Assembly: GCF_009497775.1 (NCBI RefSeq)
Contig: NZ_CP031012.1
Span: 3,100,001-3,164,000 of the forward strand
DNA from: Alcaligenes faecalis
GTDB lineage: Bacteria > Pseudomonadota > Gammaproteobacteria > Burkholderiales > Burkholderiaceae_B
Direction of reading: 5' to 3'
DNA: 64,000 nt
The notes below the pieces were generated by a model. That model was not told where the DNA came from. It ran no database searches and saw only the letters and a list, made by a program, of their open reading frames with translations. The position numbers were made by a program, and so were the translations under genes. This document shows positions 1-64,000 of this stretch, in pieces (within the stretch, counting starts at the first letter, position 1; each line of letters starts with the position of its first letter).

Positions 1-102
1 CCATGCACTGGCGTGTTGCACCTTCCCTCTATCGGGTGCCATTAATGTAGACATCGGTACCACGAGCTGACATCCTTACCATCTGGACTGAAAGAAACCC
101 TT

Positions 103-825
103 ATGAAGAAAGTCATCGCACTGCGTCATATCCATTTTGAAGACTTGGGCACACTGGAACCTGTTCTGATCGAACAGGGCTACCAAGTTCAATACATTGA
201 CCCTTCCGTCGAGTCACTGCGTCACGTGGGTGAACAGGACGCTGACCTGCTGGTTGTACTAGGCGGGCCAATCGGCGCCTACGACGAAAAGATTTACCCC
301 TTCCTGTCTGATGAGCTGGAACTGATCAACAAGTTCTTGCTGGCTGGCAAACCTTTGCTGGGCATTTGCCTGGGCGCACAACTGATTGCGCGCGCCCTGG
401 GCGCCAATGTGTATCCCCTGGGTGTGAAAGAAATCGGTTTCTCTCCGTTGAAACTGAGCGAAGCGGGCAAAGAATCGCCCCTGGCCGCCGTTAGCGGCAT
501 TCCCGTCCTGCACTGGCACGGGGATCAGTTCGACATTCCTGACGGAGCCATTCACCTGGCCAGCACGGACGTAGGCCCCAACCAGGCCTTCTCCTTTGGA
601 ACCCAAGTACTGGGCCTGCAATTTCACCTGGAAGCTGACACCAGCAAGCTGGAACGCTGGCTGGTTGGCCATGCCAACGAACTGGGACAAGCTGATATCG
701 ACCCGCAAATGCTGCGTCTGGAAGCCATGGCGGTACAAAAACGCCTGCACGCCGCTGCCGCTACGGTCCTGACCAGCTGGCTCAGCCAACTTAAACAAGC
801 CAGTTCCGCTAATTGCGCTGCATGA
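103..825 (+). CDS. Class I glutamine amidotransferase (GMP synthase-like)
   Basis: Stand-alone class I glutamine amidotransferase of 240 residues, cytosolic. The nucleophile elbow LGICLGAQ places the catalytic Cys at about residue 89, and GLQFHLEAD supplies His175 and Glu177, so the triad is complete. Proteins of this kind release ammonia from glutamine or hydrolyse gamma-glutamyl compounds; no synthase domain is fused, so the acceptor is unknown. The ATG follows a purine-rich stretch (gaaagaaa). Its TGA overlaps the first possible ATG of the pyridoxal kinase gene, suggesting cotranscription. Family is certain, substrate is not. Confidence 0.9.
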   Translation: MKKVIALRHIHFEDLGTLEPVLIEQGYQVQYIDPSVESLRHVGEQDADLLVVLGGPIGAYDEKIYPFLSDELELINKFLLAGKPLLGICLGAQLIARALGANVYPLGVKEIGFSPLKLSEAGKESPLAAVSGIPVLHWHGDQFDIPDGAIHLASTDVGPNQAFSFGTQVLGLQFHLEADTSKLERWLVGHANELGQADIDPQMLRLEAMAVQKRLHAAAATVLTSWLSQLKQASSANCAA

Positions 826-1691
826 ACACTGCTGCTGTAACGTTTGTTGATCGTGAACGACATCCTTACCATGTGGATGTCGTTTCGATTCAGTCTCAAG
901 TCGTCTACGGTCGGGTAGGCAACAATGTTGCCGGCCCGACCTTGCGTAGACACGGCTTTAAAGTGGCCGCCGTTCCCACCGTGTTGCTCAGCAACAACCC
1001 GCAATACCCCACGGTGCACGGCGGTGCGGTACCCGATGAATGGCTGGAAGGCTTTCTGAATGATCTGGTCCTGCGCGGTGCGCTGGACCAGGTGCGCGCT
1101 GTCCTGATCGGCTATCTGGGCAGTGCCAATCAGGCCGTCATCATTGCGCGCTGGTTAAAAGCGCTGCTGCAAGCGCACCCCGATACTCTGGTGATTGTGG
1201 ACCCGGTCATTGGTGATCTGGATGTAGGCGTCTATGTAGACCCGGCTCTGATCCCCACTTATCACGAAACCTTGCTGCCACTGGCCAACGGTTTGACGCC
1301 CAATAATTACGAGCTGTCGCTGCTGTCTCAGCAGCCTTGCGACACCATCCAGGCCAGTTCAAGCGCGGCCCACGCCTTGCTCAATGGCCGTACCGAATGG
1401 GTGATTGCCACCAGTGCCGCCCCCGAGTCCTGGCAGGATGGCCAGATCAAATTATTAATGTCGCGCAAAGAGCCGCGTGCCGACACCCTGCTTAGCCATC
1501 CGCGCGTGGATTGTGCTGCCAAGGGCACGGGTGATCTGTTTGCCTCCACCTTGCTGGCCCACCTGATTCTGGGCGCAGACCTGCATTCTGCGGTGCATAC
1601 AGCCAGTGCCAGTGTGCTCCATCAATTGGAATTAACCCGTCAGGCCGGACATCAGGAATTAATTTTGCCCATAGATCCTTTCCGAGCCTGA
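822..1691 (+). CDS. pdxY: Pyridoxal kinase PdxY
   Basis: Ribokinase-fold kinase that phosphorylates pyridoxal to PLP in the B6 salvage pathway. Visible signatures are the N-terminal SIQSQVVYGRVGN substrate-binding stretch, DPVIGD, and the C-terminal GTGDLF motif with the catalytic Asp at about residue 238. The start is uncertain. ATG at 822 gives a 4-bp ATGA overlap with the preceding gene but adds an N-terminal tail; a GTG at 873 (protein beginning VDVVSIQSQ) matches the usual family start better. Neither has a clear ribosome site. PdxY rather than PdxK is inferred from the overall motif pattern. Confidence 0.88.
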   Translation: MNTAAVTFVDRERHPYHVDVVSIQSQVVYGRVGNNVAGPTLRRHGFKVAAVPTVLLSNNPQYPTVHGGAVPDEWLEGFLNDLVLRGALDQVRAVLIGYLGSANQAVIIARWLKALLQAHPDTLVIVDPVIGDLDVGVYVDPALIPTYHETLLPLANGLTPNNYELSLLSQQPCDTIQASSSAAHALLNGRTEWVIATSAAPESWQDGQIKLLMSRKEPRADTLLSHPRVDCAAKGTGDLFASTLLAHLILGADLHSAVHTASASVLHQLELTRQAGHQELILPIDPFRA

Positions 1692-1776
1692 GCAAATATT
1701 TCTTAATCTAACAAACCTTTCAACAGGCAGTCGTTCTCGTTAAGCTGTGCCCTCTTAGTTACAAACGGAGCATGAC

Positions 1777-3768
1777 ATGGGGCTGCCTTTTAAAAGCACG
1801 CTACATCCACGGGTGTTCTGGGGATCTACCTTTATCGTCCTGGTCTTTTTGCTGATCGGGATTATTTTCCCTAAAGACGCCGCACTTATTTTTGAGCAGT
1901 TACAAAACTGGGTCATCAAAAGTTTCGGCTGGTTCTATATCCTGGCTGTGGCCTTGTTTTTCTTTGCCGTCGTCTATCTGGCATTAAGCCGCTACGGCAA
2001 CTTGAAATTAGGGCCGGACGACTCGGAACCTGACTACCCGTATCTCACCTGGATGGCGATGCTATTTGCCGCCGGTATGGGTATTGGTTTGATGTTCTTT
2101 GCCGTGGCCGAACCACTGCAACACTTCTCGGCCCCGCCCTCGGGTCTGGCCAGCACAGTGGAAGCCGCCCATCAGGCGCAGATCATCACCTTCTTTCACT
2201 GGGGCGTTCATGCCTGGGCCGTCTATGCGGTCGTGGGTTTGTCGCTGGCCTATTTCTGCTTTCGCTACAACCTGCCGTTAACGATTCGCTCGGGCCTGTA
2301 TCCCTTATTTGGCAAGCGCATTGAAGGCTGGATTGGCGATAGCGTGGATATTTTCGCCGTTTGCGGCACGCTATTTGGTATTGCCACCTCCATGGGTTTG
2401 GGTGTGCTTCAAATCAATGCCGGTCTGGAGCATTTATTTGGCTGGCCACAGGAAACCTGGCTGCAAATTGTCCTGATTGTGGTGGTTACTTCGCTGGCTA
2501 CCTTATCTGTTGTCAGTGGACTGGATGTTGGCATTCGCCGCCTGTCCGAACTGAATTTGCTGGTTGCCATTGCCTTGATGCTGTTTGTGCTCGCCGTGGG
2601 CCCCACAGCCTTTTTGATGAATGCTTTTGTACAGAATATCGGTGGTTATCTCGATAACTTCTTTGCACGCTCATTTAGTACACAAGCATTCCGCGGGCAA
2701 AGCTGGATGAAAGCCTGGACCTTGTTTTACTGGGCCTGGTGGATCGCATGGTCGCCTTTTGTCGGCATGTTCATCGCCCGCATCTCGCGTGGTCGCACCG
2801 TGCGTGAATTTGTGCTGGGCGTACTGCTGGTGCCCACCGTCTTCACCTTCTTCTGGATGACCGTTTTTGGCAACACCGCCATCTTCCTGGATATGGGTGT
2901 GGCCGCGGGTCAACTGGCGCAGGACGCTGCCGCCAATGCATCCGTGGCGCTGTTCGAATTCCTGGAATACCTGCCCTGGTCCAATGTGACCTCGACGCTG
3001 GCTATTATTCTGGTCGCCATTTTCTTTGTGACCTCGGCTGACTCGGGCTCTTTGGTTATCGATACCTTGGCCGCCGGCGGGGTGGAAGACGCTCCAGTCT
3101 GGCAACGCATTTACTGGTGCGCGCTGGAAGGCACCGCCGCCTCCCTGCTCTTGCTGGCCGGTGGTCTGACAGCGTTGCAAACCGTCACGCTGGTCAGCGC
3201 CTTGCCCTTTGCCATCATCATGTTCTTGTTGATTCTGGGGCTGTTCAAAGGCATGAAGGCAGATATGTCACGATTGCGTCGTCAAGGTCCCATGTCCGGC
3301 CCGGCACCGGGTTCGGAAGTGTCCTGGCGTCGCCGCCTCTCGACCATTCTGCACACGCCCAACCAGCGTGATGCCCGTCGCTTCATGGGTGAGACCGTGG
3401 TTCCCGCCTTGCAGGCTGTGGCAGACGAGCTGAGTAAACGCAACCTGAATGTCAGCCTGGAAACGGGCGAGCCGGATACGGCGCAACTGACCATTCAGGC
3501 CGACAACCAACGCAACTTTGTCTATGGCGTGGAATTACGTGCACGTCGGGTTGCCAGCTTTACGGCAGCGGCTGCTCGCAACGAGCAGGCTCGACCTCAG
3601 GAATGGCAGGTGCGCACCGTCTTTGCCGATGGCAGTCGGGGTTATGACCTGATGGGCTTATCCTCCAGCCAGGTCATCAACGACATCCTGAACCACTTCG
3701 AGCGCTATCAGTCGCTGGTCACCTCCGAGGCGACAGCCCTGTACGCGCAGTCGCCCGACCCGACCTAA
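1777..3768 (+). CDS. betT: BCCT family choline/glycine betaine transporter
   Basis: Inner-membrane secondary transporter of 663 residues with about 12 hydrophobic segments in the first 500 residues and a long hydrophilic C-terminal tail, as in BetT-type carriers. The Trp-rich BCCT signature ([18 protein letters not shown]) lies near residues 316-333, and GMGIGLMFF near 100 fits the sodium/betaine-site glycine stretch. The tail may act in osmosensing, as known for BetT and BetP. No bet oxidation genes are adjacent, so choline versus betaine specificity is inferred from length and tail. It ends against soxR, which converges with a 4-bp overlap. Confidence 0.88.
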
Positions 3769-4241
3769 ACCTCTGATCCGGCCTCCAGCTTTCTTTCCAG
3801 AATCTGGGGGCCGGGCCCTTGCTGGCCCAGAATATCGGCTGGGTTACGCAAGGGACATTCACTCATGGACAAGCACCCACAGCCAATACAGTGGGTCAGC
3901 TCATCGCGCAGTCGCGTCAACTGCTCAATACGATCATTCAAACTGGCTTGCCAACGACTGGACATGGCCCGCCATTGCTTGCTGGATGGCTTGCTGCCCG
4001 GTGGCAAACCACGCAAGGCCTCGTGGATTTCTTCCAGAGGAATGCCGGTACGCTGCGCCACTTTGATGATCGCAATGTAGCGTAAAACCACCGAATCAAA
4101 ACGACGCTGGTTGCCGCTGTTGCGGGTACTGGCAATCAAGCCTTTGGCTTCATAAAAATGCACGGTCGAGACAGGCACACCACTGCGTTTGGCCACTTCC
4201 CCCACCGTCAGGGCACGGCTGTAATCCACTGTTTTTGCCAT
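3765..4241 (-). CDS. soxR: Redox-sensing transcriptional activator SoxR
   Basis: MerR-family regulator of 158 residues. The N-terminal winged helix ([20 protein letters not shown]) is followed by a dimerisation helix and the [2Fe-2S] motif [12 protein letters not shown], giving cysteines at 118, 121, 123 and 129, the SoxR arrangement. Oxidised by redox-cycling compounds, SoxR activates promoters with an overlong spacer. The ATG at 4241 is preferred over a TTG at 4262 because it has an AAGGGG ribosome site and family length. A SoxR operator lies immediately upstream, between soxR and the divergent RND efflux genes, which are the obvious targets, and SoxR may also control itself. Confidence 0.95.
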
Positions 4242-4252
4242 CTTGACACCCC

Positions 4253-4283
4253 TTGACCTCAAGTTAACTTGAGGTTTTATAGT
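4253..4283 (+). promoter_or_regulatory. SoxR-controlled promoter with perfect SoxR box
   Basis: The 18-bp palindrome CCTCAAGTTAACTTGAGG (4257-4274) sits between a -35 TTGACC (4253-4258) and a -10 TATAGT (4278-4283), giving the 19-bp spacer typical of MerR/SoxR-activated promoters. From memory the palindrome is the same as the operator of enterobacterial soxS. It reads toward the RND efflux operon. Confidence 0.93.
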
Positions 4284-4343
4284 CCAGGTACCTAATTAAG
4301 GCAAGCCATGTCGGCTGCCTCTTTGTTGTCACAGGAACCTGCC

Positions 4344-4526
4344 ATGCCTTCCCTCATTTGGATTCTGTTTGCCGGACCTCTGTCATGGTTACGGCAAGCC
4401 CAGCTTGTGCCAGCCACTTACTTCAAACCCGAAGACTGGTCGCAAAGTGATCAGCGATTCGGCTGGACTCTCCCCAACAAACAGCCTCTGTGGCCCTCTT
4501 CAATGACAGGAGGATCCGCAGCATGA
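4344..4526 (+). CDS. Small hypothetical protein in the efflux operon leader
   Basis: Possible 60-residue protein beginning MPSLIWILFAGPLSWLRQ, with one short hydrophobic N-terminal segment and a hydrophilic remainder. An AGGA-like site precedes the ATG, and its TGA overlaps the ATG of the membrane fusion protein gene (ATGA at 4523-4526), which would allow translational coupling. Pseudomonas mexGHI-opmD encodes a small membrane protein (MexG) at this place, but I see no similarity to it. It may be only a leader ORF. I do not recognise it. Confidence 0.35.
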   Translation: MPSLIWILFAGPLSWLRQAQLVPATYFKPEDWSQSDQRFGWTLPNKQPLWPSSMTGGSAA

Positions 4527-5596
4527 GTTCGCGTCGTACTTGGATCATCATTCCCGTTCTGGCCGGCGTATTGGCCATAGGCTGGCGTTTGCTGCCCGCC
4601 TCGCAAGAAGCTCAGGCAGGTGGCGCCTACCCGCCTGCCGTTGTCGAACTATCCAGCGTCGACTCCCAGACCGCTCCACGTCTTTTGCATGCGGTCGGTG
4701 CACTGGAAGCCTGGCAGCAAGTGCTGCTCAGCGCAGAGACCAGCGGTCGTATTCGCAAGATTGATTTCACCTCCGGGCAGCAAGTCAAGGCAGGCCAGCC
4801 ACTGGTCTTGCTGAATGACGAACTGGAACAAGCCAGCGTGCGCCGCGAGCAGGCGCAGGTCAAACAGGCCGCCATTCAGCTCAGCCGGGTACGCAAGCTG
4901 AAAGAACAGCAAGCCGCCACCCAGGAACAGCTGGATCAGGCCCAGGCCGATCACGCCGTGGCTCAGGCCCAGCTGCAATATCAACGTGCTGAACTGGCCT
5001 TGAAACAGATTGCCGCCCCCTTCTCGGGCCGCATCGGTATCACCAGCCTGCACCAGGGCCACTACTTGCAACCCGGCCAGGCCATCGCCAGCCTGGTCGA
5101 TGACAGCCAACTGCGTGTGAACCTGACCGTGCCAGAGCAAAGCCTGCCGGATCTGAACGTGGGCCAGACACTGCAAGTGCAGGTGGACGCCTGGCCGGGC
5201 GAGAACTTCCAGGCTGAAATCAGCGCCGTTGATCCCTTGATCGGTGATTCGCGCACCGTGCGCCTGCAAGCCTTGCTGCCCAATCCGGACAATCGCCTGA
5301 AAGCCGGGATGTACGCCCGCGCTCAATTGAAACGCCCCGCCGAAGCTCCCGTGCTGACCGTGCCCGAAACTGCACTGACCTACACCGCTTATGGTCAGAC
5401 CGTCTTTGTGGCCTCCCCCAAGGATCAGGGCCTGTGGCAGGTCAAGCGTGTAGCCGTACAAACCGGCGAGCAATGGGACGAGCGTGTCGAAATCATTGAT
5501 GGTCTGAAGGAAGGCGACACCGTTGTCAGCGCCGGCCAGATCAAGATTCAGGACGGCTCCACTGTGCAGACCGCCAAGGACAAGGAGCCCGTATGA
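4523..5596 (+). CDS. RND efflux periplasmic adaptor (membrane fusion protein)
   Basis: Periplasmic adaptor of 357 residues linking an RND pump to an outer-membrane channel. An N-terminal hydrophobic anchor (WIIIPVLAGVLAIGW) is followed by a lipoyl half-domain, a Gln/Ala-rich coiled-coil hairpin at about 95-155, the second lipoyl half (PFSGRIGI), and beta-barrel and membrane-proximal domains. The ATG at 4523 has a strong AGGAGG at 4508-4513. Its stop overlaps the start of the pump gene by 4 bp. The SoxR operator upstream indicates induction by redox-active compounds, and the arrangement resembles mexHI-opmD. Substrates are inferred only. Confidence 0.92.
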   Translation: MSSRRTWIIIPVLAGVLAIGWRLLPASQEAQAGGAYPPAVVELSSVDSQTAPRLLHAVGALEAWQQVLLSAETSGRIRKIDFTSGQQVKAGQPLVLLNDELEQASVRREQAQVKQAAIQLSRVRKLKEQQAATQEQLDQAQADHAVAQAQLQYQRAELALKQIAAPFSGRIGITSLHQGHYLQPGQAIASLVDDSQLRVNLTVPEQSLPDLNVGQTLQVQVDAWPGENFQAEISAVDPLIGDSRTVRLQALLPNPDNRLKAGMYARAQLKRPAEAPVLTVPETALTYTAYGQTVFVASPKDQGLWQVKRVAVQTGEQWDERVEIIDGLKEGDTVVSAGQIKIQDGSTVQTAKDKEPV

Positions 5597-8500
5597 ACAC
5601 CACCTCCCGTCCCGGCTTTACCGACTTGTTCGTTCGTCGGCCGGTACTTGCCCTGGTGGTCAGCGCCTTGCTCCTGATGTTGGGCCTGTTTTCCCTGGAC
5701 AAGCTGCCCATCCGGCAGTACCCCCTGCTGGAAAACTCCACCATCACAATTACCACCGAGTACCCCGGCGCCTCTGCACAGCTGATGCAAGGCTTTGTCA
5801 CCCAACCTATCGCCCAGGCTCTGGCCTCGGTCGAAGGGGTGGATTATCTGTCCTCCAACTCCGTGCAAAGCCGCAGTGTCGTGACCTTGCGCATGGAACT
5901 GAACCGCGACTCCACCCAGGCCCTGACGGAAGTCATGAGCAAGGTCAGCCAGGTGCGCTATCGCCTGCCTGAAGGCGCGTATGACCCGGTTGTGGAACGC
6001 TCCTCCGGGGACTCCACTGCCGTGGCCTATGTGGGCTTTTCCACAACATCGATCTCCATCCCGGAACTGAACGACTATCTGTCCCGCGTGGTGGAACCCA
6101 TGTTCTCCACCATTGACGGTGTGGCGAAGATTCAGACCTTTGGCGGTCAGAAACTGGCCATGCGACTGTGGCTGGATTCGGACCGCATGGCTGGCTATGG
6201 CCTGACCGCTGCCGATATTGCCCAGGCCGTGCGTGCCAACAACTACCAGGCCGCTCCCGGCATGGTCAAAGGCCAGCATGTCTTGAGCAATATTCAGCTC
6301 AACTCGGACCTGACCAGCGTGGCCGAATTTCAGGACCTGATCGTGCGTGAGGACGGCACCTCGCTGGTACGTCTGCGCGACATAGGCAAGGTGGAACTGG
6401 GTGCAGCAGCGACTGAAACCAGCGCCTTGATGGATGGCCTGCCCGCCATTCACCTGGGTTTGTTCCCTACTCCCGGCGGCAATCCCTTGCGCATTGTGGA
6501 AGGCATTCGTGATCGCCTGCCCGCTATTGAGGCGACCCTGCCACCCGGCGTGGAAGTGGCCCTGGCTTTTGAAACCGCCCGCTTCATTCAAGCCTCGATT
6601 GATGAGGTGCTGAAGACCCTGACCGAAGCCATGATTATCGTGGTGCTGGTGATTTACCTGTGCCTGGGCTCCTTCCGCAGTGTGCTGATTCCCCTGGCTA
6701 CTATCCCCTTGTCCATGCTGGGAGCCGCTGCCTTGATGCTGGCCTTTGGTTTCAGCATCAACTTGCTGACCTTGCTGGCCATGGTGCTGGCGATCGGGCT
6801 GGTCGTGGACGACGCGATTGTGGTGGTTGAAAACGTGCACCGTCATATTGCTGCCGGGCGTTCGCCCGTGGTGGCCGCCTTGCTGGGCGCACGTGAAGTA
6901 GCCGGCCCTGTGATCGCCATGACGCTGACCCTGGCTGCCGTCTATGCCCCGATTGGTCTGATGGGTGGCCTGACTGGAGCACTCTTCAAGGAGTTTGCCC
7001 TGACGCTGGCCGGTGCCGTGCTGGTATCCGGTGTAGTGGCCCTGACCCTGTCCCCGGTGATGAGTTCCTTGCTGCTGCCCTCGCAGCAAGATGAAGGCCG
7101 CATGGCGCACATGGCAGAGAGCTTCTTTGGGGGCCTGTCGGCCCGCTATGGTCGCTTGCTGGCACGTTCCTTGCGTCACCGCTGGATCACGGGTGCCATG
7201 GCCTTGCTGGTCTTTATCAGCCTGCCCGTACTCTATCAAATGACACACAGCGAACTGGCTCCCATTGAGGACCAGGCCAGCGTGCTGACAGCCGTGAAGG
7301 CTCCACAAAACGCCAACCTGGCCTACGCCGAACGCGACGGCAAGCTGCTGGATGACACCTATCGCCAAGTGAACGAAACCGAAAGCACCTGGTTGATTGT
7401 GGGTACGGACGGCCCGGCCGCCAGTTTTGGCGGGATCAACCTGAAGGACTGGAGCAAGCGCGAGCGCGATGCCAGCGCCGTACAGGGCGAGCTGCAAGGA
7501 CGTGTCAGCACCATTCCCGGCAGCAGCATCTTTGCTTTCCAGCTTGCCCCCTTGCCCGGCTCCAGCGGCGGTCTGCCCGTGCAGCTGGTACTGCGTAGTC
7601 CCGGCGATTACCGCACGGTGTACGACACAATGGAATGGGTCAAACAGCAAGCCCGTGAAAGCGGATTGTTTGTGGTGGTGGACAGTGACCTGGACTACAA
7701 CAAGCCCGTTTCCCGCGTCCAGATCGACCGCAGCAAAGCTGCCAGCATGGGCATCAGCCTGCGAGATATTGCCGACTCCCTGGCCGTGCTGGTGGGCGAG
7801 AACTACCTGAACCGCTTCTCGCTGGATGGTCGCTCCTATGACGTGATTCCGCAAAGCCAACGCGAACTGCGCCTGACGGCACAAGCACTGACGCGCCAGT
7901 TTGTACGCAGTGCCAATGGCGAACTGGTGCCCTTGTCGGCCATGGTTCAGATTCACAGCGAAGTGGAGCCCAACAGCCTGCGCCAATTCAACCAGCAAAA
8001 CTCGGCCACGCTGCAAGCCATTCCCGCACCGGGCGTAACGCTGGGACAAGCCGTTGGCTATCTGGACGAAATCGCGCGTCAATTGCCCGCAGGCTTTACG
8101 CATGACTGGCAATCGGAGTCGCGCCAATTCACCCAGGAAAGTCAGTCTCTGGTGTGGGCCTTCCTGGCCGCGCTGGTTGTGATTTATCTGGTGCTGGCCG
8201 CGCAGTACGAAAGCCTTGTGGACCCCATCATCATTCTGGTGACGGTGCCCTTGTCCCTGTGCGGTGCCCTGCTGCCCCTGGCACTGGGATTTGGCACGCT
8301 CAACATCTACACCCAGATAGGTCTGCTAACGCTGGTCGGCCTGATCAGCAAGCACGGTATTCTGATGGTGGAGTTTGCCAATGAGCTGCAATTCAAAGAA
8401 GGCCTGAAAAAGCCCGAAGCCATCTTGCAGGCCGCCCGCATTCGTTTGCGTCCTGTGCTGATGACAACCGGAGCCATGGTCTTTGGTCTGGTGCCTCTGC

Positions 8501-8709
8501 TGTTTGCCTCGGGTGCTGGCGCAAACAGCCGCTTTGGCCTGGGTGTGGTGCTGGTCTCGGGCATGTTGATCGGTACGATCTTCACCCTGTTCATCTTGCC
8601 TACTTTGTATACCTTGCTGGCGCGTGACCACGCCCATCAAGCAGACACCCCGCGGGCGCGCGCCTTGGCTCAAGCCCTGCGCCCTTCGACTGGAGAACAC
8701 TCATCATGA
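5593..8709 (+). CDS. RND efflux pump inner-membrane transporter
   Basis: AcrB/MexB-class proton-driven pump of 1038 residues, inner membrane with two large periplasmic loops. Two six-helix repeats are visible. GLVVDDAIVVVENVHRH around residue 400 carries the paired Asp residues of the proton relay in TM4, and GLISKHGILMVEFAN in TM10 supplies the conserved Lys. Overlaps both operon neighbours by 4 bp. As a SoxR-governed pump it probably exports phenazine-like, quinone or dye compounds, following the known behaviour of MexI in Pseudomonas; the native substrate here is not shown by sequence. Confidence 0.95.
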   Translation: MNTTSRPGFTDLFVRRPVLALVVSALLLMLGLFSLDKLPIRQYPLLENSTITITTEYPGASAQLMQGFVTQPIAQALASVEGVDYLSSNSVQSRSVVTLRMELNRDSTQALTEVMSKVSQVRYRLPEGAYDPVVERSSGDSTAVAYVGFSTTSISIPELNDYLSRVVEPMFSTIDGVAKIQTFGGQKLAMRLWLDSDRMAGYGLTAADIAQAVRANNYQAAPGMVKGQHVLSNIQLNSDLTSVAEFQDLIVREDGTSLVRLRDIGKVELGAAATETSALMDGLPAIHLGLFPTPGGNPLRIVEGIRDRLPAIEATLPPGVEVALAFETARFIQASIDEVLKTLTEAMIIVVLVIYLCLGSFRSVLIPLATIPLSMLGAAALMLAFGFSINLLTLLAMVLAIGLVVDDAIVVVENVHRHIAAGRSPVVAALLGAREVAGPVIAMTLTLAAVYAPIGLMGGLTGALFKEFALTLAGAVLVSGVVALTLSPVMSSLLLPSQQDEGRMAHMAESFFGGLSARYGRLLARSLRHRWITGAMALLVFISLPVLYQMTHSELAPIEDQASVLTAVKAPQNANLAYAERDGKLLDDTYRQVNETESTWLIVGTDGPAASFGGINLKDWSKRERDASAVQGELQGRVSTIPGSSIFAFQLAPLPGSSGGLPVQLVLRSPGDYRTVYDTMEWVKQQARESGLFVVVDSDLDYNKPVSRVQIDRSKAASMGISLRDIADSLAVLVGENYLNRFSLDGRSYDVIPQSQRELRLTAQALTRQFVRSANGELVPLSAMVQIHSEVEPNSLRQFNQQNSATLQAIPAPGVTLGQAVGYLDEIARQLPAGFTHDWQSESRQFTQESQSLVWAFLAALVVIYLVLAAQYESLVDPIIILVTVPLSLCGALLPLALGFGTLNIYTQIGLLTLVGLISKHGILMVEFANELQFKEGLKKPEAILQAARIRLRPVLMTTGAMVFGLVPLLFASGAGANSRFGLGVVLVSGMLIGTIFTLFILPTLYTLLARDHAHQADTPRARALAQALRPSTGEHSS

Positions 8710-10139
8710 CGCCACTATTATCAAACAGGCTAGCGCCTGTGGCGCGTGCTCTGCGACTGGTGATCCCCAGCCTGATCCTGAGCGGTTGCGCCGTGGGACT
8801 GGATACCTCCATTCCCACCGCTCCCAGCCTGGCCGAAACCAACTGGAACAGTCAGTTCGCTCAAGCCAGCGAGCAACGCGAAAACTGGTGGACCTTGCTG
8901 CAGGACCCGCAGCTGGACGCCCTGATTGCCAAGGCTCTGGATCACAATCTGGATATTGCCCAGGCACAGGCCCGCTGGCGGGCCTCCCGCGCCCTGATCG
9001 ACGAGCGCCAGCACGATCGCCTCCCGGCCGTCACAGCCCATGCCAGCTACAACCGTAGTGGTTCACAGTTTGCTGCACCAGACGGCTCCATTGATCACGG
9101 TATTACCGAGAACTGGCGTTTGGGTATGCAAGCCACCTGGGAGATCGACCTGTTTGGCCGTGTGGAACAACTGGCCCGCTCTGCCCAGGCACGCAGCGAA
9201 GCCAGCGCGGATCAACTGGAGCTGACTCGACAGGCGATGGCCGCTGAGCTGGCACGCCAATACGTGCAGGCCCAAGGTTTGCAGCGACGGCTGGCTCTGG
9301 CAGAGGACGATGTCCGCAGTTGGGAACATACGATCAAGCTGGTACAGGCTGGCGTATCGCTGGGCCGGGAATTACCGGAGAATCTGGACAATGCCCAGGC
9401 CGGTCTGGAACGTGCCAAAACTCTGGTGCCGCAACTGCGCAGTGACCTGGAACTGGCTCGCTTGCGCATCCAGGTGCTAAGCGGCGGGCAAGCCGAGAGC
9501 ATTGATACGCCACTGCCTAGCGCCAAGGCACCGTTGGCTGCTTCCCTGCCTTTGGGCGATGTCAACGCCATGCTGTTCAACCGGCCTGACGTACGCGCTG
9601 CACGACAGGAAATCCTGGCCAGCTCACACGAAGTCGCCTCAGCCACCGCCGAGCTATACCCCCGTCTGGATCTGGCTGGTTTTATCGGCTTCTTTGCCCT
9701 GCGTGGCAGCAACCTGGGCAATGCTGCGCGAGCATTCGATGTCTCGCCCGCCATGCAATGGCCTGCTCTACGCCTGGGCCATGCCAAGGCACGCTTGCGT
9801 GGCATGGAAGCGGTGGCCGATGAATCACGCCTGCACTATCAACAAGTGCTGTTGCAAGCGCAGGAGGAAATTCAGGGGTCTTTGCAAAGGCTGACTCAGC
9901 ATCAGGAAAGCCTGCTTAGCCTGACACGGGCTGCTTCGCATCTGGAAAACGCCCATGAACGTGCCTTGACGCGTTATGAAGTGGGGGCTGGAGCCTATCA
10001 GCAAGTGCTGGAAAATCAGCGCAGCTTGAACCAGACCCGGCAAGAGCTGGCAATTGCGGAAACCGGCTCGTACCTGAATGTGATTGCCTTGTATCAGGCC
10101 TTGGGTTGGGGAATAGCAACGCCAAGCAGCCCTGAGTAA
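8706..10139 (+). CDS. RND efflux outer-membrane channel lipoprotein (OprM/NodT family)
   Basis: TolC-like outer-membrane factor of 477 residues completing the tripartite pump. It has a signal peptide with lipobox LSGC near residue 27, then the two duplicated outer-membrane-efflux repeats of long helices (for example LDALIAKALDHNLDIAQAQA and LPLGDVNAMLFNRPDVRAA). The start overlaps the pump gene stop by 4 bp. A hairpin terminator lies just after the stop at 10160-10197. Relation to OpmD/OprM is inferred from family and operon context. Confidence 0.93.
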   Translation: MTPLLSNRLAPVARALRLVIPSLILSGCAVGLDTSIPTAPSLAETNWNSQFAQASEQRENWWTLLQDPQLDALIAKALDHNLDIAQAQARWRASRALIDERQHDRLPAVTAHASYNRSGSQFAAPDGSIDHGITENWRLGMQATWEIDLFGRVEQLARSAQARSEASADQLELTRQAMAAELARQYVQAQGLQRRLALAEDDVRSWEHTIKLVQAGVSLGRELPENLDNAQAGLERAKTLVPQLRSDLELARLRIQVLSGGQAESIDTPLPSAKAPLAASLPLGDVNAMLFNRPDVRAARQEILASSHEVASATAELYPRLDLAGFIGFFALRGSNLGNAARAFDVSPAMQWPALRLGHAKARLRGMEAVADESRLHYQQVLLQAQEEIQGSLQRLTQHQESLLSLTRAASHLENAHERALTRYEVGAGAYQQVLENQRSLNQTRQELAIAETGSYLNVIALYQALGWGIATPSSPE

Positions 10140-10141
10140 TT

Positions 10142-10561
10142 TCAGGCTTGATGGGATTGGGGGTGGTCTGTCTCAAAGATGGACCGCCCCTTTTCTATTT
10201 GGGCATCCGTCTGTTGCAGAAACTCGGATAGATTCGCAATCTTGCTTTGCATCAGCCGCTCCAGCAGCTTCCCGCCAAACCACAACAAGGCGCAGCAGAA
10301 AAGCGTAATCGGCAATACATACCAACGCAGCCAGGCCGAAGCATCCAGCAACCAGCCCAGCACGGTAAAAATCACCACCAAGGTGCAGGCAATCCAGTTA
10401 TTGCGTTTGGCTTTGAGCAAAAATTTACTCAGATCCTGGTGACCACGCTCCAGTGTCTCTAATTGCTCGCTCAGTTGATCACGATCTTTCGTCAACTGTG
10501 CCCAGGCCGCGCGTTGCTCCTGTGTCACCGGCCTGCCGGGTTCATGTTCCTGATTGCTCAT
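10142..10561 (-). CDS. Hypothetical two-TM membrane protein with flanking coiled coils
   Basis: Protein of 139 residues that I cannot assign to a named family. A charged N-terminal helix predicted as coiled coil (about 15-60, rich in Gln, Leu and Glu) leads into two membrane segments (WIACTLVVIFTVLGWLLD and YVLPITLFCCALLWFGG), then another short amphipathic helix. ATG at 10561 (MSNQEHEPG) is chosen over a longer upstream reading because the N-terminal extension is unusual in composition; the ribosome site is weak. Convergent with the RND operon and transcribed alone. No function is claimed. Confidence 0.6.
   Translation of the reverse strand: MSNQEHEPGRPVTQEQRAAWAQLTKDRDQLSEQLETLERGHQDLSKFLLKAKRNNWIACTLVVIFTVLGWLLDASAWLRWYVLPITLFCCALLWFGGKLLERLMQSKIANLSEFLQQTDAQIEKGRSIFETDHPQSHQA
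10160..10197 (+). terminator. Intrinsic terminator of the RND operon
   Basis: A 9-bp stem (GGGGTGGTC with GACCGCCCC, one G-T wobble) is followed by TTTT. It overlaps the 3' end of the convergent membrane protein gene, so it may serve both. Confidence 0.6.
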
Positions 10562-10741
10562 TATCTCTACGCCTGACAGCGGAGTGCTCTGGAAAAACGC
10601 TATTGTAGGAGGAATGAAAACGGGGAGTGTTTCTGTCTTTTTCTTTAGCAAGCCAGCCTATGTCTATTACTTCCAGCACGTCACTCCATACCACGCCTGC
10701 TCTCGCTACCCGCAGCACATCAGAATAGCCAGAACACCTTG

Positions 10742-11431
10742 CTAGTTCCCCAGCAAGGACGAACCTTTCTGCCCCAGGGACAGCACTTCACTGGCGTTCA
10801 CAATGGCAATCGAAATATCTTCAATCGTGCTGCGCTTGTTCATGGCCTGTTCGCGGATCAGATCGTAGGCCTGATCTTCCGATACCTGATGGGTACGCAT
10901 CAAGATCGTCTTGGCCTGCGCCACATGCCGCTGCCCCATCAATTTGGTTTGCAGCTTGCTGATCAGACGACGCTGCTGGCGCAGTTCCTTATGGTATTTG
11001 CGCGCTAGCACAACGGTGGACAGCAAACCGAAAGAACGAATGGGCGAAGGCAGGATCGCCTGAATATTCAAATCCAGCACCGCCGACACGATCGTGGGGT
11101 TTTCATAATTGACCACGGCAATAATCGTGGGCGCTTCCTCCTCGCAGACCCAATCCAGACGTAGGTGCAACAGATCAGGTTGCACGGCCAGAAACACCAG
11201 ATCCGTTCCTGAAGGCAGGTTTTGCGTGGGCGGCCAGATCGTCTGGACCGAACACCCGATACGCTGCAGTTGCTGGGTCAGCAAGCGGCCATCGCTATCG
11301 TCCGGATGCATGACCACCATCGTCAATTGCCGCAGTTCCTTGAGCTGCGGCGAGGTGGCATGCGGAAAACGATTCCGCACTCGCAAGGGCTTGTTTGCCG
11401 GCTCATCACCGTAGGAAGAGGAGTTGGCCAC
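10742..11431 (-). CDS. amiR: ANTAR-domain antiterminator AmiR
   Basis: AmiR/NasT-type protein of 229 residues: a pseudo-receiver domain (about 35-150) lacking a clear phosphoacceptor Asp, a coiled-coil linker (LARKYHKELRQQRRLISKLQ), and a C-terminal ANTAR RNA-binding domain (AKTILMRTHQVSEDQAYDLI). In the Pseudomonas amidase system AmiR binds leader RNA to prevent termination and is held inactive by AmiC. It has a GTG start 3 bp after the amiC stop, so the two are coupled. The likely target is the strong leader hairpin upstream of amiS (13363-13409). No amidase gene lies beside it. Confidence 0.9.
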   Translation of the reverse strand: MANSSSYGDEPANKPLRVRNRFPHATSPQLKELRQLTMVVMHPDDSDGRLLTQQLQRIGCSVQTIWPPTQNLPSGTDLVFLAVQPDLLHLRLDWVCEEEAPTIIAVVNYENPTIVSAVLDLNIQAILPSPIRSFGLLSTVVLARKYHKELRQQRRLISKLQTKLMGQRHVAQAKTILMRTHQVSEDQAYDLIREQAMNKRSTIEDISIAIVNASEVLSLGQKGSSLLGN

Positions 11432-11434
11432 GCT

Positions 11435-12610
11435 TTATGTCTCCAAAGTATCCAGCTTGGCAGTCCAGTCGCCCAAAGAATGGGTGACCAGATACGGGTC
11501 GGGCGAGACCGGGCGCGTTGCCTGGCGCACAATCGCAAATTCGCCGTCGGCATTGATGCGTCCAATCCGTGGATAAAGCCAGGTGTGGTGATTATTGGGA
11601 TCGACCTTGATCCGCCCCTGAGGCGCATCCAGTTCACTACCCAGCAGGTAGGGCAGCAAATCCCCGATCGCATCACTGGCAGATTGCCGATACGCATTGG
11701 CGAACAAATGCATCTGTGAATAGGCAGCTTCCCAACACAGATTAGGGTGGCAGTCGGCCCCAAAGCGCTTGCGCAAACTGGCCAGGCAACGCGCATTGAC
11801 CTCCGACTCGATGGATTGGAAATACGGTGCAGCGGTGAAATGCCCACAGGCAATTGCTGCGCCCATCTGTGCAATCTCGGCCTCGGAGGTCGTCAGGCTG
11901 GCAATGGGCATGGTTTGCGGATTAAAGCCCGCATTGGCATAAGCGCGATACAGATTGGCCGTGGAGTCCCCCACTACGGTGGAGAAAATAAAGTCCGGCT
12001 GCTTCTGGCGTATATCTTCCATGATCAGGCTGTAATCGCTCTCGCTGGCATCCAGTGGCAGATAGTGTTCGCCCAGCACCTTGCTATCGGGATGCTGCAT
12101 GACCAGCTCGCGCATGATGCGGTTGGACTCGTAGGGGTAGATATAGTCCGAGCCAATCATGTAGACCCGCGCGCCAAAATTGCTGGTCATGAAATGCGCC
12201 AGCTGCACACTGTTCTGATTGGGCGCCGCGCCGGTATAGATCACATTGCCCGAGAACTCGAAACCTTCGTACAGCGTGGGATAGAACAGCAGCTTGTTCC
12301 ACTTTTCAACAATCGGGATTACGGCCTTGCGGCTGCTGGACATATAGCAGCCAAAGATCACATTGACGCGATCCTGCACAATCAGCCGCTCGGCCTGTTC
12401 AGCGTAGCAAGCGGGCTTGGACGCCGGGTCGTAACACACCGCCACCAGCTCGCGCCCGAGCAGGCCACCGGCCTCGTTGATTTCCTCAATCGCCAGTTTG
12501 GTGCCCTGCCATTGCGACTGACCAATGGTAGAGGTCATGCCGGTTGCGGAATAAAGAACGCCGACGCGTACGGGTTCGTTGTGAGCCAAAGTCCATCTCC
12601 TGTCTAGCAT
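11435..12610 (-). CDS. amiC: Amide-binding sensor protein AmiC
   Basis: Type I periplasmic-binding-fold protein of 391 residues without a signal peptide, so cytosolic, as known for Pseudomonas AmiC, a ligand sensor that sequesters AmiR. Recognisable AmiC stretches include FGCYMSSSRKAVIP, YPTLYEGFEFSGN, APNQNS, GSDYIYPYESN and IASLTTSEAE. It is also related to urea/amide ABC binding proteins (UrtA), but the missing signal peptide and linkage to amiR and amiS favour AmiC. The ATG at 12610 has an AGGAGA-like site upstream. Ligand is probably a short amide or urea derivative. Confidence 0.9.
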   Translation of the reverse strand: MLDRRWTLAHNEPVRVGVLYSATGMTSTIGQSQWQGTKLAIEEINEAGGLLGRELVAVCYDPASKPACYAEQAERLIVQDRVNVIFGCYMSSSRKAVIPIVEKWNKLLFYPTLYEGFEFSGNVIYTGAAPNQNSVQLAHFMTSNFGARVYMIGSDYIYPYESNRIMRELVMQHPDSKVLGEHYLPLDASESDYSLIMEDIRQKQPDFIFSTVVGDSTANLYRAYANAGFNPQTMPIASLTTSEAEIAQMGAAIACGHFTAAPYFQSIESEVNARCLASLRKRFGADCHPNLCWEAAYSQMHLFANAYRQSASDAIGDLLPYLLGSELDAPQGRIKVDPNNHHTWLYPRIGRINADGEFAIVRQATRPVSPDPYLVTHSLGDWTAKLDTLET

Positions 12611-12720
12611 GGTAGGGGCGCAGGTCGACAGACCTGCCGGTAAACACTACGAGCGAGCATCAGGTTACTCCAAAAAACTGCATTACTCTGGCCCCCACCG
12701 AGCTTGCTTCCCTATGTGAA

Positions 12721-13203
12721 CTACCAGGCATCCATCAGGATCAAGGTGCCGGGCAACCAGCAGGTCAGCGCGCCGATCAGGACGGTGTACACGGGCAAGA
12801 TACGCAAGGACCGGCCCAGTCCCAAGGCCAGAAAAAACAGGAACCACAGGCTGGACCACAAGAGCCACATGGTGATCAAACGCGGGTCGCTGGCAGTCCC
12901 GGCAAAGGCCAACGCGCTGATGGCCACAAACAGGCAATACCAGCCAAAGCCCACTCCTTTCAGGCCATACCACTGCACCACGGCCAGATACAGATAGGTG
13001 AAGGCAAACAGCAGCCCACCGGCAACGGCAAAGTAATCGGCCATTTGCTCGCCGCGCTGCAAGCCCAGCAAATTGATGAACAGGGCCAGCAGCCCCACCA
13101 ACAAGTTAAAGGGGGCCAGGTCCCGACTTTCAATACGTCCAGTCAAACCCACGCCATTAACAATCAGCACAGCCCCAATAAAGAAAAGCGCAACACCCAA
13201 CAT
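12721..13203 (-). CDS. amiS: AmiS/UreI family amide or urea channel
   Basis: Inner-membrane protein of 160 residues with six hydrophobic segments, as in AmiS/UreI channels that pass urea or short-chain amides. It opens MLGVALFFIGAVLIVNGVGL and keeps the aromatic pore residues (VQWYGLKGVGFGWY). ATG at 13203 has GGAGG 8 nt upstream, better than a TTG at 13218. It is first in the minus-strand cluster amiS-amiC-amiR and follows a leader with a long terminator hairpin. An amidase gene would be expected and is absent here, so the cluster may serve urea or amide uptake with a distant enzyme. Confidence 0.88.
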   Translation of the reverse strand: MLGVALFFIGAVLIVNGVGLTGRIESRDLAPFNLLVGLLALFINLLGLQRGEQMADYFAVAGGLLFAFTYLYLAVVQWYGLKGVGFGWYCLFVAISALAFAGTASDPRLITMWLLWSSLWFLFFLALGLGRSLRILPVYTVLIGALTCWLPGTLILMDAW

Positions 13204-13362
13204 GGCATAAGCCTCCAAAACAAGGTGACGATTCCGGCCTGGCTGGCGTCAGTCCTTGCTGACGCTGCGTGAGCTCTGTGTATCACGATGGCATAGGGCT
13301 GCGAAGCAGGGTTCCAAATAGTTCGCGACCTAATTACGAGGTCGGATTTATTTCAGGCAAAC

Positions 13363-13409
13363 AAAAAGGCCCAGACCGGTTCAAGCACTGAACCAGTCTG
13401 GGCCTTTTT
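13363..13409 (-). terminator. Leader terminator hairpin upstream of amiS (candidate AmiR target)
   Basis: A 21-bp stem with a 5-nt loop, flanked by A5 and T5 runs. On the minus-strand RNA all 21 positions pair, one as a U-G wobble (13395 with 13377), whereas on the plus strand that position is a C-A mismatch. This favours a minus-strand role 160 nt before amiS. It could also terminate plus-strand transcripts. I could not identify the two small hexaloop hairpins expected for ANTAR recognition. Confidence 0.75.
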
Positions 13410-13570
13410 GCCCGGCATCGGCGCTGGCAGCATTGGCAGCGGATGTCGTCTCTATTTGGAAATGTCGCAGCGATCTGAAATCGCGATCGATGCAATTCTT
13501 ACATAGCCCGGTCTGTCGTCTGTACTAGCGATTACCCTAGCGGCTGACTATTGGCGTCCTAAATATATTT

Positions 13571-13582
13571 TGTGCTACAGTA
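13571..13582 (+). promoter_or_regulatory. Possible extended -10 promoter for the leader ORF/EamA gene
   Basis: An extended -10 (TGCTACAGT) follows a weak TTGGCG -35 at about 13551 with a long spacer. It would put the RNA start roughly 30 nt before the valine-rich leader ORF. Sequence-only guess. Confidence 0.3.
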
Positions 13583-13614
13583 GCCCATCGATTTAACGAT
13601 CTGATCCCTATTCC

Positions 13615-13794
13615 ATGAACCGCCCCGCATCCTCTTTGCCAAGCACTCTGCCCCTATCGCGGGCCGCGTCGCTGCGGGCGGGCTCTCCTCCATCTGTCTT
13701 GCTGATGACTGTCGTCGCCCCGGGCGTCGTCAATCAAGTCGCAGTCGTGTCCGATGTTGTCGTCGACACACGCGTCTACAGCGTCTGCTCCTAA
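13615..13794 (+). CDS. Valine-rich leader peptide upstream of EamA exporter gene
   Basis: Open frame of 59 codons from ATG to TAA. The first half is Ser/Pro/Leu rich; the second half holds 12 valines within about 29 residues (MTVVAPGVVNQVAVVSDVV and onward), resembling amino-acid leader peptides used for attenuation, such as IvbL. A T-rich run (13796-13811) and two small hairpins follow before the EamA start at 13881. No good ribosome site is visible, so translation could begin at the internal ATG 13705 or not occur. Function inferred only. Confidence 0.4.
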   Translation: MNRPASSLPSTLPLSRAASLRAGSPPSVLLMTVVAPGVVNQVAVVSDVVVDTRVYSVCS

Positions 13795-13880
13795 GACCTC
13801 TTTTTCTTTTCCTGCGCTCTTGATGCGCCTGGAATGTCTTTGCAGACAAACCTAATTTATTTAGACAGATAAAGAACATC

Positions 13881-14741
13881 ATGACTTCTTCTTCTCGCGC
13901 CCAAATGGGTGCTATTGCCCTGTTCGTGCTGCTTTGGGGCAGCGCGGGTATTTTCACTCGTATCGGTTTGGATCATGGCTCGGTTATGGCCATGCTGATT
14001 CTGCGTTTTGCCATCGCCCTGCCTATGGTGATCGTGCTGGGTCACTTCAATGGCGGCTGGCTACCGCCTAAAGGGCAACGTCTGCTGCCTGCCATCAGCG
14101 GTTTGCTGATGATCGGGCTGTATTCGTTTTTCTATTTTGAAACCCTGGCCCAAGGGATCACACCGGGTCTGCTGGCCACGATTCTGGGTGTACAGCCAAT
14201 TCTGACTTTGGCGCTGACCGAGCGGCGTTTTTCCCTGACCCGTATGGCTGGTTTGGCCTTGTCTTTGACTGGCCTGATTCTGGTGGTTTATCAAAGCCTG
14301 ATTGTCAGCCGTTTGTCCGTGACAGGTCTGGTATTTGCAATTGCTGCTTTGTTAAGCATCACTGTCGGGACGATTGTTCAAAAGCGTCAGCCTGTGGGGG
14401 CCCTGCAAGGAATGCCTTTGCAGTACTCCTTGTCTCTGGGCTTGTTTATTCTGGTGTCCCTGGGCTTGGGACAGGAAATCCGCTGGGAGAACACGCTAGG
14501 CTTTTGGGGGCCGGTGGTATGGCTTGGCCTGGTGATTTCCGTGCTGGCCCAGTTGCTGTTGTATCGCATGATTCGCAGCGGGAATCTGGTCAATGTCACT
14601 AGCCTGTTTTATCTGGTGCCTGTGGTGACGGCGGGATTGGATTTTCTGATTCTGGGGAATACCTTGGCAGCTCGCGCAGGGCTGGGACTGGTGGCTATCT
14701 TGGCTGGTCTGTGGCTGACATTACGGAAGAAGGCGGCGTAA
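13881..14741 (+). CDS. EamA/DMT superfamily transporter
   Basis: Inner-membrane drug/metabolite transporter of 286 residues with about ten hydrophobic segments in two EamA repeats (about 8-140 and 150-280). Typical N-terminus FVLLWGSAGIFTRIGLDHGS; second-repeat marker is YLVPVVTAGLDFLILGNTL. Members export amino acids and other metabolites (RhtA, YdcZ types), but substrate cannot be read from sequence. The valine-rich leader ORF 86 bp upstream hints at branched-chain amino acid control. Downstream lies the first nested palindromic element. Confidence 0.88.
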   Translation: MTSSSRAQMGAIALFVLLWGSAGIFTRIGLDHGSVMAMLILRFAIALPMVIVLGHFNGGWLPPKGQRLLPAISGLLMIGLYSFFYFETLAQGITPGLLATILGVQPILTLALTERRFSLTRMAGLALSLTGLILVVYQSLIVSRLSVTGLVFAIAALLSITVGTIVQKRQPVGALQGMPLQYSLSLGLFILVSLGLGQEIRWENTLGFWGPVVWLGLVISVLAQLLLYRMIRSGNLVNVTSLFYLVPVVTAGLDFLILGNTLAARAGLGLVAILAGLWLTLRKKAA

Positions 14742-14816
14742 GTCTGCTTTTTATAAGTGGGGTTTCATAGAGAGTGAAATCGGTCTTTGAATGATGGGAT
14801 CGGTCTCCGTGAAGCC

Positions 14817-15045
14817 ACCACTTGGGGCCCTCTGCAGGGATTGGGCTGAGAACTTGCCGGTGCTGCGCACCGGTGCCCTTGTCAGGAGATAGCTACGGGC
14901 GCATCCTGAACTCGCCGGGTACTTGGTCCCCCGGACCAAGTACAAGCGTCCGGCTCAAACAGCAGGATGCTTGAACCCCTACGCTATCTCCTGACCGCGG
15001 CAAGTACTCTGATCCGCCCAATCCCTGCAGAGGGCCCCAAGTGGT
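14817..15045 (-). repeat. Nested palindromic element, copy A
   Basis: A 229-bp element, inverted relative to copies B and C. Outer arms 14817-14846 and 15016-15045 form a perfect 30-bp inverted repeat. Inside are a 13-bp stem (14881-14893 with 14983-14995), a side hairpin at 14857-14873 (7-bp stem, 3-nt loop) and a terminal hairpin at 14919-14943 (11-bp stem, CCC loop). The unpaired core shares the CTGCTGTTTGAGCC and GGCGAGTTCAG stretches with the other copies. It contains no convincing gene. Role unknown: structured RNA or non-autonomous repeat are both possible. Confidence 0.85.
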
Positions 15046-15448
15046 TCACAGTGATGCATATCCACGATTCAAGCTGGTTTACTTCCAAGATCCAAGTGCT
15101 CAGAGACAGATCGCAATGCCTAGATCTCTATTTTTTAGCAACCCTCGTCAAAACACCCCCTAAAAGCCCCTGACTTACGAGTTCTCGCTACAGATAGATG
15201 CCAATAATCAGCGTGTAAATACCGCAAGCATGCTGATCATCATTGATGATTACTTTTGGGCTTTTTTCAACTGGCCTCACTGCGCTCAATGGCAGTAACC
15301 CTTCAATCCATCTCAACAACTTGGCCAACAACAAGCCCTAAGCCCACCAAGCGCCAAGCCAAGGAACGCTAAAAAGCCCCCTGTCCTCTCTACAACCAGC
15401 ACTTTCTCCCGCCCCAAATCGGTTTTTTTATATTTCTCCGTTGTGAGT
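15046..15448. other. Intergenic spacer between palindromic elements A and B
   Basis: No supported gene. The edges carry degenerate continuations of the palindromes: a stretch near 15055-15090 weakly mirrors 14780-14815, and a TCGG plus T7 run at 15419-15429 mirrors the oxidase-operon terminator on the far side of copy B. Nothing else recognisable. Confidence 0.6.
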
Positions 15449-15678
15449 CGCTTGGGGGCCGGGTCCAGGGGGGTGGGCGATTCAGACTGCTTGCCGCAGG
15501 CGATGTCTTGATACGGGATACAAGCACTCTGCTGTTTGAGCCCGACGCTTGTGGTTTGTCCGGGGGACAAACCACCGGGCGAGTTCAGAGTGCGCCCGTA
15601 TCAAGACATCGACAAGGGCACCGATGCGCAGCATCGGCAAGTAGTCAAGCCCACCCCCCTGGACCCGGCCCCCAAGCG
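15449..15678 (+). repeat. Nested palindromic element, copy B
   Basis: A 230-bp element. Outer arms 15449-15478 and 15649-15678 are a perfect 30-bp inverted repeat unrelated in detail to the arms of copy C and only loosely like copy A. A second stem is 17 bp (15501-15517 with 15595-15611), the side hairpin is 15621-15637, and the terminal hairpin is 15551-15575 (11-bp stem, GGG loop). Paired flanks CTGCTTGCCG and CGGCAAGTAG close the middle. The stems differ from copy A by compensated base changes. Short open frames inside are artefacts of the palindrome. Confidence 0.87.
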
Positions 15679-15700
15679 GCGTCCCCACAGAGACTCTAAA

Positions 15701-15747
15701 CAAAAAAAAACCGACATCTCCAACCCTGGGGTCGGGCGAGATATCGG
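15701..15747 (-). terminator. Intrinsic terminator of the cbb3-like oxidase operon
   Basis: Reading on the minus strand, a 10-bp stem (CCGATATCTC with GAGATGTCGG, one wobble) is followed by nine T residues. It lies about 90 bp after the last oxidase gene and directly beside palindromic element B. Confidence 0.75.
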
Positions 15748-15835
15748 TTCAAAAGCCGGGGGCCTGTTCCCGGCGTGCTACCGTTTCAAAACGTGCTTCT
15801 AATTATTAATTCCAGAAGAACCAATCCCAGCCGCC

Positions 15836-16426
15836 TCAATGCGCCGCAATCCAGTCCTGCAGTTCCTTCTCTCCTTGCCAAGGCTGACTACGATCCACAC
15901 TGGCAGCCCGTGCCTCGGCCACAAACTCGGGGGTGATGGCATCCACCTCATTCCCCCACTCATGGCGAATAAAGCTCAACACAGCCGCCAGCTCCGCATC
16001 ATTGAACTGCTCTGCAAACGCAGGCATTGCCCCCTGATATTCCTGACCTTTCACCGTGATGGACCCGGTCACCCCATGCAGCACCAATTGCGCCAGCACC
16101 TTGGGTTCTCCCTTCACCCACTCTGAATCCGCCAAAGGAGGAAACACCCCCGGCAAACCTTGCCCCGTTGCCTGGTGGCACGCCACACAGGCATTGGCAT
16201 ACAACTGCTTGCCATCCGCAGATGCACTGCCAGGCGCTGGAGCCAGGACCGCCAAAGGTCGCTGATCCCCCAAACGAGGAGAGCTATTGGGCTGAGCCGA
16301 GACGATGTAATACACCGCCCAGGCCAGCAAGGCCAAAATCACCAGAATCACCACTCGCGGAACCGGGTTGTACTGCTCGTGGGGATCGGCATTCTCGCTT
16401 TGACGACTTTGCACAGGTCGGTTCAT
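15836..16426 (-). CDS. Membrane-anchored monohaem cytochrome c (third oxidase subunit)
   Basis: Protein of 196 residues with one N-terminal membrane anchor (VPRVVILVILALLAWAVYYIV) and one periplasmic cytochrome c domain containing CVACH near residue 85 and the axial Met in GAMPAF. It carries one haem, unlike the dihaem CcoP of classical cbb3 oxidases. It begins inside the last codons of the ccoO-like gene (4-bp overlap), so it is almost certainly part of the same enzyme and donates electrons to it. Last gene of the operon. Confidence 0.87.
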   Translation of the reverse strand: MNRPVQSRQSENADPHEQYNPVPRVVILVILALLAWAVYYIVSAQPNSSPRLGDQRPLAVLAPAPGSASADGKQLYANACVACHQATGQGLPGVFPPLADSEWVKGEPKVLAQLVLHGVTGSITVKGQEYQGAMPAFAEQFNDAELAAVLSFIRHEWGNEVDAITPEFVAEARAASVDRSQPWQGEKELQDWIAAH

Positions 16427-17031
16427 TCCTCACTCCCCACCACATCAGCACTCAAGATCGGATACACATGCTTGAGCGACTGCAAATACACCACCAGATC
16501 CAAAGCCTCCGGACGGGCCACCACAACTTTGCCCTCCGGTGCCACGCCCGGCGGCAAGCTCACGACGCGCTCATCAGGCTGCACCTGATCCGGGTTCTTG
16601 GCTTCAAACAGGAAACGATAGGGAGGCATATTGCTGCCCGGCGAGTAAGCACGCGGATCGTACAAGTGCCCCAAATGCCAATCCTGACTAGGTTGACGCA
16701 CACCAATATTGAACAGATCCGGCCCGGTACGCATGGTGCCCAGCAAAGGCGGATCGTCGTAGTGATAATCCCCCGCAACCGAAGCACGCCCCCAGCCACG
16801 GCTGGCGTCCGCCACACCTGCGCCCGTGGTACTGGGCTGCTGCGTGTGGCAGGTGATGCAGCCATTACCCCGATACACCGCCCGTCCCCGTAATTCCTGA
16901 CTGGTATAGGGCGACAAACCTTCCGGGGCTGGCTCGTCTTTCAACTGCAAAAAGGGCACCACAATCATGGCCGCTGTTGCCAGGGACAAGGTCACCATGG
17001 ACCCGATAATCAACTTCAGTTCGTTTTCCAT
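16423..17031 (-). CDS. ccoO: cbb3-type cytochrome oxidase subunit II (CcoO/FixO-like)
   Basis: Monohaem cytochrome c subunit of 202 residues: N-terminal membrane helix (LIIGSMVTLSLATAAMIVVPFL), then RAVYRGNGCITCHTQQ with the haem-binding CITCH near residue 58, and GPDLFNIGVR / WHLGHLYDPRAYSPGSNMPPYRF, conserved CcoO stretches including the axial Met. It passes electrons from the soluble pool toward subunit I. It sits 4 bp after the subunit I gene and overlaps the next cytochrome gene. Sequence is near-canonical CcoO, although the partner third subunit is not. Confidence 0.92.
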   Translation of the reverse strand: MENELKLIIGSMVTLSLATAAMIVVPFLQLKDEPAPEGLSPYTSQELRGRAVYRGNGCITCHTQQPSTTGAGVADASRGWGRASVAGDYHYDDPPLLGTMRTGPDLFNIGVRQPSQDWHLGHLYDPRAYSPGSNMPPYRFLFEAKNPDQVQPDERVVSLPPGVAPEGKVVVARPEALDLVVYLQSLKHVYPILSADVVGSEE

Positions 17032-17035
17032 GTCC

Positions 17036-18688
17036 TTAAACCTCCAGCTCAGCGCCAGGGCGCACCGCAGCCGAGCGGGACTCGGTCAGCGCAAACGCAC
17101 CCGACTTCACAATCATCAGCAATACGTGCAAGGCAAAGACCAGATGGCCCAGCGTCATCATGGCGCCGCCAATGGAACGGCCTTGCAGCCAGGGCATGGT
17201 GACCGCCACCGATTCCATAAAGCCACGGGCAGGATCCAGCAAGGCCAAACCTTGCAGCACGCCACCAATGCTGAGCGTGATCATGTAGACGGCAAAGCCA
17301 GCCACCACCAGCCAGAAGTGCCAGGAGATCAAGGCAGGACGGGGCCAGGCCGTGTTCAGAATGCGCGGCAAGGCAAAGTACACACCACCAAAAATCACCA
17401 TGCTCACAAAGCCATACATACCCAGATGAGCGTGAGCCACAGTGAAGTGCGTGAAGTGAGTAATGGAGTTCAACGAACGCAAGGCTTCAGCAGAACCTTG
17501 CAGGGACGCGACGGTGTACATCATGGCGCCAAAGACAATGAAACGCAGAACGGGCGAGTGACGCAGCGCACTGAAATGCCCCTTGAGCGTCAAGTGCTGG
17601 TTAGCCGAGAAGGCCAGCACCGGAATCACCATCATCATGCTTTGCACAATGGACAAGGTAATCAGCCATTCAGGGATAGGACCACCAATCAAATGGTGCG
17701 CCCCAACCTGTCCGTAGAAAAAGGCCAGCGTCCAGAAACCCAGCAGCGACAAGTTGTAGGAGCGCACAGGTCGTCCAATGACTTTGGGCAGGAAGTAGTA
17801 AATGGCGGCAATCGACATGGGTGTGTAGAACAAACCCAGGACGTTATGCCCGAACCACCAGTTCATGGTGGCTTGCTCCACCCCGAAGTGCACGCCAGGA
17901 ACCTTGGCCACCAGATACAGAATGGGGAACCAGAACAGCGCCGCACCGATGTACCAAACCGACACGTACAAGTGCTTGACCTTGCGTTGCGAGAGCATCA
18001 AGGCCAGTGGCATACCAATCATCATGCCGCCAAAGGCGAACAGCACGCCGATTTGCCAGGGGATTTCCAACCATTCCAGGCCCGCATTCAAACCAATGGC
18101 CAAAGCACCAATCCCCGCAACCAGCGCTGCGTTCCAGACCAGCCCGCCCACCATCACCAAACGACCACCCAACAAGGGGGTTTGCAGCAAGCGCGGCAAC
18201 ATCCAGATAGTCAGACCCAACAAACCCATGGGCGCCCAGCCATACGCCACGCCGTTCAGGTGAATCGTGCGCAGACGGCCAAAGCTCAACCAGGACACAT
18301 CACCCAGGAACTCGGGCCAGTGCAGTTTCAAGGAGCTGATCAGACCCGCAAACGAGGCCACCACCAGCCAGACCACCGCACAGACGATCAGCAAAAAAGC
18401 GGGCATGGAGCTGGAACGATCGGCCTGCTCACGCGCAGCCATTTCAAGCGCGCTGGTTTGCTGACCATGGTTCTCTGCAATATGGTCGGCCGCCGCCAGA
18501 CTTAGCGCCTGCCGTTGGGCAGCATCTGCCGAAGGTTCTTCGGGCTGGCCGATTTCGCCCTTGTGAAAAATAGTGCGTGCACCACTGACGTCAGCATCGA
18601 ACAGGCCCTTGCGCAAGGACCAGATAAAGGCAAAAAGCCCGGCAATCGACAGGATGAATGCGGCAAGCAAAAGCGCCGTCGGGTTCAT
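17036..18688 (-). CDS. ccoN: cbb3-like oxidase subunit I with CcoS-like N-terminal segment
   Basis: Haem-copper oxidase catalytic subunit of 550 residues. The core (about 95-540) has about 12 membrane helices with CcoN-like ligand regions: RTIHLNGVAYGW, WWFGHNVLGLFYTP, GAHHLIGGPIPEW and FTHFTVAHAHLGMYGF. The N-terminal 45 residues (a TM helix followed by FAFIWSLRKGLFDADVSG) resemble the small assembly protein CcoS/FixS, joined by a polar linker of about 45 residues. ATG at 18688 has an AGAGGA site. The enzyme reduces oxygen at the inner membrane, probably at low oxygen. No FNR box was recognised upstream. Confidence 0.88.
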   Translation of the reverse strand: MNPTALLLAAFILSIAGLFAFIWSLRKGLFDADVSGARTIFHKGEIGQPEEPSADAAQRQALSLAAADHIAENHGQQTSALEMAAREQADRSSSMPAFLLIVCAVVWLVVASFAGLISSLKLHWPEFLGDVSWLSFGRLRTIHLNGVAYGWAPMGLLGLTIWMLPRLLQTPLLGGRLVMVGGLVWNAALVAGIGALAIGLNAGLEWLEIPWQIGVLFAFGGMMIGMPLALMLSQRKVKHLYVSVWYIGAALFWFPILYLVAKVPGVHFGVEQATMNWWFGHNVLGLFYTPMSIAAIYYFLPKVIGRPVRSYNLSLLGFWTLAFFYGQVGAHHLIGGPIPEWLITLSIVQSMMMVIPVLAFSANQHLTLKGHFSALRHSPVLRFIVFGAMMYTVASLQGSAEALRSLNSITHFTHFTVAHAHLGMYGFVSMVIFGGVYFALPRILNTAWPRPALISWHFWLVVAGFAVYMITLSIGGVLQGLALLDPARGFMESVAVTMPWLQGRSIGGAMMTLGHLVFALHVLLMIVKSGAFALTESRSAAVRPGAELEV

Positions 18689-18802
18689 GGTATTCCTCTG
18701 ATTAGGTAAGGCCGCAGCCCGCAGGGGCACGGACGAAAACACCCGGCAAGGCTACCCGTCGGTACAGAGCATTCCAAGAATCAGTTAAAGCTTCAAAAAC
18801 CC

Positions 18803-18908
18803 TATCAGTTTGCTTGAAAGCCACGTAAATCGCGGTTTACTTGTGCTTGAAGGCATACCCATCAGATAATAAAAAAACTACATTTATCGAATTCACCGTA
18901 TCAGTTTG
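18803..18908. promoter_or_regulatory. Direct repeats upstream of the MocR gene
   Basis: TGCTTGAA(A/G)GC occurs at 18811-18821 and 18844-18854, exactly 33 bp apart, and TATCAGTTTG occurs at 18803-18812 and 18899-18908. MocR-type regulators such as GabR and PdxR are known to bind spaced direct repeats, so these are candidate operators for the adjacent regulator and possibly for the divergent oxidase operon. Confidence 0.45.
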
Positions 18909-18923
18909 AGTACAAAGGGCAGC

Positions 18924-20351
18924 ATGAAACTGTATGAGACTCTGGCCAAGGAGCTGGCCCAGGCCATTCTGGACGGCACCGTAGCGGCAGGCGAGCGCAT
19001 GCCTTCCGTGCGCCAATTGATGGATAAGCACAAGATCAGTGCATCAACGATTTTCCAGGCCTATTACCGTCTGGAAGCACAAGGCTTGATCCAGGCTCGC
19101 CCGCGTTCGGGCTATTACGTCTGCTCCAATCTGGCGCCTCATACATTGGAAGCGGACACCGCCTCCCAGCCGCCACTGCAAGCGACCAGTGTCAACAATA
19201 GCGACCTGATCATGGCGATCTTGCAATCCAGCTCCGAACGTTCCGTGGCGCCTTTGGGCTCCGCATTCCCCAGCCCCCTGCTCTTTCCGCTGGAACGGCT
19301 GGGCCGCTTCCTGTCTGCCAGTCTGAAGCAGCAAGATCCCTGGGCCAGTGTGGATGACCTGACCCAAGGCCACGCCCCCCTGCGCCGCCAGATTGCCTTG
19401 CGCTATCTGGCTCAGGGCATGGCCATCAATGCCAACGATATTGTGATTACCAACGGAGCACTGGAAGCGCTGAATCTGTGTCTGGCAGCGGTGACGCAAC
19501 CGGGTGACATTGTGCTGGTGGAATCGCCCACCTTTTACGCCGCCCTGCAGTCGCTGGAGCGCATGAAGCTGCAAGCACTGGAAGTACCCACCCATCCGCG
19601 TGAAGGCATTGATCTGGAAGCACTGGAACACGCCATCAAACAACACGCTCCCAAAGCCTGCTGGCTGATGACCAACTTCCAGAACCCGCTGGGCAGCCTG
19701 ATGCCCGACGCTAAAAAAGCCCAATTGGTCGAGCTGCTGGCCCGCTATGAAATCCCCTTGATCGAGGACGATGTTTACGGCGAGCTGTACTTCGACACAG
19801 AACGCCCCCGCCCCGCCAAAGCCTTTGACCGCCAGGGACTGGTGATGCACTGCTCCTCGTTCTCAAAAACCCTGGCACCCGGTTATCGCATCGGCTGGGC
19901 TGTGCCGGGACGCTATATACGTGAAGTCGCCCAGGCCAAACTGACCACCACCCTGACCTCTCCCGTCCCCACCCAACTGGCCCTGGCCAGCTATCTGGAA
20001 AAAGGCGCGTACGACCAGCACCTGCGCCGTTTACGCACTCAGCTAAAAAACCAGTATGGGCAGTTCTCCAAAGCCTTGGGACGCTACTTCCCCGCAGGCA
20101 CCCGGGCAACCCGCCCCGAGGGCGGCTACTTCTTGTGGGTAGAACTGGAAAAAAGCGTGCAGACCCTGGAGCTACATCGTCAAGCCCTGTCGCAAGGCAT
20201 CAGTCTGGCACCCGGCTCCATCTTTTCAACCACCCAGAATTACAGCCATTGCCTGCGTCTTAACTTTGGCCATCCCTGGACAGAGCACAGCGATCACGCG
20301 CTGGAAATTCTGGGTAATTTATGCCGACCATTGCCACTTAAAAAGTCATGA
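18924..20351 (+). CDS. MocR-family GntR/aminotransferase-like transcriptional regulator
   Basis: Regulator of 475 residues: an N-terminal GntR winged helix (about 1-70, AAGERMPSVRQLMDKHKISAS) fused to a fold-type I aminotransferase domain (about 105-465). PLP lysine in SSFSKTLAPGYRIGW is Lys315, with MTNFQNPLG and DDVYGELYF conserved. MocR proteins use PLP or its amino-acid adducts as ligand and control nearby metabolic genes. ATG at 18924 chosen (AAAGGG upstream) over a TTG at 18906. Target unknown: divergent oxidase genes, the downstream lipocalin-like gene, or itself. Confidence 0.9.
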   Translation: MKLYETLAKELAQAILDGTVAAGERMPSVRQLMDKHKISASTIFQAYYRLEAQGLIQARPRSGYYVCSNLAPHTLEADTASQPPLQATSVNNSDLIMAILQSSSERSVAPLGSAFPSPLLFPLERLGRFLSASLKQQDPWASVDDLTQGHAPLRRQIALRYLAQGMAINANDIVITNGALEALNLCLAAVTQPGDIVLVESPTFYAALQSLERMKLQALEVPTHPREGIDLEALEHAIKQHAPKACWLMTNFQNPLGSLMPDAKKAQLVELLARYEIPLIEDDVYGELYFDTERPRPAKAFDRQGLVMHCSSFSKTLAPGYRIGWAVPGRYIREVAQAKLTTTLTSPVPTQLALASYLEKGAYDQHLRRLRTQLKNQYGQFSKALGRYFPAGTRATRPEGGYFLWVELEKSVQTLELHRQALSQGISLAPGSIFSTTQNYSHCLRLNFGHPWTEHSDHALEILGNLCRPLPLKKS

Positions 20352-20467
20352 AACGTAGGGCCTGACGATAGAAAATAAGAATCGGCAAGTCGTTGAATAG
20401 CAAAAGAAAAGACAGCATGATGGCGCAGTTACACAACGCAACAACACTGTCTATTCAGGAGTTTTTG

Positions 20468-20893
20468 ATGGCCCATACCTTACGTAACAAGCTGATCGGT
20501 GTCTGGCAATTGGAGTCCTTTGAATTTGTTCCGGAAGATGGCTCGCCCAGCTATCCAGGCCTGGGCCCCAACCCCATCGGTCAGCTGATTTATACAGAAA
20601 CAGGTTATGTGGGGGCACAACTGTGCAACAGCAGCCGAACGGCACAAGACAGCAGTCAATCGCTACTGGATACCTACCTGGCTTACGCCGGTACTTTTGA
20701 AGTGGATGAAGCCGCCCAATGCGTTACCCACTTTGTTGATATGTCCCTGAACCCCGATTGGGTAGGCGTTCCCCAGCCACGTCTGGCGCGCTTTACCCAA
20801 GGCGCACTGGAACTGATCACCCGTGATCCCGTGGTCGTGGCAGGCAAGCTGGGAGTGGGCACCTTGCTGTGGCATCGCGCCGGACCAGTTTAA
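20468..20893 (+). CDS. Lipocalin-like domain protein
   Basis: Protein of 141 residues with the pattern of the lipocalin-like beta-barrel family: opening LIGVWQLESFEFVPEDG, then GQLIYTETGYVGAQL and a beta-rich remainder ending GTLLWHRAG. No signal peptide, so probably cytosolic. ATG at 20468 has AGGAG 6 nt upstream, while ATGs at 20393 and 20417 lack one and would add an unlike tail. Members are often found in polyketide or small-molecule clusters as binding or enzymatic barrels; nothing here fixes a ligand. Confidence 0.75.
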   Translation: MAHTLRNKLIGVWQLESFEFVPEDGSPSYPGLGPNPIGQLIYTETGYVGAQLCNSSRTAQDSSQSLLDTYLAYAGTFEVDEAAQCVTHFVDMSLNPDWVGVPQPRLARFTQGALELITRDPVVVAGKLGVGTLLWHRAGPV

Positions 20894-20934
20894 GCAAAAA
20901 CTCCGTGACCAGCGGCCAGCCTTTGCTGGCCGTT

Positions 20935-21858
20935 TCAGTTGTGAACCGCCTTATCCAGCAGGCCCAGAAAATAATCCACAATCGCATGAGCACGCCTGTC
21001 CTTGCGCATGGCCAAGGACAAGGGAATCGTGAACTGACGCTGCTGCGGGTCCACCGCAATCATCTGGCCCTTCTCCACCCAACGAGCCGCCACGTGCTCG
21101 GGCAAAAAGCCGATGTACTCCCCCGTCAAAATCAAAAAGGCGATCCCTTCCCGATCACTGGCGGTGGCCACACAATTCAAATCCTGATGCTGCCCGATCG
21201 CCTCCGGGCTCATGCGATAAGCAGGCGCAATGGCCGCAGCCCGGCGCAAGGCTTCCTGGGACACCGTCCCTTTTTGCACCGCTGCAAACAAAGGATGTTC
21301 CCAGGAGCAGTACAAAAAATAAGGCTCGGCATAGAGCGTGCGATACTCCAGCCCGCTCAAGGCATTGGTTTCGGGCAGCACGCCCATATGCAGACGACCA
21401 TCCAATAAACCGCGCTCAATTTCCCCCGGTGTACTCATGCTGATATGCACACGCACCGCCTCGCTGTTTTGCCGCAAGGCACGCAAGGCCGAGGTAATGT
21501 GCATATGAGGTTGCGAGATCAGGCTATTCATCAAACCTATATTCAAATCCCCCCGCAAGCTGGAGTGCAGTTGATTCACCTCACTGCGGAAATTCTCCAC
21601 GGCGGCCATCAAAGTTTCACTGGCCCGCAATACCTGCCGCCCTTCCTCCGTCAAGGCAAAACCCGCCCGGCCACGCTGGCACAGCCGGATTCCACCCAGG
21701 CGCTTTTCCAGATCGCTCATATGCAGGCTGATAGCCGAGCGCGTAATGCCCAGCACGCCTTCCGCGGCCGAAAAGCTGCCCACTTGCGCCACCGTTCTGA
21801 ACACACGCAGCAGACGCAAATCAAAATCGGAAACCTGCAAAAGTCCCTTGAATTGCAT
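20935..21858 (-). CDS. LysR family transcriptional regulator
   Basis: LysR-type regulator of 307 residues. The helix-turn-helix lies at about 10-65 (FDLRLLRVFRTVAQVGSFSAAEGVLGITRSAISLHMSDLEKRLG), followed by the linker helix and a two-lobed effector domain (about 95-300). The ATG at 21858 is assumed; the upstream extension to 21912 is hydrophobic and unlikely. It is divergent from the class III aminotransferase gene, 100 bp away, and is the natural candidate to control it. Effector unknown, perhaps an omega-amino acid. Confidence 0.9.
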   Translation of the reverse strand: MQFKGLLQVSDFDLRLLRVFRTVAQVGSFSAAEGVLGITRSAISLHMSDLEKRLGGIRLCQRGRAGFALTEEGRQVLRASETLMAAVENFRSEVNQLHSSLRGDLNIGLMNSLISQPHMHITSALRALRQNSEAVRVHISMSTPGEIERGLLDGRLHMGVLPETNALSGLEYRTLYAEPYFLYCSWEHPLFAAVQKGTVSQEALRRAAAIAPAYRMSPEAIGQHQDLNCVATASDREGIAFLILTGEYIGFLPEHVAARWVEKGQMIAVDPQQRQFTIPLSLAMRKDRRAHAIVDYFLGLLDKAVHN

Positions 21859-21958
21859 ATAGGTGAGTAAAACAATAAGTGAAGTTGAATAAAAACGTAT
21901 TTTACTCAACAACTTAGCTGCCTACACTGGGGGTATTCACCGCCTTGAGGAGACCACC

Positions 21959-23305
21959 GTGAACTCACCCTACTTTGCGCCACAGCAGATTACCAGTGAA
22001 CTCAATCTCCAGTCCCACTGGATGCCCTTTACCGCGAACCGGCACTTCCAGCAGGACCCGCGTCTGGTCGTCAAAGCCGAAGGCAACTGGCTGTACGACC
22101 AGGATGGCCGCCAGATCTTTGACAGCCTGTCCGGGCTTTGGACTTGCGGAGCCGGACACGCTCGTCATGAAATCCAGGCAGCCGTGCATCGTCAACTCGG
22201 GCAACTGGACTACTCCCCTGCCTTTCAGTTTGGACACCCCGCCGCATTTCAACTGGCCGACAAGCTGACGCAACACACCCCTGACGGACTGGATCACGTT
22301 TTCTTCACCAACTCCGGTTCTGAATGTACCGATACCGTCGTGAAGATGGTGCGGGCCTACTGGCGTATCAAAGGCCAGGCGACCAAGACCCGTTTGATTG
22401 GCCGTGCTCGTGGCTACCACGGCGTGAACGTAGCTGGCACCAGCCTGGGCGGCATAGGCGGCAACCGCAAAATGTTCGGCCAGTTGATGGATGCCGACCA
22501 CCTGCCCCACGTACTGCAAGCAGACTGCGCCTTCACACGCGGCCAGCCCGAAACAGGGGGCCTTACCCTGGCCGACGAACTGCTGAAACTGATCGAATTG
22601 CACGATGCCAGCACCATCGCCGCCGTTTTTGTCGAACCCGTCTCGGGCTCGGCAGGCGTACTGGTGCCGCCTACCGGCTACCTGCAACGCCTGCGCCAGA
22701 TTTGCGATCAGCACAACATCCTGCTGGTCTTTGATGAAGTCATCACCGGCCTGGGCCGCCTGGGCACCTACACCGGGGCCGAATACTTTGGCGTCACCCC
22801 CGACATCATGACCATGGCCAAGCAACTGACCAACGGGGCCATCCCTATGGGCGCGGTCGTTGCCAGCAAAGAAATCTACCAAACCTTCATGGGCCAGGAC
22901 TTGCCACTGCACGCCGTGGAATTCAGCCACGGCCACACCTACTCCGCCCACCCCGTCGCCTGCGCCGCCGGACTGGCTGCCCTGGAGTTGCTGGAACAAG
23001 ACAATCTGCTGCAACGCTCCGCCGACCTGGCTCCGCACTTCGAACAGGCCCTGCACCAACTGCGCGACAGCCCGAATGTCATCGACATCCGCAACTGCGG
23101 CCTGGCAGGCGCCATCCAACTGGCTCCCCGTAACGGCGACCCCGCTATCCGCCCCTTTGAAGCTGGTCTGCAACTGTGGAAACAAGGCTTTTACGTACGT
23201 TTTGGTGGCGACACCCTGCAATTTGGCCCCACCTTCACCAGCACACCCGCCCAGCTTGACTCACTCTTCGATGCCGTCGGTGGCGTCCTGAAGCAACTGG
23301 CCTAA
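21959..23305 (+). CDS. Class III omega-amino acid--pyruvate aminotransferase
   Basis: PLP-dependent class III aminotransferase of 448 residues, the beta-alanine/omega-amino acid:pyruvate type. Motifs: LSGLWTCGAGHAR, FTNSGSECTDT, RGYHGVNVAGTSLGG, VFDEVITGLGRLG and the PLP lysine in TMAKQLTNGAIPMG at Lys288. It likely converts beta-alanine or related omega-amines with pyruvate as acceptor. GTG start with GAGGAG at 21947-21952. Divergent from the LysR regulator. Exact amine donor not determinable. Confidence 0.92.
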   Translation: MNSPYFAPQQITSELNLQSHWMPFTANRHFQQDPRLVVKAEGNWLYDQDGRQIFDSLSGLWTCGAGHARHEIQAAVHRQLGQLDYSPAFQFGHPAAFQLADKLTQHTPDGLDHVFFTNSGSECTDTVVKMVRAYWRIKGQATKTRLIGRARGYHGVNVAGTSLGGIGGNRKMFGQLMDADHLPHVLQADCAFTRGQPETGGLTLADELLKLIELHDASTIAAVFVEPVSGSAGVLVPPTGYLQRLRQICDQHNILLVFDEVITGLGRLGTYTGAEYFGVTPDIMTMAKQLTNGAIPMGAVVASKEIYQTFMGQDLPLHAVEFSHGHTYSAHPVACAAGLAALELLEQDNLLQRSADLAPHFEQALHQLRDSPNVIDIRNCGLAGAIQLAPRNGDPAIRPFEAGLQLWKQGFYVRFGGDTLQFGPTFTSTPAQLDSLFDAVGGVLKQLA

Positions 23306-23463
23306 GCACTAAAAAGGCGGCCTGCCACGGGCCGCCCCAAAACCAGCCCCCGTCGTAGCAACTGGAAACCTTAACTTTCCCCCCAAGCTGTCCCCACAGC
23401 CTGCTCCAAACCTCACAAACGCGCCATAATACGAGCTTTGCTCCCCAAGAAACGTTCAGCGCC

Positions 23464-24300
23464 ATGAGTTCACCCACAACGCCCACCTTTGCTCAGGCCC
23501 CCATCGGCCTGTTTGACTCGGGCGTGGGCGGCCTGTCCATCTGGCGCGCCCTGCGCCAGTCCTTGCCCAATGAAAACCTGCTGTATCTGGCGGACTCACA
23601 ATGCGCCCCTTACGGCGACCGTTCCCCGGAATGGATCATCGAGCGCACCCAGCGCATGGCACAAGTGCTGGTCGACCAAGGTTGCAAAGCACTGGTCATC
23701 GCCTGCAACACCGCCACCCTGGTCGCCGCCCCGACCCTGCGCGCCACACTGAACATCCCCATCATCGCCATCGAACCGGCCATCAAACCCGCCGCCGCGC
23801 TGAGCCGCAGCCGTAGCGTCGCCCTGATGGCCACCAGCCGCACCCTGGACAGCAGCGGCCTGCAAAGCCTGATCGAACGCTACGCCAGCGACATAGAAGT
23901 CATCCGCATTCCCTGCCCCGGCCTGGCCGACCGCGTCGAAGCCCTGCAACTGAGCGGCCCGGAGATCGAAGCAGAACTACGCGAACGACTGGCCCCTGCC
24001 CTGCAAAGCCAGGCCGACACACTCGTGCTGGGCTGCACCCACTACCCCTTCCTGCGCCCCACCATCGAAGCCATCAGCGGCTCGCGCTTCCACATCCTGG
24101 AACCCTCCTTCGCCGTGGCCGCCCAAGTCCACCGCCGCCTGCAACAAGCCAACTGCCTGAACACCCAAACCCAAGCAGGCAACAGCGCCTTCATCAGCAG
24201 CGCCCCCATGGAGCAAGCCCAAAAAGTCATCCAAGTACTGACCGGGCTGGCAGAACCCACCATGCTGACATTCCCGACACAGCCGCTAAACGCACTGTAA
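23464..24300 (+). CDS. murI: Glutamate racemase MurI
   Basis: Cytosolic racemase of 278 residues making D-glutamate for peptidoglycan. It carries the two catalytic cysteines in IACNTAT (Cys81) and LGCTHYPF (Cys191), plus the N-terminal GLFDSGVGGLS and PYGDR motifs. Complete, family-length. ATG at 23464. Transcribed alone; preceded by a GC-rich inverted repeat after the aminotransferase gene and followed by the 900-bp gene-free stretch that holds palindromic element C. Confidence 0.95.
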   Translation: MSSPTTPTFAQAPIGLFDSGVGGLSIWRALRQSLPNENLLYLADSQCAPYGDRSPEWIIERTQRMAQVLVDQGCKALVIACNTATLVAAPTLRATLNIPIIAIEPAIKPAAALSRSRSVALMATSRTLDSSGLQSLIERYASDIEVIRIPCPGLADRVEALQLSGPEIEAELRERLAPALQSQADTLVLGCTHYPFLRPTIEAISGSRFHILEPSFAVAAQVHRRLQQANCLNTQTQAGNSAFISSAPMEQAQKVIQVLTGLAEPTMLTFPTQPLNAL

Positions 24301-24555
24301 AACCCGGCCGTCCTCCATCTCCCGATATATCCAATAAGAGCAGCTTGAATTGGCTGCTCTATCTGACTGACCTCTAGTTTCCGCTGCCCAGTTGCAGCCC
24401 TCCTCTTCCACCCCCTCCGATCAAGCCCACATCCGCATTGCGGTGATGCCGTGGAGCTGTGGAGCTGTGGAGCCTTTAAAAACCCCAGCCCTCACAACTC
24501 GAACGTCAATCCGCAGGACCAAAGATCCCAAGCATGCCTTCCCAAACCGTTGAGA
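24301..24555. other. Intergenic stretch after murI
   Basis: No gene supported. It has a hairpin (AGAGCAGC with GCTGCTCT, near 24338-24361) without a T run, possibly a weak terminator, and a short tandem repeat of GTGGAGCT (three units ending near 24473). Confidence 0.5.
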
Positions 24556-24793
24556 GCTGCTCAGGGTGCGGGCACAGGGGTCGCGGGGGCGAGTCAGACT
24601 ACTTGCCGCGGGCGGAGTATTGATCGGGGATGCAAGCGGCCTGCTGTTTGAGCCCGACGCTTGTGGTTTGTCCGGGGGACAAACCATCGGGCGAGTTCAG
24701 GCTGCGCCCCGATTGACACTCTGCCAAGGGCACCGACGCGCAGCGTCGGCAAGTAGTCCGCCCTGCGCCCCCTGTGCCCGCACCCCGAGCAGC
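24556..24793 (+). repeat. Nested palindromic element, copy C
   Basis: A 238-bp element in the same orientation as copy B. Outer arms (24556-24591 and 24759-24793) pair over about 33 bp with a few mismatches and a sequence unlike copies A and B. The middle stem joins 24611-24629 and 24707-24725 through 15 standard pairs, three G-T wobbles and one mismatch. The side hairpin is 24733-24749 and the terminal hairpin 24663-24687. The core is near-identical to copy B. Open frames inside appear to be artefacts. Confidence 0.85.
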
Positions 24794-25202
24794 GGCCTAC
24801 GAAGAATGCCCCCGGCAATCCTCCCCTCATCTGCCCCCATCAAGCCCCCCCGAGCCTGCCCCCCACCCTCAACCCAAACCTCAAACCCAACAAACTTTGA
24901 ACCTAAAGCACAAAAAAATCGCTCAAAACCCGCCATCCCCCTCCCCCCGTAACAAACCATCCATCAACCCGCCACATCCCCGCCAAGCCGCAGCCCGCCA
25001 CCACTCTCCCCCCTGCCCATCTCCCCAGAACCAGCCCACCACATAAAACACAATCCAATCATCGGCGGATTTGCTGATCCGTTCACAGGGCAGTCATACG
25101 CCCTTCCTACACTGCCCGCAGTCCTGATCCGATGCCGACTGGGCAGCCCACCCCCACGCACAGTCCGGCCTCTCTTTCCACCTTCTCTCCTCGAGTGGCT
25201 GT
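24794..25202. other. C-rich intergenic stretch before the LamG lipoprotein gene
   Basis: Strongly strand-biased, C- and A-rich on the plus strand, with many CCCC and AAACC tracts. No gene is supported. A short CGGCGGATTTGCTGATCCG dyad lies near 25061-25081. Composition would suit a C-rich Rho-dependent region, but that is only a guess. Confidence 0.4.
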
Positions 25203-27281
25203 ATGACCTTCACCTCCCGTCCCCAAAAATCCCACACCGTGCAGCGCCTGCAGCAAGCCGGGATCTCCCTGTCCCTGGCACTGCTGCTGACCGCCTGCGG
25301 CAGCGGCTCCGGCGGTAACGATGGCCCGGCAAACCCCGGCGTCGACCCCGAAACCCCCACCGTCGAACCCGGCGACAAACCCCAGGCACTGGGCGGCAAA
25401 AAAGCCCTGATCGTCACCATCGACGGCCTGAGCTACGAAGCCCTGCTGCAAGCCCGCCAGGCAGGCCAGCACCCTGCCCTGAAAAACCTGACCATCGCCC
25501 CCGCCCAAACCGGCGGCTACGCAGGCACCGCCAGCGAACAACGCACCCTGCCACTGCCCGGCTGGGCCTCCCTGATTACCGGCGTATGGGCAGACCAGCA
25601 CGGCCTGCGCGGCGTCGGCCAGGAAGCCACCAAACTCAACAGCCCCACCCTGGTGGCCCAAACCTCCGAACCTACCCAGGCCGCCCTGGCCTTGAGCACC
25701 GCCGACTACCGCACACTGTGGAGCCAGGACCTGCAAGAAGGTCGCATCATCGAAGCGGCCAACTGTACCGACTCCGACAGCTGTGTCAGCGAACAAACCC
25801 AGAAATACCTGCAAGAAGGCAAATCCCTGATCCTGGCCCAAATCCAGGCTCCAGCCCGCGCTGCCACCCAAGGAGGCCTGGGTAGCCCCGCCTACCAGGA
25901 CGCCGTCAACGCCTCCCTGGCCTCGCTGGACAAACTGTTCGCCCTGATTGACAAACGCAAACAGGCCGACGCCTCCGAAGACTGGCTGGTCATCCTGACT
26001 ACCAGCTATGGTATGGACGAATTCGGCAGCGCCACCGGCTCGCAGTTCAACCGGAACAAGACCAGCTTTATTGCCACAAATAAAACCCTGGCCTCATTGC
26101 CCGCAGCCGACAGCAAAATCTCCAGCAGCACCGACATGAACGCCCTGGCCTCCGTCATCGACATTGCGCCCACCGTACTGTCGCACCTGGACCTGCAAAA
26201 TGAGCAATACCACTTCCGTGGCTCGCCCCTGCAAGCCGACACCCGTGTGCGTAATCTGGCACTCAGCAAGCCGGCTGACAAAAACATGGTTGATCTGAGC
26301 TGGATTCTGGAAGGCGATACCTCGCAAGAAATCCAAGTCATGCGCGATGGCAAACTGATTGCAAGCCTGCCCGCTGGATCAACCCACTACTCCGACCCGC
26401 TGCCAGTCTCGGAAAACGCCCAGACCTACTCACTGAGCTACTCGGTAAAAGCTGGCAAGGCCGCCTCCACCATCAAGGCTGACGTCGGCTACCAGCCCCC
26501 ACCCAAGCTGGCCGATACCCTTAAAAACGGCCTGCGCAGCTACTACACCTTCAGCGCACAACCTTTTACCGACAGCAAAGGCGGGAGCAGCCTGCAGACA
26601 TCCAGCCCAAGCACTCCAGCCGGAGAGCTGATTGCAGCCGACTTCCTGGACCCGACCCAACCTCAAGGTGGCTTGCGTCTGGTCGGCAGCAAAGCCGACA
26701 CAAATGGCAACCGTGGTTATCGGCTGTCCTTGAGCCGCGAATTACTGGGTACGGGCGGCGCACAGAAACTGACTATCGGCTTTTGGTTCCGCACACCCGA
26801 TAACTGCCATGGCTACGGCGCCTCCATCATGGCCAACAAAAACTACGACTCGGGCAACAACCCCGGTTTTGCGCTGGGCCTGTTCAACGCCAATGGCTGT
26901 GACATCCGCTTTAACACCGGTTATGGCGGTGGTCGCAATGAAAGTCAGGGCTACAACATCACACCTGACCAGTGGGCCTATGTGGCTGTCGTTATCGACA
27001 AGTCCAAAGGAATCATGCGCGGACACGTATTCGATACAAAAAAAGGCGCGCAATTTGGTTCGGTTGCGCTGGAGGCTCGCACGATCACCGCTCTGGGCGG
27101 GACCGGCACCAGAGAACTGAGCCTGAACGAGGACGTTACCGGCCAGTACTACAAACGCTGGGGTCGTAGCGACATCAATATGGACTTTGGCGAACTGGCC
27201 ATCTGGGACCGCGACCTAAGCACTGACGAGCTAACCAGTATTTATGAATCGCGCAAACCCTTGTCCAGCCTCCAACCCTAA
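25203..27281 (+). CDS. Lipoprotein: alkaline phosphatase-like domain plus LamG domain
   Basis: Secreted lipoprotein of 692 residues. Signal peptide with lipobox LTAC (Cys about 37) and a Gly/Pro-rich tether, then a type I phosphodiesterase/alkaline-phosphatase-like domain (about 63-345) beginning LIVTIDGLSYEAL with a candidate nucleophile in TLPLPGWASLITG. The usual DHGM metal-binding motif appears as TSYGMDEFG, so metal binding may be impaired. A fibronectin-like linker (about 360-425) precedes a C-terminal LamG jellyroll (about 440-685). Followed by a small lipoprotein and phospholipase C; probably surface-exposed. Substrate unknown. Confidence 0.78.
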   Translation: MTFTSRPQKSHTVQRLQQAGISLSLALLLTACGSGSGGNDGPANPGVDPETPTVEPGDKPQALGGKKALIVTIDGLSYEALLQARQAGQHPALKNLTIAPAQTGGYAGTASEQRTLPLPGWASLITGVWADQHGLRGVGQEATKLNSPTLVAQTSEPTQAALALSTADYRTLWSQDLQEGRIIEAANCTDSDSCVSEQTQKYLQEGKSLILAQIQAPARAATQGGLGSPAYQDAVNASLASLDKLFALIDKRKQADASEDWLVILTTSYGMDEFGSATGSQFNRNKTSFIATNKTLASLPAADSKISSSTDMNALASVIDIAPTVLSHLDLQNEQYHFRGSPLQADTRVRNLALSKPADKNMVDLSWILEGDTSQEIQVMRDGKLIASLPAGSTHYSDPLPVSENAQTYSLSYSVKAGKAASTIKADVGYQPPPKLADTLKNGLRSYYTFSAQPFTDSKGGSSLQTSSPSTPAGELIAADFLDPTQPQGGLRLVGSKADTNGNRGYRLSLSRELLGTGGAQKLTIGFWFRTPDNCHGYGASIMANKNYDSGNNPGFALGLFNANGCDIRFNTGYGGGRNESQGYNITPDQWAYVAVVIDKSKGIMRGHVFDTKKGAQFGSVALEARTITALGGTGTRELSLNEDVTGQYYKRWGRSDINMDFGELAIWDRDLSTDELTSIYESRKPLSSLQP

Positions 27282-27302
27282 TTGCACAACCAAGGATTTC
27301 TC

Positions 27303-27500
27303 ATGACTCCAAAGAACACCTCATTTACTTTTGAGCGCATAAAACGCGCATCTATCTTACTGATGTTCTGCGGTCTGCTGGCCGCCTGCAGTAGCGGCAG
27401 CGACAACGATGGCTCGAACAACACAGGCTCACCAGAAGAACCTACCGAACCGGGTAAACCTACTCCAGAACCCGCACCGCAACTGAAATGCGCCCCTTGA
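27303..27500 (+). CDS. Small Ser/Gly/Pro-rich lipoprotein
   Basis: A 65-residue lipoprotein: signal peptide (ASILLMFCGLLAAC), lipobox LAAC, then a flexible SSGSDNDGSNNTG and Pro/Glu-rich tail ending QLKCAP. The tether strongly resembles that of the preceding LamG lipoprotein, suggesting a shortened paralogue that kept only the export signal and linker. AAGGA precedes ATG 27303. It lies 21 bp after one gene and 21 bp before the phospholipase start, so it is within the operon. Function unknown. Confidence 0.65.
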   Translation: MTPKNTSFTFERIKRASILLMFCGLLAACSSGSDNDGSNNTGSPEEPTEPGKPTPEPAPQLKCAP

Positions 27501-27521
27501 TTGACTAAGAGATTAAGCACA

Positions 27522-29699
27522 ATGACTTCACGCCGCACATTCCTACGCAATATGACTGGTGCCAGCCTGGCGGCCGGTTCCCTAGGCGCTTTCCCTCCCA
27601 GCATTCGCAAGGCACTGGCCATTCCTGCGAACAACAAGACCGGCACCATCAAGGACGTAGAGCACATTGTGGTTCTGATGCAAGAGAACCGCTCCTTTGA
27701 CCACTACTTTGGCACCATGAAAGGTGTGCGAGGTTTTGGCGACCGTTTTACCATTCCTCTGCCCAACCACCGCAATGTCTGGCAGCAAAATGTCAGCTCA
27801 ACCGAAACTGTCCTGCCTTATCACCTGGACGCCACCAAAGGCAATGCTCAACGTGTTAACGGCACCCCCCACTCTTGGTCCGATGGTCAAGCGGCCTGGG
27901 ACCACGGTCGCATGGACTTCTGGCCCAAGCACAAGAACCGTCACTCCATGGGGTACTACCGCGAAGCCGAAGTGCCTTTCCAATTCGCGATGGCTAACGC
28001 CTTCACCATCTGCGATGCCTATCATTGCTCAATGCACACCGGCACAAACTCCAACCGCATGTTCCTGTGGACCGGCACAAACGGTCCAACCGGCACAGGC
28101 GAGTGTACAGTCAACAATGCATGGGACAGCCTGTGGCCCTCACTCTTTGGCGGCTACACCTGGAAAACCTATCCCGAACGCCTGGAAGAAGCCGGAATCA
28201 GCTGGAAGGTGTATCAGAACCTGCCCGACAACTTCACAGACAACTCGCTAGCCGGTTTCTTGCAGTACCGTATTGCCAACGAGCAATCCGGCAAGCCAAC
28301 CAATACGCCTTATGAGCCCTCGGACGACATTGGCAATCCGCTCTACAAAGGCATTGCTAACACCATGCCCGACGGCGGTTTTCTGGAGCAAATCCGCAAA
28401 GATGTACAGGCAGGTACCTTGCCACAGATCTCCTGGGTCGTGGCCCCTGCCAACTACTCCGAACACCCAGGCCCATCAAGCCCGGTACAAGGCGGCTGGT
28501 ACACCCAGGAGTTGCTTGATGCTCTGACCGCCAACCCTGAGGTCTGGAGCAAAACTGTTCTGCTGGTCAACTTTGACGAAAACGACGGCTTCTTTGACCA
28601 TGTACCCTCACCTTCAGCTCCCTCAATTGATCCGGTCACTGGCAAGCCCGCCGGCAAGACAAGCTTGAGCAAAGAAGAACTGGCCTTCGAATATTACAAC
28701 TACCCCAGCCCACAAGGTCTGGCTGGCCAACCCCCGCAAGACGGCAAGGCCTTTGGCCCCGGCGTACGTGTACCTATGTACGTTATTTCCCCCTGGAGCC
28801 GTGGCGGCTGGGTGAACTCCCAAGTGTTTGACCACACTTCGGTCATCCGCTTCATGGAAGAGCGCTTTGGCGTGATGGAGCCCAACATCAGTCCGTACCG
28901 TCGTGCCGTATGCGGTGACCTGACTTCGGCCTTCAACTTCGCCAGCCCGAATGATGAGCCGCTGCCCATGTTGAATGGCCGACGCAGCCGCCAAGATGCC
29001 GATGCCATCCGCAGCGCCCAGGAACGTCTGGCCCAAGTGCCACAGCCCGTGGACAACCAGCGCATTCCCGTACAGCAAACCGGTGTGCGCCCGTCGCGTG
29101 CCCTGCCTTACGAACTGCACGTCAGCGCCCGTTGCGACAGCGAAAAAGGCGTACAACTGCTGTTCTCCAACACGGGTAAAGCCGCCGCTGTTTTCCACGT
29201 CTACGACAAGCTGAACCTGGACCGTATCCCCCGCCGCTACATGGTCGCTCCCGACCAGATTCTGGACGATGTCTGGGACGTGCAAGCGAACAATCTGGGT
29301 CACTACGACTTGTGGGTACTGGGCCCGAACGGCTTTCACCGTCACTTCCGTGGCGACGTCAGCGTGCTGAGCCAGCCCGAAGCCGCCCGCCCCGAAATTC
29401 GTGTCTGCTATGAAGTCACCAAGGGCGATGTCTATCTGGAAATGATGAACGGTGGCCAGTCTGCCTGCACCTTTACCATCCAGTCCATGGCCTACCGCGA
29501 AGACGGCCCATGGGAAGTGACCGTGGAGCCAGGCCAGCAGTCCAAACAATCCTGGGCCCTGAAGTCCAGCGGCCACTGGTACGACTTCGTGGTCCGCAGC
29601 AATAGCGACCCAAGCTACTACCGTCGCTTTGCAGGCCGAGTGGAGTTTGGCGAACACGGCGTCAGCGATCCGGCCCTGGGGATCCCTGCTTACCTGTAA
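27522..29699 (+). CDS. Phosphocholine-specific phospholipase C (PlcN/PlcH family)
   Basis: Secreted phospholipase C of 725 residues. A Tat signal (SRRTFLRNMTGASLAAGS) is followed by the phosphoesterase domain (about 40-450): VEHIVVLMQENRSFDHYFG, MHTGTNSNR, NFDENDGFFDHV, with the ENRSFDHYFGT metal-binding stretch intact. Two C-terminal beta domains of the DUF756 type follow (about 535-615 and 630-715). It hydrolyses phosphatidylcholine or sphingomyelin head groups. Pseudomonas homologues fold in the cytosol, pass Tat and then the type II system, and a complete type II operon lies 11 kb away. Two terminators follow the gene. Confidence 0.93.
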   Translation: MTSRRTFLRNMTGASLAAGSLGAFPPSIRKALAIPANNKTGTIKDVEHIVVLMQENRSFDHYFGTMKGVRGFGDRFTIPLPNHRNVWQQNVSSTETVLPYHLDATKGNAQRVNGTPHSWSDGQAAWDHGRMDFWPKHKNRHSMGYYREAEVPFQFAMANAFTICDAYHCSMHTGTNSNRMFLWTGTNGPTGTGECTVNNAWDSLWPSLFGGYTWKTYPERLEEAGISWKVYQNLPDNFTDNSLAGFLQYRIANEQSGKPTNTPYEPSDDIGNPLYKGIANTMPDGGFLEQIRKDVQAGTLPQISWVVAPANYSEHPGPSSPVQGGWYTQELLDALTANPEVWSKTVLLVNFDENDGFFDHVPSPSAPSIDPVTGKPAGKTSLSKEELAFEYYNYPSPQGLAGQPPQDGKAFGPGVRVPMYVISPWSRGGWVNSQVFDHTSVIRFMEERFGVMEPNISPYRRAVCGDLTSAFNFASPNDEPLPMLNGRRSRQDADAIRSAQERLAQVPQPVDNQRIPVQQTGVRPSRALPYELHVSARCDSEKGVQLLFSNTGKAAAVFHVYDKLNLDRIPRRYMVAPDQILDDVWDVQANNLGHYDLWVLGPNGFHRHFRGDVSVLSQPEAARPEIRVCYEVTKGDVYLEMMNGGQSACTFTIQSMAYREDGPWEVTVEPGQQSKQSWALKSSGHWYDFVVRSNSDPSYYRRFAGRVEFGEHGVSDPALGIPAYL

Positions 29700-29737
29700 G
29701 ACTTAAACGCTCTGAATGTATAGTTCTATCGTCTGAC

Positions 29738-29803
29738 TATGTGTGCGTGCGCACCACGCACACTTTTTTACCCCGATGCCAGTACTTGGCATCGGGGTTT
29801 TTT
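29738..29803 (+). terminator. Tandem intrinsic terminators after the phospholipase C gene
   Basis: First hairpin: GTGTGCGTG with CACGCACAC followed by T6. Second hairpin, 30 bp later: CCCCGATGCCA with TGGCATCGGGG followed by T7. Two strong stop signals in a row separate this operon from the convergent adhesin operon. Confidence 0.9.
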
Positions 29804-29857
29804 TATTGATTGCGAGTGATGTGAAACAACAGCGGAAAACTCGCTGATCCAGCGAGC

Positions 29858-30334
29858 TTAGCGAGAAAAGCGCGATCGAAGACTCAAGCCTATGTAATGC
29901 CTTCTACGTTGTCGCTTTCTTTTCACCGCCACTCTTTCATCAATGATGGGAGCCGGTTTCCGACCGCTGGCCAGATCCACCACCGAACGTAAAACAGCAG
30001 AGTAAGCCGTACGAGCAGGCAAACAAACATCGGCCCCCGCATACATGGCACGCTCACAGGACAAGGGGGACTCATCGGCCAGAAACACAATGCCGACATT
30101 ATCCAGCTGCCGCATCGCGGAGATAACGGCGTACACATCAAACGCGCTCTCGCCCTCCCCATCAATAAGCAGAATGCGCAGGCGCTTTCCGAGCATGGCA
30201 AGGTCTGTAGGACTGGTTGCTACCGTCGTGCACACCCCGGAGCTGGCCAGATAATCATGCAGGGCCAGCATATCGCCCACACGCGATGATGCAGGCTGTG
30301 CAATCAGGAGAAAAACCACATCAAAATCATACAT
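29858..30334 (-). CDS. REC-like (receiver-fold) protein with basic tail
   Basis: Protein of 158 residues with the alternation of a response-regulator receiver: FDVVFLLIA, RILLIDGEGES (candidate phosphoacceptor Asp about 58), VGIVFLADES and GADVCLP. The acidic pair usual at the N-terminus is missing, so phosphorylation is doubtful. The last 25 residues are very basic (KRKRQRRRHY), suggesting nucleic-acid or membrane contact. Last gene of the adhesin operon. No output domain. I do not know its role. Confidence 0.65.
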   Translation of the reverse strand: MYDFDVVFLLIAQPASSRVGDMLALHDYLASSGVCTTVATSPTDLAMLGKRLRILLIDGEGESAFDVYAVISAMRQLDNVGIVFLADESPLSCERAMYAGADVCLPARTAYSAVLRSVVDLASGRKPAPIIDERVAVKRKRQRRRHYIGLSLRSRFSR

Positions 30335-30358
30335 AGGGCGCGATACGCAGTCCTGTTA

Positions 30359-30907
30359 TCACTGGCCACCTTGCATCAATTTAATAATGGCCTGTGTATG
30401 CTGGGCGTTCTGGGTTCCGATCAGCAAACGCCCGTCGGAAATCGTTTCACTGATACGAGCCACACTCACCAACTGCCCCTGCACACTCAAGAGCAGATAG
30501 TGGCCTCGTGCCTGAGCCGTGACGCTGCGCAGTTTATTGATGCCGTTCTGGTTCATCTCCAGCAGCAAAAACGTGCCTTGATCCTGAGTCGTGACAGGCG
30601 TGACGCGGTGCAGATCAGCTTGCGTCAAAACAGGCTGGGGCAGCGCATACAAAGAGGTTCCCCCCACATCGACGGCCACCAAAGGTGCTTCTGCCTTCTC
30701 TTGCGCCAGATGCAAGGTAATGACGGTTGTCGCCTGAGTACGGGAGGCCGTTGGCGCCGCCGTGCGGGCATTCGTAGTCCCACCCGAACTTTGCATGACA
30801 GGCGGTGCAGGATCCACAGGCTCGGAAATATGACGAGGTATTGTTTGCTGACAAGCAGCCAGGCCGCCCGCCAGAATCAACAGCGCTAATTTGTGCAGAA
30901 TATTCAT
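30359..30907 (-). CDS. Lipoprotein with SecD P1-like domain
   Basis: Lipoprotein of 182 residues: signal peptide with lipobox LAAC (Cys19), a Thr/Ala-rich linker, then a C-terminal domain (about 85-180) whose pattern LLLEMNQNGINKLRSVTAQ ... GHYLLLSVQGQLVSVARIS resembles the periplasmic P1/base region of SecD. ATG at 30907 (MNILHKL) fits the signal peptide. It lies between the TpgA-like and REC-like genes in the adhesin operon. A chaperone-like or anchoring role at the outer membrane is conceivable but is only inference. Confidence 0.65.
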   Translation of the reverse strand: MNILHKLALLILAGGLAACQQTIPRHISEPVDPAPPVMQSSGGTTNARTAAPTASRTQATTVITLHLAQEKAEAPLVAVDVGGTSLYALPQPVLTQADLHRVTPVTTQDQGTFLLLEMNQNGINKLRSVTAQARGHYLLLSVQGQLVSVARISETISDGRLLIGTQNAQHTQAIIKLMQGGQ

Positions 30908-30971
30908 TGTTTTCTCGATACACGGCACGCACCCGTCTTAGCCGGGTGCGTGCCTGGTTACCGCATCCAAC

Positions 30972-31745
30972 TTAGCGTTGGCCTTGAACCTCAATATCCA
31001 CCCGACGATTCGGTGCCAGGCAGGCAATCAAATCACTGCGGTTGGGCTGATCACACTGCACAAGGGGGCGGTCCGAACCAAAGCCTTGCGTCACAATCGC
31101 AGAAGCTGGAATGCCCTGGGCAGACAAGGCCTGTCGTACCGTCTGAGCACGTTGCTGCGACAAATGCTGATTCGATGCCGCATTTCCGATCCGATCCGTA
31201 TGACCGGAAACAGTCACGCGTTCGATGTCCGACATTTGCTTGAGCTGGCCTGCAATGTCACGAATCGTGCTCAGACCCGCGCTGGTCAAAGTTGCACTGC
31301 CAAACGCAAAGGCCACGTCCCCGGAAAGCGAGAAAGGCTGAATGGTCGCGGTTTTCGGCGTTGCATCCAGAACAGACGCACACTCGCCAGGCTTCCAGTA
31401 AAAGCTGCGGCCCAGCTTGTCCTGGTCAAACAGCACCTTGAACTGACAAGTCTTGATGCCCTGAGCCGTGTTGAAGTGGAACAGGTAATCCCACTCCCGA
31501 ACCTTGAAGCCTTCGGCAAAGTGCGGGCGACCCAGCAAGTCATACAGCTGATCGCGTGTCACGCCTTCCCGAACCTGACGCAGATTGTCGATATTCGGAT
31601 AAGAGCCCGTGTGAAAAGTCGCTTTATCCACCTCAGGAAACACCGGGTTTTCTGTATGACCTTCCGAGTCCACCTGACTCAGGGTTCCGCAACCAGCAAG
31701 CACCAGACTGCTCAGCAAAGCAGCCCCAAACCAATTTTTCTTCAT
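30972..31745 (-). CDS. tpgA: TpgA-like lipoprotein (SmpA/OmlA plus OmpA C-terminal domain)
   Basis: Lipoprotein of 257 residues: lipobox LAGC (Cys19), an SmpA/OmlA (BamE-like) domain at about 50-125 (VREGVTRDQLYDLLGRPHFAEG), and an OmpA-like peptidoglycan-binding domain at about 145-255 (VSGHTDRIGN, NQHLSQQRAQTV). This architecture and its place directly after a trimeric autotransporter gene match TpgA of Acinetobacter AtaA loci, which binds peptidoglycan and stabilises the adhesin. AAGGAATT precedes the ATG. Function by analogy; domains are seen directly. Confidence 0.85.
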   Translation of the reverse strand: MKKNWFGAALLSSLVLAGCGTLSQVDSEGHTENPVFPEVDKATFHTGSYPNIDNLRQVREGVTRDQLYDLLGRPHFAEGFKVREWDYLFHFNTAQGIKTCQFKVLFDQDKLGRSFYWKPGECASVLDATPKTATIQPFSLSGDVAFAFGSATLTSAGLSTIRDIAGQLKQMSDIERVTVSGHTDRIGNAASNQHLSQQRAQTVRQALSAQGIPASAIVTQGFGSDRPLVQCDQPNRSDLIACLAPNRRVDIEVQGQR

Positions 31746-31819
31746 GATCTGAATTCCTTCAAAAGTGTGTGCTGTGCATCGGCGTCAATGCGCCGATGCA
31801 CCATAGAGTCAGGGCCGAC

Positions 31820-34800
31820 TTACCATTGATAACCAATACCCACGGCACCACCGTAATCACCGCGCGAAGTGGTATTGCCCGAGAGCTTGTAAACCCATTT
31901 GCCGTTATCGGTAATGCCGGAGAAACCAATGGCCATACCGGACTCTCCACGCCAGGTGCCGCCGGCCATGGACATCATGTGTTTACCTGGCAAGTAAGCC
32001 TGAGGCAGAGACGCTGTTGCCATCGCGGCCGCCACACCTGCACTTAAGCGGTTATCCAGACGGTTGATATCGTGGCGAATATTGTTGATCTGGCCTTGCA
32101 GATTGCCCGCAACCTGATTCAACTGGCTCACGTTCACCGCATCGGTGTCATTAACGCCCGCCGCCACATTGGTAATGTGCTTGCCGGACATATTGATGCC
32201 GTTCTCGTTGATGATCGGGCCACCGTTATTGATCTGAATTTCATCCGCGTGAACATTCACCGCCGTAATGGAATTGACCTTCAGATCCTGGGACACCGAC
32301 ACCTTGATATCCGCGCCAATGGTCTGGCCTGCATCATTGACCCGGTCCGTCTTAGAGATCACGATGTTGTCGCCTTCAACAAAGCCCACGGTGTTGCCAT
32401 TGTGGATAGGCGTGCCGTCACCGGAGCCATTATTGCCACCACCTGTGGAGCCGGAACCATTGCCGTTGGAACCACCGTTATTGCCACCGTCCTTGCCATC
32501 CGTCGGTGCTTCAACATTCCAGTGCATGCTGTCCAGAACATCTTTCAGGGATGTGTGCTGGCCACCGTTATAGGCAAACGAGCCATTTCCATCCAGACCA
32601 ATGAAGGACTCGATAGGCTGGAGCTGGCCGTAATTGACAGCATCCGTCGGATTGCGACCGGCGGCCACATTGGTGATACGCATATCACCCGCATTGATGC
32701 CAGCCAGGGTGATGCTCGGGCCATTGTTGATGGTCAGGCCGGTGTTACCCAGGTGTACGTCGTTTCCTACCGCAACGCCTGCGTTATTGATGAGGGTATC
32801 GCCAGTCTTCAGGCTGCCATCAGCACCCAGATCAATGTCCTTGTTCAGCTTGACCTCAACCTGCCCGGAATCATCGGTGCCGGTCTGTTCGACCGTTACG
32901 TTCTTGTCACCAACAAAGGCAACCTGGCCGTTCGGGCCAATATTGGCGCTATTACCCTGCTCATCGGTCACATTCCAGCCAGCGCTGGCAACGTCACTGA
33001 CTTGCTTGAGCTGGTCTTCAGTAGCCGCCTGGCCGCTGGTGTAGTTGTCCGGATCCCAAGTCAGATTGGTCAGGCCACCAATTCGGCCAGTATCACCATT
33101 GATCGTGATCTGATTCGCTCCGCCCACCACTACCTGCGTGCTGCCGATAGCCGTGCTATTACCAGCCGCATCTGCCACCGTGATCGAACCTGCGCCTACC
33201 GTGGTCTTATCACCGGCAGCATTGCTCACCGTGGTGCCTGCCGCTGTCGTGGAGGTCTTGTTGCCTGCTCCGTCATCCACCGTCAGACCATCGTTATTAA
33301 CGACCGTGTTTCCTGTCGTCAGGCTGCCGTCCGCCCCCAGATCAATGTCCTTGTTCAGGTTGAAGGCCAGATCCGTGCCATCACGTGTGATGTTGATATT
33401 GCCGTCAGTGTTGCTGAAGTCCACCGAAGCGCCTGGTTTGACGTTTTCAGTGGCACCGCCATTGGCGCTTATGTTCCAGCCTGCGTTGGCGACCTCTTCA
33501 ACATCCTTCAACTGCGACACATTCACAGCATCGGTATCATCTGTACCGGCAGCCAGATTGGTAATCTTCTTGCCGTTCATATTGATGCCGTTACCGTTGA
33601 TCACCGGACCACCGTTATTGATGGTAATGCTGTTGATATCCGTCAGGTTCTGAGCCATGACCAGGTTCAACTTGTTGCCGTCGCTATCGACGCGCAGGTT
33701 GGCACCTGTGGACTCTTCACCTTCGGCCAGTTCACCTGAAATGGTCAATGGTGTGTTGTCAGCCAAGGTCTTGGCAATGGTATTGCCGGTATTGCCAGCA
33801 AAGCTCAAGCCATCGGCCTGGGTGGCAACTTCGTTACCCTTGTAAATGACATCACCCGCGTTGTTGACCACAAAGTTGTCGCCCAGGCGGGTTTCGCCCT
33901 GAACGGTCAAATTGTTGGTGGTGATGCTATCGCCATTGACGACTGTGTCACCGACGGTGACGCTGTCGCCGTTGATGATCGTATCGCCTACGGTAATGCT
34001 GTTGCCCACGGTCAGATCATCAGCCAGGTTGAAAGCCAGATCGGTACCGGTACGTGTGATGTCGATATTGCCGTCGGTGTTGCTGAAGTCCACCGAAGCG
34101 CCCGGCTTCACGTTTTCAGCAGCAGCACCATTGGCGCTGATGTTCCAGCCTGCGTTGGCTACATCTGAAACCTCTTTCAACTGCGATACATTCACCGCAT
34201 CGGTGTCGTCCGTGCCAGCATCCAGATTGGTGATCTTCTTGCCACCCATATTGATGCCATCGCCATTGATCACCGGACCACCGTTATTGATGGTGATGCT
34301 GTTGATATCCGTCAGGTTCTGAGCCATGACCAGATTCAACTTGTTGCCGTCGCTATCGACGCGCAGGTTGGCACCTGTGGACTCTTCACCTGCAGCCAGT
34401 TCACCAGAGAGTGTCAACGGTGTGTCGTCACCCAAAGTCTTGGCAATGGTGCTGCCGGTGTTGCCAGCAAAGCTCAAACCATCAGCCTGAGTGGCAACTT
34501 CGTTGCCCTTGTAGATAACGTCACCCGCGTTGTTGACCACAAAGTTGTCGCCCAGGCGGGTTTCACCCTGAACGGTCAGATTGTTGGTGGTGATGCTATC
34601 GCCATTGACGACTGTGTCACCGACCGTGACGCTGTCGCCATTGATCACCGTATCGCCCACGGTGATGCTGTTGCCCACGGTCAGATCATCAGCCAGATTG
34701 AAGGCCAGATCGGTGCCAGTGCGCGTGATGTCGATATTGCCGTCGGTGTTGCTGAAATCCACCGAGCCACCCGGCTTCACGTTCGCCGTGGCGGCACCAT

Positions 34801-37795
34801 TGGCACTTACATGCCAGCCTTGAGCAGCGTATTTGATCGCATCGTGCACCGTGTTTTCTCCGGTATCACCGATATTGCTCATGCTCAGATTGCCGTTGGG
34901 GGCCAGCGTGGCATTACCACCCAAGATGTTTTTCGTGGTGTTGGCCACATTACCCAGCACCGAATTCGTGGCATACAACTGGCTGCCATTGATCGCATCC
35001 GTGCTGCTCGCACCGATCCGGCCTGCGGCCACATTCGTCACAGTGCGTTTTTCCTGCTCCGTGCCCACGCTGACGGTAGCAACAGGACGATCCCCGGCAA
35101 AGTTACCGTAGTTCAGTCCGTTCAAAGAAGCATTCGAAGTGCCAACTGCGTTTGCTGTCTCTGCACCATCACCCAGAGCTACCGAGCGTGCATTGCCTGC
35201 ACGTGCGCCCTGACCAATAGCGACGGCACGGTCGGCCGTGCTGCGGGAACCGTCACCCAGCGCAATCGCCTGCCGCTCAAGAGCCCAAGCGTCACGACCT
35301 TGTGCAATCGATGCCTCGCCAAAGGCATGAGCGCCCTTGCCCTGTGCCTGTGCATAATCAGCGGTGGCCTGAGCTTCGCGACCTACCGCAATGCTGCTAT
35401 TGAACTCGGCAACGGAGTCCGTACCCAACGCAATGGAGTCGCGGTTTCTGTCCTGATTTTCTACATCAGGACTGGACTGGCCAGAGCGAGCACGCGTGCC
35501 CATGGCAATACCACGTGTCGCAAAGGCCTGGGCATCCGTACCGCTGGCCTGGGCATCACCCGCAGCCGCACGCGACCGGGTGCCAAAGGCCATGGCGTCA
35601 TTGGCTGTTGCCGTTGCATTGCTACCCTGCGCGATACCGCGAGCCGCATTCACCACCGAGTTTTTACCGATCACAATCCCTTCCACTGCTGTGGAACTGG
35701 ATTCTGTACCAATCACAATCGAATTCTCGACAGAGGGACCATTTGCCTGGCGATCCGTATAGGAATCCCGACCAATCACGATGGAGTTCTTGTCACGGCT
35801 AACGACGTGCGTACCAATCGCCACACCGCTCTCGTCTCGCGCCTCGGATTGGGAGTTACCAATAGTCGTGGAGTTCATCCCCAGACCCTTGATGTTGTGC
35901 CCCATCACTACAGAGGACGCCCCTTCTGCCCCAGCCATATGCCCAATGGCGACCGAGTCTTTCTCCTTGGCAGTCGCATCCGGGCCGATGGCAATCGAAT
36001 CAATGGCGGTAGCAGCGGCACCGTTATTATTCTTGTTGCCCTTGTCCACACCACCATCATTGACACTGAAGTAACGAGGCTTGCTGTCGGCAATCTGCTG
36101 ACCCCAATCGTCACCGACCTTCTCGGCCAGCTTCTCGTAGTCCACTGTCGCGCCCAGCGTTACCTGATCCACAGCCGATTGCAGCTGGCGCACGTTCACG
36201 GCATCCGTATCATTGGCACCGTCTTCCACGTTCACGATACGACGTGTGAAATCACTGCCTGCCTGGCTGCTGCCAACAGAAACAGCACTTCCCGTGAAGC
36301 CTTTATTGGTGAACCGGCCCAGACCAGACACATCGCTTTGTGCGGCATGAGAGTTCAAACCCAGGGCCACAAAATTGCTATCCGCATGTGCATTAGGACC
36401 AATGGCTGTACCCGTTCCCAATGCCGTTGTCTGACGGCCCACTGCGACCCCGGTATTCCCGGCAATCGCCTTGTACCCAATCGCCACGCCTTCTGTGTCA
36501 GCGCCGGAGTCCTCACCTATACCAATCGCACGGTTTGATGTAAGCCCTTGATTAGCATTCTTACCCAGACTGACGTTGCCATCTCCTAAAAGATTCAGAC
36601 CGGCACTGTGGCCCAACGCCACGTTATCGTTACCATTTACACCATTGCCGGTGCCATCACCCAGCGCCACATTGAACTGACCTTTGACGTTCTGACCACT
36701 GGCCTGACCGATGGCAATATTGTGCGAACGATCACCCGGCAGATGATTGCCAGTTGCCCGGCCAGCACCATTACCGATAGAGATATTGTTGTCCGCATCG
36801 GCCTGCGCACCCAGACCCAAGGCGATACCGTTGGCGCCACTGGCCTGTGCTTGCGTACCCAAGGCAAGTGCATTGTTTCCGCCCGCCGCTGCTTCGCGAC
36901 CCACCGCAACGCTGGCCAGGCCGCTGCTCTGACTATCCTTGCCAATGGCAATGGCCGCTTCCGGCTTGGGTCGGCTGTCTGCACTGGCGACACGGGCACC
37001 GTCACCCAACGCAATGGCGCTTTCGGCATCCGCCAAAGCGCCTTGGCCTGCAGCGATACTGCGGTCACCCTCTGCCTTGGACTCAGGGCCAATGGCAATG
37101 GATGCTTCGCCGTTCGCCTCGGCGTCAGGCTGCTCCGAATTGGCGCGGAAATACTTCACGCCAGGATTCGTTTCATCGACTCCCAAAGCGGTCAGACGAT
37201 TGTTGATCGTGACCAAGTCCGCTTCGGCCGTTCCAATGCGAGTGCCCTGCGCCGTAATGGCCGTTTCATTGTTCGTTATACGGCCAGCATGGTCCGTAAT
37301 GGCAGTCTGGTTATCGGCCAGTTTGGTCGCATGGTCAGCAATCGCAGCTTCATTGCCAGCGACCTTGCCTTCCAGCACGCCAATCTTGCCAGTGTTGGTC
37401 TGTACGTCAGCAGAAGTAGCATTGAGCTGTGTCAGGGTTGCCACAGACTCACCACCCACCGTAATCTGATCGGCACTCAAGACACCGGAGATCGTCAGGT
37501 TGCTCAGCCCCACAATGCTGCCACCACCCGTAAACTGGATGGTGCCGCCTGGGCTGGTGAAGTGAATAAGGTTGTTCTGACCGTCGCCTGGGATCTCGAC
37601 CACCGCCCAGGCATTGCTCATCGCCAACGCACTTGCTGTCAGCAAGGCGAGCAATCCCATACGTGCGGAAAAAGACGAACGCTTTCCCCCTGTGACGCAA
37701 GAAGAACTGCGCTTCCCTTTGGCTTTCTTATGCTCTGAAACGGCAACGAATGTCCCGGTTTTCTCATTCCAGATGGCTTTATAGACGTGATTCAT
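31820..37795 (-). CDS. Trimeric autotransporter adhesin (YadA/Hia type)
   Basis: Surface adhesin of 1991 residues. It starts with an ESPR extended signal region (MNHVYKAIWNEKTGTFVAVS) and signal peptide to about residue 63. A YadA-like head of many SxAIGxxA repeats covers about 220-900 and includes neck-type sequences such as DTDAVNVRQL. The stalk contains two nearly identical tandem 223-residue blocks. The last ~95 residues form the coiled stalk and YadA anchor, ending in GIGYQW with the terminal aromatic. Such proteins trimerise, insert a 12-strand barrel and mediate adhesion, autoagglutination or biofilm. ATG at 37795 overlaps the EAL gene stop; a longer upstream reading is rejected because ESPR begins here. 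Confidence 0.95.
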   Translation of the reverse strand: MNHVYKAIWNEKTGTFVAVSEHKKAKGKRSSSCVTGGKRSSFSARMGLLALLTASALAMSNAWAVVEIPGDGQNNLIHFTSPGGTIQFTGGGSIVGLSNLTISGVLSADQITVGGESVATLTQLNATSADVQTNTGKIGVLEGKVAGNEAAIADHATKLADNQTAITDHAGRITNNETAITAQGTRIGTAEADLVTINNRLTALGVDETNPGVKYFRANSEQPDAEANGEASIAIGPESKAEGDRSIAAGQGALADAESAIALGDGARVASADSRPKPEAAIAIGKDSQSSGLASVAVGREAAAGGNNALALGTQAQASGANGIALGLGAQADADNNISIGNGAGRATGNHLPGDRSHNIAIGQASGQNVKGQFNVALGDGTGNGVNGNDNVALGHSAGLNLLGDGNVSLGKNANQGLTSNRAIGIGEDSGADTEGVAIGYKAIAGNTGVAVGRQTTALGTGTAIGPNAHADSNFVALGLNSHAAQSDVSGLGRFTNKGFTGSAVSVGSSQAGSDFTRRIVNVEDGANDTDAVNVRQLQSAVDQVTLGATVDYEKLAEKVGDDWGQQIADSKPRYFSVNDGGVDKGNKNNNGAAATAIDSIAIGPDATAKEKDSVAIGHMAGAEGASSVVMGHNIKGLGMNSTTIGNSQSEARDESGVAIGTHVVSRDKNSIVIGRDSYTDRQANGPSVENSIVIGTESSSTAVEGIVIGKNSVVNAARGIAQGSNATATANDAMAFGTRSRAAAGDAQASGTDAQAFATRGIAMGTRARSGQSSPDVENQDRNRDSIALGTDSVAEFNSSIAVGREAQATADYAQAQGKGAHAFGEASIAQGRDAWALERQAIALGDGSRSTADRAVAIGQGARAGNARSVALGDGAETANAVGTSNASLNGLNYGNFAGDRPVATVSVGTEQEKRTVTNVAAGRIGASSTDAINGSQLYATNSVLGNVANTTKNILGGNATLAPNGNLSMSNIGDTGENTVHDAIKYAAQGWHVSANGAATANVKPGGSVDFSNTDGNIDITRTGTDLAFNLADDLTVGNSITVGDTVINGDSVTVGDTVVNGDSITTNNLTVQGETRLGDNFVVNNAGDVIYKGNEVATQADGLSFAGNTGSTIAKTLGDDTPLTLSGELAAGEESTGANLRVDSDGNKLNLVMAQNLTDINSITINNGGPVINGDGINMGGKKITNLDAGTDDTDAVNVSQLKEVSDVANAGWNISANGAAAENVKPGASVDFSNTDGNIDITRTGTDLAFNLADDLTVGNSITVGDTIINGDSVTVGDTVVNGDSITTNNLTVQGETRLGDNFVVNNAGDVIYKGNEVATQADGLSFAGNTGNTIAKTLADNTPLTISGELAEGEESTGANLRVDSDGNKLNLVMAQNLTDINSITINNGGPVINGNGINMNGKKITNLAAGTDDTDAVNVSQLKDVEEVANAGWNISANGGATENVKPGASVDFSNTDGNINITRDGTDLAFNLNKDIDLGADGSLTTGNTVVNNDGLTVDDGAGNKTSTTAAGTTVSNAAGDKTTVGAGSITVADAAGNSTAIGSTQVVVGGANQITINGDTGRIGGLTNLTWDPDNYTSGQAATEDQLKQVSDVASAGWNVTDEQGNSANIGPNGQVAFVGDKNVTVEQTGTDDSGQVEVKLNKDIDLGADGSLKTGDTLINNAGVAVGNDVHLGNTGLTINNGPSITLAGINAGDMRITNVAAGRNPTDAVNYGQLQPIESFIGLDGNGSFAYNGGQHTSLKDVLDSMHWNVEAPTDGKDGGNNGGSNGNGSGSTGGGNNGSGDGTPIHNGNTVGFVEGDNIVISKTDRVNDAGQTIGADIKVSVSQDLKVNSITAVNVHADEIQINNGGPIINENGINMSGKHITNVAAGVNDTDAVNVSQLNQVAGNLQGQINNIRHDINRLDNRLSAGVAAAMATASLPQAYLPGKHMMSMAGGTWRGESGMAIGFSGITDNGKWVYKLSGNTTSRGDYGGAVGIGYQW
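33476..34813 (-). repeat. Two tandem 669-bp repeats in the adhesin stalk
   Basis: Units 33476-34144 and 34145-34813 encode near-identical 223-residue blocks (from GWNISANGA to the next copy), in frame and differing at scattered positions. Homologous recombination between them would shorten or lengthen the stalk without a frameshift. Confidence 0.9.
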
Positions 37796-39081
37796 CTCTG
37801 TTCCTGATCCTTTAAGGAATACGTGTTGAGTGCTACGTGGGTGTGGGTAGGGTTGAAACTGTCTCGAACGCACAAAGGCTCCGCCCCCTCCCAGGGGGGC
37901 AGGACGCAGGGAGGTTCTATGAGGTAGCCTTGGACGGCGTGCACGCCGGCATCGACGCTCAACTGGAGATCCAGGGCCGTCTCGATTCCTTCGGCGATGA
38001 CGTATTGGCTGATGCCGCGCGAGGCATGAACCCAAGAATGAAGGGCCGCAATGCCGTCCCTCTCCCGTGCCTGATGCACCAGGGACTTATCGATTTTTAT
38101 GACGTGAGGACGGATCTGCCGGGCCAGATCCAAAGTGTTGAATCCGGTCCCGATATCATCAATGGCCACTTTGCAGCCCAGGCCGCGCAAGGTACGCAGC
38201 AAGCTGGCGGCGGCTTCCTGATCAAAGACAGAAGCCGTTTCGGTAATTTCCAGAGTCAAGCGACTGGCCAGCTGCGGCGCACCGCGCAGCACGGCAATCA
38301 GCAGCCGCCACCACGGCCCATACTGCAAAGACAAGGGGGAAATATTGCAGGCCAGGTGAATATCCGGATAACGCTCCAGCACCTGTAGCACCGACCACAG
38401 AACGCTGGCATCCAGGCGTTCGGTCACATGCAGCCGCTCTATGGCCTGAACAACCGACGCACAAGAAACCGGCTCCGTGCTGGCCTGTGCATCGTCCCAG
38501 CGCAACAGCACTTCGTAGTACAGAACTTGCTCGCAGTCCTGCACAAACACCACCGGCTGAAATGACAGGGCAACCTTCTCGTCCCGCATGTCTGCAAAGA
38601 AACGGGTCGCCAGAGCCATATCGCGTCGCGTCTGCTCGCAAACGGGGGGCTGGACTTCGGAAAAAGCAATGGTGCTGGCCAGAGAATGCAAATGAGACAG
38701 GCAAACCGGCTGATCACCCGATGCCTCTACCCAGGCTGGAACCACGCTGACCAGAATGCGGTCCGAGCCGCAACGCACGGGCTCGTAACACAGCGCCGCC
38801 TTGACGCGTTCCAGGAACAGGTCCTTGTCGAACTGGGTGGGCAGACGGCAATCCGTCAAGCCAATCAACACCACCTGATCAAGTACCAGAATGTCGCTGC
38901 GCGCAACGCCATAAGGACGCAGACGCTCCTGAATGGCGGACAAAAAGGCTTGCTGGAACAGGCGCGCATCATAGGCCTGGGCAAGCGATGCCAGGCTGCG
39001 CAAACCTAAAAGCAAGTAGCTGCTTGAAGGAGTAACTTGCTGCAACCAGCAGGACAAGGACTCTACCGATCGGGCGCTCAT
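37792..39081 (-). CDS. EAL-domain c-di-GMP phosphodiesterase
   Basis: Protein of 429 residues: N-terminal ~150 residues without a recognised sensor, then an EAL domain (about 165-395). The signature is EVL (YYEVLLRW, Glu190), with Asn246, Glu278, the DDIGTGF pair (Asp308, Asp309), Lys329, AEGIE (Glu364) and QGY (Gln384) all present, so hydrolysis of c-di-GMP to pGpG is likely. No membrane segment or GGDEF domain. Its TGA overlaps the adhesin ATG by 4 bp, so the two are translationally coupled. It probably links local c-di-GMP level to adhesin output. Confidence 0.9.
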   Translation of the reverse strand: MSARSVESLSCWLQQVTPSSSYLLLGLRSLASLAQAYDARLFQQAFLSAIQERLRPYGVARSDILVLDQVVLIGLTDCRLPTQFDKDLFLERVKAALCYEPVRCGSDRILVSVVPAWVEASGDQPVCLSHLHSLASTIAFSEVQPPVCEQTRRDMALATRFFADMRDEKVALSFQPVVFVQDCEQVLYYEVLLRWDDAQASTEPVSCASVVQAIERLHVTERLDASVLWSVLQVLERYPDIHLACNISPLSLQYGPWWRLLIAVLRGAPQLASRLTLEITETASVFDQEAAASLLRTLRGLGCKVAIDDIGTGFNTLDLARQIRPHVIKIDKSLVHQARERDGIAALHSWVHASRGISQYVIAEGIETALDLQLSVDAGVHAVQGYLIEPPCVLPPWEGAEPLCVRDSFNPTHTHVALNTYSLKDQEQR

Positions 39082-39155
39082 TACGCGCCCCGCACCGTCG
39101 GTCGGTACCCTGGACGCTGAGCCTGAATCAGCGCCTGGCTTTCAACCGGGCAGCG

Positions 39156-39281
39156 GTCAAAAAGCCTCCTTTATGTCAACATCCATTCCATAACAAATAG
39201 ACACGTTTGTACGTGGAAATTACGCTGAAAAGGATCATTTCGATGCGCTATTCGGTTGGGACTAAAAGGAGGCTTCTTGTC
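39156..39281. repeat. Inverted repeat pair, candidate invertible segment
   Basis: Arms 39156-39172 and 39265-39281 match in inverted orientation at 15 of 17 positions (core AAAGGAGGCTT identical) and enclose 92 bp. The core AAAG-GAGG-CTTT is itself a partial dyad, as recombination sites of serine invertases are. It lies 75 bp upstream of the EAL gene and 375 bp before an invertase gene. Both arms also resemble ribosome sites, so chance is not excluded. Confidence 0.45.
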
Positions 39282-39528
39282 AAAATCGCAGGCCTATTTA
39301 CGCCTTTTCTTAACCATTGTTGACGCTTGCCTATGGCTGGCTGCAACGTTCTTCAGAAAGTGCATCAGCCAGACCTACTTCGTGTTGACACACTTGTGGC
39401 CGCCGCTAACACTTAATCAGTATCTGCATCTGAAACACAGCGTTAATAAAAAATTACGTAATAGTTTTTATTGCAGTACGAGCTACCTCAATCGCCGTTT
39501 ACGTGGCAGCAGGTTTGCATGCAGTTAG
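39277..39528 (+). CDS. Possible small membrane protein or gene remnant
   Basis: A TTG-start frame of 83 codons directly after AAAGGAGG (39265-39272). It begins LSKSQAYLRLFLTIVDACLW, with one hydrophobic stretch, then a polar, AT-rich remainder unlike the surrounding coding DNA. The first 30 residues faintly recall the N-terminus of polyprenyl-phosphate sugar transferases, so it might be a truncated remnant. Evidence for expression is only the ribosome site, which overlaps the inverted repeat. Confidence 0.25.
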   Translation: MSKSQAYLRLFLTIVDACLWLAATFFRKCISQTYFVLTHLWPPLTLNQYLHLKHSVNKKLRNSFYCSTSYLNRRLRGSRFACS

Positions 39529-39611
39529 TAAAACTTGACATCGCGTGGCCAACATTCCACTAGACCATCTTGGGTTTACTAACATCGATTGCACTGAGAT
39601 GCAGTCGACAG

Positions 39612-39625
39612 GGGGGGGGAGGGAG
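39612..39625. repeat. Poly-G tract upstream of the invertase gene
   Basis: Nine consecutive G residues followed by AGGGAGG, about 35 bp before the invertase start. Homopolymer G tracts are prone to slippage. An upstream frame (from 39545) reads through it into the invertase. Confidence 0.7.
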
Positions 39626-39655
39626 GCTGCGCTTTGCGCTAGGAAGATGGGTACT

Positions 39656-40219
39656 ATGAGTAAGAAATATGGATATGCACGCGTTTCAACACAGGATCAA
39701 AACCTGGACCTACAGATCGCGGCTTTAAAAAAGGTGAATTGTGATCATATCTATACGGATAGAGGAATATCCGGGGCTAAAGCCTCGCGTCCAGGCCTGA
39801 ATCATCTGCAGCGAAAACTGAAATCGGGCGACACGCTGATTGTCTGGCGTCTGGATAGACTGGGCAGGTCATTGCGCTATTTGGTCGACACCATTGATCG
39901 CCTGGGCAAAGAGAATATCCATTTCATTTCCCTGACGGAAAATATAGACACCACCACATCGGGCGGCAGATTGCTTTTTCATATGATGGCCGCCCTGGCC
40001 GAATTTGAACGATCGCTGATCAGCGAACGCACTCGCGCGGGAATGGCAGCGGCACGTGCCAATGGCAGACCACTAGGCAGACGCCCTGCCCTGTCCCCTG
40101 CCCAACACAAAGAAGCCCTTATTGCGCTGACCAATCAAGTACCGCTGGAAATCGTTGCGAAAAAATATGACGTACACCCCAGGACTATCCGCCGCATCAA
40201 AGCCACGGCCTCGTCGTAG
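39656..40219 (+). CDS. Serine recombinase, Gin/Hin-type DNA invertase
   Basis: Serine recombinase of 187 residues. Catalytic domain at about 4-135: YGYARVSTQDQN with nucleophile Ser11, RLDRLGRS, and LTENIDTTTSGGRLLFHMMAALAEFER, closer to Gin/Hin/Pin invertases than to Tn3 resolvases. The E-helix and short C-terminal helix-turn-helix (EIVAKKYDVHPRTIRRI) complete it, so it appears intact. Start ATG 39656 with AGGAAG upstream; ATG 39647 is an alternative. Divergent from the EAL/adhesin operon. Whether it inverts the nearby repeat-flanked segment is inference. Confidence 0.9.
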   Translation: MSKKYGYARVSTQDQNLDLQIAALKKVNCDHIYTDRGISGAKASRPGLNHLQRKLKSGDTLIVWRLDRLGRSLRYLVDTIDRLGKENIHFISLTENIDTTTSGGRLLFHMMAALAEFERSLISERTRAGMAAARANGRPLGRRPALSPAQHKEALIALTNQVPLEIVAKKYDVHPRTIRRIKATASS

Positions 40220-40293
40220 CGGTGACGGTACACAGTGCTTGAAGAAGCAAGACACACTGCCGCCAGGTTCAGCCTTGGCGGCATCACGGCTCT

Positions 40294-41496
40294 TTACTGC
40301 ACCAGCTGATTCATTTCGATAATCGGTAGCATCACGGCCAGCACAATCAGCAAGACCAAGCCCCCCATCAGCAGAATCATCAAGGGTTCCAACAAGGCGG
40401 TCATGGTCAGGGCCTTGCGCTCCAGTTCGGTCGACAAGGTCGTCGCGGCCCGATCCAGCATGGGGGCCAGTTCGCCGGTTTTTTCTCCGCTGGCAATCAG
40501 TTGCACTAATAGCGGCGGGAACAAGGCACTGCGCTGCAAGGCGGTCGCCAAAGGCAGACCCTCACGCACATGGATAGCGGCCTGATTCACGGCATCGCGC
40601 AAGGCCAGATTGGATACGGTGCGTCCAGCAGCTTCCAGAGCAGTCAGCAAGGCGACATTGCTACCAGCCAGAATGGCCAGCGTGGCGGCAAAGCGAGCAG
40701 TATCCACGCCCAGCAAATAGCCCCCCAGAACAGGCACGCTTAGCAGGCGTCGGTGAAAGGCCAGCCTCAAGGCTGGTTGTCGCAGCAGGAAAGCCACCAG
40801 CACGGCCGCCAATACCAGCACGACAAATAGCACAACGCCCCACTCGCGTAGCAGATCGCTGGCACTGATCATGACGCGGGTCAGCATGGGCAATTGTTGC
40901 TTGGCTTGGGTGAAGGCCCCCACCACTTGCGGGACGACATAACTCAGCAAGAACACCACCATCGCCACTGAAATCAGGCTGACGATGGCCGGGTAAATAA
41001 AGGCCGTCAGTACCTTGCCGCGCAAGGCTCCGCTGTCCTCGATGAAACTGGCCAGACGATCCAGCACTTGCTCCAGTTCGCCGGACTGTTCCCCTGCCCG
41101 TACCAAGGCCCGATAGATTTCCGGGAAGTCGCGCGGGTGATTGGCCAAGGCATCGCTCAGGCTTTGACCGGCACGAATATCAGCACGCAAGGCGGCCAGC
41201 AATTGCACCAAAGGCCGACGAGTCGCCTGCTCAATCACCACACCCAGGCTGGCCTCCAGAGACAAGCCTGCCGCCACCAGACTGGCTAACTGACGGGTCA
41301 GCCAGGATAACTCGGTACGACGCAAACCCGCACTGCGGGCACGGGCGGCGGCTCGGCTACGGCCCGCCTTCAGGGAAACCGTCAGCAACCCTCGGGACAG
41401 TAATTGCTGACGCGCCAGCCGTTCGCTCTCGGCCTCAAGCACACCCCGTTCGCTGCGTCCGGCCTGGTCCACCGCTTCATAGTGATAGGTACCCAT
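40294..41496 (-). CDS. gspF: Type II secretion inner-membrane platform protein GspF
   Basis: Platform protein of 400 residues with two GspF domains (about 65-190 and 270-390) and three membrane segments (near 170, 215 and 375). Typical sequences: MGTYHYEAVDQAG at the start, LASLVAAGLSLEASL, RAGEQSGELEQVLDRLA and SGEKTGELAPMLDRAA. It connects the GspE ATPase to pseudopilus assembly. Last gene of the minus-strand gsp operon, 14 bp after gspE. Confidence 0.95.
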   Translation of the reverse strand: MGTYHYEAVDQAGRSERGVLEAESERLARQQLLSRGLLTVSLKAGRSRAAARARSAGLRRTELSWLTRQLASLVAAGLSLEASLGVVIEQATRRPLVQLLAALRADIRAGQSLSDALANHPRDFPEIYRALVRAGEQSGELEQVLDRLASFIEDSGALRGKVLTAFIYPAIVSLISVAMVVFLLSYVVPQVVGAFTQAKQQLPMLTRVMISASDLLREWGVVLFVVLVLAAVLVAFLLRQPALRLAFHRRLLSVPVLGGYLLGVDTARFAATLAILAGSNVALLTALEAAGRTVSNLALRDAVNQAAIHVREGLPLATALQRSALFPPLLVQLIASGEKTGELAPMLDRAATTLSTELERKALTMTALLEPLMILLMGGLVLLIVLAVMLPIIEMNQLVQ

Positions 41497-41510
41497 GCTG
41501 TCTCGCCCCC

Positions 41511-42929
41511 CTATAACTCGCGCGTGACGCGCAATACTTCTTCAGGGGTACTGATGCCCTGCTCTACCCAACGCTGGGCATCTTCACGCAAGCTGCGCAT
41601 GCCCGATTCACGTGCGGCCTGACGCAAGGCGGGTTCAGCTCCGGCGGCATTCAACAAGTGCTGAGCGCGTTCGTCGATGCGATACAACTCGTGAATCCCG
41701 GTACGGCCTTGATAGCCCGTGTGGGCGCAATGCTCGCAACCATCCGGGCTGGCCCGGTACTGCCCATGTTCTGCTGGCTGACGGCAATGTCGGCACAACT
41801 TGCGTATCAGCCGCTGAGCCAGCACGCCACGCAAGGTGGAAGCCAGCAAGAAAGGCTCTACACCCATATCCACCAAACGGGTGGCAGCGGACACGGCATC
41901 GTTGGTGTGCAAGGTGGCCAGCACCAGGTGCCCCGTCAGGGAAGCCTGTACCGCAATCTGCGCGGTTTCCAGATCCCGAATTTCCCCGATCATGATGATG
42001 TCCGGATCCTGTCGCAATATGGCGCGCAAGGCACGTGCAAAGCTCAACTCAATACGGGGATTGACCTGCGTCTGGCCTACACCGGGCAAGTCATATTCAA
42101 TTGGATCTTCCACCGTCAGCACATTGCTGCGCGCCGTATCGACTCGCCCCAGAGCCGCATACAAGGTGGTGGTTTTACCGCTGCCGGTAGGCCCGGTAAC
42201 CAGCACAATGCCGTGTGGTTGATGAATCAGCTCGTCCAGTTGAGCCAGGATGTCCGGGGCCATGCCCAGACGCTCCAGCTCCAGTTGCCCGGCTGACTTG
42301 TCCAGCAAACGCATTACGGCGCGTTCGCCATGTCCGGTAGGCAGAATCGAGACACGCAGGTCCAGGGCCCTGCCCCCCACTTTCAGGGCAATACGGCCAT
42401 CTTGGGGCAGGCGTTTTTCGGCAATATCCAGACTGGCCATAATCTTGATACGGGACACCAAAGCACCATGCAAGGCTCGACGCGGGCTGACGATATCGCG
42501 CAAGCGGCCATCCACCCGGTAACGCACGACCGAATGGGTTTCATAAGGCTCCAGGTGAATGTCACTGGCACCGTCCCGCACCGCCTGGGTGAACAAGGCG
42601 TTGATCATGCGTATGACCGGCGCATCGTCCTGGTTTTCCAGCAAGTCGGTTACAGCGGGCAGTTCCTGCATCAGGCGATCCAGGTCCACCTCGTTGGCCG
42701 CCGCATCCACTACGCTGGCGGCATCATCTCCCTGCGCGTAACTGGCATCAATCAAGGTATCCAGTTCCGCATCCGGGACTTGCCGCTCGTCCAGCTCGGG
42801 ATAGCGTCGCCGCAATTCCACCAAGGCCCAATCCGGTGTACGTTCGCTAATCACCAGCGTGCCCACACCTTGCTGCTGCGTCAGCACCGCGCGATGCTGA
42901 CGTGCCCAGGAGTACGGCAGGCGGGTCAT
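41511..42929 (-). CDS. gspE: Type II secretion ATPase GspE
   Basis: Cytosolic hexameric ATPase of 472 residues powering pseudopilus extension. Short N-terminal GspL-binding domain, then Walker A (GPTGSGKTTT), Asp box, Walker B (DIIMIGEIRDLETA), and the tetracysteine zinc site (CRHC ... CEHC) of T2SS/T4P assembly ATPases. It overlaps gspD by 4 bp and precedes gspF. Complete. Confidence 0.96.
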   Translation of the reverse strand: MTRLPYSWARQHRAVLTQQQGVGTLVISERTPDWALVELRRRYPELDERQVPDAELDTLIDASYAQGDDAASVVDAAANEVDLDRLMQELPAVTDLLENQDDAPVIRMINALFTQAVRDGASDIHLEPYETHSVVRYRVDGRLRDIVSPRRALHGALVSRIKIMASLDIAEKRLPQDGRIALKVGGRALDLRVSILPTGHGERAVMRLLDKSAGQLELERLGMAPDILAQLDELIHQPHGIVLVTGPTGSGKTTTLYAALGRVDTARSNVLTVEDPIEYDLPGVGQTQVNPRIELSFARALRAILRQDPDIIMIGEIRDLETAQIAVQASLTGHLVLATLHTNDAVSAATRLVDMGVEPFLLASTLRGVLAQRLIRKLCRHCRQPAEHGQYRASPDGCEHCAHTGYQGRTGIHELYRIDERAQHLLNAAGAEPALRQAARESGMRSLREDAQRWVEQGISTPEEVLRVTREL

Positions 42930-45226
42930 AAAGACTCTCGCAGGTCCACTGCACCACCGGCTTGTGGCAGAACCATATGGCCTGCATCGGGGTGGAACCA
43001 GGTAGAGCGATCCGGCAAGCCCGTCTGCACAGCACGCATGTAGTTATAGCGGTCCAGGGACAGGCTCTGGCTGTCTTGAGCATTACGCACAATATGGGGG
43101 CGCAGGAACACCATCAAATTGGTTTTGGTGCGCTTGCGTTTCTCGTACTTGAAGAGGTTGCCCACCAACGGAATATCGCCCAGCAAGGGAACCGATTGCT
43201 GACCATCCTCAATCGAGTCTTCCAATAAGCCGCCCAGCACAATAATCTGCCCATCATCGACCAGGACATTGGTACTAAGGGCACGTTTACGCGTGACAGG
43301 CGCGCTGGGCGATACCGACATAGTAGGATCCAGGCTGCTGACCTCCTGGTACAGAGCCATCTTGACGGTCCCACCTTCGGAAATCTGCGGACGCACTTTC
43401 AGGGTCAGGCCCACATCCTCGCGCTGAATGGTCTGGAAAGGATTGCTAGCCCCGTCGCCCGTGGTGGTGTATTGCCCCGTCACAAAAGGAACGGTGCGGC
43501 CTACCATGATGCTGGCCTCTTCGTTATCCAGCGTCATCAGGTTTGGAGTGGACAGAATATTGGTGCCCCCCTGGCGTTCCAGCGCACGCGCCAAGACACC
43601 CAGATTGACCACTTGCTGGCCCAGCACATTCACCGTGCCTTTCACCACACCAAGACTTAAACCCGCTGCCAGCGAATCCAGTGTGGTGGCCCCGGCCTTG
43701 GTGATACCGCTGCCGCCCAGATTGGCACCACCCACAAAGCCCGAACCATCCGCAATATTGCCGCCGCCTGTCATCCACTGGATGCCGAACTCAGCCGCAT
43801 TCTCCGCATTCACTTCCACGATCAGGCTTTCAACCAGCACCTGCGCACGGCGTTGATCCAGCTGGTCGATCACTTCACGCAAGCTGCGATAAACCGGATC
43901 GGGGGCCGAAATAATCAGGGTATTGGTGGACGGGTCGGCTTGAACAGTAGCACCACCCGCACTGAAGGCTACGGTGCCACTGGCATTATTGGCGGCACTC
44001 AAACCCATCTCGCCTTGGGGCTGCTGGCCTGCCGTTGCCGAAGTCGTCATGGCCTTGGCACCGCCAGTGGTGTTGGCATTGGTATCAGGAGCCAGACTAT
44101 TGTTGTTCTGCTGCTGATTCCCGGTAGCCGTGTTCCCCGAACCCGATTGTCCGGTCAAGGCAGCTCGCAACACTTCCGCCAGTTGCACGGCCTGGGCATT
44201 ACGCAGATAGACCACATGCAGATTGCCCTTATTGCTTTCCGGGCTGTCGATACGGCGTATCAGGTCACGTGCCAGATCCAGGCGGGCCGGACTGCCTGCA
44301 CGCACCAGCACGGAGTTGCTGCGCGGGTCTGCCACCACGGTAATGCGCTGTGCTACATCGTTGCCGGGCGTGTCCAGCATTTGCGAGGCCAAAGCAGCTA
44401 CATCCAGAGCCACCCCGTAATCAATCGGGATGATGTCCGTATTCAATCCTGCGGGGGTATCGATCCCGGCAATCACCTGAGCAATACGGTCCAGATTGTC
44501 GCCATAGTCGGTCACGACCAGGGTGTTATTGGAGGGGTAAGCATTGATAGGGTTGTTCGGCGAAATCATGGGCCGCAACACCGGCACCAGGGCCGTAGCG
44601 TTTTCATAACGCAGGGTGAACACACGGGTTTCCAGCTCGCCACTGCCGCTGGCCCCGGCACCGGCGGCACGCACGGCACCGCCTTGTTGACGCGCTTCGG
44701 CTTCAGGCACAACCCGGCTGACCTTGCCATTACGCAATACCGCAAAGCCTTGCATACGCAGGGCAGACAGCAGCATCTCGTAGGCGGTACGGGCATCTAC
44801 CGGCACCTCGGACACCAGGGTCAGTTGTCCTTTTACGCGTGGGTCCACGATAAAGTTCTGGCCGGTAAAACGCGCCAAGGCGGCCACCACACCGTCCAGC
44901 TCGGCATCCACAAAATTCAGCGTAATGTCGTTGCCTTGCGGGAACTCGGCCGGGTCGGGCAAGTCGATCGGAGCCGCACTGCCCCCGACACGCTGCGGAA
45001 CCCGACGCGTCACGGCAGGCGACGGCGTATTGCTATTGGCAAAGCGCGGGTCTGCCTGGGTACTACGCACAGGCGTCTTGCCGACCGAGGCGAAAAACGA
45101 AGAAGGATCGGGACCGGGTTCAGGCTTCTGACCATTGCTCGCACAGGCGCTCAACAGCGCGGCTGCACCCAGGCTCAAAAGGAAGCGAGGCCGCAGCCCA
45201 GGAAGTCGTTTAGTCAAGGTACTCAT
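42926..45226 (-). CDS. gspD: Type II secretion secretin GspD (lipoprotein type)
   Basis: Outer-membrane secretin of 766 residues: N0 domain (about 90-160), three N1-N3 ring domains, a Gly/Asn/Gln-rich insertion at about 370-420, and the secretin core (about 500-735, ending with VPLLGDIPLVGNLFKY). The signal peptide ends LLSAC, a lipobox, so this looks like a self-piloting lipoprotein secretin of the HxcQ kind, and no pilotin gene is nearby. ATG at 45226 chosen over TTG 45232. Forms the exit channel for folded proteins. Confidence 0.94.
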   Translation of the reverse strand: MSTLTKRLPGLRPRFLLSLGAAALLSACASNGQKPEPGPDPSSFFASVGKTPVRSTQADPRFANSNTPSPAVTRRVPQRVGGSAAPIDLPDPAEFPQGNDITLNFVDAELDGVVAALARFTGQNFIVDPRVKGQLTLVSEVPVDARTAYEMLLSALRMQGFAVLRNGKVSRVVPEAEARQQGGAVRAAGAGASGSGELETRVFTLRYENATALVPVLRPMISPNNPINAYPSNNTLVVTDYGDNLDRIAQVIAGIDTPAGLNTDIIPIDYGVALDVAALASQMLDTPGNDVAQRITVVADPRSNSVLVRAGSPARLDLARDLIRRIDSPESNKGNLHVVYLRNAQAVQLAEVLRAALTGQSGSGNTATGNQQQNNNSLAPDTNANTTGGAKAMTTSATAGQQPQGEMGLSAANNASGTVAFSAGGATVQADPSTNTLIISAPDPVYRSLREVIDQLDQRRAQVLVESLIVEVNAENAAEFGIQWMTGGGNIADGSGFVGGANLGGSGITKAGATTLDSLAAGLSLGVVKGTVNVLGQQVVNLGVLARALERQGGTNILSTPNLMTLDNEEASIMVGRTVPFVTGQYTTTGDGASNPFQTIQREDVGLTLKVRPQISEGGTVKMALYQEVSSLDPTMSVSPSAPVTRKRALSTNVLVDDGQIIVLGGLLEDSIEDGQQSVPLLGDIPLVGNLFKYEKRKRTKTNLMVFLRPHIVRNAQDSQSLSLDRYNYMRAVQTGLPDRSTWFHPDAGHMVLPQAGGAVDLRESL

Positions 45227-45239
45227 AGTCAAAATATCG

Positions 45240-45986
45240 TTATTCCTGCTTGCTAGTCGTTGTGGCTATTCGCCATTGGGTCACACCCTGACGCTGAGGC
45301 CCCAAGGCCTCTAATAACTCTTTGAATCGTTGATCGTCGGCTTGTTTGGCTTGGGCCCGTCCTTCAAACAGCCCGCCATCCGGCCCCCACTGACCTTGAC
45401 CTGCCAAGGTCAAATCCCCCGCCAGGGTTCGCAGGCTAAGCTGCACGCCCTTGCCCTTGCGGCTGACTGCCAATTGGTAATCACCCAGCTCGGCCTGGGC
45501 CGCTAAAGCAGAGCGCGCATTGCGCCAATCCAGCTCCAGCAACGGTCCGTTTTCAGCGGCCAGCGCCTGACTGGGCCAGCGCAGCTGCAATTGCCCTTGC
45601 GGCTGCACGGTCTGCAACAAGGGATGCAAGCGTCCTAATAGCGCGGCGGGAGCCGTCAGGCTTTGGCCCGAAATACGCCAACCTTGCAGGCTGGCCTGCA
45701 GACGCACAGGCTGGTCCAGCCAGCCATGGCTTAATTCCATTTGCGGCCAGGGCGTCAAACGCCAGCGCCAGCTGACAGGGCCAGGAACGGTGCGAGCCAA
45801 CAGCCCCGAACCGACTACCAGCAAGCCTTGCCCGGAAGCCAGACTGCCGTGTGCCGTTTCCAGCCGTAGCGGCAACTGCGCGGGCTGCCAGGCCAGCATC
45901 ATGCGGGCAGGCAGAAAGGGCACAGCGGCCAGCAGCAGGCACAGTGCCAGCAAGGCCCACGCCATGATCTTTGCCAGTTTCTTCAT
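45240..45986 (-). CDS. gspN: Type II secretion protein GspN
   Basis: Bitopic inner-membrane protein of 248 residues with one N-terminal membrane segment (IMAWALLALCLLLAAVPFLP) and a beta-rich periplasmic domain, consistent with the GspN/PulN family. Position between gspM and gspD supports this. Its stop precedes the gspD start by 13 bp, and its start overlaps gspM by 4 bp. GspN is present in only some T2SS and its precise role is unsettled. Confidence 0.85.
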   Translation of the reverse strand: MKKLAKIMAWALLALCLLLAAVPFLPARMMLAWQPAQLPLRLETAHGSLASGQGLLVVGSGLLARTVPGPVSWRWRLTPWPQMELSHGWLDQPVRLQASLQGWRISGQSLTAPAALLGRLHPLLQTVQPQGQLQLRWPSQALAAENGPLLELDWRNARSALAAQAELGDYQLAVSRKGKGVQLSLRTLAGDLTLAGQGQWGPDGGLFEGRAQAKQADDQRFKELLEALGPQRQGVTQWRIATTTSKQE

Positions 45987-46534
45987 GAAGGATCTCCCGC
46001 GCGCAGCACAATGCGGCCATCCAGCAGACCTGCACGTTCACGGCTATCCACCACAGAGCGATTCATGCTGACTTCCTGCACCGCAAAGCCCAGCACACGG
46101 GGGGCGTGCATCAACCAATCCATCAAGGCGGGAGCCGCCACGGCTTGGCAGACCAGAACACGCTGCTCAGCCTGAGGCTCCTCTGTCTGGCACTGGGTAC
46201 CCAGGGTCTGCAAGCTGCGCTGCAAGGCCTTGTCCTGTCCTTGCGCGTCCGCAGGCGCTACCAGTTCTTTATCCAGCACCTGAATCTGCGCCAGCACAGT
46301 TTGCAATTGCGCCATCTCGTATTGCAGACGGGGCAGCTCCTGTTTTGCCAAAGCCAGATCACGAACGGCAGGACGTAGCAGCAGCAACCACAGCAACATC
46401 AACACCAGCAAAGCGCCCAAGACCGACAAGGCCAATTGATCCCGACGGCTCAAGGCTTGCCAGTACTGTCTGGCTATCGAAAGCTTGCTTTGCAGGGTCA
46501 GCAGTACAGGCTGGAGGGCCGTGAATTTGCTCAT
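45983..46534 (-). CDS. gspM: Type II secretion protein GspM
   Basis: Assembly-platform protein of 183 residues: short cytosolic N-terminus, one membrane segment (LSVLGALLVLMLLWLLLL), a coiled-coil (about 60-95) and a ferredoxin-like periplasmic domain (CQAVAAPALMDWLMHAPRVLGF). ATG at 46534 (MSKFTALQP) overlaps the end of gspL; longer upstream reading rejected. It pairs with GspL and GspC at the inner membrane. Confidence 0.9.
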   Translation of the reverse strand: MSKFTALQPVLLTLQSKLSIARQYWQALSRRDQLALSVLGALLVLMLLWLLLLRPAVRDLALAKQELPRLQYEMAQLQTVLAQIQVLDKELVAPADAQGQDKALQRSLQTLGTQCQTEEPQAEQRVLVCQAVAAPALMDWLMHAPRVLGFAVQEVSMNRSVVDSRERAGLLDGRIVLRAGDPS

Positions 46535-47496
46535 TGCTGCGCCCCCTGCTGGCTGGACGCCTGCGCTGCTTTGCTGAAGCCAATTTCCCATTGGCGGGCG
46601 GACTCGCCCTGCTTCCACTCCAGATCCGATTCAGCTGGCAAAGGCTGTGCAGGCAGCTCGCTGGCCAGAGTCAAAAGCAATTGCTGATCTTTGAAATTCA
46701 ATGCCCGCACCTGTCCTTGCAAGGCCGGCCACTGCACGGCGCTGGCCATCAATAAACGATCAAAGGGAGCCGAGGCCGGGCTCTTCTCGGCCAATAAACC
46801 ATCGCGATGCTGTCTGGCCTGCGTCAAGGGTGCGACGATGACGGGTAAATGCGGCAAGGCTTGCCGAACAGCCTGTTCCATCTGGGTCTGTACCTGCTTC
46901 ATTTGAGAGCGCAGCGATTGCGCCTGCTGCTGCAAGACCAGGGTCCAGCTCAACACCGCCGCCAAGGTCCACCACAGGCTTTGTCGCAGCACACTGCTTC
47001 CGCCATTCGATGCCATCTCGGGCATCAGCAAGGAGCAGGCGGGTACGGTCAGCGTTTGGCCTTGCCCCTGCCTGTCCTGCTCATGGCCATCGGACCAGGC
47101 ATAGACTCCACTCAAGGGCAGCCCCAACTGGCGCGCCTGCTCCCCCAAGGCCAGCAGGGGCAGGCGCTCCGTCCAGGCCAATTGACTCATCCCGGAAGGC
47201 CCCGGTGCCGAACAGGCCACCCACACCTGTTCGATAGGGCTCAAGCACATGGGCTCGACCGCACTGCATGCCACCGCCTGCCGCCGCGAAGCGCTGACCG
47301 AAGGAATACGCGCTTCCGTCACCGTCGCCATACCCGCAGGCAGGACCAGTTCCAAAGACCGGGCCAGTGCCTTGAACTCCTGCACCTCTCCCCGCCCACG
47401 GCGCAGCACCTTGGCGCGCTTGTCCCGCAGCACAAAGTCCACCGGCTGATCCAGCCTGGGCGGAGAGTCCAAATAAATACGCAGCACTTTGCTCAT
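46531..47496 (-). CDS. gspL: Type II secretion protein GspL
   Basis: Bitopic platform protein of 321 residues: an N-terminal cytosolic actin-like domain (about 1-160) that recruits GspE, a membrane segment (LWWTLAAVLSWTLVLQQQ, about 173-190), coiled coil and periplasmic domain with C-terminal sequence RALNFKDQQLLLTLAS. ATG at 47496 gives the family-like start MSKVLRIYL. Overlaps gspM by 4 bp and follows gspK by 4 bp. Confidence 0.9.
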   Translation of the reverse strand: MSKVLRIYLDSPPRLDQPVDFVLRDKRAKVLRRGRGEVQEFKALARSLELVLPAGMATVTEARIPSVSASRRQAVACSAVEPMCLSPIEQVWVACSAPGPSGMSQLAWTERLPLLALGEQARQLGLPLSGVYAWSDGHEQDRQGQGQTLTVPACSLLMPEMASNGGSSVLRQSLWWTLAAVLSWTLVLQQQAQSLRSQMKQVQTQMEQAVRQALPHLPVIVAPLTQARQHRDGLLAEKSPASAPFDRLLMASAVQWPALQGQVRALNFKDQQLLLTLASELPAQPLPAESDLEWKQGESARQWEIGFSKAAQASSQQGAQQ

Positions 47497-47500
47497 CACT

Positions 47501-48361
47501 TCAACGAATCCAGACAATCCGGCTGCGGTCCGCAGCCCTGTTGATCAGGGCCTGGGTCGCCACCCGGCTATGGTCAAGTCGCAACTCACCACTTAATAAA
47601 AACCACTCGCTGCGCACACTCAGCGTTTGCCCTTCCAGCGCCTCCTGACGTTGCAAGCGGGCTTGCACATCAGCCTGATCCCGGAACCACTGGCCCCGGT
47701 CGCGCTGCTCCAGCAGGCCACGCCACTCCACCAGGCTGACGGACGGCTGCACCGCCGCCAGCACCTGGGCACTGGCGGTATTCACATTCACGGATTTGGC
47801 TTGCGGCAGATAGCTGAGATAAGGCTCCAGCTGCTTGGCCTGTTGCGCTGCATTGGGAAAGAAGTCCTGCAAATGGGAAGGCCAGGGAGCTTGCCCGACC
47901 TGCGCCCGCTCCAACCGCTGGGCCAGTTCCAAAGCCAGCGACGGCGGCTGCTGCACACTGCCCAGCAGTTGCTCCAAGGCCTGCACGTAGCGGGCCTGAA
48001 TACGGCCATCGCGCAGCAATAAGGCCAGATTGAATTTGCCCTGCTCGTCCTGGATATAGCCGGAGAAGTAAGCCGCACGGGTCTTGTCCGGAGTCTCTAT
48101 CTTCAGCTCGCTCAGAGCCTGCGCCCACAGTCCGCCTTTATGGGTGACAGCGGAACGCTGCAAGTCCAGACGCAAGACCAGCACGGCCCAATCCAGCGCG
48201 CCACGCAGCAGCCAGTTGGCCTGCATGTAATCGCGCTCGCTGGCCAACTGCGTTGCCAGCCCGCTTTGACGCTGCACAATGCCCATGGTGGCAATGGACA
48301 CTGCCATCACAACCACTAGCGCATTGATCACCGCCATGCCTTGTTGGGATACTCGTTTCAT
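47501..48361 (-). CDS. gspK: Type II secretion minor pseudopilin GspK
   Basis: Large minor pseudopilin of 286 residues. A class III signal (MKRVSQQGMAVINALVVVMAV) lacks the usual Glu at +5, which is typical of GspK at the pseudopilus tip. The globular domain includes VNVNTASAQVLAA, the helix-hairpin-like stretch conserved in GspK. The start overlaps gspJ by 4 bp. Processing needs a prepilin peptidase that is not in this window. Confidence 0.93.
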   Translation of the reverse strand: MKRVSQQGMAVINALVVVMAVSIATMGIVQRQSGLATQLASERDYMQANWLLRGALDWAVLVLRLDLQRSAVTHKGGLWAQALSELKIETPDKTRAAYFSGYIQDEQGKFNLALLLRDGRIQARYVQALEQLLGSVQQPPSLALELAQRLERAQVGQAPWPSHLQDFFPNAAQQAKQLEPYLSYLPQAKSVNVNTASAQVLAAVQPSVSLVEWRGLLEQRDRGQWFRDQADVQARLQRQEALEGQTLSVRSEWFLLSGELRLDHSRVATQALINRAADRSRIVWIR

Positions 48362-48957
48362 AGCAGCATCACCACTTTGCGGTATGGGTGCTCCTGCCCT
48401 TCCAATTGCACGGTCAGCTCTATGCCAGTCGCCGCTGCTCCGGCCTGCTCAGGCCACGGCCAGCTTTGCCAGCCACGCGCCGGAATCCAGATACGCAAGT
48501 TCCAGGCAGTAACCTGCTCCAGCACATCTTGCAAAGGGCCCAGCTCGGGCAAGGGATACACCGTTCCCGCCTGGGCAATGGCCCGTTGCAACACGCCTTG
48601 CTGCAAACGCCATTGAATCTGCTGGGTTCCTGCACCAGCCTCCGCACGGCGCTCAATCATCAGAATGGCCGGGCCTTCGCCCTTGGCTTGCCAGCGAATA
48701 CTGGCAGGCAATACCGCCATCGCCCCTGTCGGGTCGGCAGGACTGGACGCGGTGGGTAGATGCAGTTCCAGATCCCGGCCCATTTGGGATAGGACATTGA
48801 ACAAGGCCTGGGTCTGACGTGCCTGTCGGCCAAGCTGTTCATCCGCATGCAGGACCGCATCCAGACCACGCCAGGACATCAGGCTGATCAAGGCCATGAT
48901 GGTCAAGGCCACCAGCATTTCCACCAGAGTGAAGCCCTCCTGGCCTGCGTCTGTCAT
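48358..48957 (-). CDS. gspJ: Type II secretion minor pseudopilin GspJ
   Basis: Minor pseudopilin of 199 residues. Prepilin motif GFTLVEMLVALTIMALISLM with Gly/Phe cleavage and Glu5, followed by MSWRGLDAVLHADEQ, characteristic of GspJ. ATG 48957 gives a short 8-residue leader (MTDAGQEG), correct for this family; the longer reading is rejected. Overlaps gspI and gspK by 4 bp. Part of the tip complex with GspK and GspI. Confidence 0.93.
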   Translation of the reverse strand: MTDAGQEGFTLVEMLVALTIMALISLMSWRGLDAVLHADEQLGRQARQTQALFNVLSQMGRDLELHLPTASSPADPTGAMAVLPASIRWQAKGEGPAILMIERRAEAGAGTQQIQWRLQQGVLQRAIAQAGTVYPLPELGPLQDVLEQVTAWNLRIWIPARGWQSWPWPEQAGAAATGIELTVQLEGQEHPYRKVVMLL

Positions 48958-49313
48958 GGCAAGGACGCCAAAGTCGCGTGTAGCTCGGCCAGCACGGGGC
49001 CTTTGGGCAAGGACGCTTGTACCGTTACCTGACGAAAGAAACGATTGGCCGTGGCTTGCACGGTTTGCTTGCACTGCAAATTCAAGGAGCCCTGGCGACA
49101 CGCGACCACGGTTTCACCCGGCTCGGGAAACAGGCGGCGCAGGCGCATCTCGGCCACCACACCATCCACGGCCAGCAGCGCCAGGCTGCGTTCATGCATG
49201 GCCTGACTACCGGAGGCGCTAAGGCCCAGCGCACGCAATCCGGCGGTCAAGGCCACCGAGACGATTGCCAGTGCAATCAATACTTCAATCAAACTCATGC
49301 CACGCTCTGTCAT
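48954..49313 (-). CDS. gspI: Type II secretion minor pseudopilin GspI
   Basis: Minor pseudopilin of 119 residues with leader MTERG and prepilin motif MSLIEVLIALAIVSVAL; RALGLSAS and the short beta domain (FFRQVTVQASL) fit GspI. Overlaps gspH and gspJ by 4 bp each. Forms the pseudopilus tip with GspJ and GspK. Confidence 0.93.
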   Translation of the reverse strand: MTERGMSLIEVLIALAIVSVALTAGLRALGLSASGSQAMHERSLALLAVDGVVAEMRLRRLFPEPGETVVACRQGSLNLQCKQTVQATANRFFRQVTVQASLPKGPVLAELHATLASLP

Positions 49314-49780
49314 GACTGCACATCAAAACGGCCCGTCGGGTCGCTGCGTAAATGCAGGACCTCGTGACCATCATCCAGCTCCAGCTGACGCGGCGCGGAC
49401 AACCATTCATTCACAAAAACCCACGGCCCTGCCGGCTCCAGACGCACACGCAGCGACTCCAGAGTCCAGGATCGTTGGGGAAACAATTGGGCAAATCGGG
49501 CCTGATCACGCTGCCAGCCCGGCGTGGGGCTGGAGCCATCGGTAGCGTCCGGGATCAGGCTGAAGCGATAGCCTTGCTGATCCGCGGTCCAGGCCACGCT
49601 GCGCCCGCTTTCACGCACATAGCTTTGCAATTCGGCCAGACGCAGGGCCAGTTGGCGGGCCTCTCGCTGTATTCCCTGATCCCGGTCCAGTACCAGCACG
49701 CTTAAACCTGCGCTGCTGACAATGCCCACGATCAGCAAGACCACCAGGGTCTCGATCAAGGAAAAGCCCCGCTGTGCCAC
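49310..49780 (-). CDS. gspH: Type II secretion minor pseudopilin GspH
   Basis: Minor pseudopilin of 156 residues, GTG start giving MAQRGFSLIETLVVLLIVGIV with the prepilin Gly-Phe site and Glu5. The globular domain (RQLALRLAELQSYVRES, YRFSLIPDA) fits GspH, which links the tip to the major pseudopilin shaft. One base after gspG, 4-bp overlap with gspI. Confidence 0.9.
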   Translation of the reverse strand: MAQRGFSLIETLVVLLIVGIVSSAGLSVLVLDRDQGIQREARQLALRLAELQSYVRESGRSVAWTADQQGYRFSLIPDATDGSSPTPGWQRDQARFAQLFPQRSWTLESLRVRLEPAGPWVFVNEWLSAPRQLELDDGHEVLHLRSDPTGRFDVQS

Positions 49781-49781
49781 A

Positions 49782-50252
49782 TCAGTCCCAATTGCCTATA
49801 TCGGCATCGCTGCCCGACCCACCGGCCTGCCCGTCCGCCCCCAGCGAGAACACATCAATCTCGCCATGAACACCGGGCTGCAGATACTGGTACGGATTGC
49901 CCCAAGGATCATTGGGCAGACGGTCCATATAAGGACGCCAGTTGCGTGGCTCGGGCGGTTGAGCAGGTCGCTGGTGCAACGCCGCCAAGCCCTGAGCAGT
50001 ACTGGGGTAACGGCCGTTATCCAGGCGGTACAGCTTCAATGCCTGTGTCAATGCAGCAATATCCTGACGAGCGGCCACTGCACGAGCCTGATCGGGACGG
50101 TCCATCAGGCTGGGGACAACCAGGGCCGCCATAATGCCCATGATGACCACCACCACCATGACCTCAATCAGAGAAAAACCTTGTTGAGCGCGGGACTGAA
50201 GCGAGCCGGCCAAACGGCGTGCCGGACGGCGAGAGAAAGTAGATCGAGACAT
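49782..50252 (-). CDS. gspG: Type II secretion major pseudopilin GspG
   Basis: Major pseudopilin of 156 residues. A longer than usual basic leader (about 24 residues with RR pairs) precedes QQGFSLIEVMVVVVIMGIMA. The GspG hallmarks follow: ALKLYRLDNGRYPSTAQGL, PYMDRLPNDPWGNPYQYL and the calcium-binding SLGADGQAGGSGSDADIGNW end. First gene of the minus-strand gsp operon, divergent from the gspC-like gene. An internal start nearer the cleavage site is possible but none was preferred. Confidence 0.95.
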   Translation of the reverse strand: MSRSTFSRRPARRLAGSLQSRAQQGFSLIEVMVVVVIMGIMAALVVPSLMDRPDQARAVAARQDIAALTQALKLYRLDNGRYPSTAQGLAALHQRPAQPPEPRNWRPYMDRLPNDPWGNPYQYLQPGVHGEIDVFSLGADGQAGGSGSDADIGNWD

Positions 50253-50381
50253 GAGAAGGAAATAAGCTACCCAAAAAAACCCAAGCTCTTGTCATACGGG
50301 CTTCATGCAGCACACGCACACTAAGAGCCCTTAAGACAGCCATATCGGCCGTCTGCCAAAGCACTATGCAATGCAGTCTAA

Positions 50382-50822
50382 ATGGGTATTATTTCCGCCA
50401 TATTTCCGTCACATCTTTGGCTGCGTCTGTGTCAGGCCGGTATTGCTCTGGCCCTGATCAACCTGCTGATCAATCTGTTCCTGCCCTCGGAGGGAACGAT
50501 TGCGCCGGTGCTGGATGAAGATCATCGCGAACAGATCAGCACACGACAAATTGCGCAGTGGTTTGGAGGCAGTACCGCGCTGCCCGAGCTGCGCTTGCAC
50601 GGCATGATTGTGAGCGGCCAGGCTGGCGCGGCCCTGCTCAGCATCAATCAGCAGCCGGTACGTGCGTATCGCCCTGGCCAGGAGCTGGCGCCGGGCGTAC
50701 TGCTGGATTCGCTGCAACGCGAGCACATTGTGATTACGGTTGATGCCGTGCCCCAACAAATCGCCACCGAGCGCAAAGGCCCCGCCCTCATTCCCGGTAT
50801 CCAGCAAGGGGCTAAGCCCTGA
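50382..50822 (+). CDS. gspC: Short GspC-like type II secretion protein
   Basis: Inner-membrane protein of 146 residues: one membrane segment (LCQAGIALALINLLINLFL) and a periplasmic HR domain (about 60-130, LPELRLHGMIVSGQAGAALLSINQQPVRAYRPGQEL) that in GspC contacts the secretin. It lacks the C-terminal PDZ or coiled-coil domain, making it half the usual size. It is transcribed away from gspG, with a 129-bp shared promoter region. Identity rests on the HR domain and position. Confidence 0.82.
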   Translation: MGIISAIFPSHLWLRLCQAGIALALINLLINLFLPSEGTIAPVLDEDHREQISTRQIAQWFGGSTALPELRLHGMIVSGQAGAALLSINQQPVRAYRPGQELAPGVLLDSLQREHIVITVDAVPQQIATERKGPALIPGIQQGAKP

Positions 50823-50877
50823 ATGGAAGAGTTAGCAGTATGATTTAAAGCTGTCTTTCTTCTTCACCCTGGTGGGT

Positions 50878-52011
50878 ATGCCTGCTTTACTTCGTCACTG
50901 GTTTGACAGCCTGCGCCCCAAGTCGCTAGCCATTGCACGCCCTGAAATGCTGCGTGCCACGCTAGGCGCCACGCTTAGTGTGCTGATTGTTTCCTCGCTT
51001 AGCCTGTATCTGTCGGATTTTGCACACACGCATCATTGGTTGGTGGCATCCCTCGCCGCCAGTGCCTTGCTGATCTTTCTGGTACCAACCAGCCCTCTGG
51101 CTCAACCCTGGAACATATTGCTGGGCAATCTGGTGGGCGCGCTCACAGGCATTACCTGTGCAGTGCTGCTCCCTCATCCGATTGCTGCCATTACGATGGC
51201 CGTCTGCGTTGCCATGCCCATCATGCTGGCCCTGCGCTGCGTGCACCCGCCCAGTCTGGCTATGGCGGTCTTTCCTGCCCTGAATGGTATTCAGAACTAC
51301 GATTTCGTCCTGTTTCCGGTACTGTTTGACTCCTGCGTGCTGATCCTTCTGGGCATGTTGTACAACCGCCTGACCGGCGTGGCTTACCCGCCAGTACACA
51401 AGCCCGCAACACGCCCCGCCGCAACTCCTGCCCGCTTTACGGACCAGGATTACGATGCGGCCTTGAGCCACTACAACCAGACGCTGAACATCAGCCACGA
51501 TGACCTGGAAAAGCTGGTCAGCTATGTGCACCAGTCTGCCTTCCGGCGCAATCTGGGCACCCGCCGTTGCTCCACCCTGATGAATGATGCTCCCCTGTCC
51601 TGCCAGGTCAGCACGCCCCTGCAACAAGCCTGGGACATGATGCGCGAGCGCAAGATCAAGGCTTTGCCGGTACTGGATCAGAACAAGCACGTGATTGGTA
51701 TCTTGGCCCTGTCGGACTTCTTGCAGCGTGCCGGGCTGGATCAACCGGATAATCTGCGCCAGCGACTCAAGCGCTTTTTAAGCCCCCGGCAGCGTGCCGC
51801 GCCCACAGTAGCCGAGATCATGACCACACCTGCCGTCACCGCCAATGCAAACTGGTCGGTGGCCGAGCTGATTCCCCTGTTCAGCCAGGGTCGCCATCGC
51901 CATATGCCGGTGGTCAATGATCACAAGGAGCTGGTGGGCATGATCACCCAATCTGATCTGATGCTGGAGCTGTTCAGAATCCTGCAGCCCGCACGCGGCA
52001 AGCCGGATTGA
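50878..52011 (+). CDS. HPP family membrane protein with two CBS domains
   Basis: Protein of 377 residues: an N-terminal HPP transmembrane domain (about 25-165, four or five helices, with CVHPPSLAMAVFPALNG carrying the HPP motif) and a cytosolic tail with two CBS domains (about 235-290 and 315-370). HPP proteins include nitrite transporters in cyanobacteria and plants; CBS pairs sense adenine nucleotides. ATG 50878 or GTG 50872 is the start; neither has a strong ribosome site. Substrate unknown. Confidence 0.85.
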   Translation: MPALLRHWFDSLRPKSLAIARPEMLRATLGATLSVLIVSSLSLYLSDFAHTHHWLVASLAASALLIFLVPTSPLAQPWNILLGNLVGALTGITCAVLLPHPIAAITMAVCVAMPIMLALRCVHPPSLAMAVFPALNGIQNYDFVLFPVLFDSCVLILLGMLYNRLTGVAYPPVHKPATRPAATPARFTDQDYDAALSHYNQTLNISHDDLEKLVSYVHQSAFRRNLGTRRCSTLMNDAPLSCQVSTPLQQAWDMMRERKIKALPVLDQNKHVIGILALSDFLQRAGLDQPDNLRQRLKRFLSPRQRAAPTVAEIMTTPAVTANANWSVAELIPLFSQGRHRHMPVVNDHKELVGMITQSDLMLELFRILQPARGKPD

Positions 52012-52030
52012 ACATAAAGGCTCAGCCCAA

Positions 52031-52069
52031 ATAAAAATCCCCACTGTTTGCCATCGCCAAACAGTGGGG
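52031..52069 (-). terminator. Intrinsic terminator of hppD
   Basis: A 12-bp stem (CCCCACTGTTTG with CAAACAGTGGGG, 52039-52069) followed on the minus strand by ATTTTTATT, 43 bp after the hppD stop. It may also act on the plus strand at the end of the HPP-CBS gene. Confidence 0.82.
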
Positions 52070-52111
52070 ACAGATCAGCGCCAGTACAGTGAGCACCGGC
52101 ACAGAACCTTT

Positions 52112-53188
52112 TTACTCGGCCTGCAAAACACCACGGCGCAACTGATCGCGCTCGATGGATTCAAACAAGGCCTTGAAGTTGCCTTCACCAAAACCATCAT
52201 CGCCCTTGCGCTGAATGAACTCGAAGAACACGGGGCCCATCAAGGTTTCAGAGAAAATCTGCAGCAATAGACGGCGGTGGCCACCTTCCGATGTGCCATC
52301 CAGCAAAATGCCTCGGTTTTGCAGTTCTGCGGTGGGCTCACCGTGCGCAGGCAGGCGACCTTCCAGCATCTCGTAATAGGTTTGTGGCGGTGCGGTCATA
52401 AAGCGCATGCCCATGGCCTTGAGCTTGTCCCAGGAGGCGATCAGATCGTCAGTCAGGAAAGCCACGTGCTGGATGCCTTCACCATTGAACTGCATCAGGA
52501 ATTCTTCAATCTGGCCCGAACCCTTGGCGGATTCCTCGTTCAGAGGGATACGGATTTTGCCATCGGGGGCGGTCATGGCCTTGGACGTCAGGCCGGTGTA
52601 TTCACCCTTGATGTCGAAGTAGCGAATCTCACGGAAGTTGAACAGGTGCTCGTAAAACTGGGCCCAGTACGCCATGCGGCCGCGGTACACGTTGTGGGTC
52701 AGGTGATCGATCTCTTTCAGGCCCGCGCCCACAGGATGACGATCCACGCCGTCCAGGTAAACGAAGTCAATGTCGTAGATGGAGTTGCCTTCGCCAAAAC
52801 GGTCGATCAGGTACAGGGGTGCGCCGCCAATGCCTTTAATCGCAGGCAGACGCAGTTCCATCGGTCCAGTAGGAATATCGACAGGTTGAGCACCCAGCTC
52901 CAGCGCGCGCTCGTAGGCTTGTTGCGCATCGCGCACGCGAAAGGCCATGCCGCAGGCCGAAGGGCCGTGCTCGGCGGCAAAGTAAGCGGCGTGGCTCTTG
53001 GGTTCTTCGTTCAGGATCAGATTGATCTCACCCTGGCGATACAGGGACACTTTCTTGGAGCGGTGTACCGCCACTTTGGTGAAACCCATCATCTCGAATA
53101 CGGGTTCCATCACGCCAGGCTGGGGAGCGGCAAATTCGATGAACTCAAAGCCCATCAGGCCCATTGGATTTTCAAACAAGTCAGTCAT
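52112..53188 (-). CDS. hppD: 4-hydroxyphenylpyruvate dioxygenase
   Basis: Non-haem iron dioxygenase of 358 residues converting 4-hydroxyphenylpyruvate to homogentisate in tyrosine catabolism. The iron triad is visible: His162 (EIDHLTHN), His241 (GIQHVAF) and Glu323 (FFEFIQRKG). C-terminal [18 protein letters not shown] is diagnostic. ATG 53188 has GGAG upstream and matches the family start [10 protein letters not shown]. Monocistronic; the homogentisate genes are not here. Confidence 0.96.
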
Positions 53189-53456
53189 AGCAGACTCCAG
53201 TTGCAATCAGGTAATCAAATACGGCGCAAGAACGCCATGAAACTTTGACTCAAGCCTGGCTGGGCGGAGCGCAGGATATCCCGCGCACACTGCGTGCCAA
53301 ATGATCACCAAACAACAATTGAAATCCCAGAAACCTCACAGGCTCTGCTCCAGTGGGCGGGAAGCCGAAATGCGTTCCCATCGCCGACACTTATTATCAG
53401 GGAAACCGGCCTTTTTTCGATATAGAGCATTACCCTAGAGGCTTAAACCACCTGCT

Positions 53457-54209
53457 CTAGCGCGCCAGCAGCTGTGGCACCGAAGAGACCAGCATGGCAA
53501 TGCCGGACAGGGTCAAGAGACTTAAAACAATGGCCCGAAACGTGCTTTGGCTAATGCCTACATACAGGCGCGCTCCGGCCAGCACAGGAATCAGCACGGC
53601 CAGCATGACCAGCCCTATGGATGGCAACATGGACGGCAGAATAGAACCGGAAGCAATATAGGCCAGCAAAGTCACCGACAGGGTCGCCAGATTGAAGTTC
53701 TGTATAACGGCGCGCTGCTCGTCTTTGGGCAGCCCGGTCATGGTGGTCCACAAGGTAGGAATCACCCCCGTCATGCCACCCAACCCACCCATGATGCCGC
53801 CTATCAGGCCGGACACGGCATTGGCCAGACGGCTACGTACCCGTACATGGCCCAAACGGCTGGACATCAGCATGATGGGACACCAGATCACCATCAAAGT
53901 CCCTAAAAACGCCTTGAATACGGCCGCATCCAGAAAAGGCAGCAAATAGGTGCCCAAAGGCACGCCGATCAGGCCACCGGCCAGAAACGGCAGCAGGATC
54001 TGCCAATAAGAGGTACGCCGCCGGGTAAAGGCGGCAATCATCTGCCCTGTCCAGGCACCGCAGACCGCCAGCACCGCCGCCAACTGAGGCTCCAGAAACC
54101 AGGCCCAGCAGGACATGGCCACCATGCCAAAGGCAAAGCCCGACAAGCCCTGCACAAAACCCGCCACAATGGCGCCAAACGCCACTGCCCAATAAACCGA
54201 CTCCATCAT
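53457..54209 (-). CDS. TauE/SafE family sulfite/organic anion exporter
   Basis: Inner-membrane protein of 250 residues with about eight hydrophobic segments and the two-repeat TauE/SafE pattern (GFVQGLSGFAFGMVAM and GIMGGLGGMTGVIPTLW, each with the conserved Gly-rich turn). Family members move sulfite, sulfoacetate or other anions. ATG at 54209 (or the adjacent 54206) with AAGGAG and AGGGG upstream is preferred over TTG 54236. It lies downstream of aspA on the same strand but behind that gene's terminator. Confidence 0.85.
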   Translation of the reverse strand: MMESVYWAVAFGAIVAGFVQGLSGFAFGMVAMSCWAWFLEPQLAAVLAVCGAWTGQMIAAFTRRRTSYWQILLPFLAGGLIGVPLGTYLLPFLDAAVFKAFLGTLMVIWCPIMLMSSRLGHVRVRSRLANAVSGLIGGIMGGLGGMTGVIPTLWTTMTGLPKDEQRAVIQNFNLATLSVTLLAYIASGSILPSMLPSIGLVMLAVLIPVLAGARLYVGISQSTFRAIVLSLLTLSGIAMLVSSVPQLLAR

Positions 54210-54271
54210 CCCCTGCAGCTCCTTGCCTGTAGACAAGCGACAGTATCCCTCTTTACGAATCGAGCGGGCAG

Positions 54272-54297
54272 AAAAAAGCCTCCAAATTGGAGGCTTC
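54272..54297 (-). terminator. Intrinsic terminator of aspA
   Basis: On the minus strand AAGCCTCCAA / TTGGAGGCTT forms a 9- to 10-bp stem followed by TTTTTTC, about 55 bp after the aspA stop. Confidence 0.85.
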
Positions 54298-54353
54298 CCA
54301 AACTGTTACCGGCGTCGGCCAATACTGGCCAATCGGGCCTGGTTCAGATTGGT

Positions 54354-55772
54354 TCAGGCTGGGTCAGCAGCACGCAGATCACGAGGTTGGATCAGCGATT
54401 CGGCACGCAACACTTCGTTCAGGGTCTCGGCGTCCATCAAACCACGCTTGAGAACTACGTCACGAATATTGCTACCTGTCTGGAAGGCTTCGGCGGCAAC
54501 CGAGGTAGCGGCTTTGTAACCGATGAACGGGTTCAAGGCAGTCACCAGGGAAATGGAACGCTCGATATTGCTTTCCAGGCATTCACGGTTGGCAGTGATA
54601 CCCACCACGCAGAACTGGGTCAGCGTGTCGCAAGCATTGCTCAACAAAGCCATGCTACGCAGCAGGGAGTGAATAATCACAGGCTCAAACGCGTTCAGCT
54701 GCAATTGACCGGCTTCAGCAGCCATGGTCACGGTCATGTCGGCACCAATCACTTCAAAGGCAACCTGGTTGACCACTTCCGGGATCACGGGGTTGACCTT
54801 ACCGGGCATGATGGACGAACCAGCTTGCACGGCGGGCAAACAAATCTCACCCATACCAGCACGAGGACCGCTAGAGAGCAGACGCAAGTCATTGGACAGC
54901 TTGGACAGCTTGACGGCAGCGCGCTTCAACACGCCCGACAGGTGCAGGAAACCACCGCAATCCTGAGTTGCTTCGATCAGGTCGGCAGAAACGCGCAGCT
55001 GAACACCGGACAGATCGGACAAAGCCGCGACAGCCAACTCGGCATACTCAGGGTGAGCCGTAATACCGGTACCAATTGCCGTACCACCCAGGTTCACGTC
55101 ACACATCAGTTTGCGCGATTCTTTCAGGCGCACGATGTCTTCGTTGATCATGGTGGCAAATGCGTTGAACTCCTGACCCAGGGTCATGGGCACAGCATCT
55201 TGCAACTGAGTGCGGCCAATCTTCATGTACGAGGAGAATTCCTCGGACTTTTTCAGGAAGGCGTCGCGCAGACGTTCCATGGCGGCAAACAGCGGGTCCA
55301 GCGAACGGTAGGCAGCCAGGTGCAAAGCCGTTGGGTAGACGTCGTTGGTGCTTTGGGCCATGTTCACATCTTCATTGGGGTGAAGATATTGGTACTCGCC
55401 GCGCTTGTGACCCATATGTTCCAAGGCCAGGTTACAAATAACCTCGTTGGCATTCATATTGGTCGAGGTACCTGCACCGCCTTGAATCATGTCTACCACG
55501 AAATGCTCATGGCACTTGCCAGCTTGTACGGCCTCACATGCGGCCACAATGGCGTCGTGCTTATCCTGCTCCAGCAAACCCAGTTTGAAATTGGCCTGAG
55601 CAGCTGCCTGCTTGACCAGCGCCAGAGCATTAATCAGTTCCGGGTAAGTTGAAATAGGCGTACCGGTAATGTGGAAATTCTCCTTGGCACGCAAGGTATG
55701 AACACCATAATAGACTTCATCGGGGACTTGGCGGTCTCCCAGCAAATCATGTTCGATACGGAACTGACTCAT
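54354..55772 (-). CDS. aspA: Aspartate ammonia-lyase
   Basis: Fumarase/aspartase superfamily enzyme of 472 residues interconverting aspartate and fumarate plus ammonia. Signature GSSIMPGKVNPVIPE is present; GAGTSTNMNANEVI and the GIT (TGITAHPEY) region are typical of aspartase rather than fumarase C. The ATG has AAGGAATT close upstream. It has an unusually long gene-free 5' region (840 bp) before the divergent MarR gene. Confidence 0.95.
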   Translation of the reverse strand: MSQFRIEHDLLGDRQVPDEVYYGVHTLRAKENFHITGTPISTYPELINALALVKQAAAQANFKLGLLEQDKHDAIVAACEAVQAGKCHEHFVVDMIQGGAGTSTNMNANEVICNLALEHMGHKRGEYQYLHPNEDVNMAQSTNDVYPTALHLAAYRSLDPLFAAMERLRDAFLKKSEEFSSYMKIGRTQLQDAVPMTLGQEFNAFATMINEDIVRLKESRKLMCDVNLGGTAIGTGITAHPEYAELAVAALSDLSGVQLRVSADLIEATQDCGGFLHLSGVLKRAAVKLSKLSNDLRLLSSGPRAGMGEICLPAVQAGSSIMPGKVNPVIPEVVNQVAFEVIGADMTVTMAAEAGQLQLNAFEPVIIHSLLRSMALLSNACDTLTQFCVVGITANRECLESNIERSISLVTALNPFIGYKAATSVAAEAFQTGSNIRDVVLKRGLMDAETLNEVLRAESLIQPRDLRAADPA

Positions 55773-56613
55773 AATTCCTTCGTTTCCTTAATAACGATAG
55801 CAAGACTTTTTTGATACGCCTCATACTCGATCCCGGACTACAAACGGAACAAAGCCCTACCATTTCTTGCGAACTTGGCAGGGGCTCGGGGACATGCTGG
55901 CAAATACCGCTAATAAGCTTTGGATAATGCTTGTATCCAATTCCGGAAAGCAAAGGCCCGTAAAAAACGGGCCTCTATTGCAATCCGCCAAGCGGGGTGA
56001 ATGATCCAACCGCCTTTTTTGAAGGCATCGTCGAGCTCGGGAAGCGCTTTGAACATTGTAAACGCCGAGCGCTCACATGCGCGTCGTTTTGCGGTTTTTC
56101 TTGAGTTGGGCCGCCTTATCTTCCTGACTGGCAGTTGAAAACCAGCTTAATTTAGCGGTGTATCTCTGATATAGCTCGCTCATCATGTCTGTAACAAGAG
56201 TCTGGCGCTTTGAACACGAGCGTTGCGCGCTTGCATCATTTTGATGCGTTTAAGCCATAAGACTCACAACACAGGATCAAAAATCATCCCTGTGCTGCCC
56301 GGATTGGAAGTCCGGAAACCTTGCAGTTTGAGAAAAAAAGGAAGGCGAAAGAGTATACACAGGCTTTAAGACTATTCTATAAACCCATGGCCGCTTATAC
56401 TGAAAAAAACTGGTCTTATTTTACTAAATGAAAATTCCTAATCAATAAAAGATGTTTAAATCAGTCAAAATGGAATTAAAAAATAAGATAAATTTCCACA
56501 TTAAAAGCAGCGGCTCAGTAATAAAAGAAAGCAAACCCGATTTTATTGGGTTTTGTTGATTCTTTCTAAATAACTACTGCTCTTTGCCGCGCACTACTCA
56601 ACGGCACAGCACT
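55773..56613. other. Long gene-free region between aspA and the MarR gene
   Basis: No confident gene. It contains a hairpin (AGGCCCGT with ACGGGCCT, 55954-55974) that could end a minus-strand RNA, since T residues follow on that strand after a short gap. On the minus strand two short frames occur (about 37 codons beginning MMSELYQRYTAKLSWF near 56186, and 48 codons beginning MFKALPELDD near 56057), without ribosome sites. The right part (56380-56560) is very AT-rich, promoter-like. A small RNA is possible but unproven. Confidence 0.4.
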
Positions 56614-57171
56614 ATGAAATTACTCGATCTGAAATATCAAACTATCCTGAGCGAATCCCAACGCCAGGCCCACCCTAAAACCGAGGATATCGAACTGTGT
56701 TTACGCGTTCTATCGCTGGCCTCCAGCATTAATCGCGCTTCCAGCTCCGTTCTGAACGAGTTTGGCCTGTCCGAAGGTCGCTTGGTTCTGCTGTTCTTGC
56801 TTAGCCGCCAACCGTCTGGCCTGAGCCCTGCACTGCTGGCAGAACAAGCAGGCGTTACCCGCGCCACCATTACTGGTCTGCTCGACGGGCTGGAACAGCA
56901 GCAATTGCTGGTGCGCCAGAACAATACCTCGGACCGCCGCGTACTCACTGTTAAACTCACCGAGGCCGGACAAGAGTTGTGCGAACACCTGCTGCCCTAT
57001 TACATCGAATGGCTCTCGGGTGTATTTAGCCATGTGCCCCAAGACGTGCGCGAGCGCTTGTCCAATTTGTTATCCAAAGCCCTGCAAGGCGACGACACCC
57101 CGGAAATCAAAGTTGAAAAGCCTCTTTCTCACACCATCCCCGGATCCATGCAGCGCAGTTATATGGCTTAA
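56614..57171 (+). CDS. MarR family transcriptional regulator
   Basis: Winged-helix regulator of 185 residues. The MarR domain spans about 25-150: SSVLNEFGLSEGRLVLLFLL, recognition helix LLAEQAGVTRATITGLLDGLE, and wing NNTSDRRVLTVKLTEAG with the conserved Asp-Arg-Arg. ATG 56614 (MKLLDLKYQ) is preferred over TTG 56584. It has a terminator after it and no obvious cotranscribed target; the long AT-rich upstream region is probably its operator area. Effector unknown. Confidence 0.9.
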   Translation: MKLLDLKYQTILSESQRQAHPKTEDIELCLRVLSLASSINRASSSVLNEFGLSEGRLVLLFLLSRQPSGLSPALLAEQAGVTRATITGLLDGLEQQQLLVRQNNTSDRRVLTVKLTEAGQELCEHLLPYYIEWLSGVFSHVPQDVRERLSNLLSKALQGDDTPEIKVEKPLSHTIPGSMQRSYMA

Positions 57172-57224
57172 GGCGTCAAGCCGCCTTGCCCCTGGGTCGA
57201 CCTTGTCGTCGGCCCCACACCATC

Positions 57225-57260
57225 AAGGGTGGCACCGATACGGTTGCCACCCTTTGTTTT
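57225..57260 (+). terminator. Intrinsic terminator after the MarR gene
   Basis: A 10-bp stem (AAGGGTGGCA with TGCCACCCTT) and a 10-nt loop, followed by TGTTTT. Confidence 0.75.
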
Positions 57261-57282
57261 CGTCCCTGTAAGGCTGAAGCTT

Positions 57283-57885
57283 ATGGATGCTGCTGTTATT
57301 GATGCCATGAAAAAATGGCCCAATGTACCCGCTGTCAGCGGGTACATCTCTTTGGATCAGGCTGGTCATTGGCGTCATCATCCGGCTGGCGATGCCAACC
57401 AGCGTCCTGAACAAGTGGGCGAGCACATTGCCCATCAGGGTTTGCTGGCATTTTTCAATCGCAATTATCAGGCGGATGAACAAGGCCGCTGGTTTATCCA
57501 GAATGGTCCGCAACGTGTCTACATTCGTCTGGACGCCGCCCCGCTGATTGTGTCCCTGGCGCAAGATCAGGCCCATTTGCAAGACCATACTGGCCGCACA
57601 GTAGAAGCGATCCAGGCCTGGTACATCAGCACAGAAGGCAGGCTCTATTTGCGTACCTCGGCAGGCCCAGCCTTGTTGGCGGGCCGCGATGTTCCGGCCC
57701 TGCTGGAACAATTACGTACAGAACAACACGGTCTGGACAGTCTGGATCTGGAGCAGCCCCAACACAGCGAAGGCTGGTCTTTGCCCGCCTACCCGCAAGC
57801 CTGTACCCTGACAGTCTGGTCTTCCTGCGTGTCGCCCGCCAAGGAATTGGCGTATATTGTTTTGCCAGAGCCCGATCCTATTTGA
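57283..57885 (+). CDS. Conserved hypothetical protein (DUF2946-like not established)
   Basis: Soluble protein of 200 residues that I do not recognise with confidence. It begins MDAAVIDAMKKWPNVPAVSGY; visible are HIAHQGLLAFFNRNYQADEQGRWFIQNGPQRVYI and AWYISTEGRLYLRTSAGP, a mixed alpha/beta pattern with no membrane segment or signal. ATG 57283 has AAGG upstream. It lies 20 bp before the NUDIX gene and probably forms an operon with it, aat and bpt. No function is proposed. Confidence 0.7.
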   Translation: MDAAVIDAMKKWPNVPAVSGYISLDQAGHWRHHPAGDANQRPEQVGEHIAHQGLLAFFNRNYQADEQGRWFIQNGPQRVYIRLDAAPLIVSLAQDQAHLQDHTGRTVEAIQAWYISTEGRLYLRTSAGPALLAGRDVPALLEQLRTEQHGLDSLDLEQPQHSEGWSLPAYPQACTLTVWSSCVSPAKELAYIVLPEPDPI

Positions 57886-57905
57886 ACCGCCATCACAGAA
57901 TCTGC

Positions 57906-58496
57906 ATGACCCAGCCATCCGCCTCTTTCTATTTCCCCGCCCCACGCACGCAAAACTTCTGCAATCAATGCGGCAGCAAACTGACACGCCTGGTGCCCCC
58001 GGACGATAACCGCATGCGTGATGTCTGCGAAAGCTGCGGCGCAGTGCACTACCAGAACCCCCGCAATGTGGTCGGTATTGTGCCCATGTGGAAAGACGAT
58101 CAGGTCTTGCTGTGCCGTCGCGCTATCGAACCGCGCTACAACACCTGGACCTTGCCCGCCGGTTTCATGGAACTGGGCGAGACACTGGGACAAGGTGCCT
58201 TGCGTGAAATGGGCGAAGAAGCCGGTGCGCAGGTCGAACCCGGCCCGCTCTTTACGGTTATCAGCGTGCCTTACGCCGAGCAAGTGCATGTGTACTACCT
58301 GGCCAAAGTCACCAGCGACGTGCTGGACCCCGGCCCGGAATCCCTGGAAGCCCGCTTCTTCCACCTGGACGACATCCCCTGGGACAACCTGGCTTTTCGC
58401 ACTGTTACCGCCACCCTGGAGCGTTACGTCGAAGACCACAAGGCTGGCCACTTCCAGATTCACGAATTTGATATCGCCCCCCGCGACCACGGCTGA
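57906..58496 (+). CDS. NUDIX hydrolase with N-terminal zinc ribbon
   Basis: Protein of 196 residues: an N-terminal zinc ribbon (FCNQCG ... CESCG, about 18-45) and a NUDIX domain (about 55-180) with intact box GFMELGETLGQGALREMGEEAG. The layout is that of the NudC/YjaD-like and ADP-ribose/NADH pyrophosphatase-related group. Hydrolyses a nucleoside diphosphate derivative, substrate unknown. The stop lies 2 bp before aat. Confidence 0.9.
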   Translation: MTQPSASFYFPAPRTQNFCNQCGSKLTRLVPPDDNRMRDVCESCGAVHYQNPRNVVGIVPMWKDDQVLLCRRAIEPRYNTWTLPAGFMELGETLGQGALREMGEEAGAQVEPGPLFTVISVPYAEQVHVYYLAKVTSDVLDPGPESLEARFFHLDDIPWDNLAFRTVTATLERYVEDHKAGHFQIHEFDIAPRDHG

Positions 58497-58498
58497 TC

Positions 58499-59227
58499 AT
58501 GTCGCTTGTATGGGTCGCTCCGGATCAGGCCCTGCCCAGCCCTGAACACGCCAGCCCCGAGGGGCTGGTGGCCGCCGGTCTGGATTTAAGCGTTCCACGC
58601 CTGCTGGAAGCCTATAGTCAGGGCATGTTTCCCTGGTACAGCCCTGGCGACCCCGTACTGTGGTGGTCTCCTGATCCACGCATGGTGCTGGAAGTCGACA
58701 ATTTCAAGATATCCCGCTCCCTGGGCAAAAAGCTGCGCCAGATTGCACGGCTGCAAGATCAGGACAGCGCCCCTGTCCGTGTCACCTGCGACCAAGCCTT
58801 TGAACAGGTCATAGGCCAGTGCGCCGCCCAGCGCAGCGCCACCGGCACCTGGATCAGCCCGGATATTCAGCAGGTCTATACCGATTTGCACCACAATGGC
58901 TACGCCCACAGCATAGAAACCTGGATGGACGGCAAGCTGGTCGGTGGCTTGTATGGGGTGAATCTGGGCCGCTTTTTCTTTGGCGAATCCATGTTTGCCT
59001 TGCAAACCGATGCCAGCAAGATCGCCCTGGCCCATCTGGTGGAATTTCTGAAGTTCGCCGGCATCCCGTATATAGACTGCCAGCAAGAGACATCGCATCT
59101 GGCCAGTCTGGGTGCCAGCCCCATCCCCCGGAAAGACTTTATGGCTGCCCTGGCCTGGGCCAAAGATCAACCCAGCCCGGTCTGGCCACGCGGGACATTG
59201 CAACTAGGCCTGCCCCCAACTTGCTAG
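58499..59227 (+). CDS. aat: Leucyl/phenylalanyl-tRNA--protein transferase
   Basis: Aat of 242 residues, which adds Leu or Phe to N-terminal Arg/Lys of proteins, marking them for ClpS/ClpAP. Motifs: AYSQGMFPWYSPGDPVLWWSPDPR, GTWISPDIQQVY, GGLYGVNLGRFFFGESMF and IPYIDCQQETSHLASLGA. Full length. Immediately followed by bpt, giving both bacterial N-degron transferases together. Confidence 0.96.
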   Translation: MSLVWVAPDQALPSPEHASPEGLVAAGLDLSVPRLLEAYSQGMFPWYSPGDPVLWWSPDPRMVLEVDNFKISRSLGKKLRQIARLQDQDSAPVRVTCDQAFEQVIGQCAAQRSATGTWISPDIQQVYTDLHHNGYAHSIETWMDGKLVGGLYGVNLGRFFFGESMFALQTDASKIALAHLVEFLKFAGIPYIDCQQETSHLASLGASPIPRKDFMAALAWAKDQPSPVWPRGTLQLGLPPTC

Positions 59228-59275
59228 GCTGGCGCGAGCATCCCATAATGGCTCTATCACGCTTGGCAGAGTCGC

Positions 59276-60001
59276 ATGAATTATCCCAAAGCACCCACCA
59301 GCCCTCAAACGCTGCAATTCTATTCCACCGCCAGCTATCGTTGTAGCTACCTGCCAGAACAACAGGCACGCTCACTGGTTGCCGCTCCTGCTCACCTGAT
59401 CAACGACACGGTTTACTCCAAACTGGTCCAGCAAGGCTTTCGACGCAGCGGCACCTTTACCTATCGCCCCTATTGCGACCAATGCCGCGCCTGCCTGCCC
59501 CTGCGTTGCGACACCCTGCATTTTCAGCCCGATCGTGCCCAACGCCGTGCCAAAAAGCGTCACGGCAATCTGGTCGTACAAGATCTGCCCCTGCACTGGA
59601 ATGCCGAACATTACGAGCTGTACCGCCGTTATCAGGCCAGCCGCCACCCCGGTGCCGGCATGGACGAAGACGACCAGTCCCAGTACGCCCAGTTTCTGCT
59701 GGCCAGCCATGTCACCTCGCGCCTGCTGGAATTTCGTAAGCCCGACGGAACCTTGAAAATTGTGGCCGTCATCGACGTGCTGCAAGACGGGCTTTCCGCC
59801 GTCTATACCTTTTTTGATCCCGACGACACCGGCAGTCTGGGCACCTACGCCGTGCTCTGGCAACTGGACTATTGCCGTCAACAATCCCTGCCCTGGCTCT
59901 ATTTAGGCTACTGGATCGAAGAAAGCCGTAAAATGGCCTACAAAACCCGCTTTCGCCCCTACCAGCTCCTGATGAAAGGTCGTTGGGAATGGCTGGCTTA
60001 A
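59276..60001 (+). CDS. bpt: Aspartate/glutamate leucyltransferase Bpt
   Basis: Bpt (ATE-like) of 241 residues, transferring Leu to N-terminal Asp/Glu. N-terminal ATE domain with [15 protein letters not shown] cysteines, C-terminal domain with [37 protein letters not shown] and [19 protein letters not shown]. Complete. Between aat and pyrD, 48 bp after one and 21 bp before the other. Confidence 0.95.
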
Positions 60002-60022
60002 CGTCCTCTTTTATCGATCCCC

Positions 60023-61057
60023 ATGTCTGCCCTATTCAGCCTTTATCCCTTGGCTCGTCGGGTGCTGTTCAGTCTGGATGCTGAACACGCTCACGAACTG
60101 ACTCTGAAATCCCTGCATTGCGCCCACCAAACTCCTATTTTGAGCAGTTTGCTGAAAGATCTGCCCAGCAAACCGTTGGAGCTGATGGGTCTGAAGTTGC
60201 GCAATCCTGTGGGTCTGGCCGCTGGTCTGGATAAAAATGGCGCGCATATTGATGCCTTGGGTGCACTGGGCTTTGGTTTTGTCGAAGTTGGCACGGTTAC
60301 CCCGAAAGCGCAGCCCGGCAATCCCAAACCACGCCTGTTCCGCTTGCCTGAAGCCAATAGCCTGATCAACCGCTTTGGCTTTAACAACCACGGCCTGGAT
60401 ACCTTTATTGATAATGTGCGCAAAAGCCAGTTCCGTTCGCAAGGCGGCATTCTGGGCCTGAACATTGGCAAGAACGCGACCACGCCTATTGAGCAGGCCG
60501 ATCAGGACTATCTGACTTGTCTGCGTGCGGTCTACCCTCACGCCGATTACGTCACCGTAAATATTTCCTCGCCCAACACGCAGAACCTGCGTGCACTGCA
60601 GGCTCAGGATGAACTGGCCCGCCTGTTGGGTGCCTTGCAAGCACTGCGTACCGAGCTGGCCGAAGAACACCAGCGCTACGTGCCTATCGTGGTGAAAATC
60701 GCCCCGGATCTGGATCAATCGCAGATTGATGCCATTGCGGACACCGTACCCTCGCAAGGTCTGGACGGCATTATTGCCACCAACACCACCTTGTCGCGCG
60801 ATGCCGTTCAAGGCTTGCGTCACGGCCAGGAACAAGGCGGTTTGTCCGGTCCACCCGTGCACGAACTGTCCTTGAACGTAATTCGCCGCCTGCGCGAGCG
60901 ACTGGGTCCCGACTTCCCGATTATTGGTGTGGGCGGTATTGAATCTGGCCGTCAGGCTCAGGAAAAGATCCAGGCAGGTGCCCAGGCGGTACAGCTGTAT
61001 ACCGGCTTGATTTACAAAGGCCCGGCCCTGATCTCCGAGTGTATTCGCGCCCTGTAA
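60023..61057 (+). CDS. pyrD: Dihydroorotate dehydrogenase (quinone), class 2
   Basis: FMN enzyme of 344 residues, peripheral on the inner membrane, oxidising dihydroorotate with quinone. Class 2 features: amphipathic N-terminal helix region, [51 protein letters not shown] with the catalytic Ser, and [20 protein letters not shown] 60023 keeps the N-terminal helix. A bidirectional terminator separates it from the phasin gene. Confidence 0.96.
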
Positions 61058-61132
61058 AACGCCTATTGCCCGCTTGAAGCGGGCAACAGCATTGCATTCA
61101 AAAGCAAGTTAGCCGCTTGCTCTGCACGCAAG

Positions 61133-61165
61133 AAAAAAGCCAGCTCGATGAGCTGGCTTTTTCTT
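61133..61165. terminator. Bidirectional terminator between pyrD and phasin genes
   Basis: AAAGCCAGCTC with GAGCTGGCTTT (11-bp stem, 3-nt loop), flanked by A6 and T5 runs, so it can end transcripts from both converging genes. Confidence 0.9.
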
Positions 61166-61195
61166 TAGCGCCTGATCAAGTCAGCAAGCAAATGC

Positions 61196-61795
61196 TTACT
61201 TCTTGCTGGTGGCAGCCGTTGCAGCAGCAGTAGCTGCTTCAACGGTTTTGTTACCGGCTTCAGCAACTTGAGCAGCAGCTTTCAGGCTGGCGTTGGTAGC
61301 GGCCTGGATGTTGCTTTCAGCAGCATCAGCAGCTTGGCGAGCAGCCTTGACAACGGTTTCAGCGGCGTTGGTCGCCGTTGCGAAGGAAGACTTCAGCAGA
61401 GCAACAGCGCTTTCGGTGCCGGTAGGAGCATTCTTGGCCAACTGGTCGATAGCGTCAGCAGCGTGCTGTTGACCTTGAGCCAGTTGAGCTTCAGCGATGC
61501 GCGACAGGTTCAGTTGCAGATCGGAGAAGATGTCGTAAACGCTTTTGCCGTATTCCAGAGCCTGGGCAGCGTTAGGCTTAGCCACGCTTTGCGACAGGGC
61601 GACAACGTCTTGCACGTCTTTGGCGTTGATGGCTTGTTGGGATTGGCCAGCAGCTTGTTCCAGCGAGCTGCGCAGCAGATTCAGGTTCAGACCAACCAGC
61701 TTTTCAAAGCCTTGCAGCAATTGACCTTGAGCAGCGAACAGGTTGTTCAAAGTAGCTTGTTGGGATTCCAGTACGTTTTGGGGAATAGCACTCAT
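61196..61795 (-). CDS. phaP: Phasin family protein
   Basis: Phasin of 199 residues coating polyhydroxyalkanoate granules. Pattern: QQATLNNLFAAQGQLLQGFEKLVGLNLNLLRSSLEQAA, predicted long helices, and a low-complexity Ala-rich C-terminus ending SKK (PAKKA-like). AAGGA precedes the ATG. The upstream region carries TTGC...GCAA dyads that could be PhaR or IclR sites. The phaC synthase is not in the window. Confidence 0.93.
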   Translation of the reverse strand: MSAIPQNVLESQQATLNNLFAAQGQLLQGFEKLVGLNLNLLRSSLEQAAGQSQQAINAKDVQDVVALSQSVAKPNAAQALEYGKSVYDIFSDLQLNLSRIAEAQLAQGQQHAADAIDQLAKNAPTGTESAVALLKSSFATATNAAETVVKAARQAADAAESNIQAATNASLKAAAQVAEAGNKTVEAATAAATAATSKK

Positions 61796-61918
61796 GATGT
61801 TTTCCTTGGAGATACGTGGCCTGGGTCAAGCCAGCGTGAAAATTAGTGTCAGTGTTACTAGACAAGGGTCTGAAGAAGGCCCGGCCCATTCGCAACTACG
61901 CAAGGCAAACCTTCTATG

Positions 61919-61990
61919 TTGCACCGCAACAATTCAACTTTAAGCGCTATCCAAAACAAAGTCAACGGAATTTGTTGCGTTGCAACAAAA
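61919..61990. promoter_or_regulatory. Operator-like dyads upstream of the phasin gene
   Basis: Two dyads, GTTGCACCGCAAC (61919-61931) and TTGTTGCGTTGCAACAA (61972-61988), both contain TGC-N3-GCA, the type of site reported for the PHA regulator PhaR. The 18-mer at 61967-61984 recurs upstream of the iclR-type gene. Confidence 0.5.
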
Positions 61991-62039
61991 CACCCTTGAG
62001 CTTATCTTCAAAACGTATAAACAACGCAAAAACACAGAC

Positions 62040-62843
62040 TTAGCGCTGCTTGTCGTATCCCAGAGTTTCGGAAATTTTAGCGGCGGTACTTAGCAGAACG
62101 GGAATCCAGTCGTCGTGCAAACGCTCGGCCGGAGCAGACAGGGACAGACCCGCCAAAAGCTTGCCGGTGTCGTCGTACACACCTGCCGCAATACAGCGCA
62201 CGCCCATCTCCAGTTCCTCGTTATCGCGGGCATAACCCAGACGACGAACCTGAGCCAATTCGCGTTCCAGCAATTCCAGTTGGGTAATGCTGTTACGGGT
62301 GGCACCGGCCAGACCGGTACGCATGACGTAGGCCCGAACCTGACGCGGTTCCCAGGAAGCCAGAAACAGCTTGCCGGTCGAGGTCAAGTGCAAAGGTGCA
62401 TGACCACCAATGGCGCGCACCACCTGCATGCCGGAGCTCTCGCTCCAGGAGCGTTCTACATAGACAATTTCATCGCCCTGCTGCAAGGACAGGTTCACCG
62501 TTTGGCCGGTGTACTTGTGCAGCTCGCGCATGGGAGCCAGGGACGCCGCACGCACGTTCAAGCGCCCCTTAACCAGGGAGCCCAGTTCCAGCAAACGCAT
62601 GCCCAATCGATACAGACCGCTGTCCACGCGTTCCACATAGCGCCCCACCACCAGATCATTCAGGATACGGTGTGTGGTCGAGGTATGCAGGCCAGTTGCA
62701 GCCGCCAGATTCTTCAATGCCACTGGCTCAGATTGCTTGGCCAGTTCGTCCAATAGAATCATGGCGCGTTCCAGAACCTGGATCGACATCTGACCACCAT
62801 TGCTTGAAGACGCGCCTGCAGGCGTAAAGGAATTTGTTGTCAT
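62040..62843 (-). CDS. IclR family transcriptional regulator
   Basis: Regulator of 267 residues: winged helix at about 20-80 (SIQVLERAMILLDELAKQ, LKNLAAATGLHTSTTHRILNDLV) and IclR ligand domain at about 95-265 (VERSWSESSGMQVVRAIGGHAPLHLTSTGKLFLA, ELEMGVRCIAAGVYDDTGKLLAGLSLSAP). ATG 62843 is used, but ATG 62789 (MSIQVLERAM) is equally possible. Upstream lies the 18-mer TGCAACGCAACAAATTCC shared with the phasin promoter. Effector unknown. Confidence 0.9.
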   Translation of the reverse strand: MTTNSFTPAGASSSNGGQMSIQVLERAMILLDELAKQSEPVALKNLAAATGLHTSTTHRILNDLVVGRYVERVDSGLYRLGMRLLELGSLVKGRLNVRAASLAPMRELHKYTGQTVNLSLQQGDEIVYVERSWSESSGMQVVRAIGGHAPLHLTSTGKLFLASWEPRQVRAYVMRTGLAGATRNSITQLELLERELAQVRRLGYARDNEELEMGVRCIAAGVYDDTGKLLAGLSLSAPAERLHDDWIPVLLSTAAKISETLGYDKQR

Positions 62844-62878
62844 TATTAGGAGAATTATGATGCAACGCAACAAATTCC
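62829..62878. promoter_or_regulatory. Inverted repeat at the IclR gene start
   Basis: GGAATTTGTTG (62829-62839) and CAACAAATTCC (62868-62878) form an 11-bp perfect inverted repeat with 28-bp spacing around the start codon. The right arm belongs to the 18-mer shared with the phasin promoter. Candidate autoregulatory operator. Confidence 0.5.
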
Positions 62879-62910
62879 ATAATATGAAATGGCCGCGCGC
62901 TTGGCAAGAG

Positions 62911-63720
62911 CTATTTTAGCGCAGGGCTCAAGCTCCCCCCCAGATCCAGCACCTGCTGGCGCAAATAAGCCAAGGCCTCTGCCGCCGGTTCTGGCTCCCC
63001 TTTAACGCCCAGATCAATATGCGGCTGGCCGCCCGACTCGCCAACACTGGGCAAACTAAAGGCTTTCACGCCCGGCCAGTTCAACTCCACATGCTCCATA
63101 GCCGGCGTAATGCGCGACTCTGGCAAGTTGAACGCCAGGAAAGAATGCTCGACCCGGTGGGCCAGATGATGCAGTTCCCGATAACGCGTATCCAGCGTCC
63201 ACTCCATCATGGGCCAGGCCATCACAGGAAAGCCCGGCATGAACGTGTGGTTGCGAATGAAAAAACCGGGAATCTTGTTGTAGACATTGGGCACGATTTC
63301 CGCACCGTCCGGGAACACGCCCATCTGCAGGCGCTGCTGGTTCTCGGGCAAGGACATATCGGCACTACCCACGCCATTGCGCTCATTTTCAGCACAGCGC
63401 TCGGTAATCAAGGCCGCTGCCTCGGGATGCAGTTTCAGTGCCACACCCAAGGCCTTGGCCGCCGCCTGACGGGTTTGGTCATCCGGTGTCGCGCCAATCC
63501 CACCACAGCAAAACACAATATCCGGCGTCGCAAAACTGCGCTCCAGGGTGGCGGCAATCGTGTCCAGATCATCAGGGATAATCTGTGCGCCCCCCAGTTG
63601 CAAGCCTCTGGCTCCCAGCAGCTCGATCAGTTTTGAAAAATGTTTATCGTAGCGACGTCCCGACAGGATTTCGTCACCAATGATAATCAGACGAATAATG
63701 GCTTGATCCTTAGTTGTCAT
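62911..63720 (-). CDS. CinA-like molybdopterin-binding domain protein
   Basis: Protein of 269 residues with a MoaB/Mog (MoCF) domain at about 10-175: LIIIGDEILSGRR, and CCGGIGATPDDQTRQAAAKAL matching the GGTGPTxDD-type motif. It corresponds to the N-terminal part of CinA without the C-terminal amidohydrolase domain, as in YfaY/CinA-N proteins. ATG 63720 fits the domain; the upstream reading is rejected. Its start overlaps the end of the EI24-like gene. Role in nucleotide or pyridine salvage is inferred only. Confidence 0.85.
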   Translation of the reverse strand: MTTKDQAIIRLIIIGDEILSGRRYDKHFSKLIELLGARGLQLGGAQIIPDDLDTIAATLERSFATPDIVFCCGGIGATPDDQTRQAAAKALGVALKLHPEAAALITERCAENERNGVGSADMSLPENQQRLQMGVFPDGAEIVPNVYNKIPGFFIRNHTFMPGFPVMAWPMMEWTLDTRYRELHHLAHRVEHSFLAFNLPESRITPAMEHVELNWPGVKAFSLPSVGESGGQPHIDLGVKGEPEPAAEALAYLRQQVLDLGGSLSPALK

Positions 63721-64000
63721 GGTCAATAAGCGGAGTAGAAGCCGCAGCTGCCTCGTGCTGGCGCAGGCGACGGAGGTTTTCCAAAGAGAAGTGGGCAAAT
63801 ACCAGAGCCGAGAACACAGGCAAGACCAGCCAGGCCGGTGGAATCAGATTCAGGAGGGCAAAGATCAGACCGATCAACCAGTACTGACTATTCAGACGGG
63901 ACCAGAGATATTTACGCTCCGGCACATTGGCGTGTTCGACCAGGGAATCCACCCGCAACATGCGTGTCAGAGCAAACACCCACCACAGCACAGGCAGAAT
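63710..64000 (-). CDS. EI24/CysZ-like membrane protein (C-terminal part)
   Basis: Partial gene running off the window edge. The visible ~95 residues include ANVPERKYLWSRLNSQYWLIGLIFALLNLIPPAWLVLPVFSALVFAHFSLENLRR, the C-terminal membrane hairpin of EI24/CysZ-like proteins, which include sulfate permeases. Its stop overlaps the CinA-like gene start, so they are cotranscribed. The N-terminus is missing; assignment to EI24 is moderately sure. Confidence 0.65.
   Translation of the reverse strand: MLPVLWWVFALTRMLRVDSLVEHANVPERKYLWSRLNSQYWLIGLIFALLNLIPPAWLVLPVFSALVFAHFSLENLRRLRQHEAAAASTPLIDHDN

What the first reader, a model, noticed from the sequence alone, without database searches (positions are those of the whole stretch)
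14817..24793. Family of nested palindromic elements with compensatory stem changes
Three intergenic elements (14817-15045 inverted, 15449-15678, 24556-24793) share one architecture: outer stem, middle stem, side hairpin, terminal hairpin and a conserved unpaired core. The side hairpin reads CCGGTGC/GCACCGG, CCGATGC/GCATCGG and CCGACGC/GCGTCGG in the three copies; the terminal stem is GTACTTGGTCC in one and GTGGTTTGTCC in the others, each with its matching partner strand. Pairing is kept while sequence changes, which points to selection on structure, either as RNA or as single-stranded DNA.
Basis: seen in the sequence. Interest (0 to 1): 0.85.

Follow-up and report, generated by a model that had tools for sequence, protein, structure and literature searches.

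The report
One-strand RNA-like repeats at gene ends
About thirty copies of a 230-base folding element sit between genes in this bacterium; each keeps the same fold while its stem sequences differ, and the evidence points to a structured RNA, not yet catalogued in Rfam, that may mark where transcription should stop.

Summary
The three elements are real and correctly placed. They belong to a family of 29 copies in this 4.16-Mb genome (probably Alcaligenes). A core model finds the family in 70 of 268 genomes of the GTDB family; weaker forms occur in other Proteobacteria. No Rfam family matched. Each copy has a near-perfect, copy-specific outer stem of about 31 bp, a copy-specific middle stem, a side hairpin, a terminal hairpin and conserved internal loops.

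Pairing is selected on one strand: over two stems, 182 mismatches are G.U on the E2-sense strand and 20 are A.C. But inner blocks are also swapped whole between copies, so raw covariation counts overstate independent compensation.

Of 131 copies examined, none overlaps a called gene. Where both neighbours were called, 80 of 115 lie between convergent genes, against 28 of 188 background gaps. The sense-strand 3' flank is C-rich and G-poor: 110 of 129 pass a rut-like rule, against 15 of 129 on the other strand. Close pairs are mostly head to head.

Best reading (0.45): an RNA-level boundary element, with Rho-dependent termination downstream and the fold protecting the new 3' end. No transcript evidence was available. 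Mobility was not shown; no Y1/RAYT transposase was found in 9 genus genomes.

The parts
14817..15045 (-). Element E1 (sense strand is minus)
   Evidence: Sequence; family match 3114842-3115020, L044
14817..14846 (-). E1 outer stem P1, 3' arm of the sense strand; pairs with 15016-15045
   Evidence: 30 bp without mismatch
15016..15045 (-). E1 outer stem P1, 5' arm of the sense strand
15449..15678 (+). Element E2 (reference orientation)
   Evidence: Sequence; orthologous in G002, G003, G004, G007, G008
15449..15478 (+). E2 P1 5' arm; pairs with 15649-15678
   Evidence: 30 bp without mismatch
15649..15678 (+). E2 P1 3' arm
15501..15517 (+). E2 middle stem P4 5' arm; pairs with 15595-15611; replaced as a block in some orthologs
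15595..15611 (+). E2 P4 3' arm
15524..15593 (+). E2 inner rod P5-P6-P7 with conserved internal loops CTGTTTGA/GAGTT and ACGCTT; terminal loop GGG at 15562-15564
   Evidence: loop GGG in 27 of 28 copies
15621..15637 (+). E2 side hairpin P3 CCGATGC-GCA-GCATCGG
   Evidence: loop GCA in 26 of 28 copies
24558..24791 (+). Element E3
   Evidence: Sequence; L029; reduced to remnants in G001 and G002, not recognisable in G009
14742..14816 (-). E1 3' flank on the sense strand, up to the stop of an EamA-type transporter gene (13905-14741)
   Evidence: 140-base flank (which runs into the gene) passes the rut-like rule on the sense strand only; gene:
15679..15835 (+). E2 3' flank on the sense strand, up to the convergent cytochrome c-type gene (15836-16426, minus); carries an A-run
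   Evidence: Passes the rut-like rule on the sense strand only, though C exceeds G only 39 to 30; gene:
24792..25000 (+). E3 3' flank on the sense strand, C/A-rich
   Evidence: C 64, G 16 in 140 bases; rut-like on the sense strand only

Best explanation
The family is a structured RNA element read in the E2 orientation. Transcription that overruns the end of a neighbouring gene, or starts between genes, copies the element. The nascent RNA folds into a long rod with a side hairpin and runs on into a C-rich, G-poor, poorly structured tail that is a good loading site for Rho. Rho then stops the polymerase before it enters the next gene, usually one that converges and would otherwise receive antisense transcription. 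Exonucleases trim the tail back to the 31-bp stem, which stays as a protected 3' end. A head-to-head pair does this in both directions. Shown here: the fold, its selection on one strand, the position at gene ends, the head-to-head pairing and the one-strand composition of the 3' flank. Inferred: that it is transcribed, that Rho acts there, and that the conserved internal loops bind a protein or make tertiary contacts.
For: Fold and covariation. One-strand selection: P1 96 G.U against 13 A.C over 123 distinct stems, P4 86 against 7 over 115 (7 stems not found and 17 repeats left out; other mismatches 93 and 34). A pair at orthologs of E1 reads CTGCAG/CTGCAG in G000, CTACAG/CTGCAG in G003 (G.U on the sense strand) and CTACAG/CTGTAG in G002. 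Position: 0 of 131 copies overlap a called gene (ORFs lying inside the element were ignored); of 115 with both neighbours called, 80 are between convergent and 3 between divergent genes, against 28 and 40 of 188 background gaps. 3' flank: rut-like in 110 of 129 on the sense strand, 15 of 129 antisense (2 of 131 lacked flank), and in all three window elements on the sense strand only. Gene-end flanks without elements show no C/G skew (29 C>G, 29 C<G, 4 equal of 62 convergent sides; 61, 56, 4 of 121 tandem). The C>G bias of the 3' flank also holds where both neighbours run in the sense direction: 12 of 12. Rho-terminated 3' ends lack secondary structure and are trimmed by exonucleases (PMC9927376; start of abstract in the listing).
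Against: No transcript data. Upstream of 25 aligned copies there is no clear promoter motif, only a weak A/T patch 10-14 bases before P1 (0.3-0.45 bits in its best columns), and the scan around E1/E2 found no promoter-like site (only that region was scanned). In tandem contexts orientation is not biased to sense with the upstream gene (13 ++ against 19 --), so it is not simply a cis element of the gene before it. The two copies beside rRNA operons are exceptions to the gene-end rule. A generic boundary hairpin would not need internal loops conserved across genera. Hairpin loops are mostly three bases, more typical of stable DNA than RNA hairpins (recalled). The rut-like rule is a simplified version of a published one (recalled); 5' flanks pass it too in 83 of 129 sense and 47 of 129 antisense.
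Confidence: 0.45

Rival explanations
1. One-strand ssDNA hairpin of a mobile element: non-autonomous copies, with head-to-head pairs acting as ends, recognised as folded single-stranded DNA by an unidentified recombinase.
For: G.T is also favoured over A.C in one ssDNA strand, so fits. Three-base hairpin loops suit DNA (stability recalled). Copies are dispersed and often paired; a pair in L113 flanks PaaA2-like and ParE-like genes. A 6.7-kb segmental duplication starts about 30 bases before P1 of the L049/L050 element.
Against: No Y1_Tnp (PF01797) match in 9 genus genomes; other recombinases were not searched. No blastn match to E2 in 72,556 plasmid or 50,697 phage records. Sites that differ between species show partial deletions, remnants or changed spacers, not clean insertions with target duplication. 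The sense strand lies opposite to fork movement in 20 of 29 own copies, the reverse of a lagging-template ssDNA expectation; this could also follow from gene orientation.
Confidence: 0.2
2. A multicopy stand-alone noncoding RNA with its own promoter and a protein or RNA partner that reads the conserved internal loops.
For: Core loops (CTGTTTGAGC / GAGTT, GCGCCC) persist into other families and orders while stems drift. The weak A/T patch 10-14 bases before P1 is where a -10 box would lie if RNA started at P1.
Against: No clear promoter motif in 25 aligned upstream regions. About 30 copies at gene ends is unusual for such an RNA. No match in G006 of the same genus.
Confidence: 0.22
3. Passive DNA palindromes kept perfect by template switching and ectopic gene conversion, with no function.
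For: Block exchange of inner parts between copies.
Against: Repair of palindromes works on both strands and does not produce 182:20 in favour of G.U on one strand, nor the one-strand 3' flank or conserved loops.
Confidence: 0.08

Closest known systems
REP / BIME repeats (GTAG- and CGTC-tagged families, RAYT/TIRYT-linked)
   Same: Palindromic, multicopy, extragenic, often in pairs (PMC3733652: passages found by term search); mostly downstream of genes (recalled)
   Different: About 230 nt with a branched, multi-helix fold instead of 20-40 bp; variable stems around conserved loops; no Y1 transposase in 9 genus genomes
Bacterial MITEs (NEMIS, ERIC, RUP and others)
   Same: 70-300 bp, non-coding, dispersed (size range from PMC3733652, passage seen)
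   Different: Terminal arms are copy-specific rather than shared; no target duplication seen at the sites compared
Rho-dependent terminators with exonuclease-trimmed 3' ends
   Same: C-rich, G-poor tract after a stable stem
   Different: The stem is a conserved, dispersed family with fixed architecture; known rut regions share no such fold (recalled)
Genome-wide palindrome predictions that include Alcaligenes faecalis (RepRanger, PMC12306157)
   Same: That study lists A. faecalis in a table of genomes scanned for palindromic elements (passages seen); these elements may lie among its predictions
   Different: The passages seen describe no 230-nt family or shared fold in Alcaligenes; its tables and supplements were not read
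Rfam sRNA-Xcc1 (RF02221)
   Same: One match lies 1.1 kb from a distant family member in L124
   Different: Separate place and model; no Rfam match covers the element itself

Membership tests
REP (GTAG/CGTC-tagged) | 20-40 bp single palindrome | tested here: not met
   About 230-nt multi-helix element
REP (GTAG/CGTC-tagged) | RAYT/Y1 transposase in the genome (GTAG class) | tested here: not met
   PF01797: 0 of 9 same-genus genomes; the control search rang in 5 of 14 genomes
REP (GTAG/CGTC-tagged) | Position between convergent or tandem genes | tested here: met
   112 of 115 with both neighbours called; the other 16 of 131 had an uncalled neighbour, among them two beside rRNA operons
MITE | Terminal inverted repeats shared by copies | tested here: not met
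   P1 left arms have a median identity of 0.5 between copies
MITE | Target-site duplication / clean empty sites | tested here: inconclusive
   Sites compared show deletions, remnants or changed spacers
Any Rfam 15 family | Covariance-model match over the element | tested here: not met
   Gathering level: whole window and 15 distant loci. Permissive: window 14700-15850 and ten distant loci; only weak or off-element matches
Intrinsic terminator | GC-rich hairpin followed directly by a T-run | tested here: not met
   0 found at 14700-15900; no T-run directly at the sense 3' ends by eye
Rho-dependent terminator | C>G unstructured rut region on the transcribed strand | tested here: met
   Composition and C-spacing only: 110 of 129 sense against 15 of 129 antisense; that the strand is transcribed is not shown
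Rho-dependent terminator | Read-through on Rho inhibition | not testable with these tools
   Needs transcriptomics

The most novel reading that the evidence does not exclude
A new, widespread class of structured RNA in Beta- and Gammaproteobacteria, present in tens of copies in some genomes, whose loops are read by a dedicated factor and which insulates convergent genes from each other by controlled termination and 3'-end protection. Its stems diversify by stepwise compensation plus block exchange between copies.
Probability: 0.3. Interest if true: 0.85.

Novelty: new variant of a known kind. Interest (0 to 1): 0.6.

Why it matters
Structured repeats at gene ends are common, but whether they act as RNA or DNA is usually unresolved. 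Here the mismatch asymmetry and the one-strand flank give a direct, sequence-based answer on which strand acts, in a family that Rfam 15 does not match. With about 30 copies in this genome, natural pairs and a genus member without a match (G006), it is a good test case for how bacteria keep convergent transcription apart. It also warns that covariation in repeat families can come partly from block exchange between copies.

Tried and rejected
RAYT/Y1 mobilisation: PF01797 without a match in 9 genus genomes; other transposase families were not searched. Plasmid or phage carriage: no E2 match; a Thiobacillus member gave one 44-base match on a Variovorax replicon. Known Rfam RNA: none over the element. 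Own sigma-70 promoter: no clear motif, only a weak A/T patch. Intrinsic terminator: none in the region scanned. Extra outer stem beyond P1: above the 95th percentile of wrong-partner controls in 8 of 28 copies, so not part of the consensus. Autonomous transposase between paired copies: ORFs read by eye in three head-to-head pairs (L113, L155, L170) and one wide tail-to-tail pair (L147, which encloses a long ORF not scanned against a library); the three small ORFs scanned gave PaaA2-, ParE- and TraY/RHH-type matches. Literature by sequence strings and by topic; no paper describing this family appeared in the parts listed (for example 25 of 81 papers, 10 of 18). A first P1 count with gapped local alignment ran into loops and was replaced by ungapped stems; its P1 figures were own 44 G.U and 16 A.C, genus 49 and 23, other genera 68 and 32. 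A search for the 79-base inner block of E1 from G003 in the other fetched loci found nothing; the 107-base block of G007 was found in own copy L039, that of G004 in no own copy.
Full report
WHAT IS THERE. E2, at 15449-15678, is the reference orientation; E1 is inverted and E3 is direct. Searching the genome with E2 gave 29 places covering 153-230 of its 230 bases and one 87-base partial copy. The window lies at 3100001-3164000 of a 4,159,911-base single contig. The genus is probably Alcaligenes: a pattern scan of named genomes brought up A. faecalis AU14 with a 147-bit match to the family model. This is inference, as the genome itself is unnamed.

ANATOMY. The 28 distinct copies (L050 left out as identical to L049) share one fold: an outer stem P1 of 29-38 bp (median 32 by the ungapped rule), a conserved internal loop, a short stem leading to a junction with a side hairpin (loop GCA in 26 of 28), a copy-specific middle stem, and an inner rod of three helices with conserved loops ATGCAA, CTGTTTGA/GAGTT and ACGCTT, ending in a GGG loop (27 of 28). 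On this alignment 95.9% of 2,266 pair cells are standard, against 72.9% in shuffles and 34-44% when partners are slid; 62 of 81 pairs have a change on both sides, against 45.4 in shuffles. The structure came from the same alignment, which favours it. A control that needs no multiple alignment agrees: P1 arms score a median of 30.0 with their own partner and 7.0 with other copies' partners, P4 14.2 and 5.0.

ONE STRAND. In a folded single strand G.U is tolerated and A.C is not; on the opposite strand the two swap. I aligned arms by Watson-Crick identity only, so the method favours neither. The sets were 28 own, 44 same-genus and 59 other-genus copies. P1 gave 96 G.U, 13 A.C and 93 other mismatches over 123 distinct stems; P4 gave 86, 7 and 34 over 115. 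The sense strand therefore carries the selected structure. This fits RNA or one-strand ssDNA. Same-genus copies include orthologs, so counts are not fully independent, but the 59 other-genus copies alone give 54:6 and 52:4.

HOW THE STEMS CHANGE. At orthologs of E1 one pair is G-C in G000, G.U on the sense strand in G003 and A-U in G002, as expected of a compensatory change caught midway (the direction is not known). But at E2 the middle stem and parts of the inner rod differ as blocks between G000/G003, G008 and G002/G004/G007 while the outer stem is kept. The inner 107 bases of E1 in G007 are identical to own copy L039, at another site. In G003 one arm of P5 in E1 is of the new and the other of the old type, leaving one mismatch. 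The exact G003 block (79 bases) was not found elsewhere in the fetched loci, nor the G004 block in any own copy. Contiguous exchange between copies swaps both arms at once, and this inflates covariation.

WHERE IT SITS. None of 131 copies overlaps a called gene (my own codon-based caller, not an official annotation, with ORFs lying inside the element ignored). With both neighbours called (115), 80 are convergent, 19 and 13 tandem (next gene against, next gene along the sense), 3 divergent. The other 16 had an uncalled neighbour; two of them, L033 and L036, lie upstream of rRNA operons. Background gaps of 40 bp or more in 20 sampled stretches: 28 convergent, 120 tandem, 40 divergent of 188. All 5 own-genome pairs within 1.5 kb are head to head. 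Among the other fetched loci with two copies within 1.5 kb, 25 of 28 are head to head (5 of them orthologs of E1-E2), two Noviherbaspirillum pairs (L163, L169) run the other way and L280 holds a tandem pair. 17 of 29 own copies lie in 3.06-3.74 Mb (the interval was chosen after looking).

THE TAIL. The 3' flank on the sense strand is A 0.33, C 0.34, G 0.17, T 0.17 in 21 own copies (copies with another element in a flank or an uncalled neighbour left out). C exceeds G in 21 of 21 own, 27 of 28 genus and 36 of 44 other-genus copies in the three contexts listed, including 12 of 12 where both neighbours run with the sense. Gene-end flanks without elements show no skew. A rut-like rule is met by 110 of 129 sense and 15 of 129 antisense 3' flanks, and by E1, E2 and E3 on the sense strand only. 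The 5' flank is less one-sided (83 of 129 sense, 47 of 129 antisense).

HOW FAR IT REACHES. Model R1 of the inner 128 nt hits 70 of 268 genomes of the GTDB family, in 23 of 43 genera, but not G006 of the same genus (at most 12 candidates scored per genome). In thinner samples it hits 6 of 399 genomes of the order (3 outside the family) and 3 of 369 of the class (2 outside the order). Strict filters and a genus-based model probably make these lower bounds. Of 50 loci then scored (45 of the 80, chosen by eye, and 5 earlier ones), 27 reach E 0.01 with R1, 22 of the 45 and all 5 of the 5. That is not independent of the choice, but second copies found by R1 alone occur, for example in L151 and L218. 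Of 23 such loci folded, 13 show a further 3' hairpin of the ...CTTTTCTTTGG/CCAAAGAAAAG... kind by eye.

MOBILITY. At the E3 site G001 and G002 keep remnants, mainly the 3' half, and no copy is recognisable in G009. G009 joins the 3' parts of E1 and E2 after a deletion between their side hairpins. At L030 G007 lacks about 500 bp of element and flanking spacer; at L041 G008 has a different, shorter spacer and G003 has other DNA in place of the left half. The L045 and L035 stretches fetched were not aligned. I saw loss, exchange and rearrangement, no clean insertion.

RNA OR DNA. For RNA: the rut-like tail, and sense orientation opposite to the fork in 20 of 29 own copies, the reverse of what a lagging-template hairpin would need. 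Without the five pairs it is 15 against 4, by my own subtraction; gene orientation could contribute. For DNA: three-base loops, no clear promoter motif, and no orientation bias relative to tandem genes. I put RNA ahead but not settled.

VERDICT. A real family, without an Rfam match, that works like a strand-specific boundary element at gene ends. By the features tested it is not a REP, and it lacks the shared terminal repeats of a MITE. The fold, the acting strand and the location are shown; the transcript, Rho and a partner are inferred.

Noticed in passing
L113:2021-2536, between copies at 1501-1625 (-) and 2643-2762 (+): A head-to-head pair of elements in another genus flanks a PaaA2-like and a ParE-like gene; in L170 a TraY/ribbon-helix-helix type gene lies between a pair.
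   Followed up: partly
L081:5315-12020 and L083:8213-14926: A 6.7-kb segmental duplication (96% identical) in the own genome begins about 30 bases before P1 of an element and includes a 1130-aa ORF that looks like an autotransporter (by eye, no domain search).
   Followed up: partly
L084 near 6240-6451 (copy L033) and L085 near 5958-6171 (copy L036): Two copies lie upstream of two rRNA operons, pointing away from them; exceptions to the gene-end rule.
   Followed up: partly
Flanks of L033, L036, L043, L045, L028, L041; E3 flanks in G007, G008, G009: Short tandem repeats (for example GAAGAAG, TTGCTTGC, GGTTGGTT, CAACTACAACTA, GTGACGTG) are seen beside several elements; not counted against background.
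   Followed up: no
L320 around 417-800: In G003 the left half of one element is replaced by other DNA ending within its terminal loop; a frame there reads like the end of an IS110-type transposase (recalled look, not tested by a profile).
   Followed up: no
window 15046-15448: The 403-bp spacer between E1 and E2 has no called gene and is partly missing in G008.
   Followed up: no
L124:2724-2817: Rfam sRNA-Xcc1 match 1.1 kb from a distant family member.
   Followed up: no
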